Part shown: one piece after another, positions 1 through 64,000 of the stretch | How positions within the stretch are numbered: the first letter of the stretch is position 1 | Layout: the number at the start of each line of letters is the position of its first letter | Assembly: GCF_000003815.2 (NCBI RefSeq) | Contig: NC_049989.1 | Coordinates: forward strand, 7,588,195 to 7,652,194 | DNA length: 64,000 bases | Direction of reading: 5' to 3' | Source of the DNA: Branchiostoma floridae | Taxonomy: Eukaryota > Chordata > Leptocardii > Amphioxiformes > Branchiostomatidae | The notes under the pieces: model-generated | What the model saw: the letters and a program-made list of their open reading frames with translations, nothing else | Databases searched by the model: none | Told to the model about the DNA's origin: nothing | Program-made: the position numbers and the translations under genes

Positions 1-3000
1 ATATTTGTCTTTGTATGAAGTTTTCTTTTTATTACTTTGCAAATTTAAAGGGTTCTATTCAAGGTACTTGCTTAGTTGTCTTGCTACATACAACCCCATT
101 TGTCTTTCTTCGTAGTAGCGCACTCGACTCGAAGTAGGAGCCAACATATATAAGGTGACAAACTGTGCCCCTTTGACTTGGCAGAGTTCCCGGGTCTGCG
201 ATAAATACTTCTATCGCTTTTCATGGCTAGATTCCAAAAAATTAATAGCCGAAGTGTCGTCTGAGACGCTTCTCCTTTCACAACTTGTAGAATGACTTAA
301 CGTGGAAATGAATCAATGATGTATAAAAAGAACTATATATTACTTGCTTGGCAATATCAGAAATCAGTGAGTTGAGTCTGCTACATTTATGAAGTAATGA
401 ATGCAATCTTCTCCTCTCGGACTAGGCTGACCTCTCAGCTGTGTTGAAGCATTTTTAGAGATAACTATGTATATAATAAAAGCCTATAAAGTTTCCCCTC
501 CCGCTTACACCGTACTTTTCATCTCCGATCATTTGTGTACAACTTGTGCAGCGTGGAATGTAAACAAAGGATTTGATATGTTTGTAACTGGTTGGGGTAA
601 ATTTCCCCTCGAAAAGTTTCCTCCCCTTTATTAAAAATGCATTATGTTTAAAAACGAAACACAAACATATAACACCACTCAAAGTTGGGAAAGCCAAGAT
701 TTGACGAGAGACTGCCCGGACGTGTCCACCCAGGTCCCACAAACATCCCGTGATTCAGCATGATGACTGCAGCAGATCTGCTGGGGAGGGGAGGTGTGGG
801 GTGAAGGCGTTAGGGACGGCACGGGTTGGGTAACCTGTCCGGAATGTGTCGTAACGTCACAACAAACTACAGGACGGATCGCACCTGGTTTGTCCTCCGG
901 AAAGAAGAAACTCATCGCTGTTGAGAATTATGTGACGCGTTCAATTGTTCTTCTATTGTCTATGCACAGGCAGTGTTGACGCGACATGATGTCATCATGC
1001 CCGCTTAGTGCGTCTGTAGACACCCAGCTTTCGGGACCCCAAGTCAAGAACAATCAGAGATAGCAAGCGTCATATCTATAACATACATGTGGGGCCTATC
1101 AGTATGTATTTGTTAATCGAGGATCTATTCATGCTTGTCAAAATTAATCCCATGACAGAGACGTTCGTCCCCGAACTTCTCATACGTTTTGGTCCATATT
1201 TCATTATCTAGAAAACAGTTGGCACATGTAACATTTGATGTATTGTATAGTTACCCCAACCCAACGTTTTATTCTTCACATTCTTCCTTAACATGAAAGT
1301 CACTTCTAAAAATAAATACGATGTCTGTTGTCCTATCTTAAAGTTCTTATCTCATCCCTTGAGTCATCATCATTGTAATCTAATGGAACTATATGTAGAT
1401 ATGTACAAGAACGTATGATTCGCTTATTGAATATTCACTGTAATGACTGCATAGTGTCTATGAATAATATCTGTAACACACGTTATCAGCAAAGAAAGTA
1501 GCACGTCTGCATGTTTAGTGTCACTAGGAGAAACATATATCTCATTCCTGGTCATGCTTTTACTGTAGTTCCCTTAATGCCTCGGTTTTATTTGCTTTAA
1601 TGGGCGTGTTCAGTTGAACAGGCGACATGATTGCAGTAGACGTGACTGCCATTTCAAACAGCCTGCCATCATATTCAGTCTAGCAGAATGTATGAGGATG
1701 CTGCTGGTAGAGAGAAAGTAGCTCGACATTTACGACATGCGAATGTTCAAAATGGCGTCACTTGACGATGACCATGATAAGATATTGGAGTTTGACGTTT
1801 GTAGAATGGTCATATCCCTTCAGATTTAACATATTGACCATGGAAGAAACTAGGTTTAGATCAGGGAGGATATGGTATCATAGATATAGCAGGAAACAGA
1901 TTAAAATAGAATCGTTAGAAACGACTTTATATTTTGCTTCAAGCGCAGCGACCTGTAATGCAATATAATAATAGCCCGTAGTATCTCATGCTGGAATGTT
2001 CGACACCCGTATTAGACGCTTTACCTTGTATGTGTTCAATGAAACGTGCAAGTAACTCTGGCATTATTGATCGATGAACGTGACAGGTCAAGTCGTTTTG
2101 ATGATAGCGGTGGCGGCGTCTGTCAGAATTTTAATTGCATTCCTTTGGTTTGCCTTGCACTAGGATTACACTAGGGTTCACTTGAAGTGTGCCTAGAAAC
2201 ATGTTTTTATATTAATGTGTCTCTGGGAATGAGTTGTTGTCAGTTGAAGGCAAGGTATTTCTTGATAGAAGGAAATGATGCGGAATGACCTGTATCCTGT
2301 CGAACAGATCAAGATATTCTGTTCTGGGGAGGGGGTGGGGTGTTAGGTCACACTTTCATCAGCGGAAGAGATCATATCTGTCAGCGCTGTAGAGCGGGAA
2401 TGTTTCCCGGGGTGGGGGCGGGGCATGCCGGGGACGAAAACTGGCAGCTAGGGGCCAAAATGTTTTCTTTGGCACCAGCCGTGAGAGGAAATCTGTCATT
2501 AACCCAGCATAGTCATCCCTACACGGCCACACCCCTTTGTCATTTCAGTCAAAACAGACAACTACTGTCTCAGTCATGTATATATGTTACGCGCGGCTTT
2601 ATAAAATAATATTGCTCTCTCGTTTCTCTTCTAGTTCTGGCAGGGTGATGGTGATTGATGATATTTTGAATTTTTTTTTATGTCGGTGGACGTTTAGATA
2701 TTTACGGCTGCGTTTATATCTGAAGTAGCAAATCAATAGACTATCATCAAGAGAATTGATTTTATAGAGTGTATCATAAAAGACTGGTGGACGCGGCTAG
2801 CCCATCTAATGACATGGAGTCACATCTGGACTTCAAGTAATGATTGGCCCCTCAGTCCAAACGGGGCCGGACCAGTGCCGTCCTCTAGGACGATGCCATA
2901 AATACGCCGCCGATAGCCATGATGAAAAATTCAATACCACCGCTCACGTGGGACACTTACAGAGAGGAAGAATCGTCATTTATCAGCCTTGGGGGATGCA

Positions 3001-3811
3001 GGGGTGACAGCTATTTGGGACGATCAGTCATTCCTAGCAATTGTAGCGTAAATGAGCAGCGGGAAAAGGCGAAGACTATTGGTCATAGACGACTTTGCAC
3101 CAGCTACGGTTTAAGAGAAAGCAAGGAGTTTTATTGGAGAAAGTGCAGATGGTGGACTGAATATTTTAGAATGCCCAGGGCCCAACGGGACATTTCACGT
3201 GCAGTTATACCTTGCAAGTCGAATGACAGCATTACCACCTTGCGACCACTACTCGTATCTGCAATTGCACTTCTTGATTTCCGTGTGCTAACGTCCTGGT
3301 CGCGCTTATTGTTGCGATATAAACTGATGAGCTGAAATGACTAATGATTGGAGGAAAACTAGGGATATCATTTTGTCCGTATTTCTTATTTTACTATGAC
3401 ATTTTATTTTCAAAAGGATAGGCCCTGATGTTACTCGATTGTGGCACAGTAGATAGTGTCAAATACAAACGTGGTCGGCGAAAGCATCAGTTTGTCTTCA
3501 ATTACCATATCTAAGATAGCTAGGTCCTAGATCGATTATCTATTTCGGTAGGTACCCACAAAGGTAGAAAAATGATATGAAATACATTCACTGTCGGCGA
3601 CTGGGCTGCAATACTTGCACTATGCACACATTCCACAAGACGGCGCAGTTGAGCGTGACAAGGTACAACTACATTTTGTACATGCAACTCTACAACGGGT
3701 TGCCTTTAGAGTAACCTTGAATACTAGATATTGATTTCCTCTAAAAGGTTTTTATTGGTATAATTTGGCTACTTTGCTGTACTGATGTTGTATTTTGTTC
3801 ACAACTTATAG
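1..3811. other. Non-coding stretch upstream of first visible LLGL exon
   Basis: No coding exon was recognised here. The first LLGL exon in the window (from 3812) begins with the second base of a Gly codon, so upstream exons for the conserved LGL N-terminus must exist. I looked for them in the open frames of this stretch, including the 138-codon frame at 2919-3335, and saw nothing LGL-like. It is therefore probably intron, with the 5' exons beyond the window edge. Confidence 0.5.
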
Positions 3812-3966
3812 GAACAGATACTGGTGCCATCAAGCTGTATGGGAGGCCGGGTGTGGAGATCTCGGCGGTGCATCGCGCCGTGCTGCCCGTCAAGAAGCTG
3901 CTCTTCCTCCCAGGACAGGGTCGCCTGCTCAGTCTGCTAGGCGACAACACAATACATCTATGGGAG
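3812..3966 (+). CDS. LLGL: LLGL exon: N-terminal WD40 blade
   Basis: The exon encodes 51 full codons beginning (G)TDTGAIKLYGRPGVE and ending DNTIHLWE. This matches the LGL-family segment that reads G-T-x-x-G-A-x-K-x-Y-G-x-P-G-V-E and later L-x-G-Q-G-R-L-L-S-L-L, with LPGQGRLLSLL seen here. The acceptor is TTATAG before 3812, entering with two bases of a Gly codon, and the donor is GTGAGC at 3967 in phase 0. The next exon opens with Ile-Asn-Pro, restoring the family's L-W-E-I. Tomosyn shares the WD40 fold, but the sequence and the downstream aPKC motif point to LGL proper. Confidence 0.88.
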
Positions 3967-6900
3967 GTGAGCGATGGCTTACGTTTTATTTACATCAACA
4001 ATATTAATGCGTACCCATGTTCCTTGTACGTGCAATATGCCAAAAACTTTAATCCCTTGGCTTTTCATTTAAAAATCGTTATTTCATAGCTTCAATGTTA
4101 ACTCGAAGGTATGTGTTCGTGGAACTCTAGTTTAGGCCTAACCTGGTCTTCATCAGGCTGTGATGAGCCGCTAATTATGTCCCCTTGAAACGTATACGTC
4201 GGTAATGACAACATCATGGAATACTAATGCTTTGATATTTTTCTTTTCCTCCAGATCAACCCACGAGACGAACTCCGGTCCATGCTGGAGGAAGTGAACG
4301 TGTTTGTTCCAGATGACAAGATAGGACGCATCTCGGCATGCTGTCTCCTCTCGTCCGGCAAGTTCCTACTGCTGGGTACCGAGGGAGGTAACGTGCATCT
4401 GATGGACGCCGTCAATTTCGTGCTTTCCGACCGGGTCGTCTCACAGGAAACCGCCATGCAGAATGTGCCCGACGACTACAAGGTTGATCCCGGCGCCGTG
4501 GTCGCCTTGGCACCCCACCCCATCACCCGCAGCAAGGTGCTGATTGGCTACTCCAGAGGTCTTATGGTCACGTGGGACGAAGAGCAGGACGGGACGTCGG
4601 AGACGATAGTAGGCAGCGAGCAGCTTGAATCCGTAGAGTGGTACAGAAATGGAGACAAGGTCATCAGCTCACACACAAATGGCACCTACTACATTTGGAG
4701 CCTCTCCGATACCTCCGCCCCAGAGCAAGGCCCCCTAACACCCTTCGGTCCCCCACCCTGCAGAGCGATCAGCAAAATAAGCGCCAAAACAACAAAAGAC
4801 GAGAACTTTTTCTTGTTTACCGGAGGACTTCCACGTGAACGGGACGACCGAGCTACACTTGTCGTGATGAAAGGTAGAGATAGCCAGGTTCTCGAAATTT
4901 CATCCCGCATAGTAGATTTTCCTTACATCCNNNNNNNNNNNNNNNNNNNNNNNNNNNNNNNNNNNNNNNNNNNNNNNNNNNNNNNNNNNNNNNNNNNNNN
5001 NNNNNNNNNNNNNNNNNNNNNNNNNNNNNNCTGATCCATGCCGAGGGATCTACTGGTCAGCGGACATGAAGATGGATCCATCAAGTTCTGGGACGTGTCG
5101 TCGGTGTCCATGCGAGCAATCTACCGCTGCAGTACGTCTGAAGTATTCGTGACCGGCCGAGAGCAGCAAGGGCAGCCCCTTTCTCCGAATAGCCAGGTTT
5201 TCGACAACCGGTTAAAGGACATAACGTACGTTGATGCCGACGCCCTCGAAAGTGGAAAGAGCGAGGAAGAACAGGGTTCGCAGACACCGGGGTCTCAAAA
5301 GACACCCCAGGAGGGACGCATGATATTCAAGTACACCGTCGAGGGAGAGACCAAAGAAGGCGTACCACCAATCCGTAAGATTGGTCTCTTTGACCCATTC
5401 AGCGACGACCCGCGACTGGCGGTTCAGCACATCGAACTGTGCCCGTCTACAGGCATCATGGCCGTGGGCGGCGCGTCCGGGCAGGTCGTCATCATGGAGA
5501 TGAGTCCTGTTGGTGAGGGGCAAAGTCAGGAGCTGGTTGCCTCAGCAGTTGACATAACAAGCGGTGTGGAAGGATATCAATGGAAGGGCAGTGGAAAATT
5601 GACCGCAAGGAGTGATGTTATAGCTTTCCCTGGCTTTCAGAGTAGGCAGCTGATTCAGTGCAACCCCGCTGCCCCCACAACGGCTCTAGCCTTGGAACCG
5701 AAGCTCGGCCTTGTCGCTGTTGGCACCATGCAAGGACTGGCACTATTTGACTACAGACAGAAGAGAGTGGTCAGCACCAGATGTACCATGACCCCCGAAG
5801 AAATAGCTGGTTCACTAGAACCGAGGAGTCAGCAGAGGAAGTCCCTGCGTGACTCCCTCCGCCGATCCATCCGCAAATTCGGTAAGGGGTCGAAGCGCAC
5901 ACCGTCGGCAGAAGACAGTACCGATACAGTCAATGACGATGCAGAGTTCAAAGCCGTCCGAGCCAGTCAAATAGCTGGCAGCACTATAAAATCTTTTGAA
6001 TTCAGTCCCATTGGCCTTAATGGAGACGAGGGCGGGTCCGCAACGCTCTTTGTCGGAACCAACTCTGGCAAAATCATGGCGTACGATGTCAAGGTGCCCC
6101 AGGGCGATGATATGAAGAGAATGGAAGACGAAGTGACGGCAGAGTACACCAAAGAAGTTCAGCTGCAGCACGGTGCACCGGTTATCCATTTGGCCCTCCT
6201 GGACGCCTCTGGACGGGTCATCACATTCGCGTCGGACGACGACTTGAAGGGTAAAGAAGGACAACAGCTTCTTGTTGTGTCCGAAGAAAAATTCAAGACG
6301 ATTGCCCTACCAACTATGAAGACACAGCAGAAGTACTGGCTCTCCCTCGAAGACGGCTGCCTGGTCCGCCGAGTCTCCCACATGAGCATGCCAGCCACAG
6401 AGGTCACAGAGGCCGAAAATTACGTCACCTGTATGACATCTGACGGTGAAGTCTGCGCCTTCCTGACTCCAGCCCTGAAGCAGGTCGCAGAGTTTGAAGT
6501 GACAACCAAGGAGAATGTCATTGGTACTAAACAATGTGCCTTGACCAACAAAGGCGAATGTAAGTTGATTCCATCAAGCTTTTCCCCATGGTACATTTTG
6601 TTATGAATCTATCAAGGGTCTGCCATTCATGTTGAATCACTACACATTGGACGTTAATTTGTTAGATTGTTGCTTCTAATATGATATAAGCTTAACTGAT
6701 ATCTGTGGACCGGTAGATCTAGGGAGACATTGTAGTCGTTGATGATTTCTACTGGTCACAAATGATCCATTTTTGCGTTATATAGGTTTCTATTTCCTAT
6801 CCCCGTCCGAGATGCAACGGTGCGCCATCACACCGAAGTATGTCGTCGAGCCAAAATGCACCTTCCGCATCGCCGAGGGAGACCGCCCACCACGGACAAC

Positions 6901-9900
6901 AACATGGAGACCAGAGGACATCGAGCTGCCCGTTGTAGGCTCTCCAATAGGTATGATGAAAGGCGCTGTCGAATCTGTCGGGGATAAGGTTAAAGGTGCG
7001 ACAGGGAAAGTAGAAGAAGGAGCAAAAGAAGCTAAGAGTAAAGTAGCTGATACAGCTAAGAGTGTTGAGGAGAAGGTGGAGGAAAGTGCAAAGCAGGCTA
7101 AGGAAAAGACAGAAGAGAAAGCTAAAGAAGTTAAGGAAAGCGTAGAAAGTGCGGCTGAAGCCGCAAAGGACAAGGCAGAGCATGCTGCAGGGGCTGCAAA
7201 AGAAAAGGCAGAAGACATGGCTAAGGCTGGCAAAGAAAAGGCAGAGCAAGCAGTTGAAGCAGTAGAGCAAAAGGTAGAGCATGTTGCAAAAGATGTAACT
7301 GAAGCAGCTATGGGGGCTAAAGAGAGCTTAGCGGCAAAGCTGAAGGGTGCTGAAGCTAAAGCTGACGATGTAGCTAAAGAAGCAGAAGGGGTAGCAGATG
7401 AAGCAGCTGCGGAAGTAGAACAATCTGTTAAGAGCGCAGAAGCTATTGCTGAGGGTGCCAAGTCTGAAGTTGAGGGCACTGTTAATGATGCTTTGGAAGA
7501 TGCTAAAGATGCTTCTAAAGCTGCAGAAGCCGCAGCGGAAGCAGCTAAAGAAGATGCAGAGGCAAAAGTTGAGGGTGCAGTAGCCAGTGCCGAAGCAGTT
7601 GCTAAGGATTCTGTCGATAAGGTGGAGGGAACTGTAAAACAAGTAGAAGACGAGGCAGAGGCAGCAGTAGAAAGTGCTGCAGTGGCTGTAGAGAATGCTG
7701 AAGAAAAGTTGGAAGAATCCTCCAAGGAAGCTCAGGCTAGTGTGCAGGGAGCAGTAGAAAACGCACAGGCTCAGGTGGATGGCGTGGTGGATGGTGCAGA
7801 TAGTGCAGTCGGAGCTGTGACCACCAAAGTGGAGACCTTGGTGCAGGATGGGGAAACCGTGGTGCAAAAAACCGTTACGGTGACCCAGCATACCGTGCAC
7901 GAGGTGGTGGATGGTGTATCAGGTAGGAATGGGGACCTCAGGTTTGGGCTTCCTATAACAACATTTGCTTTGGCTGTACCCAAAAAATTGAAGTCTTTTC
8001 TAAACATGTTGCAATTCTTTACTAACCACGTCATGGAAGGTTTCAAACCTGCGGTCACATCCTAATAGATTTGGGAATGTTTTGTAACGTTTATGAATTT
8101 ACTAATCGACTTTTTTCCGTGCCTCCGAAGCGTGCCTAGGAAATGTTCTGAGGCGTGTATATTATATTGTCCCCAACCACAGGCCGCTACGAGGTGGATC
8201 TTGAATCATCTGGAATGGAAGTCGACGGTGAGGCACTTGAGGTTAGTACGCCAAAGGGTAGGTTTTCGAGCAGAGTTCGGGGGATCGACGTAAGCCCAAA
8301 CCTTGGCAGATGGAAATTTGGAGGAAGGGAAAAAGACATAAGAGGAGAAGTTGCACTACCCGAAGCAGAGCACATTATCGGTGCTCGTCGTGAACTCTAC
8401 ATTGAAGAAGCCGACCTTGAGATTGAAGCTCCAGAACCGAAGAAGGGGCGTTTTAATGGCCTGAAAGGCCCTAAGTTTGGTTTTGGACGACGATCGTACG
8501 ACGTGCATGGAGCCGAAATGGAATTGAAAGGACAAGAGGGATCCTTCAGTGGACCAGATATCGAAATGCCAGAAGTTGAGGGGCCAGATATGAACGTCGA
8601 AGGCCCAGATGCAAAAGGTGGATTTAAATTCAAAGGGCCTAAATTCGGCAAGCCAGACATTGACATCAAAGGGCCAAAATTCAAAGGACCCGGCTGGAAG
8701 ATGCCTTCGTTCGGAGGAAAGGCGGACGTAGATCTTCCAGACGCAGAAGTTGAAGGACCCGATGTGAAACTAGAAAGACCTGATGTCGACTTGGAGGCAC
8801 CGGATTTGGATGTAGAGGGTCCCGACGTTAAGGAAGGTTTCAGATTGAAGGGACCTAGTTTCGGCAAACCGGACATTGATATCAAGGGACCAAAATTCAA
8901 AGGACCCGGCTGGAAGATGCCTTCGTTCGGAGGAAAGGCAGACGTCGATCTTCCAGACGCAGAAGTTGAAGGACCAAACGTGAAGCTAGAAGGACCTGAT
9001 GTGGACTTGGAGGGTCCTGATGTTGATGTAGAAGGCCCGGATGTGAAAGGTGGATTTAAATTTAAAGGGCCTAAATTTGGCAAGCCAGACTTTGACATCA
9101 AAGGACCCAAATTCAAAGGCCCCGGCTGGAAGATGCCTTCGTTCGGAGGAAAGGCAGACGTAGATCTTCCAGACGCAGAAGTTGAAGGACCAAACGTGAA
9201 GCTAGAAGGACCTGATGTGGACTTGGAGGCTCCTGATGTTGATGTAGAAGGCCCGGATGTGAAAGGTGGATTTAAATTTAAAGGGCCTAAATTTGGAAAG
9301 CCTGACTTTGACATCAAAGGGCCGAATTGGAAGATGCCTTCATTCGGAGGTAAGGCAGACGTAGATCTTCCAGACGCAGAAGTTGAAGGACCAAACGTGG
9401 AACTGGAAGGACCTGATGTCGACTTGGAGGGTCCTGATGTAGATCTTGAGGGCCCAGATGTCAAAGGAGGATTCAAGTTCAAAGGACCGAAGTTTGGCAA
9501 ACCAAAATTTAAGATGCCCAAGTTCGGTGGGAAGGCAGACGTAGATCTTCCTGAGGCTGAAGTTGAAGGACCAAACGTGGAACTAGAAGGACCTGATGTC
9601 GACTCGGAGGGTCCTGATGTCGATGTAGAAGGCCCGGATGTGAAAGGTGGATTCAAATTCAAAGGGCCTAAATTTGGCAAGCCAGACATTGACATCAAGG
9701 CCCCCAAATTCAAAGGGCCCGGCTGGAAGATGCCTTCGTTCGGAGGTAAGGCAGACGTAGATCTTCCAGACGCAGAAGTCGAAGGACCAAACGTGGAACT
9801 AGAAGGACCCGATGTGGACTTGGTCGGTCCTGATGTCGATGTAGAAGGCCCGGATGTGAAAGGCGGATTCAAATTGAAGGGGCCTAAATTTGGGAAGCCT

Positions 9901-12900
9901 GACTTTGACATCAAAGGACCGAATTGGAAGATGCCTTCGTTCGGAGGAAAGGCGGACGGAAAGCTTCCTGATGCAGAAGTCGAGGGACCTGTTATGAAGG
10001 TAGAGGGGCCTGATGTCGACTTGGAAAGGCCGGATATCGATGTAGATGGTCCAGACATGAAGGGAGGATTCAAATTTAAAGGCCCCAAGTTTGGGACACC
10101 TGATTTTGACATCAAAGGACCAAATTGGAAGATGCCTTCGTTCGGAGGAAAGGCGGACGTGGATCTTCCAGAGGCAGAGGTCGAAGGCCCAGATGTGAAA
10201 CTAGAAGGACCCGATGTCGAGATGGAGGGACCAGATGTTGATGGTGGACTAAAAATCAGAGGCCCCAAATTCGGTAAACCTGACTTTGACATTAAGGCAC
10301 CCAAATTCAAAGGACCCGGCTGGAAGATGCCTTCGTTCGGAGGAAAGGCGGACGTGGATCTTCCAGAGGCAGAGGTCGAAGGACCAAATGTGAAACTAGA
10401 AGGACCTGATGTGGACTTGGAGGCACCGGATTTGGACGTAGAGGGTCCCGACGCTAAGGGAGGCTTCAAATTGAAGGGGCCTAAATTCGGCAAACCGGAC
10501 ATAGATATCAAGGCCCCCAAATTCAAAGGCCCCGGCTGGAAGATGCCTTCGTTCGGAGGAAAGGCAGACGTAGATCTTCCAGACGCAGAAGTCGAAGGAC
10601 CAGATGTGAAACTAGAAGGACCTGATGTCGACTTGGAGGGTCCTGATGTTGATGTAGAAGGCCCGGATGTGAAAGGTGGATTCAAATTTAAAGGGCCTAA
10701 ATTTGGGAAGCCAGACTTTGACATCAAAGGACCGAATTGGAAGATGCCTTCATTCGGAGGTAAGGCAGACGTAGATCTTCCAGACGCAGAAGTCGAAGGA
10801 CCAGATGTGAAACTAGAAGGACCTGATGTCGACTTGGAGGGTCCTGATGTTGATGTAGAAGGCCCGGATGTGAAAGGTGGATTCAAATTTAAAGGGCCTA
10901 AATTTGGGAAGCCTGACTTTGACATCAAAGGACCGAATTGGAAGATGCCTTCATTTGGAGGAAAGGCGGACGTAGATCTTGCTGACGCAGACATCGAAGG
11001 GCCAGACGTCAAGCTTGAAGGGCCGGATGTCGATGTTGAAGGGCCTGATGTTGAAGGTGGACTCAAGCTTAAAGGTCCAAAATTCGGTAAACCTGACTTT
11101 GACATCAAGGCGCCAAAATTCAAAGGTCCCGGCTGGAAGATGCCTTCGTTCGGAGGAAAGGCGGACGTAGATCTTCCAGATGCAGAAGTTGAAGGACCAG
11201 ATGTGGAACTAGAAGGACCCGATGTCGATTTGGAGGGTCCTGATGTAGATCTTGAGAGCCCAGATGCCAAAGGAGGATTCAAGTTCAAAGGACCGAAGTT
11301 TGGCAAACCAAAATTTAAGATGCCCAAGTTCGGTGGGAAGGCAGACGTCGATCTTCCTGATGCTGAAATCGAGGGACCTGACGTCAACCTGGAGACACCA
11401 GATGTAGAGGGTCCCGATGTCAAGGGAGGATTTAAGTTGAAGGGCCCTAAGTTCGACTCACCGGAAATTGATATCAAGGGACCCAAATTTAAAGGTCCCG
11501 GCTGGAAGATGCCTTCGTTCGGAGGAAAGGCAGACGTAGATCTTCCAGACGCAGAAGTCGAAGGACCAAACGTGGAACTGGAAAGACCTGATGTCGACTT
11601 GGAGGGTCCTGATGTTGATGTAGAAGGCCCGGATGTGAAAGGTGGATTCAAATTGAAGGGGCCTAAATTCGGCAAGCCTGACTTTGACATCAAAGGGCCG
11701 AAATTTAGAGGACCCGACTGGAAGATGCCGAAGTTTGGCGGAAAGGCAGACGTAGATCTGCCCGAGGCTCAGCTAGAAGGGCCCGATGTAAAATTGGAAG
11801 GACCTGACGTTGACTTAGAAGGACCGGATATCAATTTAGGAAGTCCCGATGCGAAGGGAGGATTTAAGTGGAAAGGTCCAAAATTTGGGAAGCCCGATTT
11901 CCACATGAAGAAGCCCACATTCAAATCGCCGTCATTCAGATGGAAAGGCAAGAAAGTCAAGTCACCTTCTGTCGAGATCGATGCCCCATCAGCAGAAATA
12001 GGAGCCTTGAATCTGGAAACACCAGGCCTTGACATTAATGCACCGAAAGTTAGCGGTGACGTTCCCGACGTCGAGCTGGAAAGTCCTGGATTTAAGGGTA
12101 AATCTATGACACTAGGATCCCCAGATCTAGAGCTGGAAGGACCAACGCTGAAATCGCCCTCCTGGTTTGACAGAATGAAAGCAAAGTTCCGAGGCTCAGG
12201 GCGATTCTCCGGACCAGATTTCAATGGTCCGGAAGCGAAATTCAGGACACCTTCAGGAAACCTGGAGGGACCAGATGTGACAATTAACTCACCAGATATG
12301 AACCTGGAAGGTCCAGATCTTGATATCGATTCTCCAGACCTGGATGTGAAAGGGCCAGACGTTGACCTGAAGGGCCCGAAAATGAAAGGACCAAAATTTA
12401 GGTTTGGAAAGCCAAAATTCAAATCACCAGACTTTCACATGAAGGGACCCAACCTAAAAGGACCCTCCTTTGGTGGTCGTCTTTCTGGTGAATTCGAACC
12501 ACCAAATGTTGGAGGTGATGTCGACATAGGCATAGCGGAAGCAGAGGTCTTGGTACCAGACGCAGAGATTCCAGACTGGGACGTAAACGTCGAAGGACCA
12601 GAGGTTGAAGGCGGTCTTTCAGGAAAATTCAAGTCTCCAAAACTTAAAGGCCCAGACTTTGATGTGGACGGTCCGGATATTGATGGGAAGGTCAAAGGCC
12701 CAAAGTTCCACATGCCACACTTAAAAATGCCAAAGTTCAAGTCTCCGAAATTCGGCGGGAAGGCGAACATCGACGTTCCTGAGGGAGAAGTGGAAGGTCC
12801 CGATGTAAACATTGACGTTGATGCGCCTGATGTGGACATTGAAGGTCCGGACGTCAAAGGCAAAAAATGGAAGAGGCCAAAATTCAAAGGTCCAGATATT

Positions 12901-15900
12901 CACATGCCCTCAGTGAAGATGCCCAAGTTTGGAGGAAAAGCTGACATTGACCTTCCAGAGGGGAATATAGAGGGTCCAGATGTCGATATCGATGGACCAG
13001 ACGTGAAGCTGAAGGGACCAGACGTGGACCTGGATGGACCAGAAGTGGATCTTGATCTTGAGGGACCTGATGTGAAAGGCGGAAGATTCAAAATGCCAAA
13101 ATTCAAAGGCCCAGATTTCAGCATGCCGAAGTTTGGCGGGAAAGCAGGTGTCGACCTACCAGAGGGTAAACTCGAGGGACCTAATGTTGATATTGAAGGA
13201 CCGGACGTCAATCTAGAAGGTCCTGAAGTTGATGTAGACCTTGAGGGACCAGACATGAAAGGCGGAAAATTCAAAATGCCCAAAATCAAAGGCCCAGACA
13301 TCAGCATGCCCTCAATGAAGATGCCCAAGTTTGGATTGAAAGGTGACGTTGACCTTCCAGAGGGTGAATTCGAGGGACCCAGTGTCGATCTTGAGGGACC
13401 AGATGTTAATGTTGAAGGTCCTGACGTTGACATAGACCTTGAGGGACCAGATGTTAAAGGTGGAAAATTCAAAATGCCTAAAATCAAGGGCCCAGATTTC
13501 AGCATGCCATCTATAGGGATGCCGAAATTCGGAGGAAAAGGAGACATCGACCTGCCAGAAGGCGAACTTAAAGGACCCAGTGTTGATGTGGAGGGACCAG
13601 ATGTCAATCTTGAAGGTCCTGACGTTGACGTTGACCTTGAGGGACCAAACGTGAAAGGTGGAAGATTCAAAATGCCGAAATTCAAGGGCCCAGACTTCAG
13701 CATGCCGTCCATAGGGATGCCGAAGTTTGGAGGAAAAGGTGACATTGACCTGCCAGAAGGCGAAGTTAGAGGACCCAGTGTTGATCTCGAGGGACCAGAT
13801 GTTAATGTTGAAGGTCCTGACGTTGACGTAGACCTTGAGGGGCCAGACGTAAAAGGAGGAAAATTCAAAATGCCGAAATTCAAGGGCCCAGATTTCAGCA
13901 TGCCGTCCATAGGGATGCCGAAATTTGGAGGAAAAGGAGACATTGACCTGCCAGAAGGCGAAGTTAGAGGACCCAGTGTTAATCTCGAGGGACCAGATGT
14001 CAATGTCGAGGGTCCTGACTTGGACGTAGATCTTGAGGGACCAGACGTGAAAGGCGGAAAATTCAAAATGCCGAAATTCAAAGGCCCGGATATCAGCATG
14101 CCGTCCATAGGAATGCCGAAATTCGGGATGAAAGGTGACGTTGACTTGCCAGAAGGTGAAGTCAGAGGCCCTGATGTCGATATTGAAGGGCCCGACGTCA
14201 ACATTAAGGGACCAGACGTGGACGTTGAAGGGCCGGATGTTGACCTTGAAGGACCTGACGTCAAAGGCGGGAAATTCAAAATGCCCAAAATCAAGGGCCC
14301 AGACTTCCACATGCCGTCGATGAAGATGCCGAAATTTGGTGGAAAAGGCGAGGTGGACCTTCCGGAAGGAGAGCTTGAAGGGCCCGACATCGGAGTGAGT
14401 GGGCCTGATGTTGATGTGCAGGGTCCGGAAATGAAAGGAAAAATAAAAGGCCCCAAAATCAAGGGTCCGGGCTTTCACCTACCCCATATGAAAATGCCGT
14501 CCTTTAGAAAACCTAAGTTTGGCGCTGATGTTGATCTACCGGAAGCCGAAGTTGAAGTACCTGATGTAAATCTGGAAGGACCGGATGTGGACGTCACGGG
14601 TCCTGACGTAAATCTCCATGGCCCTGACGTTGACTTGGAAGGCCCAGACGTTTCCGGTAAAATCAAGGGCCCCAAAATCAAGGGTCCAGGCTTTCACCTG
14701 CCTCACATGAAGATGCCATCCTGGAGAAAGCCCAAACTCGGAGGAAAGGGAAAGATAGACGTACCAGATGTAGAAGGTCCTGATGTGGACTGGGAGCTCC
14801 AGGGACCTGACGTGGATGTGGAAAAGCCAGATATCGATGTTAACGTTGGTGCACCTGATGTTGATGTCGAAGGTCCGGAAATGAAAGGAAAGTTCAAAGG
14901 ACCAAACATTAAGGGACCTAACTTTCACATGCCTCACTGGAAAATGCCGAAATTTAAGTCTCCCAAGTTTGGAGGAAAGGCGGACATCGACTTGCCCGAG
15001 GGAGAGGTAGAAGGGCCGGACATTAACGTGAAGGGCCCCGATGTTGACGTAGACATGGAAAGTCCTGAAATGAAAGGTGGAAAGTTCAACCTGCCCAAAT
15101 TCAAGGGACCAGATGTCAGCATGCCTTCAATGAAATTGCCTAAATTCGGTGGAAAGGCTGACATCGACCTCCCAGAAGGTGAAGTGAAAGGCCCAAATGT
15201 GGACTTGGAGGGCCCAGACGTCAATGTCGAAGGTCCAGACGTAGATCTTGACCTTGAGGGGCCAGACGTCAAAGGTGGAAGGTTCAAGATGCCGTCAATG
15301 AAAGGACCTGACATCAGCTTGCCGTCCATGAAGATGCCCAAGTTTGGAATGAAAGGCGGAAAAGCTGACCTTGACTTACCTGAAGGAGAGGTACACGGAC
15401 CATCCGTTGATCTGGAAGGTCCTGACATTGACGTGAATGCGCCAGACATGGACATCGAAGGCCCAGAGGTCAAAGGCGGAAGATTCAAAATGCCGAAAAT
15501 CAAGGGTCCAGATTTCAGCATGCCGTCAATAGGGATGCCGAAGTTTGGAGGAAAAGGAGACATTGACCTGCCAGAAGGAGAGGTCAGAGGACCCAACGTT
15601 GATGTAGAGGGCCCAGATGTTAACCTGAAGGGGCCAAGTGTTGACGTTGATGTCGATGCCCCTGATGTCGATATTGAAGGGCCTGACATGAAAGGAGGAA
15701 GATTCAAAATGCCCCATCTGAAGGGCCCTGATATCCACATGCCTTCCATGAAGATGCCGAAGTTCGGAATGAAAGGCGGAAAAGCTGACCTTGACTTACC
15801 TGAAGGAGAGGTACAAGGACCGTCCGTAGATCTGGAAGGTCCTGACATTGACGTGAATGCGCCAGACATAGACATAGAGGGCCCAGAGGTCAAAGGCGGA

Positions 15901-18900
15901 AGATTCAAAATGCCGAAAATCAAGGGTCCAGATTTCAGCATGCCGTCCATAGGGATGCCGAAGTTTGGAGGAAAAGCAGACATTGACCTGCCAGAAGGCG
16001 AAGTTAGAGGACCTAGTGTTGATCTCGAGGGACCAGATGTTAATGTTGAAGGTCCTGACGTTGACGTAGATCTTGAGGGGCCAGACGTAAAAGGAGGAAA
16101 ATTCAAAATGCCGAAATTTAAGGGCCCAGATTTCAGCATGCCGTCAATAGGGATGCCGAAATTTGGAGGAAAAGCAGACATCGACCTACCAGAAGGCGAA
16201 GTTAGAGGACCCAGTGTTGATCTCGAGGGACCAGATGTTAATGTTGAAGGTCCTGACGTTGACGTAGACCTTGAGGGGCCAGACGTAAAAGGCGGAAAAT
16301 TCAAAATGCCGAAATTCAAAGGCCCGGATATCAGCATGCCGTCCATAGGAATGCCGAAATTCGGGATGAAAGGTGACGTTGACTTGCCAGAAGGTGAAGT
16401 CAGAGGCCCTGATGTCGATATTGAAGGGCCCGACGTCAACATTAAGGGACCAGACGTGGACGTTGAAGGGCCGGATGTTGACCTTGAAGGACCTGACGTC
16501 AAAGGCGGGAAATTCAAAATGCCCAAAATCAAGGGCCCAGACTTCCACATGCCGTCGATGAAGATGCCGAAATTTGGTGGAAAAGGCGAGGTGGACCTTC
16601 CGGAAGGAGAGCTGAAAGGGCCTGACATCGGAGTGAGTGGACCTGATGTTGATGTGCAGGGTCCGGAAATGAAAGGAAAAATAAAAGGCCCAAAAATCAA
16701 GGGTCCGGGCTTTCACCTACCCCATATGAAAATGCCGTCCTTTAGAAAACCTAAGTTTGGCGCTGATGTTGATCTACCGGAAGCCGAAGTTGAAGTACCT
16801 GATGTAAATCTGGAAGGAACGGATGTGGACGTCACGGGTCCTGACGTAAATCTCCATGGCCCTGACGTTGACTTGGAAGGCCCAGACGTTTCCGGTAAAA
16901 TCAAGGGCCCCAAAATCAAGGGTCCAGGCTTTCACCTGCCTCACATGAAGATGCCGTCCTGGAGAAAGCCCAAACTCGGAGGAAAGGGAAAGATAGACGT
17001 ACCAGATGTAGAAGGTCCTGATGTGGACTGGGAGCTCCAGGGACCTGACGTGTATGTGGAAAAGCCAGATATCGATGTTAACGTTGGTGCACCTGATGTT
17101 GATGTCGAAGGTCCGGAAATGAAAGGAAAGTTCAAAGGACCAAACATTAAGGGACCTAACTTTCACATGCCTCACTGGAAAATGCCGAAATTTAAGTCTC
17201 CCAAGTTTGGAGGAAAGGCGGACATCGACTTGCCCGAGGGAGAGGTAGAAGGGCCGGACATTAACGTGAAGGGCCCCGATGTTGACGTAGACATGGAAAG
17301 TCCTGAAATGAAAGGTGGAAAGTTCAACCTGCCCAAATTCAAGGGACCAGATGTCAGCATGCCTTCAATGAAATTGCCTAAATTCGGTGGAAAGGCTGAC
17401 ATCGACCTCCCAGAAGGTGAAGTGAAAGGCCCAAATGTGGACTTGGAGGGCCCAGACGTCAATGTCGAAGGTCCAGACGTAGATCTTGACCTAGAGGGGC
17501 CAGACGTTAACGGTGGAAGGTTCAAGATGCCGTCAATGAAAGGACCTGACATTAGCTTGCCGTCCATGAAGATGCCCAAGTTTGGAATGAAAGGCGGAAA
17601 AGCTGACCTTGACTTACCTGAAGGAGAGGTACAAGGACCGTCCGTAGATCTGGAAGGTCCTGACATTGACGTGAATGCGCCAGACATGGACATCGAAGGC
17701 CCAGAGGTCAAAGGCGGAAGATTCAAAATGCCGAAAATCAAGGGTCCAGATTTCAGCATGCCGTCAATAGGGATGCCGAAGTTTGGAGGAAAAGGAGACA
17801 TTGACCTGCCAGAAGGAGAGGTCAGAGGACCCAACGTTGATGTAGAGGGCCCAGATGTTAACCTGAAGGGGCCAAGTGTTGACGTTGGTGTCGATGCCCC
17901 TGATGTCGATATTGAAGGGCCTGACATGAAAGGAGGAAGATTCAAAATGCCCCATCTGAAGGGCCCTGATATCCACATGCCTTCCATGAAGATGCCGAGG
18001 TTCGGAATGAAAGGCGGAAAAGCTGACCTTGACTTACCTGAAGGAGAGGTACAAGGACCGTCCGTAGATCTGGAAGGTCCTGACATTGACTTGAATGCGC
18101 CAGACATAGACATAGAGGGCCCAGAGGTCAAAGGCGGAAGATTCAAAATGCCCCATCTAAAGGGCCCTGATATCCACATGCCTTCTATAAAGATGCCAAA
18201 GTTCGGAGGTAAAGCAGATGTTGATCTGCCAGAAGGTCACGTTGAGGGTCCTGATGTTGATGTAGACTTAAATGCTAAAGGTCCAGACGTGGACATAGAC
18301 GTAGAAGGGCCTGACGTGAAAGGTGGAAAATTCAAAGGACCCGACTTTCACATTGGGAAACCTAATATAAAAATGCCTTCCTTCAGGAAACCCCACTTTG
18401 GTGGTAAGGCCGATGTTGATCTGCCGGAAGGGGAACTGAAAGGACCGGAAGTTGACGTTGATGCTAGCCTTGAAGGACCTGACGTTGACATCGACAGTCC
18501 TGATTTGAAAGGAAAGATGTCAAGTCCCAAGTTCAAGGGACCAAGCTTTGATATGCCGTCTATGAAATTGCCATCCTTTGGCTGGAAACAGAAAGGGCCA
18601 AAAGCCAATATAGATCTTCCAGAAGCAGAGGTTCAGAGGCCAGAGGTCGGCATGGAAGGACCAGATGTAAACTTAAGGGGTCCAGACTTTGATGCATATG
18701 TTGAAGGCCCAGACGTAGATCTTGAAAGGGCAGGCATCAAGGGAAAAGTTAAATCACCAAAATTCAAAGGACCTGGCTTCNNNNNNNNNNNNNNNNNNNN
18801 NNNNNNNNNNNNNNNNNNNNNNNNNNNNNNNNNNNNNNNNNNNNNNNNNNNNNNNNNNNNNNNNNNNNNNNNNNNNNNNNCCACATGCCACACGTAAAGT

Positions 18901-21900
18901 TTCCTTCTCTGGGAAGAAAAGCAAGCCTCCTTCGGGGGAGATAGATGTGGATGTCAACGCTCCGAATGTGAGCGTAGAAGGCCCAGACGTTGACGTGGAA
19001 GGCCCAGAGGTAAAAGGAAAGATGAAATCTCCAAAATTCAAAGGTCCAGACTTCCACATGCCACACGTTAAGTTTCCTTCTCTGGGAAGAAAAGCAAGGC
19101 CTCCTTCAGGGGAGATAGATGTAGATGTGGATGCCCCGAATGTCAGTGTAGAAGGCCCAGACGTTGACGTGGAAGGCCCAGAGGTAAAAGGAAAGATGAA
19201 ATCTCCAAAATTCAAAGGTCCAGACTTCCATATGCCACACGTTAAGTTTCCTTCTCTGGGAAGAAAAGCAAGGCCCCCTTCAGGGGAGATAGATGTAGAT
19301 GTGGATGCCCCGAATGTCAGTGTAGAAGGCCCAGACGTTGAGGGCCCAGAGGTAAAAGGAAAGATGAAATCTCCTAAATTCAAAGGACCTGACTTCCACA
19401 TGCCACACATGAAATTTCCATCTTTTGGAAGAAAAGCAAGGCCTCCGTCGGGGGAGATAGATGTAGACGTCGAAGGCCCGGATGCTAGAATTGAAGGACC
19501 TGACGTCACGGGTCCAGAAGCTAGAGGCGGGATATCAGGGAAGTTCACGGGACCAAAGTTTAAAGGCCCGAAATTCGGCTTAGGAGCCAAGGGCCACGAC
19601 CTCGACGCGAACATAGATCTTCCTGAAGGAGAAGTAAGAGGTCCCAGTGCGGATCTAGAGGGCCTGGATGTCGACATCCAGGGACCACATACGGAAGGAT
19701 CTTGGAAATTTAAAGGACCCGATTTCAACTTCAAAAAACCTAAGTTTGGCTTCAGTTCTAAGTCTCCTGAGTTGAACGGTGAGGGTGATTTGCCAGAAGC
19801 ACACGTAAAAGGTCCCGACGTGAATATCAACGGAACCGGTGAACTGGAAGGACCGCACGCCAAGGGTGGACTTTCCGGTAGATTTGACGCACCAAAATTC
19901 AAGGGACCTTCATTTGGATTTAGCTCGAAAAGACCAAAAGGAGATCTGGAATCGCCAGACGCGGAACTTTCGGGTCCAGATGCACCGGACGTAGACGTCG
20001 AAGGGTCGAGAGGTGGCATACACATCCCGCGTTTCAGATTCGGGGCGAAAAAGCCTTCGACGGACGCCGACGTAGACGTAGCTGTAGGGGAGGTGCATGC
20101 TCCCGACGCGGAAATAAATTCACCAGACTGGAGAACGGACGTTGACGCACCTGAGGTTAAGGGTAGAGCCTCGGGACGTTTCGGGAAAGTTAAGGGATTC
20201 AAAGGACCAAAATTCGGAGGACTTAAAGTTAGTGGAAAGGGAGGGGATGTAGATACAGATGTAGATTATCCAGAGGGTTCTTCACCCAATGCGGACTTTG
20301 AGGGATCCGATGTAAGAGTTAGAGGGCCAAAGGCTAAGGGAGGCTTTTCGTACAGAATAAGAACACTTAAGGACGAGTTGAAAGATGCAGCACAGGCAGT
20401 TAAGGAAGGTCTAACAGGCGTGTCAGATGAGATCAAAGGTGGAGGAAGAACGGAAGGGTGGTATGGTGGTACATTAAGTGGAAACCTACAAAGTCCTGAA
20501 GGCGATGCCTCCGCCGCTAGGCCTCTTGCCATACCCGATGTCAGCGGGGAAGGGTCTGTCAAGACTTACAGAAGACCGGAGGCATCTCTGTCTGCGCCCG
20601 ACGCCAGCGCTGAGGGAGCGGCTGAGGGCTACAGCACCAGCGTGACGATCAAGAGCAGCCCCTCCAGATTCAGATCGTCCAAGCACCTCACCGTGGGAGG
20701 ACAGGTTGGTCTTAGAGACAGATAGTGACTGGTTATGGTGCTGGTGATTGAGGACAGAAAACGTTTCGGGTGATTTCCTGTGGCGACATTTCTAATCTTC
20801 ACAGTGACTTAGCCTCTCACTCTAGTACTCGCAACTGTAGGCTCCATTCTCGTGACCCATCAAGCAGATCTGCTCGTCTCCCCTGCAACTTTTTGTTGGG
20901 AGGACAGACGTGGCTGTAACGAGACAGATGTGCACTAACACTAACCTACATGTTAGGGTGGAATATATGGGAAGAGTAGTTTTTCTGGGAGAACGTCATC
21001 ATTCCACTTACAGTGATTCACCTCTTCATACAGTCATACAGTCTGTTTATTCAACATCAAATCTTCAAGTTGTCCTTCAGCTGTGCGATGGTCATACTGC
21101 CTGTAGACTAGCCCGTTTCGCGCGTGACTGATATGACTGCTGTGCAAAAGTTGCCACACAAGACTGCTACTTTCCTGTTGTAAAAAGGCTAATTGCTAAC
21201 ACCTCTCTACTATATCCAACTGTCACCATACCGACCTTACATCTGTGAAGAGCTGGTTTAGACTTACCTTCATGCCACCTGGATAGCAACGACTTCGCGA
21301 TCACATAACAAACAAAACGAACTAACTCCATTGAAGACATATGTGAACTATCTGCTTCCGGGTCACTGCTTACTCTCCTCTTGCGTCACTTCCTTCCTCC
21401 TTTTACTAGAATTAGTAGCTTCATCCACGAACTAAAATGGCGACCATGTCCATCTTCCGAAAAGTAAGTTTGCTCGATTGCTTCTTCACATGCTTGCTTC
21501 TCTGCTTTGCTTCTGATTCCATCGTATCGATTGTCATTGTTAGATCAAAGATTCAAATGCCCAGAAGTGTGGTGGACATTGCATGACGAACTAACTGAAG
21601 GCCATCTCACAATCCTGAGCACGCATGTGCAGCAATGTATTGTTGCACATGTGCACTCGAACTGTGAGATGACTTATGCCTTTGTTTTCTTGGCCTTGGA
21701 ACTAGCTTCTGTGCTATCACTGTAAAACCTTGCATGAGAAAGTCCTGTTGTATCGTTACATTCCCGGTCCTTGCATTTGTGTTCATTGTATTCCTTGATG
21801 TTCTAACTTCATCATTGTCATTTCTAACTTTCGTTGCCTCTTTGGTACTCTGTCCACATCACAACAGGACACAAAAACGACATATGTCTCGACCATAACC

Positions 21901-23067
21901 AAGACAACTAAGACCGTGTTGGTGGATGTTGAGGCTCAGGGTAAGGCAGCGGAAGAGGGGGCGAGCGATCTCCTCGCCGACATACAGGGCACCCTGGCAG
22001 CGGGCAGCGACTCGAAGGTAGAAGGGTCATATTGTAACTTCAAACACAGAACACAAGAAACTTTCTCTTTTCATCTTTCATCTTGTCATGTGTACACAGA
22101 ATAACCTATCTGTGCAACAGACTTACTTTCAATCGATGTTAACTTCAATGTACAGTACAACTAACTTGGGCAATCGATGAAAAACAAAGAGATTGATTGG
22201 ACAGTGCCCAGTTGACGTCATCTGACGTCACTAGAGTGTCTTAGACCGGTCACAAAAGTTCACATATAACATTGACGCGACGTCTGCTTACATTCTGGTT
22301 TGATTGCCCGATGGAGATCACTTTGATTAAAAGAGACCAATCATGGAGATTGAGTACATTGGTATCGGAAGCTTGGCACTGGCTTGTAGGTGGGCATTAT
22401 TGGAATCATCCATTTTAGGGTAGAATCGATGTGGGCTGTCTGGGGGCTTTCCAGAGGTCATGCCGGTGTGTCTAATAAATAGCCCCTCTCAAAGTGGAAC
22501 GCGCCGTAGTCATCACGTCTGCATGTAAGATTGATGAAGGGATTTTGAGAATTCCTTTTGTAAAAAAGTACATTCACCTCGGATAGAAGCTGGGTGTGTT
22601 TGGATATTTGAGGCAAAGGTATTGTGTGCGACCGTACTTGTGCGATGTTAGGTTATTCACAAACAGTTGCATAAATTTGTACCTTGAACACAATGTTGAA
22701 AGAATTGAAAAGAAGTAAAATTACATGGAAAATCTGTTTATTTTGGGAAAGCATCCTTGCCATATATCTGTGGATAGCCAAATGACCATGTAAGGCTTTC
22801 GACCATCAATTTCATAAAAATTCATAATGATGACTAGAAGATAGAAAAATAATTTCTCAATGAGTACACAACTAAAATGTGTGACTCATGCTGTGAATAT
22901 GAACCCTTGGGACGTTATGACGGTACCATTACTACATACCAGTCGTGTGAGTACCTTGTTACACCTGATCCCACCTGACGTCCCTTTTGTTGTTCTTTGT
23001 CGACCCGCAGGTGTCCGCGAGTGCGTCGTCCGAGGGGGTTGACGTCAGACTAAAGGGACCGGAATAA
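3812..23067 (+). CDS. LLGL: LLGL-AHNAK-like fusion gene (5'-partial, multi-exon)
   Basis: Proposed coding exons are 3812-3966, 4255-4930 (runs into a gap), about 5031-6559, 6786-7922, 8183-20704, 21868-22017 and 23011-23067. Every visible junction is GT-AG with compatible phase (0, 1, 1, 0, 0). The product would be an LGL WD40 scaffold followed by an Ala/Lys/Glu amphipathic repeat, about 4,170 residues of AHNAK-like repeats, and a short C-terminus: roughly 5,400 residues in this window alone. Known LGL proteins bind aPKC/PAR6 and syntaxins at the cell cortex, and AHNAK is a cortical and membrane-repair scaffold. I infer a giant cortical scaffold. Known LLGL proteins are only about 1,000 residues, so the C-terminal extension is the unusual part. 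Alternative: two genes whose transcripts are separate. This is disfavoured by the in-frame exon 6786-7922, the 260-bp intron after it, and the lack of a stop or polyA signal between the parts. Confidence 0.75.
4255..4930 (+). CDS. LLGL: LLGL exon: central WD40 region, runs into gap
   Basis: In-frame LGL sequence of about 225 residues. Family landmarks include LLLGTEGGNVHLMD, an S/N-V-P-D-D-Y-K segment (NVPDDYKVDPG), KVLIGYSRGLMVTWDEE, QLESVEW followed by VISSHTNGTYYIWSL, and FTGGLPRERDDRATL leading to SRIVDF, which matches the LGL S-R-I-I-D-F landmark. The acceptor is CTCCAG before 4255. The exon is cut by the N-run at 4931, so its true 3' end is not visible. By comparison with vertebrate LLGL, about 100 residues are missing between this part and the sequence after the gap. 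Confidence 0.88.
4931..5030. other. Assembly gap (100 N) inside LLGL
   Basis: A run of exactly 100 N, the conventional placeholder for a gap of unknown length. The LGL homology that should lie between SRIVDF and DLLVSGHEDG is about 100 residues, so the real gap is probably at least 300 bp and may include an intron. The TGA at 5032-5034, in the frame of the following exon, lies at the gap edge and is more likely intronic or edge sequence than a true stop. Confidence 0.9.
5031..6559 (+). CDS. LLGL: LLGL exon: second propeller and aPKC-site motif
   Basis: Open from about 5038 to a GTAAGT donor at 6560, with about 507 codons. LGL landmarks in order are DLLVSGHEDGSIKFWDVS, IRKIGLFDPFSDDPRLAVQHIELCP, GQVVIMEM, LGLVAVGTMQGLALFDYRQ, the basic motif KSLRDSLRRSIRKFGKG, ATLFVGTNSGKIMAYDV and VIGTKQCALTNKGE. 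In the basic motif, Ser codons at 5842, 5854 and 5866 are exactly four residues apart, the spacing of the aPKC-phosphorylated serines of Drosophila and vertebrate LGL. Phosphorylation there is known to release LGL from the cortex. The 5' boundary is uncertain because of the gap. Confidence 0.88.
6786..7922 (+). CDS. LLGL: Exon joining LGL C-terminus to LEA/apolipoprotein-like helical repeats
   Basis: The acceptor TATATAG ends at 6785, and the split codon gives C-FYFLSPSEMQR, the LGL C-terminal motif (family G-F/L-Y-L-I-S-P-S-E). VVEPKC follows. About 55 codons later, in the same uninterrupted frame, comes roughly 300 residues rich in Ala, Lys and Glu, built on loose 11-residue periods (for example AKEKAEDMAKAGKEKAEQAVE). 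Such periods form amphipathic helices in LEA group 3, perilipin and synuclein-type proteins. It ends in a Thr/Val-rich segment (VVQKTVTVTQHTVHEVVDGVSG) before a GTAGGA donor at 7923 (phase 1). The absence of an intron between the LGL and repeat parts is the strongest evidence for a true fusion. Reading past the donor gives 47 codons and a stop, which I take as intron. Confidence 0.8.
8183..20704 (+). CDS. Giant AHNAK-like repeat exon
   Basis: The acceptor CCACAG before 8183 accepts a phase-1 split Gly codon and reads GRYEVDLESSG. The exon has about 4,170 codons including a 100-N gap. Almost all of it is alternation of acidic strands (VEGPDVDLEGPDVDVEGPD) with basic ones (FKFKGPKFGKP, WKMPSFGGKADVDLP). 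This is the composition and cadence of AHNAK/desmoyokin central repeats (KMPKF, EGPDV, LKGPK). Unlike vertebrate AHNAK, no PDZ domain precedes it; the LGL module does. The last 120 codons leave the repeat (IRTLKDELKDAAQAVKEGL, Ser/Pro/Ala-rich tail). The donor is GTTGGT at 20705, phase 0. A single exon this long parallels the single giant repeat exon of AHNAK. There is one apparent frameshift near 18925. Confidence 0.82.
8560..11900 (+). repeat. AHNAK-like repeat block 1 (about 72-residue units)
   Basis: The codons for GWKMPSFGGKADVDLPDAEV recur about every 216 bp (near 8692, 8908 and 9124), with shortened units lacking PKFKGPG where NWKMPSFGG replaces it. About 15 units are visible. Each has a basic half (KGPKFGKPDFDIKGPKFKGPG) and an acidic half (VEGPDVxLEGPDVDLEGPDVDV). 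DNA identity between units is high, suggesting ongoing homogenisation. Confidence 0.85.
12740..18340 (+). repeat. AHNAK-like repeat block 2 (about 66-residue units)
   Basis: Units open GGKFKMPKxKGPDFSMPSIG and continue MPKFGGKGDIDLPEGE then VDLEGPDVNVEGPDVDVDLE, about 198 bp each. The block differs from block 1 by the SMPS and LPEGE signatures. Interspersed variants carry FHLPHMKMPSxRKPK. The block contains the 2,238-bp segmental duplication. Confidence 0.85.
13682..18158 (+). repeat. 2,238-bp tandem segmental duplication inside the repeat exon
   Basis: Sequence near 13.68-15.92 kb recurs 2,238 bp downstream at about 15.92-18.16 kb. For example, an identical 62-codon stretch of another frame lies at 14135 and 16373. 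2,238 is 746 codons, so the frame is kept. The copies differ by scattered substitutions, such as Asp to Tyr at about 17051 (gtggat to gtgtat) and Pro to Thr in EGPDVDV near 16820. Outer limits are approximate because flanking units are themselves similar. Confidence 0.8.
18781..18880. other. Assembly gap (100 N) inside AHNAK-like exon
   Basis: A 100-N placeholder in the middle of the repeat exon. The reading frame before it (codon starts congruent to 1 modulo 3) and just after it (0 modulo 3) differ, which is uninformative because the true gap length is unknown. Repeats are a typical cause of such a break. Confidence 0.9.
18881..19460 (+). repeat. AHNAK-like repeat block 3 (58-residue units)
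   Basis: Three to four units open KMKSPKFKGPDFHMPHVKFP and continue SLGRKARPPSGEIDVDVDAP with NVSVEGPDVDVEGPEVKG. The spacing is 174 bp (58 codons), seen at the CACGTTAAGTTTCC motif near 19064 and 19238. The first unit after the gap lacks one G near 18925 (gcaagcctcc against gcaaggcctcc in later units), shifting the frame. Confidence 0.8.
21437..21463 (+). CDS. Possible alternative first exon (MATMSIFRK)
   Basis: ATGGCGACCATG opens a 9-codon frame closing exactly at a consensus GTAAGT donor (21464). It would splice in phase 0 to the exon at 21868, giving a short product of about 77 residues that keeps only the C-terminal exons. Used as an internal exon from the CTAG acceptor at 21409, it would hit TAG in frame, so only a promoter-proximal use makes sense. 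Without transcript data this remains a candidate. Confidence 0.3.
21868..22017 (+). CDS. Penultimate coding exon of the fusion gene
   Basis: Exactly 50 codons between ACAACAG (acceptor) and GTAGAA (donor), phase 0 at both ends, matching the phase-0 donor at 20704. It reads DTKTTYVSTITKTTKTVLVD then VEAQGKAAEEGASDLLADIQ and ends GSDSK. The Thr/Val-rich opening resembles the Thr/Val segment before the repeats (7861-7922). No known domain was recognised. Confidence 0.6.
22213..22230. promoter_or_regulatory. Paired palindromic CRE-like sites
   Basis: Two perfect TGACGTCA octamers at 22213-22220 and 22223-22230, 10 bp apart centre to centre, about one helical turn, in the intron before the last exon. 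TGACGTCA is the full CREB/ATF consensus. Function is inferred only. Confidence 0.35.
23011..23067 (+). CDS. Terminal coding exon of the fusion gene
   Basis: Acceptor CCCGCAG, then VSASASSEGVDVRLKGPE and TAA at 23065-23067. The frame (phase 0) fits the donor at 22017, and the VDVRLKGPE ending uses the same vocabulary as the repeats (LKGP), which supports assignment to this gene. An AATAAA follows 38 bp after the stop. Confidence 0.65.
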   Translation: MSASASSEGVDVRLKGPE

Positions 23068-23105
23068 TGAAGAAAGAACAGGTACAGTACAAGTCCCCTT
23101 GGTGC

Positions 23106-23111
23106 AAATAA
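23106..23111 (+). terminator. Polyadenylation signal AATAAA
   Basis: A canonical AATAAA lies 38 bp after the TAA of the fusion gene, implying a very short 3' UTR, unless the GTACAG sequence just before it is a donor of a UTR intron. Confidence 0.45.
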
Positions 23112-26100
23112 AGAGAGTTTTGCCATTTTTGTTCCCAATTGCATGTCTGTCATATTTAGAATTGATTCTTCATCCTAAATGTCAAGGCGCTAGACTTGCT
23201 TTGTTTCACTTACGTGGAGGATTGAGAAAAAATAATCATAATTTTATAATTAACCCCTTTTCTAATGGTCTTTTAAAAAAAATTTCTATGTAGTTTCCCT
23301 GTATATTCCATTAGGCATTGCAAATTGATTGTTTCAATTAATTACTTTGAGGGAAAACAACAGTTGGTCGGTATTGACACGGCGCCAACTTCGCTCTCAG
23401 ACACAACATGTACGCCCACGGTGGAAAAAAAGATTCCCTCAGAGATTCAGGGATCTGCCCTGTAACATCCATTGGCATAATACCGGTCGGTTTACTGCAA
23501 TTTCTCAAGCAATGCTAATTTGGCAAATGATCAACGCATCATTTTCTCCAGTTACATGTTGCTGTTACAGCTTACCTTTGCCACTTCTTCTGTGTAAATT
23601 ATTTTGTCTCTCTGGTCCTGCTAAAAACATAATATCGTAATTGGAACACACCGTGGAATTGCACGGAGAACGGGCGCGTGGTTGGAAGGGGGTGCACTAT
23701 ACCGGTCGAACGAAACACGGCACAATTAACTGCCGCTATGTACCTTTATACATCCTCTGTTGTTCCTTTCTTTCCTGTTAGTAGTTGCACAAAACAAAAA
23801 TCTGCATGAGCATACAAAAAGTCATGAGAAAATGGGCGTATACTGACAAGAATTTTCATTTAATTTTGGTCCGTCACAACCGCTATGACGTAAAACTTTA
23901 CTGCTGGCCGTAGCATTAAAAATGGCGGGAAAATGGCGGCGTACGTTCAATTTGACCCATTCAGCCGTAGATCCGGGCGACAATGCAACGGTTCCTCACA
24001 CTTTTACACGAGTTGTAGGTCACCAAAAGAAATTCAAGATTGCTGTTGAATCATGCTCGTCTTGTGCCGTGAGCACATGTGATTATTATCTACAAATCTG
24101 GCGATGAACGTGACAGTGTGTTTGTCCCACGACGAGCTCGCCTGCCCCGAAAATGACCTGAAAACTTTTGGCCTTGTTGTCTTCGAATGCATTGTTATCA
24201 ATGCTTTGTAAATTATGTATTGGACACCTAGATGTCTGAAGTGTGCATACCTCAGAAATAACTATTGTTTCATGTGTAGATCTCTTTAAGTTCCACTATT
24301 TTTAATCGACCGGTATAAGGCTTATGACCGGTATTATGCCAATGCATGTTACTTCCTGATGGCGTTTAATGCCAGAGATTCGCGCCGAAGTGGGGGGCAA
24401 GAGTGGCAAATAGGTATTAGGCACAAAGGCTGCTTGTTCAGTGGCCCAGTTTGAGTGCAAATCTTAGGTATAATACACTACAGGGAGGAAGGATCAATAC
24501 AAGACAAGTTAGGACTTTTCTAGAGTGGCTGAGGGATGGGTGGATCGTAGGGTCATCCTCAAAGGTGTTGAGACAATTCTCTGAGTGAATCTGCGGCGGT
24601 CTCTGACCTTTGTATTTATTATCTACTTAGACGATGACCTAAAATGATCACACAAGTACATGGCTTTACGGCACTCAGTAAAGAAAAAAAAAATGCTTTT
24701 CAGGACTGACAGAATTATTATCAAAATCCCTGTTTTACAATTTAGCTGAGTAATGTTATCATTTTGTTTCTCAATACCGCCCAGAGGCGCAACTACAAGC
24801 GTGTTTTTTCATGCATCTCCCCTGCACAGTATCGAGCTGAAGGTCAAGTGTAGGGTGAACCATGGCGTTCGTACCGTGATCTCTGGCGCCAACTCTCCTC
24901 ATTGGGAGGATTACATGCGCAGATGGTCGTTAGGGAACGGGTTCCAGTCATCAAGTCTCGTTAGTCAGACTAGTCTTGTGAATTACTAGTAGCAACCAGG
25001 GGCCTTTTTGTGTATTCGTGTTATGTCCCATGATAAAGTGGTACATGTATTTATAATATATAGCCCCAGATGTCTTATTCAGTGGTCTTAACATTATACA
25101 ACAGATCTTCAAGGATAGTCAAACGTCTAAATGTTGACAGAATGAAATTGAAATTGGCGCAAAAACCGAAGTAAAAAGAATCCCTCAGAATCTTTCATTC
25201 AAACGTTGGGCTCAGCGCTACAAAGTGTTGCTGACGTTTCTACAAAAGTAAGGATTCCTGAAATGCCTTCCGTATTAAACACTCGTTTTGTGCCAAAATA
25301 GATGACCTTGGCACTGACCTTGTCCCTAAAGGCAGGCTGCCTCGTTTTATTCTGACAGTTTCTTTAGTCTAAAGACTGACGGGGGGCCCTAAGAACTGTG
25401 TACCGTGTGTATCTACCGCACGCAGCTGTGTGGAGGGAAAGGTTATCAGAACTAGTGATACCCTGATTTTGTTATAAGTCAGGAAACTCGTGACGACAGG
25501 AACCAAGCACGGAGAGACTTACTGTGTGGCACGTTTAGAGATGCGCCAGTCAACTCTGTGCGGGAAGGGGGTGGGTAGGGTGTCACTGATTCCTTTCTAA
25601 CAAATAGAATGTTTTCTGTTGGAAAGACAACTGGTGGTTGGATATTTGATCTCTATGTCGTGTATATTACGAAATATCAAGCCTCATTATAAGCCATATT
25701 TCCGTACGTGTACACTCATATACAAGTACAGTATATAAAATGTCCCTGCCCCTAAAACCCAACCGCCTTCCCTAACACTAAAAAGTCCTTTGCCATTGTT
25801 CGGGGTGTTCCTGTGGCCCATCCATCAACTTTATAAATCAAACAATGGCACTATTCTTTTCAAGAACAATCGCTTCTCTCCGTGCAACTTGGACATGTAC
25901 GGAAGTGGGCGACCGTGAACCTCGACCATTTGCACTGAGCATGAGAGGTCATAACATGTCTTCTATTCGTGTATTCCACAGACGTCAGATGATGCATCGC
26001 TGTACTAATCGCCCCATCATCAGGCTGAGGTAACGTCTCTCCAGAGCGCCAGCCCAAAACGACTTTGGCGACGCAGGCTTCGCTTCAGCTGCAGTTCGAA

Positions 26101-29100
26101 ACTCTTCCGCAAGGCATCGCTGCTTTGGAGTCACCACCGCTGTATTTACCCACTTAAACTATGTCCTCTGAGCCAAACTTTATCATTCTACAAGAAACAA
26201 AAAAAAAACTACATGTCACAGTTACGACAATCGTGTCATTCCTGCTACGTAAAGACCATGCATTTTTTTGTAATCAGCTGTCCAAGATTGTGCAGTTTTG
26301 TATGTGTAGATTTGTCGTCTGAAAAGAGAGGGAAACCATTAATCGATAGCTAGAATTAGCAGGTAACAGAAATAGCTAACGTAAGGCTTTGAATGTCGTA
26401 GTGTAATTAGTCATTAAAGGGCCTGACTAATGTGATATCGCTTGTCTCTACAGTAATCGATAACATCAAGCAACTTAAAGGGAAAATAGCAATTCATGTA
26501 AAGCAGATACGCAAAGAAGAGAAAGAAAAAAAATGACAGAAAAAAATGTATATGCAGTCGCACATTGCGATGGTTTCTGGAAGGGACGTACCATTATTTT
26601 CCATGATGGGAGCTACCTACCATAATGGATGTAGAAATGTGTTTTACCCATGGTTCCTTCTAACATCAAGATTTCATATGTGTGAAAGTTGAATGAAACT
26701 GTATTTACCTAAATTTTTACTTTTATAAAGTGCTTTCGTGAACCCAAGTCATCCAACAATCGCTCTGGATTTGGTGCCATCCCATTGTCTCGAAGATTTT
26801 GTACTATTTCTAGAAAGCGTCATGCTGACTTTTTGGAATAGGTTGTAAAATACTTTCATTCCTCCCAGCGAAAATAATAGTATGTCCCGGCCGAGTGTTG
26901 CTACCGTAGCTAGAAATCTGTAGATGTAGTTCTCACCCATTTCTTCTGTGTTCTTCCATAACAACTGAGAATGTATTAGAGTTATTGATATGATATTATA
27001 CCCGTACACGTTGATCGACAAGGCAGTGTGACTCTTCCGCTGAAATTGTAGGAGACATGCGTAGCTTTAAATATGATGAATGGAGCATTTTCAAAATAAA
27101 AGTGACGCCATAGTATAGTGCGTGAGATAATGAGAATACCAGACTGTGTGCGTAATATAATCAGTAAATGTCCCAGGAGTGTATGACTTCACTGGAGTAA
27201 CGCAATATGTCGCTAGCTCGTCGTTTGTCGACGTCGATTCGGCTATGCCTGTATTCGATGATGTATGTGTATGTTGTGCGACGAATAAAGGAACGAGTGT
27301 ACGGATTTGTAGCCGTCGTCTGGGTGCCGTCAGTGTTTGATTGTTTGTTAGTTTACAATCAAAGAATTTCCAGAGATAATATAGTAATGTAGACATTTAA
27401 CCCTTTTTAAAAAGTGAATACTCTGTAAAATACAATCTACCATCAACCTGCCCAACTCTATCTTTGAATAGATCTTGATTAATTGAATAGAAAGTTTATT
27501 TACAAGTTCATGCCCGGAGGGTATTGCAAGTACAAAATGTACATGGTATAAATATATAGAGGGAACATACATGTGACAATGATCAGTGATAAACATTATT
27601 GTAAACGAGGCTACTGTTCACTATTTCCGAACGGGTTGAATTTGACTACTTATTTTGAAGCAGAGGAAGACGAAAAGCCCCATTTTTTCTACAATTTTTT
27701 TGGTTCTGCGAAAAGTGCCCTCTGTCTATCCGTGAATCCGTAGATACAAAACATATTTCATCTTCCTGATACGAAAGATTGTTCCTTTGTTCGAAGCCTA
27801 GCTATATATATTCAGAGTGATTTCCACTTGCATCATTCCCGGCGCCTCAGAAGGACAAGCAGCTCTTGAGCGATCATTAGCGAGTCTCGAGAGTCTGTAG
27901 AAGACTAAGTATGGCCGGAGGAATGTCTAGATCTGCTAGACTGATGTTGATTAACGATAACCTGGAAATCCTCCGTTTTGAGCACGTTTCTCCCGAGGTA
28001 CCCTCCAAAGGGAGCGGACGAGTGAGAGCGGACGGTATCCAGGCTACGTCTGGGTCGGAATTACAAAAATGGTGGCATCGGTTAGAGAGCAAATAAGAAC
28101 GATTCTCATAGAAATGCCAAGAACTAAGGAAGGAAAGACTACCGGAAAGACCCCCGGTTGGAAGGGAAAACTACGGCACGTTAAGTAGATTGTGCAAACA
28201 TTGGAAATGAAATTTCACTAACCATGATAGATTTCCTGAAAACACAAATGAGTTGACATTTACATGATTTGAATTGGATCTATTTTTCTGCGTCAAGCAC
28301 ATTTGTGCAGGTGCACATTTGTTGCTAGGCAACGGAACGTCAGTTTGGGCAAACGGCATTTTTGCGGTAGAAATCTTGGTCCTTGAGGAAGTCTCTTTCC
28401 TTTGAAATTTCAGAATTTCCTGTCCTTACTCATGTGATTTACAGCGGTTAAATACTTCAAGAGGTACTTCCAATGCCTTGTTATCATTGATTAAGGATCA
28501 TCAATAGCGGAAAGAAAATATGATGAAATTATGCAAAATCCCAGACCATACGTTGTTGAAATCATAGTATAAAGATTTGCGCACGGAATTTCAGTTTTTA
28601 ACATTATTTTACATTTATCCAAAAAAAGATAGACTGAAATTCGAATCGTCAATACTGCCGTACTGTCCAACATCATTGAATAATAAAGCGATAAAGCGGT
28701 AGAATGGGCCACTAAATTGGCATTTGAGCAGTTTTGACATGATCAATTATGCAAATTTTTGTGTGTTAGGAGCCCAACGGACAAGATGATTATTTGCTGA
28801 TGCGATTCCTGGGAGACAAATACTGCGCCTGTGGCGTGCAGCGCCTCTCTGTGCGGTATCCATGACAGATCAGACGACAATTTGCCGCAAATGGCTGCCG
28901 CTGAGAGAAAACAAGAAAATAGAAATGAACGAGGTAGATTAGAGTACCTGGCGGATAACTGCGCCATGAATCATGCTGGTTCATAAAAGAAGCAGATGCA
29001 AGCTATTATTAATTTATGGTCTGCGGTGATCATTTCGCGATAACGGGATAAACGTACACAAGAATAATTTTCCCACCACTATCCAATTTAGATAGGAGAA

Positions 29101-29841
29101 TGCCGGCTCGTATGGCATGCGGGTTTCCAATCGGATAAAAAGCGAAGCTAAACGAGTCGTGTCATTGGTCTTCTGATGTGTGAAAACTGGGAAAGATAAC
29201 TGCCGCCATAACCGTGCTACCCTACGGTTCATATGAATTTAAAAGAGAGATATACAGCTCTACTTGGCCCCCGGGACCCGTTAACAGTACCAGTCGTGCG
29301 ATGTAGGGCAAATTTTACCGATTTTTCACAAACAATATCAAACATCTCAGCTTGCACACCAAGCCTCGTGCGTGTGCACCTCAGTAAATTAACTCTTCTC
29401 TGCTTGGGTTGTTTTCAATGCTTTAAGGTAAAAGTCGATGTCGAAAAAGGATTTGTTACTCCATGTAGGACATTTTACGCACACAACAAAGCTAACGCTA
29501 AAACACACATCGAAAATCAATCCCTCCCCTCCCAGCTGAATGAACGGTTAGTTGCGTTTTGACCTAATCCAATCGTTGCCATATTGTGTATTCTACCTCA
29601 GGCCAGATCTTGTACGGGGAATAATCTCGTCTTTCCCGCTGGGACAGTGCCCCAGAAGTGGTGATGGTTATATTATGTTTGTGACATCTACCAGGTGGAG
29701 CAAATGTGTCTATATCCTTATGCCTGGTGTTATTATTCACTTGACATGGGATGTAGCATTACAAATGTACCATCATGACATCGTTTCTAAGAGACATGGT
29801 GACTGTCTCGTCTGTGCCTTTCTGATGCAGTTTCTGATGCA
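23112..29841. other. Intergenic stretch with no recognised gene
   Basis: AT-rich non-coding sequence. Only short open frames were found; none shows homology, a signal peptide or splice-consistent exons. The 61-codon frame at 27911-28096 has a reasonable start context but no recognisable similarity. Confidence 0.6.
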
Positions 29842-29938
29842 TAGCCTGGTATCCACACCAGTCTGACTCCAGTCCAGATATTCAGCAGAGAGACGATCAG
29901 AGGAACGAATAGGATGGATACTAGGCTAATGCTATAGA
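29842..29938. mobile_element. MITE, TAGCCTGGTATCC family
   Basis: 97 bp bounded by TAGCCTGGTATCCA and its inverted match TGGATACTAGGCTA (13/14). No open frame is present. A clear target duplication was not seen. It shares termini with the elements at 30135 and 53125 and resembles that at 38771. Confidence 0.6.
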
Positions 29939-30134
29939 CGTATGTTTATATTAAAAAAAAATTGTTTATTGCTAGTGACTGCTTCGAACGGTAACCTTGT
30001 GATATAATGCACTTGTCAATATAACCTGTATAACCTGCTTGATCTGTACGACTATCTCAGAGCACTAGATAAAAAGTAAAAGCATGTTTGGCGATGCTGT
30101 AGGCCCAAACAGGACTTCTGTGGCGGTCCCCGCC

Positions 30135-30254
30135 TAGCCTGGATTTTCATCCTGATTTATCTGTAAACATCTCTGTTGATGGGCACTGAAAAGTCGAAAG
30201 CCGGTTAGGGCTACCACACGTAAGGTACGGAGAGGAACAAAATATACCAGGCTA
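30135..30254. mobile_element. MITE, TAGCCTGG family, 8-bp target duplication
   Basis: 120 bp bounded by TAGCCTGG and CCAGGCTA. Flanking octamers TCCCCGCC (left) and TCCCCTCC (right) match at 7 of 8 positions, a probable target duplication. 8 bp is the size typical of hAT transposons. Confidence 0.5.
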
Positions 30255-31680
30255 TCCCCTCCCCCGTGAGTAGTTTTGGTTTGGTCCTTTGGCGTTGATG
30301 ATTTTCTGCATGGTCCACCCCGTCTGTCGTTCTCTCAGGAACGAATGTGAGGATAAAAGTTAGGATCCCTGTCTCTTTGTCACGCTTCTAGTCTTCCTTT
30401 AGTAGACATGATTTCATATTATCCATAAACCAAGACTGTTTTTTAAACGCAACTGCATTAATTTTCAATTTCTTACATTACACCAGCGCTCTCTATGAAT
30501 CCATAACAAAGTTATCTTTAATACCTCTTGACATGGTTGGGTTTGCTGTCACAGACGACGATGTATCGTATCCCTTACGTTGTCTCTAACGTAATTTGGC
30601 GGCTAGATAACGGCGTACGAAATTAAATAACGGGTCCGCTAGAGACTGTGCTGGGATGAGATCACGGCACGTGGTCATCCTCTCAGCTGAGGGGAGCTAG
30701 CCGTCATTACCGTGTCTGTGCCGTGATGTATGACCGTGAGGGAGATTGGATCTGAGCGGGAGATGGGACGCAGGCGCCCGCACCAAATCAACTTAGCTCA
30801 CGGCACTTATTTATTAATGGCGATCCCGCACTCCCCGAGCATTAAATGGCACCACAATACTATCAAACGCAGCAATCAGGGCATGTCGGACGTGCTTTTC
30901 GCGAAAATATGTCCACATTTAAAGGTACAAAGCACGGCGTGCAGGTCTAGTGATTACTATCTAGGATATTTTAAGAGCCTCACAGAGAGAAGTGGGGAAA
31001 TACTCATATCGCAAATTTGCGGGCATCTGCCAGGTACATTAGGACGATCTCACTTCAGCATGGGGAGGTCCAATTAGTAGATGTTATAGGGTTACAGTAG
31101 CGATCAAAGGTTGTTACAAAGGGCGTCTTGTTTTACACCGTTGCCATGGTACCTAAGGACATACTGAAGGGCATGGTAAATAAAAGCTAGGAAAACGCCG
31201 TGTGTGACGCTTGGGTTTCAGAATGTGCCGGTGTGGAGAGTTAACGAAAGTGTCCTCCCCCGTGACTTTAAACTCGCCCGGATATCATTGAGTCACGCAT
31301 AATGTGCGTCCCCCCCTTGTGGCACCCTCTCTGATTGTGATTCATTTGTACATTTGAATAACGTGCTCGGCAGGACTGCGTGCTGAGGTTAGGGGAACAA
31401 GACGCGCGAGGACAACACAAAAGACGGCCTGGGGCCCGCCACGACAGCACGGGAAACATCAACCACGGGCTGCTAGGGAGAAAGCATGTGCTTGTTTTCC
31501 CGTAGTGTTTGCCGTTTGGATGCTTTACATTTCCTACAACTGTTTCACAGCTGAATAGAGGCGGCCGGGAGTGTTTAAAGTACCCGCAGGACGCCACAGT
31601 CCCCGCAGCCCCGAGCTAGTGAAAGGTAAGCCCTTTTACACCACTTGATACGGAACCAGCTACTTTTTGTTGGCCCCCAT
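30255..31680. other. Non-coding stretch
   Basis: No gene recognised. A 115-codon frame at 30730-31077 shows no known domain. A perfect 10-bp inverted repeat (ATCACGGCAC at 30661 and GTGCCGTGAT at 30718) brackets a CAGCTG-rich segment of unknown meaning. Confidence 0.5.
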
Positions 31681-31723
31681 TGGGCTATTCCAAAAAATAA
31701 CTGAGGAGAGGGGGTTGACGACA
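31681..31723 (+). repeat. Left copy of 43-bp inverted terminus
   Basis: TGGGCTATTCC, an A-rich run and then GGGGGTTGACGACA. The reverse complement occurs at 42427-42469 with a few mismatches and the same length. Each copy faces a GGACTCTAGGGGT minisatellite on its inner side, so this looks like a transposon terminus. Confidence 0.65.
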
Positions 31724-32233
31724 TTGGACTGGACGCTTGGACTCTAGGGGTACTTAAGGTTGGACTGGACACTTGGACTCTAGGGGTAATACTGGAACGT
31801 AGGACTGGACTCTTGGACTCTAGGGGTACTTAAGGTTGGACTGGACTCATGGACTCTAGTGGTAATACTGGAAGATAGGAAGTTGGACGCTTTGGACTCT
31901 AGGGGTACTTAAGGTTAACCGGTTGGACTGGACACTTGGACTCTAGTGGTAATACTGGAAGATAGGACTGGACGCTTTGGACTCTAGGGGTACTTAAGGT
32001 TGGACTGGACTCATGGACTCTAGTGGTAATACTGGAAGATAGGAAGTTGGACGCTTTGGACTCTAGGGGTACTTAAGGTTAACCGGTTGGACTGGACACT
32101 TGGACTCTAGTGGTAATACTGGAAGATAGGACTGGACGCTTTGGACTCTAGGGGTACTTAAGGTTGGACTGGACACTTGGACTCTAGTGGTAATACTGGA
32201 AGATAGGACTAGACGCTTTGGACTTAAGGGTTG
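31724..32233 (+). repeat. Minisatellite (GGACTGGAC / GGACTCTAGGGGT)
   Basis: Tandem array of variants of TTGGACTGGACACTTGGACT, CTAGTGGTAATACTGGAAGA and CTTTGGACTCTAGGGGTACT. A higher-order period of 164 bp is visible: GGACTCATGGACTC occurs at about 31843 and 32007. The same core occurs in the array at 42.05-42.41 kb, but with a 66-bp period. Confidence 0.85.
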
Positions 32234-32728
32234 GGCAGGATTAATTATGCTATAGTCACAAAATTCATCAGTTTATGCTTTCTGAGCAGCTACAATGCAT
32301 AATATAGAATTAAAATGGCCAATAAAGCTAGCTCTAAACAAAATGCCAAAAAATTGAAGTTCTACATGGATTAGGGTTGTCCATCTACACTCTATGGCCC
32401 AATCTATACTCAGTTTTTGCCAATATCTTTGGAGATGTCGGGAGGGATCTGGAACGTTGGCCGCGGGACATCTGTCGCACTTGCAGTCATAAACAGCTAT
32501 ATAGCCTAATGAGCCCGCATTTTATGCTAATGAGCCCTCCTGAAGTCGGGACACATCTACACGCGCGCGGAAGCTGTCGGGGACCCCTGCTAAGCTATCG
32601 GGCGAATGGTCCGGACCTTTCGGGAGAAATTCTGCCGATATCTTAATGGCGATATTGCAGTTCCATCTAGACGCTGAAAAAAAGCTGTCGGCAAGAGTTT
32701 GTAGGCTCGTGCCTATATAGGGTTGTCT

Positions 32729-32871
32729 TACTCTCCAAACAGAGGTCGAATCGCGTAGATATAGTAGTAGTCGAAAAAATTACACTCGTGCTCTTCCTAC
32801 GAGGAAGAGCGCAAGTGTAATTTTTTCGACTACTGCTATATCTGTGCGATTCGACCTCTGCTTGGAGAGTA
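32729..32871. mobile_element. Palindromic MITE with 9-bp target duplication
   Basis: 143 bp, almost wholly palindromic: TACTCTCCAA at the left is inverted as TTGGAGAGTA at the right, and the arms meet at the centre (CTTCCTACGAGGAAG). It is flanked by perfect 9-bp direct repeats GGGTTGTCT (32720-32728 and 32872-32880). A 9-bp duplication with long terminal inverted repeats suits a Mutator-like element. A transcript would fold into a hairpin of about 70 bp. Confidence 0.85.
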
Positions 32872-32880
32872 GGGTTGTCT

Positions 32881-33910
32881 GTCTACACTCTACAGCCGAT
32901 TACTACCTTGATACCTTTCATTTGTATATTTAGTATACTTTACTCAAGACATGAGTCTCTCGTAATATTGTAACATGTTCATTCACTGTCATAATTATGC
33001 TGCCTGTATTGCATGCGAATCAAAATGGCGCGTGTTTCGTCTTGCACCTGAATACCATTTATCATATTTTGAATTCGTTTACTACCCGCATTTTCCTTTA
33101 TATGAGGCAGCATAGAGGATGAGGCACATGTACAGGGCGGACGGGCAATACCCAGACTTGAACTCGGCTTCTGCCCTCACCGCACTGGTGCATAGTAGTG
33201 CAAGCTGTGATAGGGTTATAGGAGAATAACAAGGAAGCAGTCACTGGTGGCAGGCCATTTCACCTGGAACATTTGACGACTTTCAATGTCTCAAACGAAC
33301 GTTAGAACTTTGTTGCAAAACTTGTTTCCACTGCTACGGACTTGTTAGCATATCATTGGCATATGATCCACAACCTCCTATTACCGTCACCAGTGACGGT
33401 TTGTCTTTAGACATGAGAGAAACCGTCACGGCCCCCCGGCTGAACTGACCGATAGGCATTTGCTGTTCAGTGTTTGGCACTAGTTGAACCCCCCACTGTT
33501 ACACTTGATATATCTTTGAAAAAATAATTTTTCTAATAGGAAAACTCTGTCAAAAGCTTCTTGGTCAGATCAATTAGCTCCTTGGTCAGATTCCATGACT
33601 TGCCAGAAAAAAGCTGGCTCAAAAAACAACTAGAAATTGACCAGCCAGAGGAGCTCAGAGCAGGCAACTATGTATTCCAATGTCTGGTCAAGCCCTCTGA
33701 AAAAAAATGTTTGGGGCCAAATTTCTACAAATTGTTCAGATGGCCAGATGGGGGTCTAGAGACAAAGGAAGTTCTTTATAAATTTGTGCAGACATAACAT
33801 TTCCAAAATCTCTCAAAATTAGTAACAGCAAGGAGGTTATAGCCTCAATTGATACATGCGCAAATATGGCCCTGATCGATGTAGCCTCCTTTGTGGCCTA
33901 AGTTCCCCGA
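32881..33910. other. Non-coding stretch
   Basis: No gene seen. The segment GGGTTGTC...TCTACACTCTA just after the MITE (32872-32900) also occurs at 32374-32394, so the MITE sits in one copy of a local direct repeat. AAGGAGGTTATAGCCTC (33831) and GTAGCCTCC (33880) suggest another small inverted-repeat element. Confidence 0.45.
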
Positions 33911-33943
33911 GTCAAGTCAAGTCAAGTCAAGTCAAAGTTTATT
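33911..33943 (-). mobile_element. Probable retroelement 3' tail (minus strand)
   Basis: On the minus strand the order is AATAAA (33938-33943), then five tandem TTGAC units (33911-33935). A polyA signal followed by a short tandem repeat is typical of LINE or SINE 3' ends of the L2/CR1 kind. The body of the element was not identified. Confidence 0.4.
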
Positions 33944-34124
33944 GCACAACGAGTGCTGGCGGTTATTGTTGGGGCGGGCGCTAATTCATGATTTTCAAAC
34001 TATGGGCCAGAGACAGGGTCTCATGCCACGAAGATCATAATTTTTCTGCGCAGACACCCTCCCCAAACAACAAACACCAGCGCTTGTAGAAGGCCGCAAA
34101 GGGCCGTTCATTCTGCTTTTTTTA

Positions 34125-35656
34125 GGGACCGTACGGCGTTTAGTGAGGGGGGAGGGCCGGTCGCCAGGGGGGGGAGGGCCAAGCAAAAAAATATTTTGCC
34201 AGGGGGAGGGCCTAGCAAATTTTTTTTTACCTGGGGGGAGGGCCAAGCAAAAAAAAAATAGCTTGGTCTGCCAGCAAAATATGTCCCTTAAAATCCAAGA
34301 AACGGCGTTTCAGAGGGTCAAGATTTCAAAATTTTTCTGGACCTCTGCAAGGGATCGCCCGAGGTTGGCGCTCGGGATACAGTGAAAATACGAAAGGGAG
34401 GGGGCGGGGCTTATGCATGACGCCCTCGAAAACCTTCTTCACGTACAGAAATGTTATTAAACTCTAGACTAGTCTGCCAGCAAAATTTACCCCTGTCTTA
34501 TTGCCCTCAAAATGTAAGAAATGGCGTTTCAGAGCTCGAGGGTAAATATTTGCAAATTTCCCTGGATCCCTTTTGACGTGACCGGCCTCGCGCCTTTGAT
34601 GACCGACATCGTGATAATGTGTTTGGGGGGGGGGGGGGATTTAATTTTGTATTTCTAAATTGAAATGCTATTAAAGTTAGCTTTGTTTGTTAGCAAAATA
34701 TCTCCTCAAACTGAAGGAAATAACTTTTAAGAGGGTCAAGATTTCAAAATTCTCCCGGACCTACCTTGCGATTCTTCGTGCCTTTGGCGCCGAACATGGT
34801 GTTCGGAACGTCGTTCTCAAAAACTTGAAACCCTCGTATTTTTTTTTTTTCATAGAAATGTCATCTAACCAGCAAATTTTCCCATAAAAAAGCAATGCAG
34901 GAAATCGTGGCAAAAAAAGCGTGGCATTTCTATCTCCTGCAAGTCTGCGGTCTCACGCCCGCCGGCGGCTAGAGAGAGGCGACCGGTCTTACCCCGCCGT
35001 GGGAAAATCAGCGTCAGGGGTAGGGGCCCCCCTCCCCATTAAATTTTTGGAAGTGGAATCGGGCGGTCGTTTGGGTTTTAATTTCCCCCCCCCCCCCCCC
35101 CCCCCCCCGATTTACCGTAAGTTATTACCACCACAGAACCAAGAAAAAGTCCAAAATATATGTAAATTGAAAATAGTTTCCGTCAAGCCGCTCAGGCCCG
35201 CGAGTTTGCAATACGTAAATTTAGGGCGCGGGGCGCGCGCCGCTTCGTGGCGCAAATCTACTAGAAATCCAGGTACAAATGCTTTTTAGGTGTTGATTTA
35301 ATATCATAACAATGAAATAGCTTGTATAAAACAAATATTTATACCTCTATGAAGCAGATATTTATCCCTCTATTAAGCCAAGGAGCTTTTATCGGGGTGA
35401 GAGATCTGCTTCTCGATGAAAATCATAAAGTATGACGCAAAGCACATTTCCAAATGCGGAAGCGCAGTGTTTTATTGGCGTCTTGAATATTTTTTTTCAA
35501 AGTTGATAGGAGGGGGGAGGGCCAAGCAAAAATATTTTGTCTTGGGGGGAGGGCCTAGCAAAAAAAAATTTACCTGGGGGGAGGGCCATGCAAAAATTTT
35601 TTGACCCGACCCTCTGGCGACCGGCCCTCCCCCCTCACTAAACGCCGTACGGTCCC
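34125..35656. mobile_element. 1.5-kb non-autonomous DNA transposon, 41-bp perfect TIRs
   Basis: The termini (34125-34165 and 35616-35656) begin GGGACCGTACGGCGTTTAGT and are perfect inverted copies over 41 bp. They are flanked by TTA on both sides (34122-34124 and 35657-35659). A TTA target duplication with GG-starting termini fits PIF/Harbinger. The interior has subterminal GGGGGAGGGCC(A/T)AGCAAA repeats and three to four diverged direct repeats (GTCTGCCAGCAAAAT at about 34264 and 34471, related at 34687 and 34866). No transposase frame is visible. Confidence 0.85.
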
Positions 35657-35659
35657 TTA

Positions 35660-37453
35660 GGGGTGTTGATATTACGTATTGCATCTATAGGATTATTTAG
35701 ATTTTAATTTTTCAATCTTATCCTTATTTTTATTTGCCTTGATACCATGGGCCCATGGCCTCTGCAGATTAGCAACTGTCTGGCCCCTTTATGACCCAGA
35801 ACCTGACTATAGCCACCCAGGGAGGATCCATTGTTCTATTCTGGCTCAATGCAAATCAGGGTAATTCACACCCTGATGTTGATTAGGGTGGTGTTCACAA
35901 ACAAACATCCCTGAATGGACTGGGATACTGGGATCAAGAAGGGTATAAACTCCTTGCTTTAGATGTTGGGGGATGGGATGTTTAGGGGATGGGGGTCAAG
36001 AATTTAAAAATCCTATCTAACTCACGACACAAGGTGGTTTGACCAAGGACATAACACATTTTGTATATAATTAAAAGTTAACTCTCAATTCTATTGGCCA
36101 AGGAGGTTTAATCAAGGCAAGAACATTGAATTCTGTCCTTGGTTTATCAGATAGAGAGCTCCTTCAGTCCCTCCGTAAAAGTGACCATCAGGGTATAGAG
36201 ATACTCTCCAAGCAGAAGTTCATTTTTTTTTTTTTTACGTTCCTAGACGTTTCAGACATAAGGTAAACAGGACAAGATAGAAAGGCTGACAAAAATGTCT
36301 AAAAACAAAAAAAGGCAGACCAGGCTGAACTGTGCTGGCAGAATGTTTACAGACACAGCAGACACAAAGACTGCAACGGAGGCTAGAGCAGAGATGGTAC
36401 ACTGCAGTCAATTGCCAGTTAGGAAATAACTCAGTAAAGTCAAGGTCTATATAACCTCCTTGGTAAAGTTGAGTAGTTTCAGCCAAGTAGAAGTCTTAAA
36501 GTTTTACACCAGTCAACCCCATGGCATTCCATACTAATATTCAGTGAGGGATAATAACAACGTAACATGACCATAGAAAACTCCACCAACCAACACTGGC
36601 CACAGATGGTCAGTCAGGCTTTAAAAAATAGGCCTGACTGCACAGTGGGGATGACTGATATTAGCTGAAGTTTCTTTTAAAAAACTTCATCTTTACAAAA
36701 TTTCATGCAGGTTTGAAGGGAAATAATGCCAGCTTGTTGATTATATTGAACCCTGGTAGTGATTTTACAAATATCAGACTCCCATGCCAGGGGCAGGGAT
36801 GTCTTGTTATTCGACTGAAGCAAAAGGAGATTTTGGCTGTGCTAGTGATATAACCCCTCCCTTGGGGGACCTCCTGTTGTTGTTATTTGCAAACAGGATT
36901 TTCTGACTATCAGTTGACCTTATGACCTTATGCATTTTTTTCACAGTTCACAAACACTAGGAATATGAAGTAAGGAAGCAAATATGGTAAAAAAGGTATT
37001 GTATGGGTCAATGATTTATCTTAGGTTTAGAAGATAGATACTGTGATATACATAAACTGAAATCTTTTCAATTTTTTGGCCAATATGTTACACTTGCATA
37101 TTCCAGGAGCTACAAGTACAACATAAAGACCTTGCTTCCAGTTTGAATAAACCGCACAGTTTTCCCTCACTGAGGCTGAGCCAATCAGCAGTGACTGCGT
37201 TTATAGTCATGCTTGGCCTCAAAATTGAAAATCTTGAGAACATACTATAGTCTTTCATGTGGTAACCACATTTCAGTATACTAACCTACATTGTTATTGG
37301 AAATACCCTCCTTGCAAATACAAACAGCATAAGGTCTCAGCTGAGTTTCTGAAACTATCTCAAGTAGAGATGGTAGAGGTGGCCATTCTGTAGCCTCCTT
37401 CACCGGCCTCTCTGGGAAGCTTGGCAATTTTTTTTTGTGGGGGGGGGGGGGGT
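35660..37453. other. Non-coding stretch
   Basis: No gene recognised. A copy of the TAGCCTCCTTCACCGGCCTC motif, also at the MITE near 61.5 kb, occurs at 37391, suggesting a dispersed repeat end. A G-run at 37439-37452 obscures the left edge of the next element. Confidence 0.45.
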
Positions 37454-38557
37454 GGCGGTAGGTCGATTCGCGATTTTTTACCGGGAATATGCCGGGAAAG
37501 GAAATATGCCGGGAAAGGAATATACACCGGAAAGCTTGTACGGGCTAGGCGAAATCGGCTTCCCAGTAGGCCTGCTACTTGTCGCTATCTACAAACGCAA
37601 TAATGATTAAGAATGCCTTTCAGACGGCCAATTAATGTATTCGCGAGAAGTTATTCACACTGCCGCGAGAAGTAATTCACACTTCAACGTTAATAGTGCA
37701 CGGCCACTTCGAAGCGTGCCACAAACCTACGTAACGTTACCGGAAACCGTGCACTGTGAGACTGCCTGCCTTTGTCACTTCCAGAGTTACAATTATTGAT
37801 ACAACGGTTTGAATAATTGATACACGTGCAAAACTTACATTTCAGATCAGTGTAAAACATTTTTTCCAGTGGGTTTAAAACATACTTTCAGACACCATCG
37901 ATGATCCGACCAGCAATCTGAATGGGGAGGGGGGCGAGAGTTACGTAAAAAGACGGTCGCTCGATCTCGAAAAATACAAAAAACGATTTCCCACACGTAG
38001 TGCAAACAAGCCTTGCCTGATCAGCAACAAGGGCATGAAATGGCGAGATGACGATGACCATGGTGAGTTCTCTGGCAATCGACGGCAATATCTGATAGCA
38101 GAGCGACTTGCCTTGGCCTGTAGCAAGGCCAAGAAAACAATCATTGCCTTCGCAGACCGCAGCAACGGCCAGGGATTGTCCTTCCCTCAACTCGGGGAAG
38201 CTCTTTCGTACATGATGGGAAGTTTCAGCGGAGTTTTTCTACGGTAAGTACTCGTTTTCAAATGAGCCGTGTTTTGAAATGCGTGACCCGACGACCGTTA
38301 CAAAGTTACGGGTCATCGCGCGACGGGGCGTGTGCCGGGCTGCCAGTGCTGGACGCGTTCATGACGGGAAGTTCGCACATCCATACCAAATGGTGATAAG
38401 TGTTTTTAATAGGGCTTTGTAGATAGCGACAAGTAGCAGGCCTACTGGGAAGCCGATTTCGCCTAGCCCGTACAAGCTTTCCGGTGTATATTCCTTTCCC
38501 GGCATATTTCCTTTCCCGGCATATTCACGGTAAAAAATCGCGAATAGACCTACCGCC
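37454..38557. mobile_element. 1.1-kb element with 142-bp inverted termini
   Basis: The left arm (37454-37595) starts GGCGGTAGGTC and the right arm (38416-38557) is its reverse complement with about two mismatches. Both contain duplicated ATGCCGGGAAAGGAA. The interior carries a RecQ-like helicase fragment on the minus strand. No target duplication could be defined because a poly-G run abuts the left arm. The near-identity of the arms implies recent insertion or maintained selection for transposition. Confidence 0.8.
37888..38205 (-). pseudogene. RecQ-like helicase N-terminal fragment
   Basis: The minus-strand frame reads VRKSFPELREGQSLAVAAV, then CFLGLATGQGKSLCYQILPS and VIVISPFHALVADQ. This matches RecQ-family order: motif 0 (F-R-x-x-Q), Walker A (A/P-T-G-x-G-K-S-L-C-Y-Q) and motif Ia (V-V-I-S-P-L-x-A-L-x-x-D-Q). 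Homology ends after ADQ at 38017, where CAG-GCAAGG could be a GC donor. The rest to 37888 is unlike a helicase. There is no ATG in frame near the start and no DEAH or helicase C-terminal part in the window, so it is an exon or captured fragment inside a transposon and not a full gene. Its frame is uninterrupted over the conserved stretch. Confidence 0.7.
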
Positions 38558-38770
38558 ATTCTGGTGTAAACAAGCACAGTGATAGGTAACTCCATGGGTG
38601 GGCGAATAATTAGTCATGCATACTCCAGGCTGGCTAACAGCTGTGACTGTCTTGAAGATCTCCTTCACATCATCTTTGAAAAGTCATACCTTTTGCTATT
38701 AGGGTAAGAAACAAATGGCATTGTAGTCTATATATGAGTTATTTTTCCCTGTAAGAACTCTGGATGAGCA

Positions 38771-38923
38771 TACCCTGGTATCCAGAGAACAGTGCTCGCG
38801 GCTACGGTTCTTTCCCGGGCCGCTAGCAACATAGCCCCGTAAATCGAATTAGCCGGCCCGGCGAGATACGCCCCGCGCAGTAATTCCCTTAGCCGGCTAA
38901 GTTGTACTCTGATATCCAGGGTA
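38771..38923. mobile_element. MITE with perfect 9-bp target duplication
   Basis: 153 bp bounded by TACCCTGG and CCAGGGTA, with weaker inverted similarity inward. It is flanked on both sides by GGATGAGCA (38762-38770 and 38924-38932). GC-rich interior, no open frame. Confidence 0.8.
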
Positions 38924-39584
38924 GGATGAGCAAGGAGGCGATCCGATGAGCAAGAAACAGTGGGAACAGGCACCCCACTGGGCAGAGTCTGATATTGGTC
39001 AGATAAACCCACATGTCTGTCAACCATCTGTGGTCATTTTGTATCTGGTGTTGTAACTTCCCTCCTGAATAAAGGACTATGCAATTCTACAGGGTTGCTC
39101 TAGTTGACTTATTTTTTAGTTCACGTTGCACTGGTTGATAAATCTACTAGCCTGTGACTAGACCCCCCCTCCCATTTTTTGTGTCCTCTATGCCTCTCCT
39201 CTAAGGAGTCTCACCAGGTGGCCCTTTGTCTTTCCCCACACACACATGGTGTTATCCTGTCATCTCCTGACGCCTGCTGGTGTTGTGGAATTGGGTTGAA
39301 CATATTTTTTAAAATCCATTTGCCCTATAGAGCAAATTCATAAAAAATCATGATGGCCCAAGTCACTTTTCACTGGCCCCAAATTAAAAGTTTCTATGTA
39401 TATCCCTGTACTTTTCAAAACCAAGGAGTTGAGACTCTTGCAGCTTGTGCGGATGTCATGTACTTGTTGACAAGGAGCATGATCTATAGTACCTTGCTTT
39501 ACAGAGCAGCTCAGACCAATTTACATCTACCATCTAAAGAATAGCACAAATGGAATGTGGGGCAAAAGGATTGAGCCTGAGCGG

Positions 39585-40338
39585 TTCACACTCAGAAAAA
39601 CAGTTTGAATAAAACATTTATCTGAATTAAAAATTTTCTATCTGATCCAAAATTGTGTTCACATTTGATTGCTCTTCGGCAATTCGATTAGTGTGCCCTC
39701 AGTCTTATCCGAATAAAACTTTCACAGACGTATCGCTGCGTCTTGCGGTAGTTGGCGGTGAGATTCTTAACTTTATCTCTGCACCGTTCAAGGGATTTCT
39801 CAACTCCATGCTCCACCATTCCTTTGGATATATCTTCATAAATGTCCGTTTTTATGGATCGACCTTCCCAAGCTTTTTCTGCGTCTCCTCCCGCCCCAGA
39901 CGGAAATGAGCAGCTTCGTTTGTTCTGGTGTTCACTTGGCGAATGATGAAGATTTCCCTTTCTCTCCGCTCATTGTTGTTGGAAGTAAAACACAGCAGAA
40001 AATGCTCGCTGAAAAACGAAGCGATCAGGCGTGTATAGTGTTTCCCACACAATGCAAAGTAGGACCACAAGTTCCCGGATGCATGACGTCACACCCTGGA
40101 ACGTAGCGGAATCCTATCCACTTGCGCGTTCACACTGCTGAATCACATGAATCGGGACACCCTGTAGCGCAGTTCTATCCACTTGCCCCAGTTCTATCCA
40201 CCTCCCCGAGGTGGATCGTGAAGGATTCACTTTGACGAAATCCAAGTGATTTGGGAGCGTTCACACTGCAGAAGCATATTAGAATTGGGTCGTTTTATTA
40301 GGATAACATGTTTTTCAAATTGTTTTTCTGAGTATGAA
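39585..40338. mobile_element. Element with inverted termini carrying a Myb/SANT-like remnant
   Basis: The left end TTCACACTCAGAAAAACAGT is inverted at the right end as TGTTTTTCTGAGTATGAA, about 25 bp with few mismatches and weaker similarity outward. The interior has GCGTTCACACTGC motifs (40126, 40257) that recur near 41845 and 41955, so related copies lie nearby. A remnant protein domain lies on the minus strand. Exact ends and target duplication are unresolved. Confidence 0.5.
39688..39969 (-). pseudogene. Myb/SANT-like DNA-binding domain remnant
   Basis: A 93-codon minus-strand frame between two stops contains KTDIYEDISKGMVEHGVEKS followed by LERCRDKVKNLTANYRKTQ. This is the second and third helix of the Myb/SANT-like (MADF-type) domain, with its usual I-Y-x-x-I and C-R-x-K-x-x-N-L-x-x-x-Y-R-K pattern. 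The first helix, normally a Trp followed by E-E-T, is not in this frame. An out-of-frame REETQKKLGK just upstream suggests a frameshift. Such domains accompany Harbinger and related transposases and many expanded invertebrate genes. No transposase is adjacent. Confidence 0.6.
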
Positions 40339-42034
40339 TGGGGTCAAGGCTGGTACTCAGGCTGGCTGATTGTGGATGAATGGTAGGGTCATTCACATTG
40401 CAATTTGGCCCAATCTGCACTTTCACTTGCAATGCCAATCGCTTCGCTTAGATCAAGGAGGTTCTATCAAGGCAACTTTTTTATGTCAATCTTTTTTTTT
40501 TTAATTCGCTTGCTCGCATCACTTTTTGGATTCCCAGAGGATGTCATCCATATAATCAAATCAACATGGCCTAATTAAGAAATAAGTGCTGTTGCAGTGC
40601 AGGACTAGTATGAACGTACCTTATAGTACCAGAAAAGCGGCTTGCAGGCCGATTTCAGCTTCTAATGAATAAATAAAGGTTCAAACAAACAACAAACCTT
40701 AGTTTTGGGTTACATTATGAAGTGTCCATCCTGGCATGGGATGATTTTTTTCAAGTTCAATTTTGGAAGAGTCCCTTTTTGGCATAAGAAGGACAGAGTA
40801 AAAATTTCTAAATTTGGTCATAAGCAAATACCAACCTTTCTACTACTACTAGTTACCTTCGCTTACAGATTTCCTACAGATTTGAAAATGTTTTCCTGAG
40901 AGGATGTTGGCAAGAATGGCCAACTAGTCTATAAAATAGCTACATTTGTTGGTATGTTTGTTGTGTATTAGCATCTATAGAATTAATATTCAGGCAGATC
41001 TACCAGTGGCATAAGGAGTTCGGCTTGTCAAGAGTCCTATAAAAATTAAAAGTGTCTATTCAGTAGATTAAAACGTATTAGAAGCTGTGAAAACAATATT
41101 CCCCTGAACACATCTTGAAATCTATTTTCAGTTTCCCTCTGTCCTCTGCTGCTCCATGCATACCCAGGTGCATACCCATCAAGTGACCAGTCTAGCATTG
41201 TTGAATGCTCAGGCCTGTTATCAGTAGGGATAATCACTGCCCCTCCCACCTGCCCCACCCATCTCTTCAAGAAGGGTAAACTGCAAATCCTTTGCATCCA
41301 AGTGTAAACCAGCAGTCACTTGACGCATGATGGGGGGCTTGTTGATAGGAGGAGTGATGAACTGAAAGTTTTATCTAAGACCCTGTTTACACTCAAAAAG
41401 AACAAGCTGATTGCGATTCCCTGGTACCTGGACTTAGATACTTTTATACTTTCGTACACCATTGTAGGTTTTCTCAAACCCAGGTCATTTAGGGTCATGA
41501 CCTAACTAACATAATATATGTTGGCGAAGAGGGAGATCTTCTGCTCAAAGATGTCCTTGTTTTTTCATGGATTTTTCTAGCTTGCTCTGTGCTTCATGCA
41601 TTTCCTCTCTCCTCCAAAGCGCGATCAAAAGCTTAATTGTTTGCTTCCGATTCCACTTGCCTTGACCCTATTAAGCATTTTTTTTTCTTTCCAGACATTA
41701 TCGATAGGCACAAGAATAAGTTAAGTGAGCAAACTTGTCAGCGTGGCATGTGGTATGGGTCCCGAACTACGCAAACTTTGACCCTGTGTACCTGGATATA
41801 CAACCTCCAACTGGGGGAAAATTTGCATAGAATCTATCCACGTTGCGTTCACATTCAGGGTTCGAGCCAAGCCGATTGTTCGCAAGTGTCTCAAACTACC
41901 TCTCAAGAATGGATTGCAAACGAGCTGGATCAGTGAAAATCCAAGCCGATTGGAGCGTTCACAAAAAACAATGACCTCTCCACCGCAAAGCCAGCACTAA
42001 GACGAAAATTTTCGAAGTATTAGGAGAGGGAAGC
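40339..42034. other. Non-coding, repeat-rich stretch
   Basis: No gene recognised. GCGTTCACA motifs near 41845 and 41955, with CTATCCAC upstream as at 40113, indicate fragments of the element at 39.6-40.3 kb. The CAGAGGATGTCATCCAT motif at 40536 recurs at 63870 and marks a dispersed repeat. Confidence 0.45.
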
Positions 42035-42412
42035 AGGACTTTGGTCGTAATATTTTGGACTGGACAGTAGGACTCTAGGGGGTCGTAGTATTTTGGACTG
42101 GACTCGGGTTTGAAGCATTTGGACTGGACAGTAGGACTCTAGGGGTCATAGTATTTTGGACTTGGACTCAAGGGGTCGAAGCATTTGGACTGGACAGCTG
42201 GACTCTAGGGGTCGTAGTATTTTGAACTTGGACTCAAGGGGTCGAAGCATTTGGACTGGACAGTTGGACTCTAGGGGTCGTAGTATTTTGGACCTGGACT
42301 CTAGGGGTCAAAGCATTTGGACTGGACAGTAGGACTCTAGGGTTCGTAGTATTTTGGACCCGGACTCTAGGGGTCAAAGCATTTGGACTGGACAGCTGGA
42401 CTCTAGGGGTCG
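42035..42412 (+). repeat. Minisatellite, 66-bp unit
   Basis: About 5.5 units built from GGACTCTAGGGGTCGTAGTA, then TTTTGGACxTGGACTC and GGGGTCxAAGCATTTGGACT. GTCGTAGTAT-type starts fall at 42082, 42145, 42211, 42277 and 42343 (63-66-bp spacing). The core GGACTGGAC...GGACTCTAGGGGT is shared, in the same orientation, with the array at 31.7-32.2 kb. Confidence 0.85.
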
Positions 42413-42426
42413 GAAGCAAATTTTGG

Positions 42427-42469
42427 TGTCGTCAACCCCCCCTCTATTTTTTTTTTTTGGAACAGCCCA
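42427..42469 (-). repeat. Right copy of 43-bp inverted terminus
   Basis: TGTCGTCAACCCCCCCTCTA, a T-run and GGAACAGCCCA: the reverse complement of 31681-31723 with a few substitutions. It directly follows the minisatellite, mirroring the left copy. Confidence 0.65.
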
Positions 42470-45263
42470 TTTGCGGACCGTTAGTCGTCACTGCATACAA
42501 AGGACACTCTAGCCGAGGCAGTCCGATACGGATAGCGGGGTATGAATACCGTGCTTGTTTGTGTTCAAACGGGGCGGTTGAACCGACCAGTGTTTTCGTG
42601 TTTTCCCATGCCGTCCCAGGTAGCACAACGCTTTCACTGATACGCGCTAATAAGTCTGGCACAGATGCGGCGTGCTATCACCTACTGTTCTGTCTCACCG
42701 CCAAAATTAGTTTTAGTAACGTCGTTTCGTAGTCAAGTCATGTAGCCGTGAAGTTTGCGTTTTAATTTATTGGCTTCCCACGGATTATACTTCTCTCCAC
42801 AAGATTAAACCCAGACGATAACAAGGGATCCCTGGAAAATGTAGAAGTATGGAAGATATCACTAACTGCTTAGGGGGAGGGGGGCATGCCAAACGTTAAT
42901 CTTATGTGTCCCCAGTTCAAGATGTCCTAAATATGCGCCGTCACAGATTGTCCGAATTATCACGCGATTACTTGGCGAATATTTGCACAACAATGATGAG
43001 GTCATTGATAATGGAAGTGCGGACAATGCTCCAGAGGAAACAGCTAACCGCCGCTTAATATACACAGAAAGGATTTTGAAAAGATCGTGTTAACTTTGCA
43101 AGCGGCAAAAGTGACTGTCCATTTTTGTTTAGTCCACAGATAAGTCGATCTCGAACGCTAGAGACCTGCGCTATTTTGATTGTGGGGTCTGGATCATTAA
43201 AATACCGCAAAATGTTGCTCAATGATTACGTCCAGCACCTACTAGACATAGTCCCTCAGTGGAAAAAATAACGATAAGTACTATTATATTTGAAATTTCT
43301 CAGAAAGATGAAATATCTGTAAAATCAATCCTCTATCTCAACACAAACTCAAGGGGGGGGGGTATTTGTCCAGATGTTAACTACCTTTTTAGCAGAACAA
43401 TGCGCCTCTGTAAGGACACATCTGTAAAGTTGCTTGCCCACCTCCTTCCTTCAAACAAGGTCAAAGTCAATCAGCTCCTCCCAACAAATATGAAGTTGCT
43501 ATCACACCCTTGGGTCAAAATAAAGACTTGGTCGAAGAGCATACCACTCAATGTCATCAGATGACTTCAACGTGGTTAAGACGAGTCATACTTTAACTGT
43601 ACGTAAGGCTGACAGCCATCGGTTGTGTTTGCCCTTGTTGTTACAGTTGATTTAACCTAAGTGATATATGCACACTGCCCACAATCTTGTGTATAGAGTG
43701 GATTTATGGCTCTAGTTATTTGTTTTCCGCACGGTTTGGATACAACTGTAAGCCGCTACCTCCTTGTACTGTATGGTTCTACAAATGTCATAAAGTCGGC
43801 AGAGAACTGGAGGGCAGTCGAAAATGAACCCCTCCCCAACTAAAATCACTAAAATCGTTTAAACGCGGACCGCTGTATTTGCTATGCTGGAGAAGTCAAG
43901 TAGGGAATCCGGGGATATTGGTTTACCCATCAGGAATCCATCTCTCGGAATTAGAGCCAGAAATAAAACGAAAATAAAGATTTCGACGGATTTGGTTTTG
44001 ATTAGATTTGGTGCTGTCAATACGTTAACTTGATACTCCGGAATCCACGACCAAATTTTATTACTGTACCAAGCTGCTTCTGATAGTACCAACGTTTGGT
44101 AGAACCGGTATACATCTTTTGACACTCACAAATAACCGTGTACGAGTGTATATAATGAAAACCAAACATGGCTACAGGCTAGAAATGTCATCGGCCGGCG
44201 ACAGCTCTTGTTCGGTAGCATGTAGAGGTCAAAACGCCATGCACATGTTTGTTAGAAAACTGGCGTCCGGAAAAAGCTGTGTGGATAGATATCCGTGGAG
44301 GGCCGGGGTCTCTGGGGTACAGCCGGTGCGGCCCGCTTTTAAAACAGCACAAGAAAGCCATTAACCGGATGACGTTCGCCTTGAGGGACGGTACAGTAAT
44401 CCTGCAGGGGAGGTCCTCACGTCATGAGAGGATTACGGGGGATTTTCTCTCCATCTGGCGTAAAATTCGTTATTTGTTCTAGATAGGTTTTAAAGCTCGT
44501 GCTTGTTTCATCTATCCTTTCTTTTTAGTAGGACAATTTATCGTTATGACATTAGTATGTATATGACCATTTATCGTTATGACAATGTATATAAAAGGTA
44601 GAAAAAGAGTGTTTCTTTGTCTAGTAGGTTGATTGAAAGTGTAGATATAATAGGATACGTTTATAACCATTAAATGTTTCTGTCCCCCTCAGGGAGAACA
44701 ACGCTTCCCAGTGATTGACACTGACCCTCAGGAAATTGACTGGGAGGAATCGATTTCTAACAGCCGTGGAAATTGGGACGCGGCGGTATATTACCGGACT
44801 GACGACGCCCCTCTCCATCCTCCAGCAGCCGGTCCCGACCACGTGGGCAGAGGGTGGCTACTACTACTACAGTCTCCTGGGAACGTGAATCTGTTTAGGG
44901 CTTGTCTCCGTAAATCAGACTATCCCCTGGGAACGAGAACGTAAGGGAGGGTCGGCGGCTTATAACGTGACAGCTGCTTATTTGCCCCCATTGTGTATCT
45001 GCCCAACCTCCTTGATCTGTCTAACAGCGCAGTGGGCTTACCTCAAAAATCGTTAGAGTGACGGACCTGTATTATCTTCAGACCGTTAGAGAGGACTTTC
45101 AGGAAAAACTAGATAAGAACAGGCCCCTTTCGTCAGCCCGCCTGGATCAAAAAGGACTTGGAGACCAACACTTCCCGCCGAGATCGAAGCCCGATCGATT
45201 TGTGACAGACGAGCTACAAGCCCTTTATGAAAAACCTAATCAACCAGTGATTTAGTCTTCGCA
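42470..45263. other. Non-coding stretch upstream of LRR-Ig gene
   Basis: No gene recognised. The last several hundred bases presumably contain the promoter and 5' UTR of the LRR-Ig gene. A 65-codon frame ends at 45255, just before the start, and has no recognisable similarity. Confidence 0.45.
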
Positions 45264-46784
45264 ATGGAGGATATGGCAGGGCGACGTGTATTGATGTGCG
45301 TGTGCTTTCTGGCTATGGTCGCGGGAGCCCTTTCGTGTCCGGAACTGTGTTTCTGCCTTCCAGGGGACAAGACCGTCTTGTGCGACAGTAAGGGGCTCAC
45401 CTCCCTCCCCAACGGTATTCCGGAGTCAGTCACCCTCCTGCGAGTCACCAACAACAACCTCACCGTCCTGGATCCCGACGTCGTCCGAAGACTGCCGAAC
45501 CTACTGGCCTTCTACGTCGACGATAACCAAATAAGGCAACTACCGAATCTACTTCCCGGTGCAGCCAACCTGAACACGTTGTCCATTCGTGGGAACTACA
45601 TCTCTTCCATTCCGCCAGCGTTTCTGAACGAGTCTATCACCCTGAACCGACTGTACTTGTCGGGAAACCAGCTCTCCCGAGTTCCCATTGACGCCTTGCG
45701 GGCTGTAAGAGAGACCCTGACGATCTTAGACCTCAGCGACAACCCAGTAGTAGTCAAACCTGGAGACTTTTCTATTCTCATCAACTTGAAGTTTCTAAAA
45801 CTCGCCGGCGTTTCTCAAACGTTCCTCCCAGAGGGAACACTAAACGGCCTGGAGGCTTTGACGTATTTGGACATTTCCATGCCAAATCTTCGCTCCATTC
45901 CCAAAACAGAGCTAGCCGGCTTGCGCGTCCTTCAGGAACTGGTGGCGGAGCGGACGTCCATATCGGCGCTGAGTGACGGGTCGTTCCCGCGTCTTCCAAC
46001 AGTCCGCCGTCTCAAAATGGACAACTCAGTCAAACTTCGCGCGCTCAACGACAGGGCGCTCTCTGGCCTCGTCAATGTCGAAACTGTCACGTTCCGAAAC
46101 TCGCCGTTGTTGTCCTTTATCGAGGAGGGCGCGTTCTCGGGCCTGGCAGCGGTGCGTGAACTTGACCTGAGGTCATGCGGACTCATGGCGCTGCAGGACC
46201 GCACGTTCCTGCCCGTGGCCAGGACTCTAGAAGTCCTGTACCTGGGCAGAAACCCGTTCTCCTGCGACTGTCGTATGAAGTGGTTCGGGCGGTGGTTGCA
46301 GCAGGCGGTGGCCACCTACGCTCTCGACTCGGAAGAGATCGTCTGCGAGCGCGCCAGCTACCCGGAAGCGTTGAACAGCACCGTGCTGAACATCCCCATC
46401 TCCAACTTCTCCTGCGTCGTGCCAACAGTTGTCGACTTGACCCCGACCACGACGGTCCTCACCGGCGACTCCATGGAACTGGTCTGCCGGGCAGACGGCT
46501 TGCCTGACCCGGTGCTGGTCTGGAACACTCCGCAAGGCAGCTTTAACGCAACCTCCTTCAACCTGACCGCCACCGGTGTGGCCGCGACTCTGTACCTGGG
46601 CGACATCTCGCCCGACAATGACGGGAACTACACATGTATAGCTCGGAGCGACCAGGGCAAGTCCCAAAACTCCATGACACTAACTGTCCTACCACAACAA
46701 ATCGTAGGCGGCGCTCCTTCCAATTCTATTGTTGCAGTAGCGACGTTGTACTGTGCAGTGATTTTGGCCATTTTAGTCATGTAA
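45264..46784 (+). CDS. Secreted LRR-Ig protein, probably GPI-anchored (single exon)
   Basis: An intact 506-codon frame without introns. Order: signal peptide (MAGRRVLMCVCFLAMVAGAL, about residues 4-24, with Met4 a possible alternative start); LRR N-cap with CPELCFC and a fourth Cys before LPNGIP; about eleven leucine-rich repeats (for example LNRLYLSGNQLSRVP, LTILDLSDNP); LRR C-cap with FSCDCRMKWF and further Cys; one I-set-type Ig domain with Cys in MELVCRADG, Trp in LVWNTP and DNDGNYTCIA; then GGAPSNS and an 18-residue hydrophobic end with no cytoplasmic tail. The last point favours a GPI anchor over a transmembrane helix. Several N-glycosylation sequons are present (NLT, NES, NST, NFS, NAT, NYT). 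This is the LINGO/LRRN/AMIGO-like class of neuronal and adhesion proteins; the exact orthologue is unclear. Higher GC than its surroundings. Confidence 0.92.
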   Translation: MEDMAGRRVLMCVCFLAMVAGALSCPELCFCLPGDKTVLCDSKGLTSLPNGIPESVTLLRVTNNNLTVLDPDVVRRLPNLLAFYVDDNQIRQLPNLLPGAANLNTLSIRGNYISSIPPAFLNESITLNRLYLSGNQLSRVPIDALRAVRETLTILDLSDNPVVVKPGDFSILINLKFLKLAGVSQTFLPEGTLNGLEALTYLDISMPNLRSIPKTELAGLRVLQELVAERTSISALSDGSFPRLPTVRRLKMDNSVKLRALNDRALSGLVNVETVTFRNSPLLSFIEEGAFSGLAAVRELDLRSCGLMALQDRTFLPVARTLEVLYLGRNPFSCDCRMKWFGRWLQQAVATYALDSEEIVCERASYPEALNSTVLNIPISNFSCVVPTVVDLTPTTTVLTGDSMELVCRADGLPDPVLVWNTPQGSFNATSFNLTATGVAATLYLGDISPDNDGNYTCIARSDQGKSQNSMTLTVLPQQIVGGAPSNSIVAVATLYCAVILAILVM

Positions 46785-49722
46785 TATTCAACGTGGGCAG
46801 CTGTTACCTACATTGACCTATTCATTCCCGACCGTCAATCATAAAATATGCATGTACGTAATACACCTTGGTGTAAAAATGTGAACTGTAATCCCCAGGG
46901 TTCATAGGGTGCCGGCAGAGTGACATCAATCACAATAGACCGCACATGTTACTAGAAAAAATCTCTCTGTACAGATTTTTAAAAGAAAAAATCGTAATGG
47001 AGGTATATTTGATTTTGAACACATATTTACTGTATATGAACTCATAGCTGTTTGTGGTGAATGTGAAATTAGGCTCGGATGTGAGTCTGGCCCATTGTTG
47101 ATGTCCGTGCAATTGTGTGGAAAGTAGATGGCACAGCAGCCAGTAGAAGGTACGCTGGGTACTAGACTATTTTGTACCGGCTTAGCTCTAACGCTCATGG
47201 AAACATTCCGGTTGGGATGACTGACTAGTGCGGCCCTTCTACCTCCTGGAAATGTTTCTAACAAGAAAAAGAGATTTCAATTTTTCTCGTTTTTACGGAA
47301 AAAACAAACTTGGAAGGGAAACCATAGGATGGCCAAACCAAGGAGGTCCGTATTCTAAACCTCTTCGTCCGAACAAAAATCAAAGCAATAGATCTTGTGA
47401 TTTTTTGTCACGCGATATTTGACAAGATCTCTCATTTCCTTCCATCTGATACGGCTCCATTGGGTAAAATGGGTAAAAACAGCCATCCTTGAATATCTGT
47501 CAAAACCTTGCTGTTAAAAACATGGTTTCTTGATAGCTGTGTATATGTATGTACCATGCAGTGAATGAAAGGACTTAGGTGCAGTCATAGTTAAACTTTC
47601 CACAGTGAGATTTTTGGACCATCAACAGGAAATATACATTGTATAAATCGTGATAAAATACAGAAATTTGACATACTTAGTATCGTCTGACAACAATGCG
47701 TTCTGTCATACACGTAAATAAAACAAATTAATGTGTACCTGAATGCACCTGCTCCTAGAGCTACAGTCATTAAGCACAGAACGTAGAAGTACCGAATTTG
47801 TAGTGTAGATCTGCTAATTTTGGACAGTGTTGTAAATTGAAACCAGTTTTGTATTTTATGGATGCTGCTGTTAGTTTCTCAGCACGCCACCCTTGCCATT
47901 ACAGTTGAAACCATTACACGTCAGTCAGGAATGTCAAAGATTCATGTCAATCATATATGGGTTGAACCATCTAAAATATGTGCGACAAAAGGGGAAGTAT
48001 TCCTATGTTAGCTCACAGACAGCCTTTAAATGGCGACTATTGTGAGAGGTTACCATGATGTTTAATAAATGCCAGTATTATTTCGGTACCTTACAAATAA
48101 AGAATGATGTAAGATGACTATGATGTCATTGTGTTTGTGAAATGAGTTCTGTAGCTTAGCGCTCTCGTTCCCATGGGGGCATGCATCGTACATGAGTCAT
48201 GTCATCAAGGGGTTACAAAAGTACCGCTGACTTCATGGATCATCCTGTCAAATTTGCGCTTGCCCTTTTGATCAGAAACGAGAGATACAAATCTAAAGTG
48301 ATTCTTGAAACATTACCTTGCAAATTGCATTGTCGTGAATTGATTTCTCATATCCCAAAATGCAGCCCAAACTCTCCCGATCGCCCTGAACCCTAAATGG
48401 GATTCATTGCAACACAACCCTATTAAACAGAACTGAAAGGTCACGGTGGGGCACTGGTTCATTGAATCAGGAAGGACGGTTTATTTGATAAACTTGGTAA
48501 GCTAAAAGCGTGGAAGCTTTCTGAAATCTAATAAGGGGTTAACATGGAGATGGATTATTGTTAACACGCCTCCCTCTTGGTGGGACGTCGCGTAACGTTC
48601 CATTATCAGAGGACACGGGGTCTCGCTGTGGTCCTATTTCAATATAATAAAGAAATCTGTTTTCCTTGGTCACAGGGGTTTATCATTGTGTCAGGAGTGG
48701 GGCTTTGGGTGATTGAAAGAAGCGTGCAGGTTTTGGAGGTCAGTAGGAGAAGCAGGAAAGGTCATATATGATGATGAGGTCAGGGCTCAGGTCACGGGGC
48801 TGTAGGATTTTTCATGTCCCGCAGTAAGTTGATTATAAAGGTGGTACATTATCTTGCAACACAAGCTCCTATGGGTTATGTGTGAGAGGATAGGAACGTA
48901 TATTTGTGTTTTTTTCATAATTTTCATATTTTTTCCATGTTGAGTTTTCCATGTATTATATATTTTGTTATGTGATTTTCACGAAACGCCAGTTTGTCTG
49001 GCTCAATCATCCCAACCGCGAAATCAAATTTTCTTGTACAGTTTCATAGACTTTTTCATCACAATTCTAGGCCTAATCACAATTCTAACTTGGCTAAAAC
49101 AAATTCCACAATATGTATTCTATCTCTATGTATCCTAATGTTACAACGTAACAATGATTGATAATATAATAAAAATCTGTTGATAAGGACATGTTAGATA
49201 GTCACGTGTTCGTAACAGGATTACTTCTAACCCCCATGGATTTTACTTCTCCGTCTTCCCGGCATGATAAAACTAATCAGTTATCACTGGTACGGTGCTG
49301 TGTCGCTGTACGAGGAATCTACTTAAAATACATGTGGAAATAAGCGACATTTGGCTATGTTACTAATCTGTCATTGTCAAACATGTCAAAGTCTAATGTC
49401 AAACATCCTTCCGAGGCGATGTAGACAGATTATGAGCAGTTTTCTGTAATGAAAAACCACCGACCGACTTCAGCAGGGGTGTTTTGGTGCAGGACATGAC
49501 TCAATTAGATTTGTCGAGTGTTCCCCGATGTCAGTTCACCAAAACTTCATGTTAACAAAATACTAGTAATCGCTTCTGTAATACTATAACATATCGTAAA
49601 TGCCCAACTTTTGAACACGAAACAGTCAAGATGCACATCACACACGTTTCAAGCTTAAATATAGTGATAGAAATAAACTTTAAATTGAACAACAATTCTA
49701 GGAACTTGCAAATGTCACATAC
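46785..49722. other. 3' flank of LRR-Ig gene, non-coding
   Basis: No further gene seen. Candidate AATAAA signals at 47717, 48064 and 48096 could serve the LRR-Ig transcript, but which one is used cannot be told. Confidence 0.45.
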
Positions 49723-49767
49723 GAGAGAGAGTGAGAGAGAGCGAGAGAGAGAGAGAGCGAGCGCGTT

Positions 49768-49858
<91 letters not shown>

Positions 49859-49859
49859 G
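49723..49859. repeat. Compound microsatellite (GA)n-(TA)n-(TG)n
   Basis: Interrupted GA repeat at 49723-49762, pure AT repeat at about 49770-49808 and TG repeat at 49809-49859. The alternating purine-pyrimidine TG/TA tract is prone to slippage and to Z-DNA or cruciform structure. Confidence 0.95.
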
Positions 49860-52800
49860 GATTACATCACAATCTTATTGACTTGACTGCAGTGCACTGT
49901 ACCGGTAATCCTTTGACCTGACTGTACTTGACGAGGACATAGCTGTTTTCGGAGGGTTTTAGTGTGTCAGTGAATACATCAGTCTCCATACTTGTCCTTA
50001 ATTACACAGATAAGAGCGTGACTCTACAATTTAATTAGACATTACACGCCCCCTATACTGTGCTTTGAAATATAAAGACATTTGATCATACAAAATGTAT
50101 TTCTTAACAACTCTCAATTCTCCAGGGTTTTCTTTATTGACAAAGAATTGGTAAAGATGTATGGCGGTGTGTCACATAGAGGCGAGGTAATCAGGCAGTT
50201 CCGTGGCGCTGTCTGCATCTGATAAGGTTAGCTCTCTGGAAAGCCAAATTCGATATTGAACTTCCGTTATGAAACGGTGTATAACCATGCTGATGGAATT
50301 CCCTTTATTGGCTAGAATGATTGCCTAATGGTTCCAATGCGTTTATTTCTCACAGCCCTCCCCTACAATAAGATAATTATGTTTTATCAATATCATGATA
50401 TTACAATTTGCCTCCAACTGTACATCCATCCCCAATGAAGAATGGCAAAGCAACCCTAAAATCATAACGAATAGCGTCATAATATCCGCAAGACTCACTT
50501 GAATTTACACAATAACCACAGCTGAAACGCTACCGTCAGAAAATATGTTATCGATAGTATCAGCAATATGGCAGTCTGAAATTTGACAAGGTCCAATCCT
50601 ACCCTATGTTCTCTGTAGCTGTATCTATATCTGTATAGCCAGTAAAAACACCCTTCGTCATAATATACTAGATCTAGATTCAGTAAAGAATGTTTCCAGT
50701 ACTAATGACCACCACTGATGACTTGTGATGAAACGTTTTGGAAGACGGTGGATTGTCTAATTTTTGAGCGGTAGATCTCAGGGCAGGTTTGTGGTGTACA
50801 GGTAAGTGGTGTAGGTTTGGGCCCCCAAGCGGCTTCTTTGGAACAGCAGGAGCCGGTTGATCTTCAGACTTCGAAATAACTCTAGAAGGGGTTGACGGAT
50901 CGTCGTGAGTTTGGACAACGTTAGATAGCTTAAGTCATGTTTGTTATAAACGGAGAGAGTTTCGCAAATGATATGTTTAGCATTTAAATTAGCAATCATG
51001 CTGTAAAATATTGTATAATGTGATTTTAGGTCTACGGTAAAGTCAGCGCGGCGACTAGTCACAACATGACAAATACATGCCTAGTATAAACTCATTAAAG
51101 CTGTGCATGGGTATTCATACCCCACAGCAACACGGAAGAATATCACGGCAGGTGTCTACATTAACTCAGAAGCTGTCTTGAATAAAGTAAGTCTTTCCAT
51201 GCATGTGTCGATGTAAAGTAGTGAGAGTGTATAGTGAAGGTTTCGACATTTTACCACTGATACCCCCTCCCCCATATGGGGCAATACCCAAGTTTTCTGC
51301 CGGGAGATAGCTTTTGTAGTTTGTACTTTCTTCAGTTTTCAACATCGTATACTTAATCTTGACATCAAAGACTGAATGTCTTTTTTTGTAGAGGTACGAA
51401 ATTACACGTTATTTTACTCGATTGGTCCTCCATGTTAAATCCATGTCTTTCATTTCACTTCAACTCCCACGTAGGATTCCTCTTTCAAGTAGATAAAGTA
51501 CATAATGAGTCCTTTCATATATTTCTGCACACTTTCCGCCCTTTAATTTTGGTGTTTTAGAGATTTATCCCTGAACTTTTCCCAGCAGAATAGCTCCGGG
51601 CCGAACTTCACCGAATTGCGAGCTCTCGTTTGATAATGACGTCATCCATCATGGATGCGCCTCACAAGTCTCATCCCTCCCTCTTCCGTCTCCTTTTCAC
51701 CAAACGCTGCGTGAATGACGACCAAGGTGATCCTGAAAGGAATAATCCCTAATCTTAATGGATGATAATAATCATATCATCTATTTATGTGCCGGGCTCT
51801 ACTTAATCATTGTCGGTTTCATATGCATTCGGCGCACTTAAGTGTATTGAATATTGACGCACATGCAATGTTAATCTATTTTGCAAATGTACACGGATTT
51901 CTTATGGGACCACGTTGGATGTCACTGACAGTATAAAGAACCGCGTAAATCAATTTGTGAAAAAATAACGCCATATATTTCGAAATTAAGTGTGTTATGG
52001 AACACCAAACTTCGCTCTATGTTATTCTAAGCTTCTGCGTTACGTGCATAAATGAATAATGTTCTTATATACTTAGTAATCCACTGCGAGTTGCTGTCTT
52101 TCAGACGTTTCCATCCGATAACGAAGTATATGTCCCGGGAGAATTGAAGCTAATTGTGCATTCTGAACACCTTAAGAAGGATTAGAGAGAAGATATGGAA
52201 TCCCTAGAGGGGGCTCCGATTAGTGGGAAATTATAGACGTATTTGGCCGATGAGGGAGAAACAAGGAATTAGAGAATTTAGAGGAAATTAAGTACTGTAA
52301 TATGGCTTAGTTAATGTAATTCACGTTTTTCGCTCTATAGTATTTTTATATTTGCGTCACTATATACAAACATACTATGGCGAAGTCTATCTGATGTACT
52401 GAGTGCCGCACTGATCTTGATTTCATATTGATGACAGCCGCACGTGCGTCGAATTTCGACAGTTTGAAAAAGAAAAAGAGAAATTTTGATATGTTGTTAC
52501 ATCATCTTCTGAAACAGGATAGCATAACGAAGGACATTATATGTAATAACGAAGCTAGTTCCCGAAAGAACAATAACTACGTGGATACACAATACATGTA
52601 GGTGGCGCTTTCAGAGGCTGCCAAGGTTTTATCTAGGCTCCTTGAATTGTGCGACGTCCATCGACCGACCCTTTGTATACCAACTAGTTTTTTTAAGTCT
52701 TGAAGGGAATGCTACATGTACGTTAGGGCGTCTGTACCTGTTTGGAAAGGTCTTCACAGGCTACAATCCGAATGAGTCCCAAATGTCTTCACATTTTCAC

Positions 52801-53124
52801 AAGTCTTCCCATCATTCACAAGTCGGGACAATATGCTCTATAGTAGCCTCCTCTGCAGTACTGCTTCAGGACCGCCTACAGAAAAGTGGCTAAAACCAAG
52901 GAGGTTAAAAAAACGAACGTCAAGTTGCCAATATTTCTAGCGTGCTGCTATGTCATTATTGTTCATTCAACCGTCATTAGCAGGATCATCAACACATGTG
53001 AATGAGGACACCTAACGGTTTAAACTGTTTCTGCCGCAGTTGACTGCCGTGTTTTCTGCAATTATACTTTGAACGCTAGTCGGGGCTTTTGAGCTACCTT
53101 CTACGTACATACAGCCGTTCTAGT
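49860..53124. other. Non-coding stretch
   Basis: No gene recognised. A homeobox-site-like cluster (CCTAATCTTAATGGATGAT, then TAATAATC) lies at about 51750-51775, which could be a regulatory element, but nothing more can be supported. Confidence 0.45.
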
Positions 53125-53227
53125 TAGCCTGAGTATCATCCGTATTCTACCGGGGCTCCTTACCCCTAAAAATATTAGGGAAGTGAGTGTAAGGAGCCCC
53201 GGTAGAAATAGGATAGTACCCAGGCTA
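53125..53227. mobile_element. Palindromic MITE, TAGCCTG family
   Basis: 103 bp bounded by TAGCCTGAGTATCATCC and GGATAGTACCCAGGCTA, with a long inner inverted match (CTACCGGGGCTCCTTAC against GTAAGGAGCCCCGGTAG). Flanks GTTCTAGT and GTTCTCGT are near-matching and could be a decayed 8-bp target duplication. Confidence 0.7.
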
Positions 53228-54209
53228 TGTTCTCGTATCTTCGCACTAACTTTTGTAACCTACAAGCAAATACGGAAGCTGCTAACTATAGAATCAAAGG
53301 CTTCCAAAAAAGCGAAACCGGCCTACCAGAATATAGCTCCGGAAGCCATACACGCTCCCAGGCCGACTTCATTCCTACCGTAGGATCTGCTTTGAGATTC
53401 TAACTTTTGGGCATTGGGCCCATGTTCTGGCGTTATTAGAAATCCTGTTGACGATTCACACAGATACTGAGCAACAATGAAGCAAGTATGATGTATTGAT
53501 GTAATCCGCTCCTCAGTTAAAAAATCCCACTTACTAGTGAATTTATCATGTTTCCCTTTGCTTTATTTTTTACACAGGAAATCAACCCATCCCCACAGTC
53601 ACAAGGCAAGAGACAAAATTGAAATCTTATAACATTTGGCATCTCTTGATAAACAATTCGACTAAGATATTGAGCGTTAAAAGTTGCTAGAGATTGAAGT
53701 GCGGTGCGTTCTTTCAGATGAGCATTCCACGAACATGCGATGGTCACAAGTGGCAGATACCGTCCCGTTATCTTGGAAGTAAATACTGCCACGTGGATGC
53801 CTTTCTAGATCTTTCCCTTTTCGACTTGGCAAGTTACCATTGGTGAGAGGGTCGTCCCCACTGGAATCTCGGAAAAGTCTACTGCAAAAGATGGGACAAC
53901 CATATATATAAAATTTAATACAGAATATATTTAGCATAAATTTCAAAGAACAGTTCATTATACAAATATGTTTTTGTACTGTAGATTTTAAAAGAGTTAA
54001 AAACTTTACAATATTCCATTGTGTTGTTAAATGTTTTGCCTCAACACATGACACCCCTGCAAGTTTTTCACTTGGACTAGTCTTGAATCTTGAGAGGTCA
54101 CATTTCACTACCGGCAACAGCGCGTACCGCCTGTGAAGTCCAGACGGCGTCTGTTCGGAAGACAGCTGACACAGTCACCACGTCCTCTCTCAACCCGAAG
54201 TTCTACAAA
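53228..54209. other. Upstream region of MYDGF cassette A
   Basis: No coding feature recognised. It should contain the promoter and 5' UTR; an in-frame ATG at 54090 would add 40 residues that do not look like a signal peptide. Confidence 0.45.
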
Positions 54210-57200
54210 ATGGCGCGTTTCTTCACGTTCTGTGTCCTTCTCTCCTTCATGATCTGCCTAACGGTCTCTAAGTCGGCTAAGAAGAACAAAGACCCTGAGT
54301 TCGAGGCCTTCAAGAAAGAAAATAAGAAGGAGAAGTGGAGTCACGTGGAGGAGGGCCTTCACGCCGAAGCTTTCGACCTCATCGCTTCTGGGGAGACTTT
54401 GACGTTTGAGAGAAAGTTGGTAAGAGTCTGCTTCACCCTAGGAACATATCTGTGTAATATGTAGTCGTAACACTCTTTTCAACGCGACGAACTGTGTGTT
54501 GTGTTGTGATTTCGGGCGCTGATATCGTGATTTGAACAGCATCATACAGAAAATTATCTGTCCATCTTGCATATTTCTTCGTATCTCGGCAAATCTCCAT
54601 AAGATGAAGACCTTCTATTTTAGTTTGAACTCAATGCATTGCCTTTCCCCTCAGAAAGAAAGGGATCCAAAGAGTATAGAAACATGTTTTTGTGGCACTG
54701 GTTGAGGTTTCTGGATTCTTCCGGCCCAGTTTGCAACCCTGAAACGTCTGGAAGTTATTTGTTGACATTTGCATCCCGCGTCCCATTGGTGGGGAGGAGG
54801 AATTCGGGTCCTTTTCAAGGACTGGGGAAGTCAGTCGACGTGGCAGTCCCCTGGCGTGTCGGGGACGGATCATGTAATATAGGGATACAGAGGGTTGGAG
54901 GGTAATATGTGAAATAGTGGTTGCGCTTTTGGAACAACGCGTGCAGCGTGCTTCGAAACGTTTTTAGTAGAAGCTCCTTTCACCTGATTTTACATGTAAT
55001 ATCATGTTGAGAATCTTGGCGGGACTTCGCAAAATGGTTAATAGGGTTGTGAAAACCAAACATGATAAGAGTGACATGCACTTGAACCTTGAACGTGCAC
55101 ATGCGCTGCATAGTATTTATAGCAAGGACGTTACTAGCATATAGAGTCCTTGATTATAGGGATGGGTCGTTGTATCTTTGTAGAAGTACATGTACTAGTA
55201 TATGAGTTTACAAAATCATTTGCTCTGTGCTACAGTGGCTTTCAGCTGCATGTTTAAACAACGAGATAACAGACAGTGTATCACAAAAACTTGAGATTGG
55301 GTCCCTGTCCGCCAGACCCTTGCGTGATTATTCATGACTCCCCCTAATCTCTGGTGCCATCCCGTTGTGCAGTTGACACTTGGGCGATTATGCATTGTTT
55401 TCTTTCTTTTCTATCGCGTCAGGGATTTGCATGTGGGAAGAAGATCCTGTGCATTACAATGGCTGTTGCAGAACAAACTGTTTTACCTCTCAGTCAGCTG
55501 GAATCATAATGACTATAAAACAAGCAACATGCTTGGGTCACCCCTGGGTGGTGACAACATACTAATTTTATGGAAAACACATGTAACCCACATCCTCCAT
55601 TGTTATACTGTGACATTGCCATATTTCCTCAGCCAATCAGGAGCGATTACTAGTCTTTCATGCAAGTGGCAAATTCTTGATTCACGACAAAGTTATGAAT
55701 ACAGTTCGAAAGAAACAATGTACATTGTCTCGTTTTCTGTATGTTTTGGTTCCTTGTCACAACTCTATGAAAAACGTAATCCTCCTTAGCTGGCCCGACG
55801 GGAGGCTAACATAACCTTTACAATCACGAGGTTCCAAACCATTCCAAAAGGGTAATTTTAGCTATGTACTTGCGCTTAATGTCGGAAGGTTCAAGATATC
55901 TTTCAGTAGCAGGCAAAGTTGGCCAAAGAAAATATGCACGTATTTCCGCTTCTCTAACGCTGGAGTACAAGGGCCGCAGTGGCGCACAGACTTGTGTATG
56001 CCTTTATCATCACCGCCTTTTGCAATATGGAGGAACATGACGTCTGAAGTAGACTCGCACATGTTGTATGTCACTATGTGCTTGACGCGCAACGCTAGAC
56101 GCGGAACTATTAAACCAGATATTTATTTATTTATTTGTTTGGCTGTAAAATCAGCCAAGGTTACCCAACTAGCCGTTGGCTAACCTTTATTTTTATGTCA
56201 CTAGTTTGTCGATCGCAGATTCATTCATCGCAAGTCGATTTTCCCACTACCATTCATCTGTACTGTATCTGTATCTTTGACAACTTTTAACAAGTCAAAG
56301 ATTAAGAATTTTCTTGCTGTCAAGTGACTCATTAAGAATAGAATCTAGCTATGTTGTTTTTTGGTTTTACGTTTGCATATGCGCGCGCCGTCTAGTCAGT
56401 TTCCTATATCAGGTGAGGTAAATTTGATACTTGACAATGGCCTTCAGCGAACGGGATATCGCCAGGTAGACGAACACGGAAGTCGCTATTTGAATACGAG
56501 TCGTGGCTGCTTTAATACAAAAGCAGGACGCAGTCCCACCTTTTCCGTATTTGTCGTGGAGAGAAGGGGTCATCCATATGGCGGGTTTTGCGATGATTTG
56601 GTCGGCTGTTCTGACAGAGGGACGTCCTCCCAGGTTGGTATAGCCCTTCCGATCATCTGCTTTCCGTCAGTGGCTTTGCGTTTTTGTGTGTAGAAAGGAT
56701 ATAAAAACCTAAGGTACATTATACCATCAGTCCTTTGTAATATCAAGAAGCTTTGAATATTTCTAAGCTCTTACAAATGCAACAGCAGCAACAACCCAAA
56801 ACATCAAAAATACATTTGAACCGATGTTTTTTACAGACTGAAAATTTGATGATCGATTAGTGATTATTGATCTGCGATCGATGACGTTGGTTTGACCTTT
56901 GGTAGTCAAACGTTCTACCATTTGTAGTTTTGTAGTGGTTTTACTTGCTTGACTGCCAGTTTTCACTTGTCGCCCTTTAACTTGCCTCTTTGACCTTAGT
57001 ACGTTTGGTTTCCAGGATGACAAGTTCGGGTGCATCTTCACGTACGCGGTAAAACCTGGCGGAGTGCCGACTGAGGTGAGTGACGTCATGCAGAATGATG
57101 GACGGTAGACAGCAGAGATGTCACCAGATTTTATTGTTTAAAATAGAAAGTATTGTTTGCATTTCAAGGAAAACATGTTTTTTTTAGATCGAGACGAAGA

Positions 57201-58180
57201 CACAAGCTGTTGTTTAGAGTGTTTACAGATGATGACAATGGTCGAGAAAAGTTTTCTTAATGAATACCTACATGAACATGAATAAAGATAACCAAACGGC
57301 GGGTACATCTGTGGCTTTGGTAGCAGACGAGAAATGTCCATTGACGATAAACATTTTTCTTACCAGGAATGGAGACTGACCATGACAATGAGCCCCGATG
57401 CAACCGCATATTCCTGTCAGCTTAGGGTAGAAAGGTAACGCATGTCTTTTTCTCTTGAACTATCACGGCTTTTGTACAACAATAAGACTTTTCCCATTGT
57501 AACAAGACTGTGTGATAGATTTTACTCACTTCCGTGTCTTCTCAGGAATGAGCAGAGGTCAGACCTGATGTTTGAGCACTTCCAGCTGAAGGTGGACGGA
57601 CATCAGCGCTACGGTTACAGTGACTGCCATGTGAGTAGATGAATTATGAACGCCTCATTGTCTTGGATGTCGATGTCTTGAAAGTAAGATAGTAGTTGAC
57701 CTAACTAAAGAATGGATTTCAATCCGTTGGTAAAGATGTTGCTATGTTTTATTGACATTTTGAGGAATTTCAGGTCGATGCTTAAATGTTGTCATGTCTC
57801 GTTGACACATATTGCGATTTTTTTCCTTACACAGAGAAGCGAGGAGGTGAGCCTGGACAAGTCTGAGTGGACTGTGGACGAGACAGCGCTGAAAGGTAAA
57901 TACCTCAGTATACAGGATATAAGGGACAACTGTTACTGACACTCCAATTATTACTGACTACACGAAGTTCTGAAGATCAAATACAAAAAAAAAATGTACT
58001 TCATAAGTTGAGATATCCCCTCACTGTTATTCAACATCAACAACATTTTTGTAGAGAAAACACTGTTTTGAGCGCTGTTTTCGTCCATTTTCAGTTTCTA
58101 GCGTCCCCGAAAAGTTTGGCGGAAAAGTGTCTGCAGTCTTCTTGGTGACGGCAATACACGTGGACCACGATGAGCTGTGA
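54210..58180 (+). CDS. MYDGF: MYDGF (myeloid-derived growth factor family), cassette A
   Basis: Six exons: 54210-54419, 57016-57075, 57367-57434, 57546-57630, 57835-57895 and 58095-58180, joined with phases 0, 0, 2, 0, 1, for a 189-residue product. The ATG at 54210 is chosen because it opens a clear signal peptide (MARFFTFCVLLSFMICLTVS). MYDGF landmarks: EAFDLIASGE, DKFGCIFTYAVKPGG, EWRLTMTMSP then AYSCQL, FEHFQLKVDG, SEWTVDETALKV, FGGKVSAVFLV and a C-terminal HDEL. The two core cysteines (76 and 107) match the disulfide pair of vertebrate MYDGF. HDEL is an ER-retrieval signal where human MYDGF has RTEL. Compared with the 173-residue human protein there is an extra Lys-rich stretch after the signal peptide. 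Known MYDGF is an ER/Golgi-resident or secreted growth factor acting on cardiac and endothelial cells; the role here is inferred only from family. Confidence 0.92.
54420..57015 (+). other. Long first intron of MYDGF A
   Basis: A 2.6-kb phase-0 intron (GTAAGA donor, TTCCAG acceptor). Short open frames inside show no similarity. A CTAGCCGTTGGCTAACC inverted motif near 56160 may be the remnant of a small element. Confidence 0.6.
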
Positions 58181-58672
58181 CGTCACAGAAGTCATCTCAA
58201 GACCATCAACGTTTTTTCTGTAGTTCTAAAAAATATGCAACAGTAATGATAATACTGGGATTTTTATTCTGGCAATCAGACTGACATGCAATCTCACAAA
58301 GTAGTGAATGTTAGGGTTAAATCTCAGAGGGAAAGAGATGGCTTCGTGTCCATTACTAAAATCACGTTACAACCTTGTATTATGTACCTATTTGTACTCC
58401 ATTACATTAGTGCATTTGCACGTTATGTCATATAGTATACGGAGCAGGTTTTGGTATAAGCAGTACTGATAGCAATATTCTTCAACAAAAAAGTGTAATT
58501 AAAGTTCTGTTTTGACTGAAAAATGTACTGAGCTGCTATGGAAGCCTGTGGAAAAAGTAACCGCATCATTGCACTGTGGAAAGATAGAACTCACTGTTAC
58601 CAGTGGATAAAACGCAAAGATGTACCGTAGTTCTGATGCACGCATGCCTTGTGAGATTACCTTGTTTCCGAC

Positions 58673-58678
58673 AATAAA
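58673..58678 (+). terminator. Polyadenylation signal for MYDGF A
   Basis: AATAAA about 490 bp after the HDEL stop, before the next cassette begins. It supports termination of a first transcript here, although read-through to cassette B is not excluded. Confidence 0.4.
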
Positions 58679-58880
58679 TGTTTGCACCTTTCTATTTGTG
58701 TGTGTTGTGCTTCTTTTATTGCCGTCATTGGTTGATGAAAAAGTACGTCGAAATTCATGTGGTCGCAAAAGCGGCGCCGACGAGAGAGTTCTACATTTTT
58801 GTCCGTAAGAATAGTTACTCATTTTCTGATCAAAATACTTGATCTACCCAAGATCTTTTTTTGTGCACCGAGATGTTAAA

Positions 58881-59008
58881 AGAACATTACACACATTTTT
58901 TTTGTCTATTTTATACATTTACAATATGCATACCAATGATTGAAAGAACATTACACACATTTTTTTGTCTATTTTATACATTTACAATATGCATACCAAT
59001 GATTGCAG
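58881..59008 (+). repeat. 64-bp tandem duplication
   Basis: Two copies of AGAACATTACACACATTTTT, continuing TTGTCTATTTTATACATTTA and CAATATGCATACCAATGATT, offset by 64 bp (58881 and 58945), just upstream of the first cassette-B exon. Confidence 0.85.
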
Positions 59009-59086
59009 TTATCGGATCGTTTTACGACCGAAAGTACAGACAAATGTTTCTTGTGCGATACTGACCTTAACATTTGTTTGTTTCAG

Positions 59087-62000
59087 GACAAACACTTCTC
59101 CTGCAGTTTCACCTACGCCGCTAAGCCAATCAACGTCACGGAAGAGGTCAGTCAGCATTTGTGCATCTCTCGTATTCATATGATAACTTAACGAAGATAT
59201 GGAGTTAATTTAGTACTGTGTCTTTATTAAATCAGTCGAAAGTGGATAACTGTACCACTAGCGGAGATGATGTATTTATTTATGCATGAAAACGATTTTA
59301 GAGCGAAAGTATGGTATTAACTATCGTTTGCAATCATTCATTGAAATTCAATTTGACGTAAATTATGTCCTATCCAAGGTCCAGACAGCAAGAATGCCGA
59401 TCTAAACTGCATTTTTTTTACAGATTATGAGAAGAAAGGAATACGTGTGCCACTCTGTCAGCTTGACTTTATGATCAACTTGTCGATATCTTCTAATTAC
59501 AAATTTCAATTTGTTGTCCCCTAATAGTCTCTACCAGGCTCCATATGGCACTGAAAATAAAGAAATTGGTCAGATAGACAGATAACACACCAGAAATTGG
59601 CCGGCCAAAAACGGACATGTGGAGCCTGGTAGAGGCAAGAGTGCCGCTAGACTTTACTCCTGTTATGTAGATAGGTGAGTCTGAAAGATTGCTTCACCGC
59701 AAACAAGATCAATCTTACCCCTTAAAAACCTTGAAGACGTTCTTTGAGGAGGATCCAGTGGGCTTCCCGAGCAGACATATGGTACCCGCGACGAACGATG
59801 ACGACGAACGAAAACCTCACTAAACTAATCTGACAAAAGTTCACTTTCTGTTGTAGGAATGGCGGATTTCTTTGACCTCTAGCCCTGACGGGAGTGCCTA
59901 CTCCTGTCACGTGTTCTCCAACAACGAACGGTAAGAATAGCCACGTGATCATCACGTGGCCGGGGGTAAGATGGCGGACTTGGTTGCATCTGTTAATGTT
60001 TTAGAAATCAACGCCATTCAAGAGCCAGCAAACTAAATTGGAACAATTACTGTAACTTTCGGCTTTTATTTGACCAAAGATGTTCATTTCGTCCCTTGTC
60101 GAAGTGGATGATTGACAGCTGTTTGTCACGACCGCCATGTTACGCACCATTTCACCCTTACATGAGGGTCATTGACCCGTCCTTGTAACAGCGCCTGAAT
60201 CCTCTTTCCTGTTGTAGGATTGGAGGCTAACTTTGACAAGAAGTCCGGATGACAGTGCATATTCCTGCCAGGCAGAAAGGTAGTATGGCCATTTATGAAG
60301 CTGGTTTGCCGCTGCGTATAGACGCCATCTTCATTGCGTGTAGACGCCATCTTCATTGCGTATAGACGCCATCTTCATTGCGTGTAGACGCCATCTTCGA
60401 TACAACTACCTCCTAACTGTACTTCATTCAATCAGCAGTCTCAACAGCGATATAGAATGGTTGAAAGAGCTCGTCAAACCGTTAGCATTACCCTGTTGGT
60501 ACAAGCTGTAGCATCGGAATGCTTTTCGAATAGAAATAACAATACATTGTATAACTTTCAGAGATTACAGAAAAAGTAACAAAAATGCTCAGCTCTCGTT
60601 GGTACCGTAGTTTAGTCCATGTGAAAAACTCGAGGAAAAAGAAAGCTTTGTATAAGGGCCGCAAACATTGTATGAATGTTTTGTACTGGCTTCAATAGCG
60701 ATCCCCAAACGGTTCAAATGGCGTAAGTTACAATAGGGAAGATAAACTGTACGGAAAAAAAGTGGCCCTTTTATACCTACACACAAGAGATACATTTTAC
60801 ACTGCTCGTGTCCCGCCTGTGCATACATGTTAAAGACTGTTAAGTTTCAACAACACTTACTGGTGGCAGTAAAGTCAAAAGTGATAACTGCCTGCGGAGT
60901 CATTCTAAAGGTTATGATACTTAAGAAACACTGACCAACCTCACTACAGAAGTTTAAGAAAACATTTTGGAAATTTGTAGAAATATAGAATGAAAGATGT
61001 TTTATGTTTTCCAACACATTTGTAAACACTTAAAAAATGACACGATTAAACAGTAAGCCATTTTAAACAGTAAACCGATTAGCCGCTATTTTGCATGTTT
61101 TGTAATTCAAGCCAAAGCATTGAATTTGGATTCACGCCACTTGTTATTTCCAGGCAAGGCCTGACGTCTGAGGTGGCGTTCCAGAAGTTCCACTTGAAGA
61201 TCAAGGGTAGCGCCACCCGCTATGGGTACACAGAGGTCTATGTAAGTATCGGAACGATCAGTTAGAGGCACCACTAAATATTTTTGTGGAGAAACCATTC
61301 ATTTCTTTTATAATTGTAAAAACGTTTAGCTTTACATCAGGGTAGCTCTTTTTGAGCATGTCTGCTACACCGAACTAAACGACTGAACGAGCTCGTGGGC
61401 TAAGAGGCGACATTTAATGATCATTGGCAGAATTGTATGACATTTTCTCTTGTATCAGTTTGGACGCCAACAGGATACAAGTCGTTAGCCTACTTCACCG
61501 GCCTCTCTGTGCGCATTGGCGTAAGTTGTTTGTGTATGTGGTTAAAGCGGGGAAAGCGATTCGCGAGAAAATTGCATGCGAACAACTTACTCCAATGCCA
61601 ACAGAGAGATAGGTGGTGAAGGAGGCTAACAACTGATGTTCAAAATTGTCCCCTCAACTGGAAGGTATGGCTTGAACGTTCGAAATAAAAAAAAAGGTAT
61701 CCACTGACATTCGAAGGCATCTACGGTCAACTACAGACAATTCATCGGCATCCGTTATACACTGTGAATCTGTCTTCCTTTCACAGAGAGACCCTGACAA
61801 CAAGTTGGCCGAGGAGGAGTACAGTGTTGATGAGGATAACCTGGAAGGTGAGTATTTGAATGTTTGAAAAGTAACGAACATACCGGACATGGACACTAAC
61901 TTTTACGTTTTTGTGATGTCAACGAGTTAGATAAAGGTATGAATCATTCTCACAACCTACTTGTTGTAGAGAGAAACGTGTCTTTTTCTGCTCCACTTTA

Positions 62001-62146
62001 TATCTCTTGCAAAATAATGCGTGGGTAAAAATGCATAATTTGTGTTAATTTTGTTTCCAGTGACCCAAGTGGACGGCAAGTTTGGCAACAGGCTGTCAGC
62101 AGTGGTTATCGTGGCCGGTATGCCCCTCAACCACGAGGAGTTGTAA
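59087..62146 (+). CDS. MYDGF: MYDGF family, cassette B (no exon 1 seen; alternative exon 3)
   Basis: Exons: 59087-59146, then either 59857-59930 or 60218-60279, then 61154-61241, 61787-61847 and 62061-62146 (TAA). The phases (0, 2, 0, 1) are the same as in cassette A. Landmarks: DKHFSCSFTYAAKP, WRISLTSSPDGSAYSCHV or WRLTLTRSPDDSAYSCQA, FQKFHLKIKG, EEYSVDEDNLEV, FGNRLSAVVIV and a C-terminal HEEL, a weaker ER-retrieval variant. No signal-peptide exon was found between 58181 and 59086. The phase-0 exon 1 of cassette A at 54210 would fit, so this may be an alternative 3' end of that gene. Alternatively exon 1 was lost, or it diverged beyond recognition. Divergence from A throughout suggests an old duplication. 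Confidence 0.85.
59532..59631. mobile_element. MITE in a cassette-B intron
   Basis: 100 bp bounded by TACCAGGCTCCATATG and inverted CATGTGGAGCCTGGTA, with no coding content. Flanking target duplications are not clear. It lies between the 59087 exon and the first alternative exon 3. Confidence 0.6.
59857..59930 (+). CDS. MYDGF: MYDGF B exon 3, alternative version 1
   Basis: 74 bp, acceptor GTTGTAG, donor GTAAGA; enters in phase 0 and leaves in phase 2. It reads EWRISLTSSPDGSAYSCHVF then SNNER. The conserved Trp and Cys of the family are kept. It is equivalent to cassette-A exon 57367-57434 and to the next exon. Confidence 0.85.
60218..60279 (+). CDS. MYDGF: MYDGF B exon 3, alternative version 2
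   Basis: 62 bp, acceptor GTTGTAG, donor GTAGTA; enters in phase 0 and leaves in phase 2. It reads DWRLTLTRSPDDSAYSCQAE(R), four residues shorter than version 1. Splicing both versions together (136 bp) would break the frame, so each transcript can use only one. The shared CTGTTGTAG acceptor context shows the exon was duplicated with its flank. Confidence 0.85.
60316..60398 (+). repeat. 22-bp tandem repeat
   Basis: Four copies of TAGACGCCATCTTCATTGCG followed by TR (R = A or G), in the intron after alternative exon 3 version 2. Confidence 0.9.
61495..61629. mobile_element. MITE, TTAGCCTxCTTCACC family, in a cassette-B intron
   Basis: 135 bp bounded by TTAGCCTACTTCACC and inverted GGTGAAGGAGGCTAA (14/15). 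The left motif, extended to CCGGCCTCTCTG, also occurs at 37391, showing a dispersed family. No clear target duplication. Confidence 0.6.
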
Positions 62147-62620
62147 CATCAGACAACAACAACAACAACGATTGTTCGGGAACCACTTCTTCTTTCTCTT
62201 TGAAAATCACTTTTGATACATTGGGAGACACTGGTAATTGATCTTGTAGAAAGTAGTGTCTGACAGTGTTGAAAGTTTGCCATGATAAGAAAATAATGGC
62301 TTAGTAAATTGATAGATTCGCAGTTAGTTATATTTCAATATGAAATTTCGATTAAGCCTTAATAATAGAAGAAAGATGTCGTAGTAGTAGTAAACATTTT
62401 GTAGCATAGGTCAGCGTACTATCTTAAGAAGAGTTTTTTAAGTAGTTACTAGTCCATGTTAAACTTAAACGGTATATCCTACAGACAGAACGTAACAATA
62501 TTTCTTGCACACAATACAGTACCACGCCATATTGCTCTCAATGGTTCATGCAATCTACTGTGGCTCGCTCGGGGAACAACTTTTATTACTGGTGCTAGAT
62601 ATCTACTTTTGCACATTTTT

Positions 62621-62626
62621 AATAAA
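62621..62626 (+). terminator. Polyadenylation signal for MYDGF B
   Basis: AATAAA about 475 bp after the HEEL stop, in an AT-rich 3' flank, at nearly the same distance as in cassette A. Confidence 0.4.
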
Positions 62627-64000
62627 ATGATGAATTCTTTTCTCCTTGATTTTTCATCTATTACTACTTCCTAGCATATCTTATCATGAAGATTTGTTAT
62701 TTACTATGTCTTAGTGCCTAATCTAGAATAATGATTTCCGTCCTGGCCATATTTCTTCAAACTTCGCCATTGGCCAGTGGAACTCTGAGAGACTTTAGGC
62801 GTGGTTTAAGGCGCCTCCCGTTTGCCGAACAGCGCACCTCTGAGAAACTCCTCCCTGCAATATCGGGAACACAGATGTAAGCAAAAACAACGGCCAAAAC
62901 ATAAACTTTGGTTATTATTGGTTTCATACAATGCCGCAGAACCCAATATATGCATTTGTCGTCTGAAATACAGCTGATAAGAGGCTATCTTGTTAGCAAG
63001 TCGGAAATTCATTGTACAGAAATTCCTGCAGTTCACCTACATACGGACATGACAACAAATATTCAATACATTCTCTTAAGGTCAAATTAAAAAAAAAATA
63101 CAGTACTGATTATTCCAGGTTCGACCAACAAGCATGGCGTTACAAGCAAAACGTACAAGAAAAACAGCAGCTGTAAAAATCCAATGTAAACATTGAAATT
63201 TTCTGTGTTTTCTGTCTAGCTAATGCGATCAATATTTATTACACATGCACTACATATTTGCCAACCCACATGTCTCATCTCTGATCATACGTCTCGAAAA
63301 GAAATATGTTGTAGATGTCTAGGAAACTGAATGATGCGGTTTACATTTTTGGACAAATCTTAGCTGTTTTGCTCAACGTAAGGCCACAGCAAGTAAATTT
63401 TATGGATGACATCAGCGCGCGCATTAATTTTCGCCTGGTTTCAGAAAAAAAAACAAGAATTTCTTTCTTCTGCAGGGACAAAGTAGCAAAATGAACAAAT
63501 ATGTTGTGTTGTAGCCTAATAATTGTACTTGTAGAAGTGACACTTGCGACGAACCAAGGACTGTAGTTGTAGAAATGAAACCTATTGGATAGTTGTAAAA
63601 GTGTCACCAATGTGGAAGCTATGAGTATGGTTACCAACTTTGTTGGTGATGCCAGTCTACCCCACTAGTGTCACTTTTACCACACCTGTACATATATTAA
63701 ATACAAGAATAAATGCCTTGTTGGCTCTGATACCATGTTTTTCCCCTTTAATTCTTTTTACAACAGTCATCACAACTTTATGGTGCCTATTTTTGAAAAT
63801 GTAGCCATCTTGTTTTTTTTTACCAATCTTGTTTTTTTTTCGCCCTATCGAACTATTTTTGCAGTCTGCAGAGGATGTCATCCATAAAATCTACTTGCTG
63901 TGGCCTAACGGGAAATCCGGGATTTGGAGATGTGACAGACGCTCATGTCTACAGCTCCTTTGTCGTCAAAACCTTAAACAGTTGAAACAAACACGGTCTT
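62627..64000. other. Non-coding 3' end of window
   Basis: No gene recognised. At 63827-63890 a T-run, then GCAGAGGATGTCATCCAT and GTGGCCTA, matches 40492-40575, so both are diverged copies of one dispersed repeat. Confidence 0.45.

Follow-up and report, generated by a model that had tools for sequence, protein, structure and literature searches.

In vertebrates, LGL and AHNAK are separate proteins, both of which are tied to the membrane-near cortex; LLGL is about 1,000 aa long, and AHNAK has an N-terminal PDZ domain as its hallmark. PMC11996676 places S655, S659 and S663 of human Llgl1 in a membrane-binding loop and also names R661 and F664. According to PMC10682155, the repeat unit measures ~128 aa in AHNAK and 165 aa in AHNAK2, the repeats of the latter being contained in a single giant exon, and the tail of periaxin is referred to as largely disordered in PMC7072810. 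No protein of the LGL-AHNAK type came up when open-licence PMC papers were searched for AHNAK paired with LLGL or lethal giant larvae, which agrees with what had been claimed in an earlier, sequence-only reading of this DNA.

The window, i.e. the whole 64,000-nucleotide stretch of Branchiostoma floridae DNA analysed here, very probably contains all but the first exon of a single chimeric gene that codes for protein and has seven exons or more; it joins an LGL part, a helix and AHNAK-like repeats and has a scaffold protein of ~5,400 residues as its predicted product. The features are as follows.

C11:7577757-7577889, outside the window: LGL exon 1 (MPFLKSK...FAIG), with a phase-1 donor that fits exon 2
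3812..3966, + strand: LGL exon 2 (TDTGAIKLYGRPGVEISAVHRAVLPVKKLLFLPGQGRLLSLLGDNTIHLWE), phase 1 in and phase 0 out, placed by splice sites and frame
4255..6559, + strand: LGL exon 3, nearly the entire propeller region, with matches to Pfam LLGL and Lgl_C and to PDB LLGL1/LLGL2
6786..7922, + strand: junction exon, LGL C-terminal end (FYFLSPSEMQRC...) and then, in one frame, ~327 aa of Ala/Glu/Val/Lys amphipathic helix
7923..8182, + strand: intron separating the helix exon from the repeat exon, 260 bp, GT-AG, with no N and no AATAAA/ATTAAA
8183..20704, + strand: giant AHNAK-like repeat exon, 12.5 kb, phase 1 in and phase 0 out
13617..18238 (outer ends approximate), + strand: recent tandem duplication in the giant exon, step 2238 bp (746 codons), 97% identical, dN/dS 0.19
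21437..21463, + strand: candidate alternative first exon (MATMSIFRK, followed by GTAAGT)
21868..22017, + strand: exon 6 (DTKTTYVSTITKTTKTVLVDVEAQGKAAEEGASDLLADIQGTLAAGSDSK), phase 0-0
23011..23067, + strand: exon 7 (VSASASSEGVDVRLKGPE, stop), with a poly(A)-signal-like match at 23107

The gene had previously been taken to span 3812-23067; exons 6 and 7 bear out its end but not its start, as exon 1 is located 14.1 kb upstream of 3812 and the coding start thus falls beyond the window. When joined, exons E1-E7 show no internal stops over 5,400 codons (terminal stop counted; gaps and their edges excluded, namely 5 bases before 5035 and 54 bases at 18881-18934). The LGL exon borders are GT-AG and their phases agree (phase 0 at 3966/4255, phase 1 at 6559/6786 and at 7922/8183), so the proposed phase-1 join of the junction exon to the 12.5-kb repeat exon across 260 bp is borne out in the genomic sequence, with the donors at 7923 (gtagga) and 20705 (gttggt) being weak-looking when judged by eye. 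A sequence scan found no AATAAA/ATTAAA in 6560-8300 and 20705-21870, and the match at 23107 lies 40 bp past the final stop. The last intron contains two more poly(A)-signal-like matches, at 22326 and 22474, so earlier transcript ends are possible there.

The LGL part is recognized by the Pfam models LLGL (PF08366; 58.1 bits vs a cut-off of 22, although a gap cuts the domain) and Lgl_C (PF08596; 36.5 bits vs a cut-off of 20) and matches human LLGL1 in PDB with E-values of 6.1e-78 (5035-6558) and 2.5e-36 (4255-4929); exon 2 shares 57% identity over 54 aa with a reference N-terminus of human LLGL1. It resembles LLGL1 and LLGL2 (PDB 8r3y, 6n8p) in possessing both domains, a basic loop with three serines and an LSPSE-type end, and, going by its similarity to the PDB chains, presumably would fold as a double beta-propeller. 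The serine-rich basic loop is encoded at 5836-5898 in exon 3 (RKSLRDSLRRSIRKFGKGSKR), and the S-x3-S-x3-S arrangement of the aPKC phospho-serine loop is present in the basic segment (RKSLRDSLRRSIRKF). The junction exon starts with FYFLSPSEMQR, the end of the LGL part, which matches the LSPSE-type end of human LGL. In comparison with human Llgl1, the three serines have the spacing of S655, S659 and S663, R661 is kept and F664 is replaced by Ile, by reading. The fused copy differs from LLGL1 and LLGL2 in being diverged, in its nearly intronless body and in having a 327-aa helix and ~4,200 aa of repeats in place of the short tail.

As the sequence-only reading had noticed, LGL landmarks run on in the same exon (6786-7922), and in one frame, into the Ala/Glu/Val/Lys helix. 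This tail of 327 residues is strongly helical in its periodicity (period 3.64, power 30.6 vs at most 7.1 in 500 shuffles), which makes it similar to the long amphipathic helices of apolipoproteins. The Pfam model Apolipoprotein A1/A4/E (PF01442) matches it with an E-value of 2.1e-13, yet at 50.8 bits, under the curated cut-off of 90, and a search against PDB gave a weak match to apolipoprotein A-IV (E=0.002). Apart from the score below the Pfam cut-off, the helix differs from apolipoproteins in its position between the LGL domain and the repeat.

The giant exon contains 3,532 codons without a stop in the region 8185-18780, whereas no open run exceeded 199 codons when the bases were shuffled 200 times. 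Its repeat, ~4,200 residues in length, consists mostly of 60-73-aa units, besides which there are irregular stretches that are longer, and a weaker peak is seen at lag 132. The repeats are under purifying selection, with dN/dS values of 0.19 at the 72-residue lag (7 window pairs) and 0.09 at the 66-residue lag (12 window pairs), calculated for window pairs above 60% protein identity; in the wrong-frame controls pN exceeded pS in six cases out of six. These dN/dS values and controls argue against a non-coding satellite. A PDB search with the repeats gave no match at E-values of up to 1, and AlphaFold prediction for three repeat units, for which 21 of the 24 three-unit segments were aligned and three omitted, was uninformative, with a mean pLDDT of 41.4.

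Similarity to AHNAK, AHNAK2 and periaxin is seen in the giant exon and in the alternating basic/hydrophobic and GPDVD-type acidic repeats, and the probably unfolded repeat of the fused gene may be set beside the largely disordered periaxin tail (PMC7072810). There is nevertheless an alternative that is quite possible, if not the one we favor, and compatible with the gene fusion itself, namely that the repeat is unrelated to vertebrate AHNAK by descent and is an independent Gly-Pro-Asp-Val-rich low-complexity look-alike. It is consistent with units mostly of 60-73 aa vs the longer ones of AHNAK (~128) and AHNAK2 (165; PMC10682155), with the strongly biased composition of the repeats, and with the beta-helix model PF21930, which exceeds its cut-off over the repeats (43.4 vs 27 bits) with no single stretch significant, a match on which nothing further is based because of this bias. 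It is also consistent with the lack of a PDZ match in exons 2-5 (Pfam, up to E=0.1) and in 10 kb of intron 1 upstream of the window (three + strand frames, up to E=0.05). On the other side, a reference stretch of the human AHNAK repeat aligns to the window repeats with a score of 283, vs at most 91 for residue shuffles and 157 for tripeptide shuffles (100 each), the repeats occupy one giant exon (8183-20704, by splice sites read from the sequence), as in AHNAK2 (PMC10682155), and one repeat segment of the window is more similar to each of five other loci in the genome than 100 tripeptide shuffles are. Since no PDZ was found in the scanned sequence, the gene is termed AHNAK-like and not AHNAK: it has LGL in place of the N-terminal PDZ, and the C-terminal protein-binding regions of AHNAK, AHNAK2 and periaxin were not recognized in it. 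A reference S100A10/annexin A2-binding peptide of AHNAK gave a weak best match (score 38, equaled by none of 200 shuffled peptides, maximum 33) to sequence of the repeat type and not to the C-terminal end. As to the proposed fusion of LGL to an AHNAK-like repeat, the genomic sequence supports the fusion gene well and the repeat may fairly be called AHNAK-like, but the PDZ was not found in the scanned sequence and the unit is shorter.

It is improbable that there are two adjacent genes here, an LGL-plus-helix gene reading into the intron and a separate AHNAK-like gene with its start no later than the ATG at 8215. Such an arrangement would agree with the frame staying open beyond 7922 up to the stop at 8063-8065, with the weak-looking donor at 7923 and with the ATG at 8215 being in frame inside the giant exon, so that a separate product could begin there. 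However, AATAAA/ATTAAA is absent from 6560-8300, the phase agrees across the 260-bp intron, where, or in the upstream exon, a promoter would need to fit, and within the helix exon LGL and non-LGL sequence already share a single open frame.

Even less likely is a chimeric assembly of unrelated loci. Across the window, N runs occur at 4931-5030 and 18781-18880 only (100 N each), and each of these two gaps within the gene has a sequence fault at its right edge: an in-frame TGA at 5032-5034 in exon 3 and, in the giant exon, a shift of the frame by one base in the first few bases that follow the second gap. There are accordingly no N runs between 6559 and 8183, where misassembly had been named as a concern, nor any N from 5031 to 18780; the splice signals and phases agree, the LGL end and the helix share an exon, and a search of the genome with the LGL residues returned only the fused locus and a locus on C13.

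The C13 locus is an intron-rich LLGL without AHNAK-like repeats, none of the 58 repeat matches listed (a lower bound) being on C13, and the fused LGL is its divergent paralogue, judging from sequence comparison. They belong to the same family and have the terminal intron at an identical codon in phase 1, whereas C13 has a short Pro/Glu tail and at least 10 predicted introns where the readable part of C11 exon 3 has none. A whole-gene retrocopy of LLGL is rejected, since the terminal intron agrees with that of C13 in both codon and phase and the fused copy has two further introns at its 5′ end; partial intron loss in the fused copy explains the layout better, and we infer the direction to be loss and not gain in C13. 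Fast divergence of the fused copy is read from scores of 35.6 vs 60.7 bits to LLGL1 over the same 74-aa stretch. A decaying LLGL duplicate adjoining a repeat, to which this divergence and the TGA and frame change would point, is highly improbable, since both faults adjoin gap edges with the remainder open across thousands of codons, the LGL landmarks are retained, and purifying selection was measured on the repeats.

At least 58 repeat matches are present in the genome, and the sequence upstream was inspected on C18, C15, C16, C6 and C4; other matches outside C11 are on C3 and on C1, the latter with stops inside. At the C15, C16 and C6 loci AHNAK-like repeats appear to lie 3′ of fn3/transmembrane, BAR and CARD exons, so the LGL fusion may not be unique. 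No Pfam domain was found upstream of the repeats on C4, nor in the readable 14 kb on C18 (17880001 to about 17885646 reads N). We tentatively suggest, while giving it somewhat less than even weight, that repeats of the AHNAK type serve as a cortical tail that can be reused and that was joined in this one genome separately to LGL, an EGF/fn3 transmembrane receptor, BAR and CARD, each of which would gain a tether that is giant and flexible. On this view there was an older mix-and-match set, of which PDZ-AHNAK/periaxin would be one combination that survived, in vertebrates, and the aPKC-gated LGL version another.

Gene and mechanism taken together, the best explanation is likely a diverged, intron-poor second LGL copy lengthened at its 3′ end by an amphipathic helix and a giant repeat exon. 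For the mechanism itself the chances are about even. Propeller and basic loop of the LGL part would direct the protein to the basolateral cortex as long as aPKC does not phosphorylate it, the long amphipathic helix would rest on lipid, and the ~4,200-residue repeat, probably unfolded, would work at the cortex as a tether or scaffold of great length and flexibility, making the fused product an aPKC-gated membrane-cortex organiser alongside ordinary LLGL. One scaffold could also, as the sequence-only reading supposed, couple aPKC-regulated polarity to an annexin-type platform; the aPKC site motif is present, and on the annexin/S100 side there is one weak peptide match. A natural LGL/AHNAK-like fusion suggests that both can act as one unit, which offers a partner hypothesis for vertebrate cells, and the B. 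floridae genome may be a place to trace the origin of AHNAK-type repeats because several combinations may coexist there with an unfused LLGL as an internal control.

The possible alternative first exon at 21437..21463, if joined to exons 6 and 7, might give a short isoform of ~77 aa.

The locus on contig C11 is best read, from its genomic sequence, as a chimeric gene in which a lethal giant larvae (LGL) part is followed by a helical stretch and an AHNAK-like giant repeat. The fusion proposed in the sequence-only reading is real at the level of genomic sequence, as the frame and phases of seven exons fit and give a total of 5,400 joined codons including the terminal stop. The extent reported there, 3812..23067, is correct at its end, while the start lies further upstream, with the first exon beyond the window and the gene longer than reported. 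The exons are listed below, positions without a contig prefix being those of the window, which spans C11:7588195-7652194.

Exons of the candidate fusion gene
C11:7577757-7577889, E1, beyond the window; codes for MPFLKSKSLERSRARFGFTRAVEHGFPHRPSSMAYDPKLKLFAIG with the final codon split; phase-1 end followed by GTGAGT
3812-3966, E2; splice sites and frame
4255-6559, E3, LGL body exon; splice sites and frame
6786-7922, E4, junction exon; splice sites and frame
8183-20704, E5, giant repeat exon; splice sites and frame
21868-22017, E6, 3' exon; splice sites and frame
23011-23067, E7, 3' exon; splice sites and frame

Intron 1, between E1 and E2, is about 14.1 kb long. The 5' part of the joined exons is open for 321 codons, ending at 4929; the 4,420 codons of 5035-18780 contain no stop, and the 659 codons from 18935 to the gene end contain the terminal stop only. 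These counts omit two gaps, 4931-5030 and 18781-18880, and the bases immediately to their right, as far as 5034 and 18934, respectively. A TGA at 5032-5034 lies one base past the first gap and a one-base frame shift, judged against neighboring repeat copies, lies past the second, and since both adjoin gap edges they are tentatively read as edge errors; alternatively, the TGA is perhaps the end of a hidden intron. The case for a fusion gene is strong for one made from sequence alone, and the gene is probably functional, while the mechanism of its protein is something we infer.

Both the LLGL and Lgl_C Pfam domains score above their cut-offs in the LGL part, and the best PDB match of each half is LLGL1. 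The loop RKSLRDSLRRSIRKFGKGSKR (5836-5898) has the serine spacing of Llgl1 S655, S659 and S663, which sit within a membrane-binding loop and which aPKC-Par6 phosphorylates, keeping Lgl from the apical domain (PMC11996676). When the genome (513 Mb, 431 contigs) was searched with the residues of 5035-6558, six matches were obtained, namely the C11 locus itself and five exon pieces of an intron-rich LLGL gene on C13. Within the E3 span the latter has at least ten introns, eight deduced from gaps between tblastn pieces and two from exons spotted by eye, with splice sites checked for part of them. Over the same 74-residue stretch LLGL1 scores 60.7 bits against C13 and 35.6 bits against C11. The last exon of the C13 gene starts at the same codon and phase as in C11 (FFLLSPSELQRC versus FYFLSPSEMQRC) and then continues as a short tail rich in Pro and Glu. 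Among the 58 repeat matches listed, a lower-bound count, none is on C13. By these intron, score and last-exon comparisons, the C11 LGL part is a diverged paralogue which lacks most body introns and retains the terminal one.

In E4 the LGL end continues in an unbroken frame into a 327-residue stretch enriched in Ala, Glu, Val and Lys, with a helical period of 3.64 residues (power 30.6 versus a maximum of 7.1 in 500 shuffles). The helix has a Pfam Apolipoprotein match of 2.1e-13, under the cut-off, and a weak PDB match to apolipoprotein A-IV (E=0.002), and may bind lipid.

Successive units in E5 mostly lie 60-73 residues apart; single spacings of 51 and 61 also occur, as do a few irregular longer stretches (144 to 270). 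The repeat signal is strongest at lags of 72 and 66 and weaker at 132, and a tandem duplication with 97% DNA identity has a step of 746 codons. Within the reading frame, substitutions are strongly biased toward silent sites, with a dN/dS of 0.19 at the 72-residue lag (7 window pairs), 0.09 at the 66-residue lag (12 window pairs) and 0.19 for the duplication, counting only window pairs above 60% protein identity; in the remaining two frames pN is greater than pS in all six tests. Against a human AHNAK repeat E5 scores 283, with maxima of 91 in residue shuffles and 157 in tripeptide shuffles (100 each). AlphaFold gave no structure for repeat units (mean pLDDT 41.4), which is compatible with disorder but proves nothing, and the Pfam beta-helix model PF21930 reaches 43.4 bits over the repeats (cut-off 27) with no individual stretch significant, and is given no weight here.

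AHNAK and AHNAK2 are described as having an N-terminal PDZ domain, repeat units about 128 and 165 residues long, respectively, and long C-terminal parts (PMC10682155). The C11 gene differs in its N-terminal LGL part and shorter repeat unit, and no PDZ was found in E2-E5 and 10 kb of intron 1 scanned in the three plus-strand frames, so the predicted protein is best called AHNAK-like. No description of an LGL-AHNAK protein was found in the literature searched; an automatic annotation may exist in lancelet gene databases, which lay outside the search. In a sea-cucumber phosphoproteome, AHNAK-like and LGL1-like peptides are on separate unigenes (PMC6037860), and proteins named AHNAK-like are thus not limited to chordates.

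The same kind of repeat is present on C18, C15, C16, C6 and C4, while C1 and C3 show weaker matches, and one window repeat segment scored above all 100 tripeptide shuffles against each of the first five. At three of these five loci a recognizable domain lies upstream on the same strand. On C15, EGF and fn3 domains (C15:7952001-7962000) precede the repeats, and at C15:7960448-7963114 the transmembrane helix GKIAAGIIGGALFLCALLPLLYY is followed by the basic juxtamembrane KRGGGKKK and repeats, a junction fitting phase 2 in our own reading; this is possibly a receptor with an AHNAK-like cytoplasmic tail. On the minus strand of C16:18551001-18561000, two BAR exon pieces, which score 28.6 and 17.2 bits against a cut-off of 28.5, precede an AHNAK-like frame of 233 codons, and at C6:9953001-9963000 a CARD exon (Pfam 4.7e-11) lies upstream of a 535-codon one; another frame resembling the latter is at C6 9959482-9959727. 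These domain exons, known here as same-strand upstream neighbors, are putative partners of the repeats. The other very large AHNAK-like frame, of up to 4,055 codons, is at C18:17899094-17918444; no N-terminal partner was found in its readable upstream 14 kb, nor any domain upstream on C4.

If E5 were not spliced at 20704, the protein would end at 20723-20725. Neither 6560-8300 nor 20705-21870 contains an AATAAA/ATTAAA signal; the last intron has two, at 22326 and 22474, and another is at 23107, 40 bp downstream of the final stop. A possible alternative first exon coding for MATMSIFRK (21437-21463), whose GTAAGT donor would join E6 in phase 0, suggests a short C-terminal isoform.

Elsewhere in the window, a single-exon frame at 45240-46784 resembles a leucine-rich-repeat and immunoglobulin membrane protein (Pfam LRR_8 5.7e-30, I-set 3.6e-12). 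A lone helicase fragment on the minus strand at 37888-38238 (Pfam DEAD 9.4e-8), RecQ-like by eye, is perhaps derived from a mobile element, and a minisatellite with a 66-bp unit (5.5 copies, 92% matches) occupies 42054-42412.
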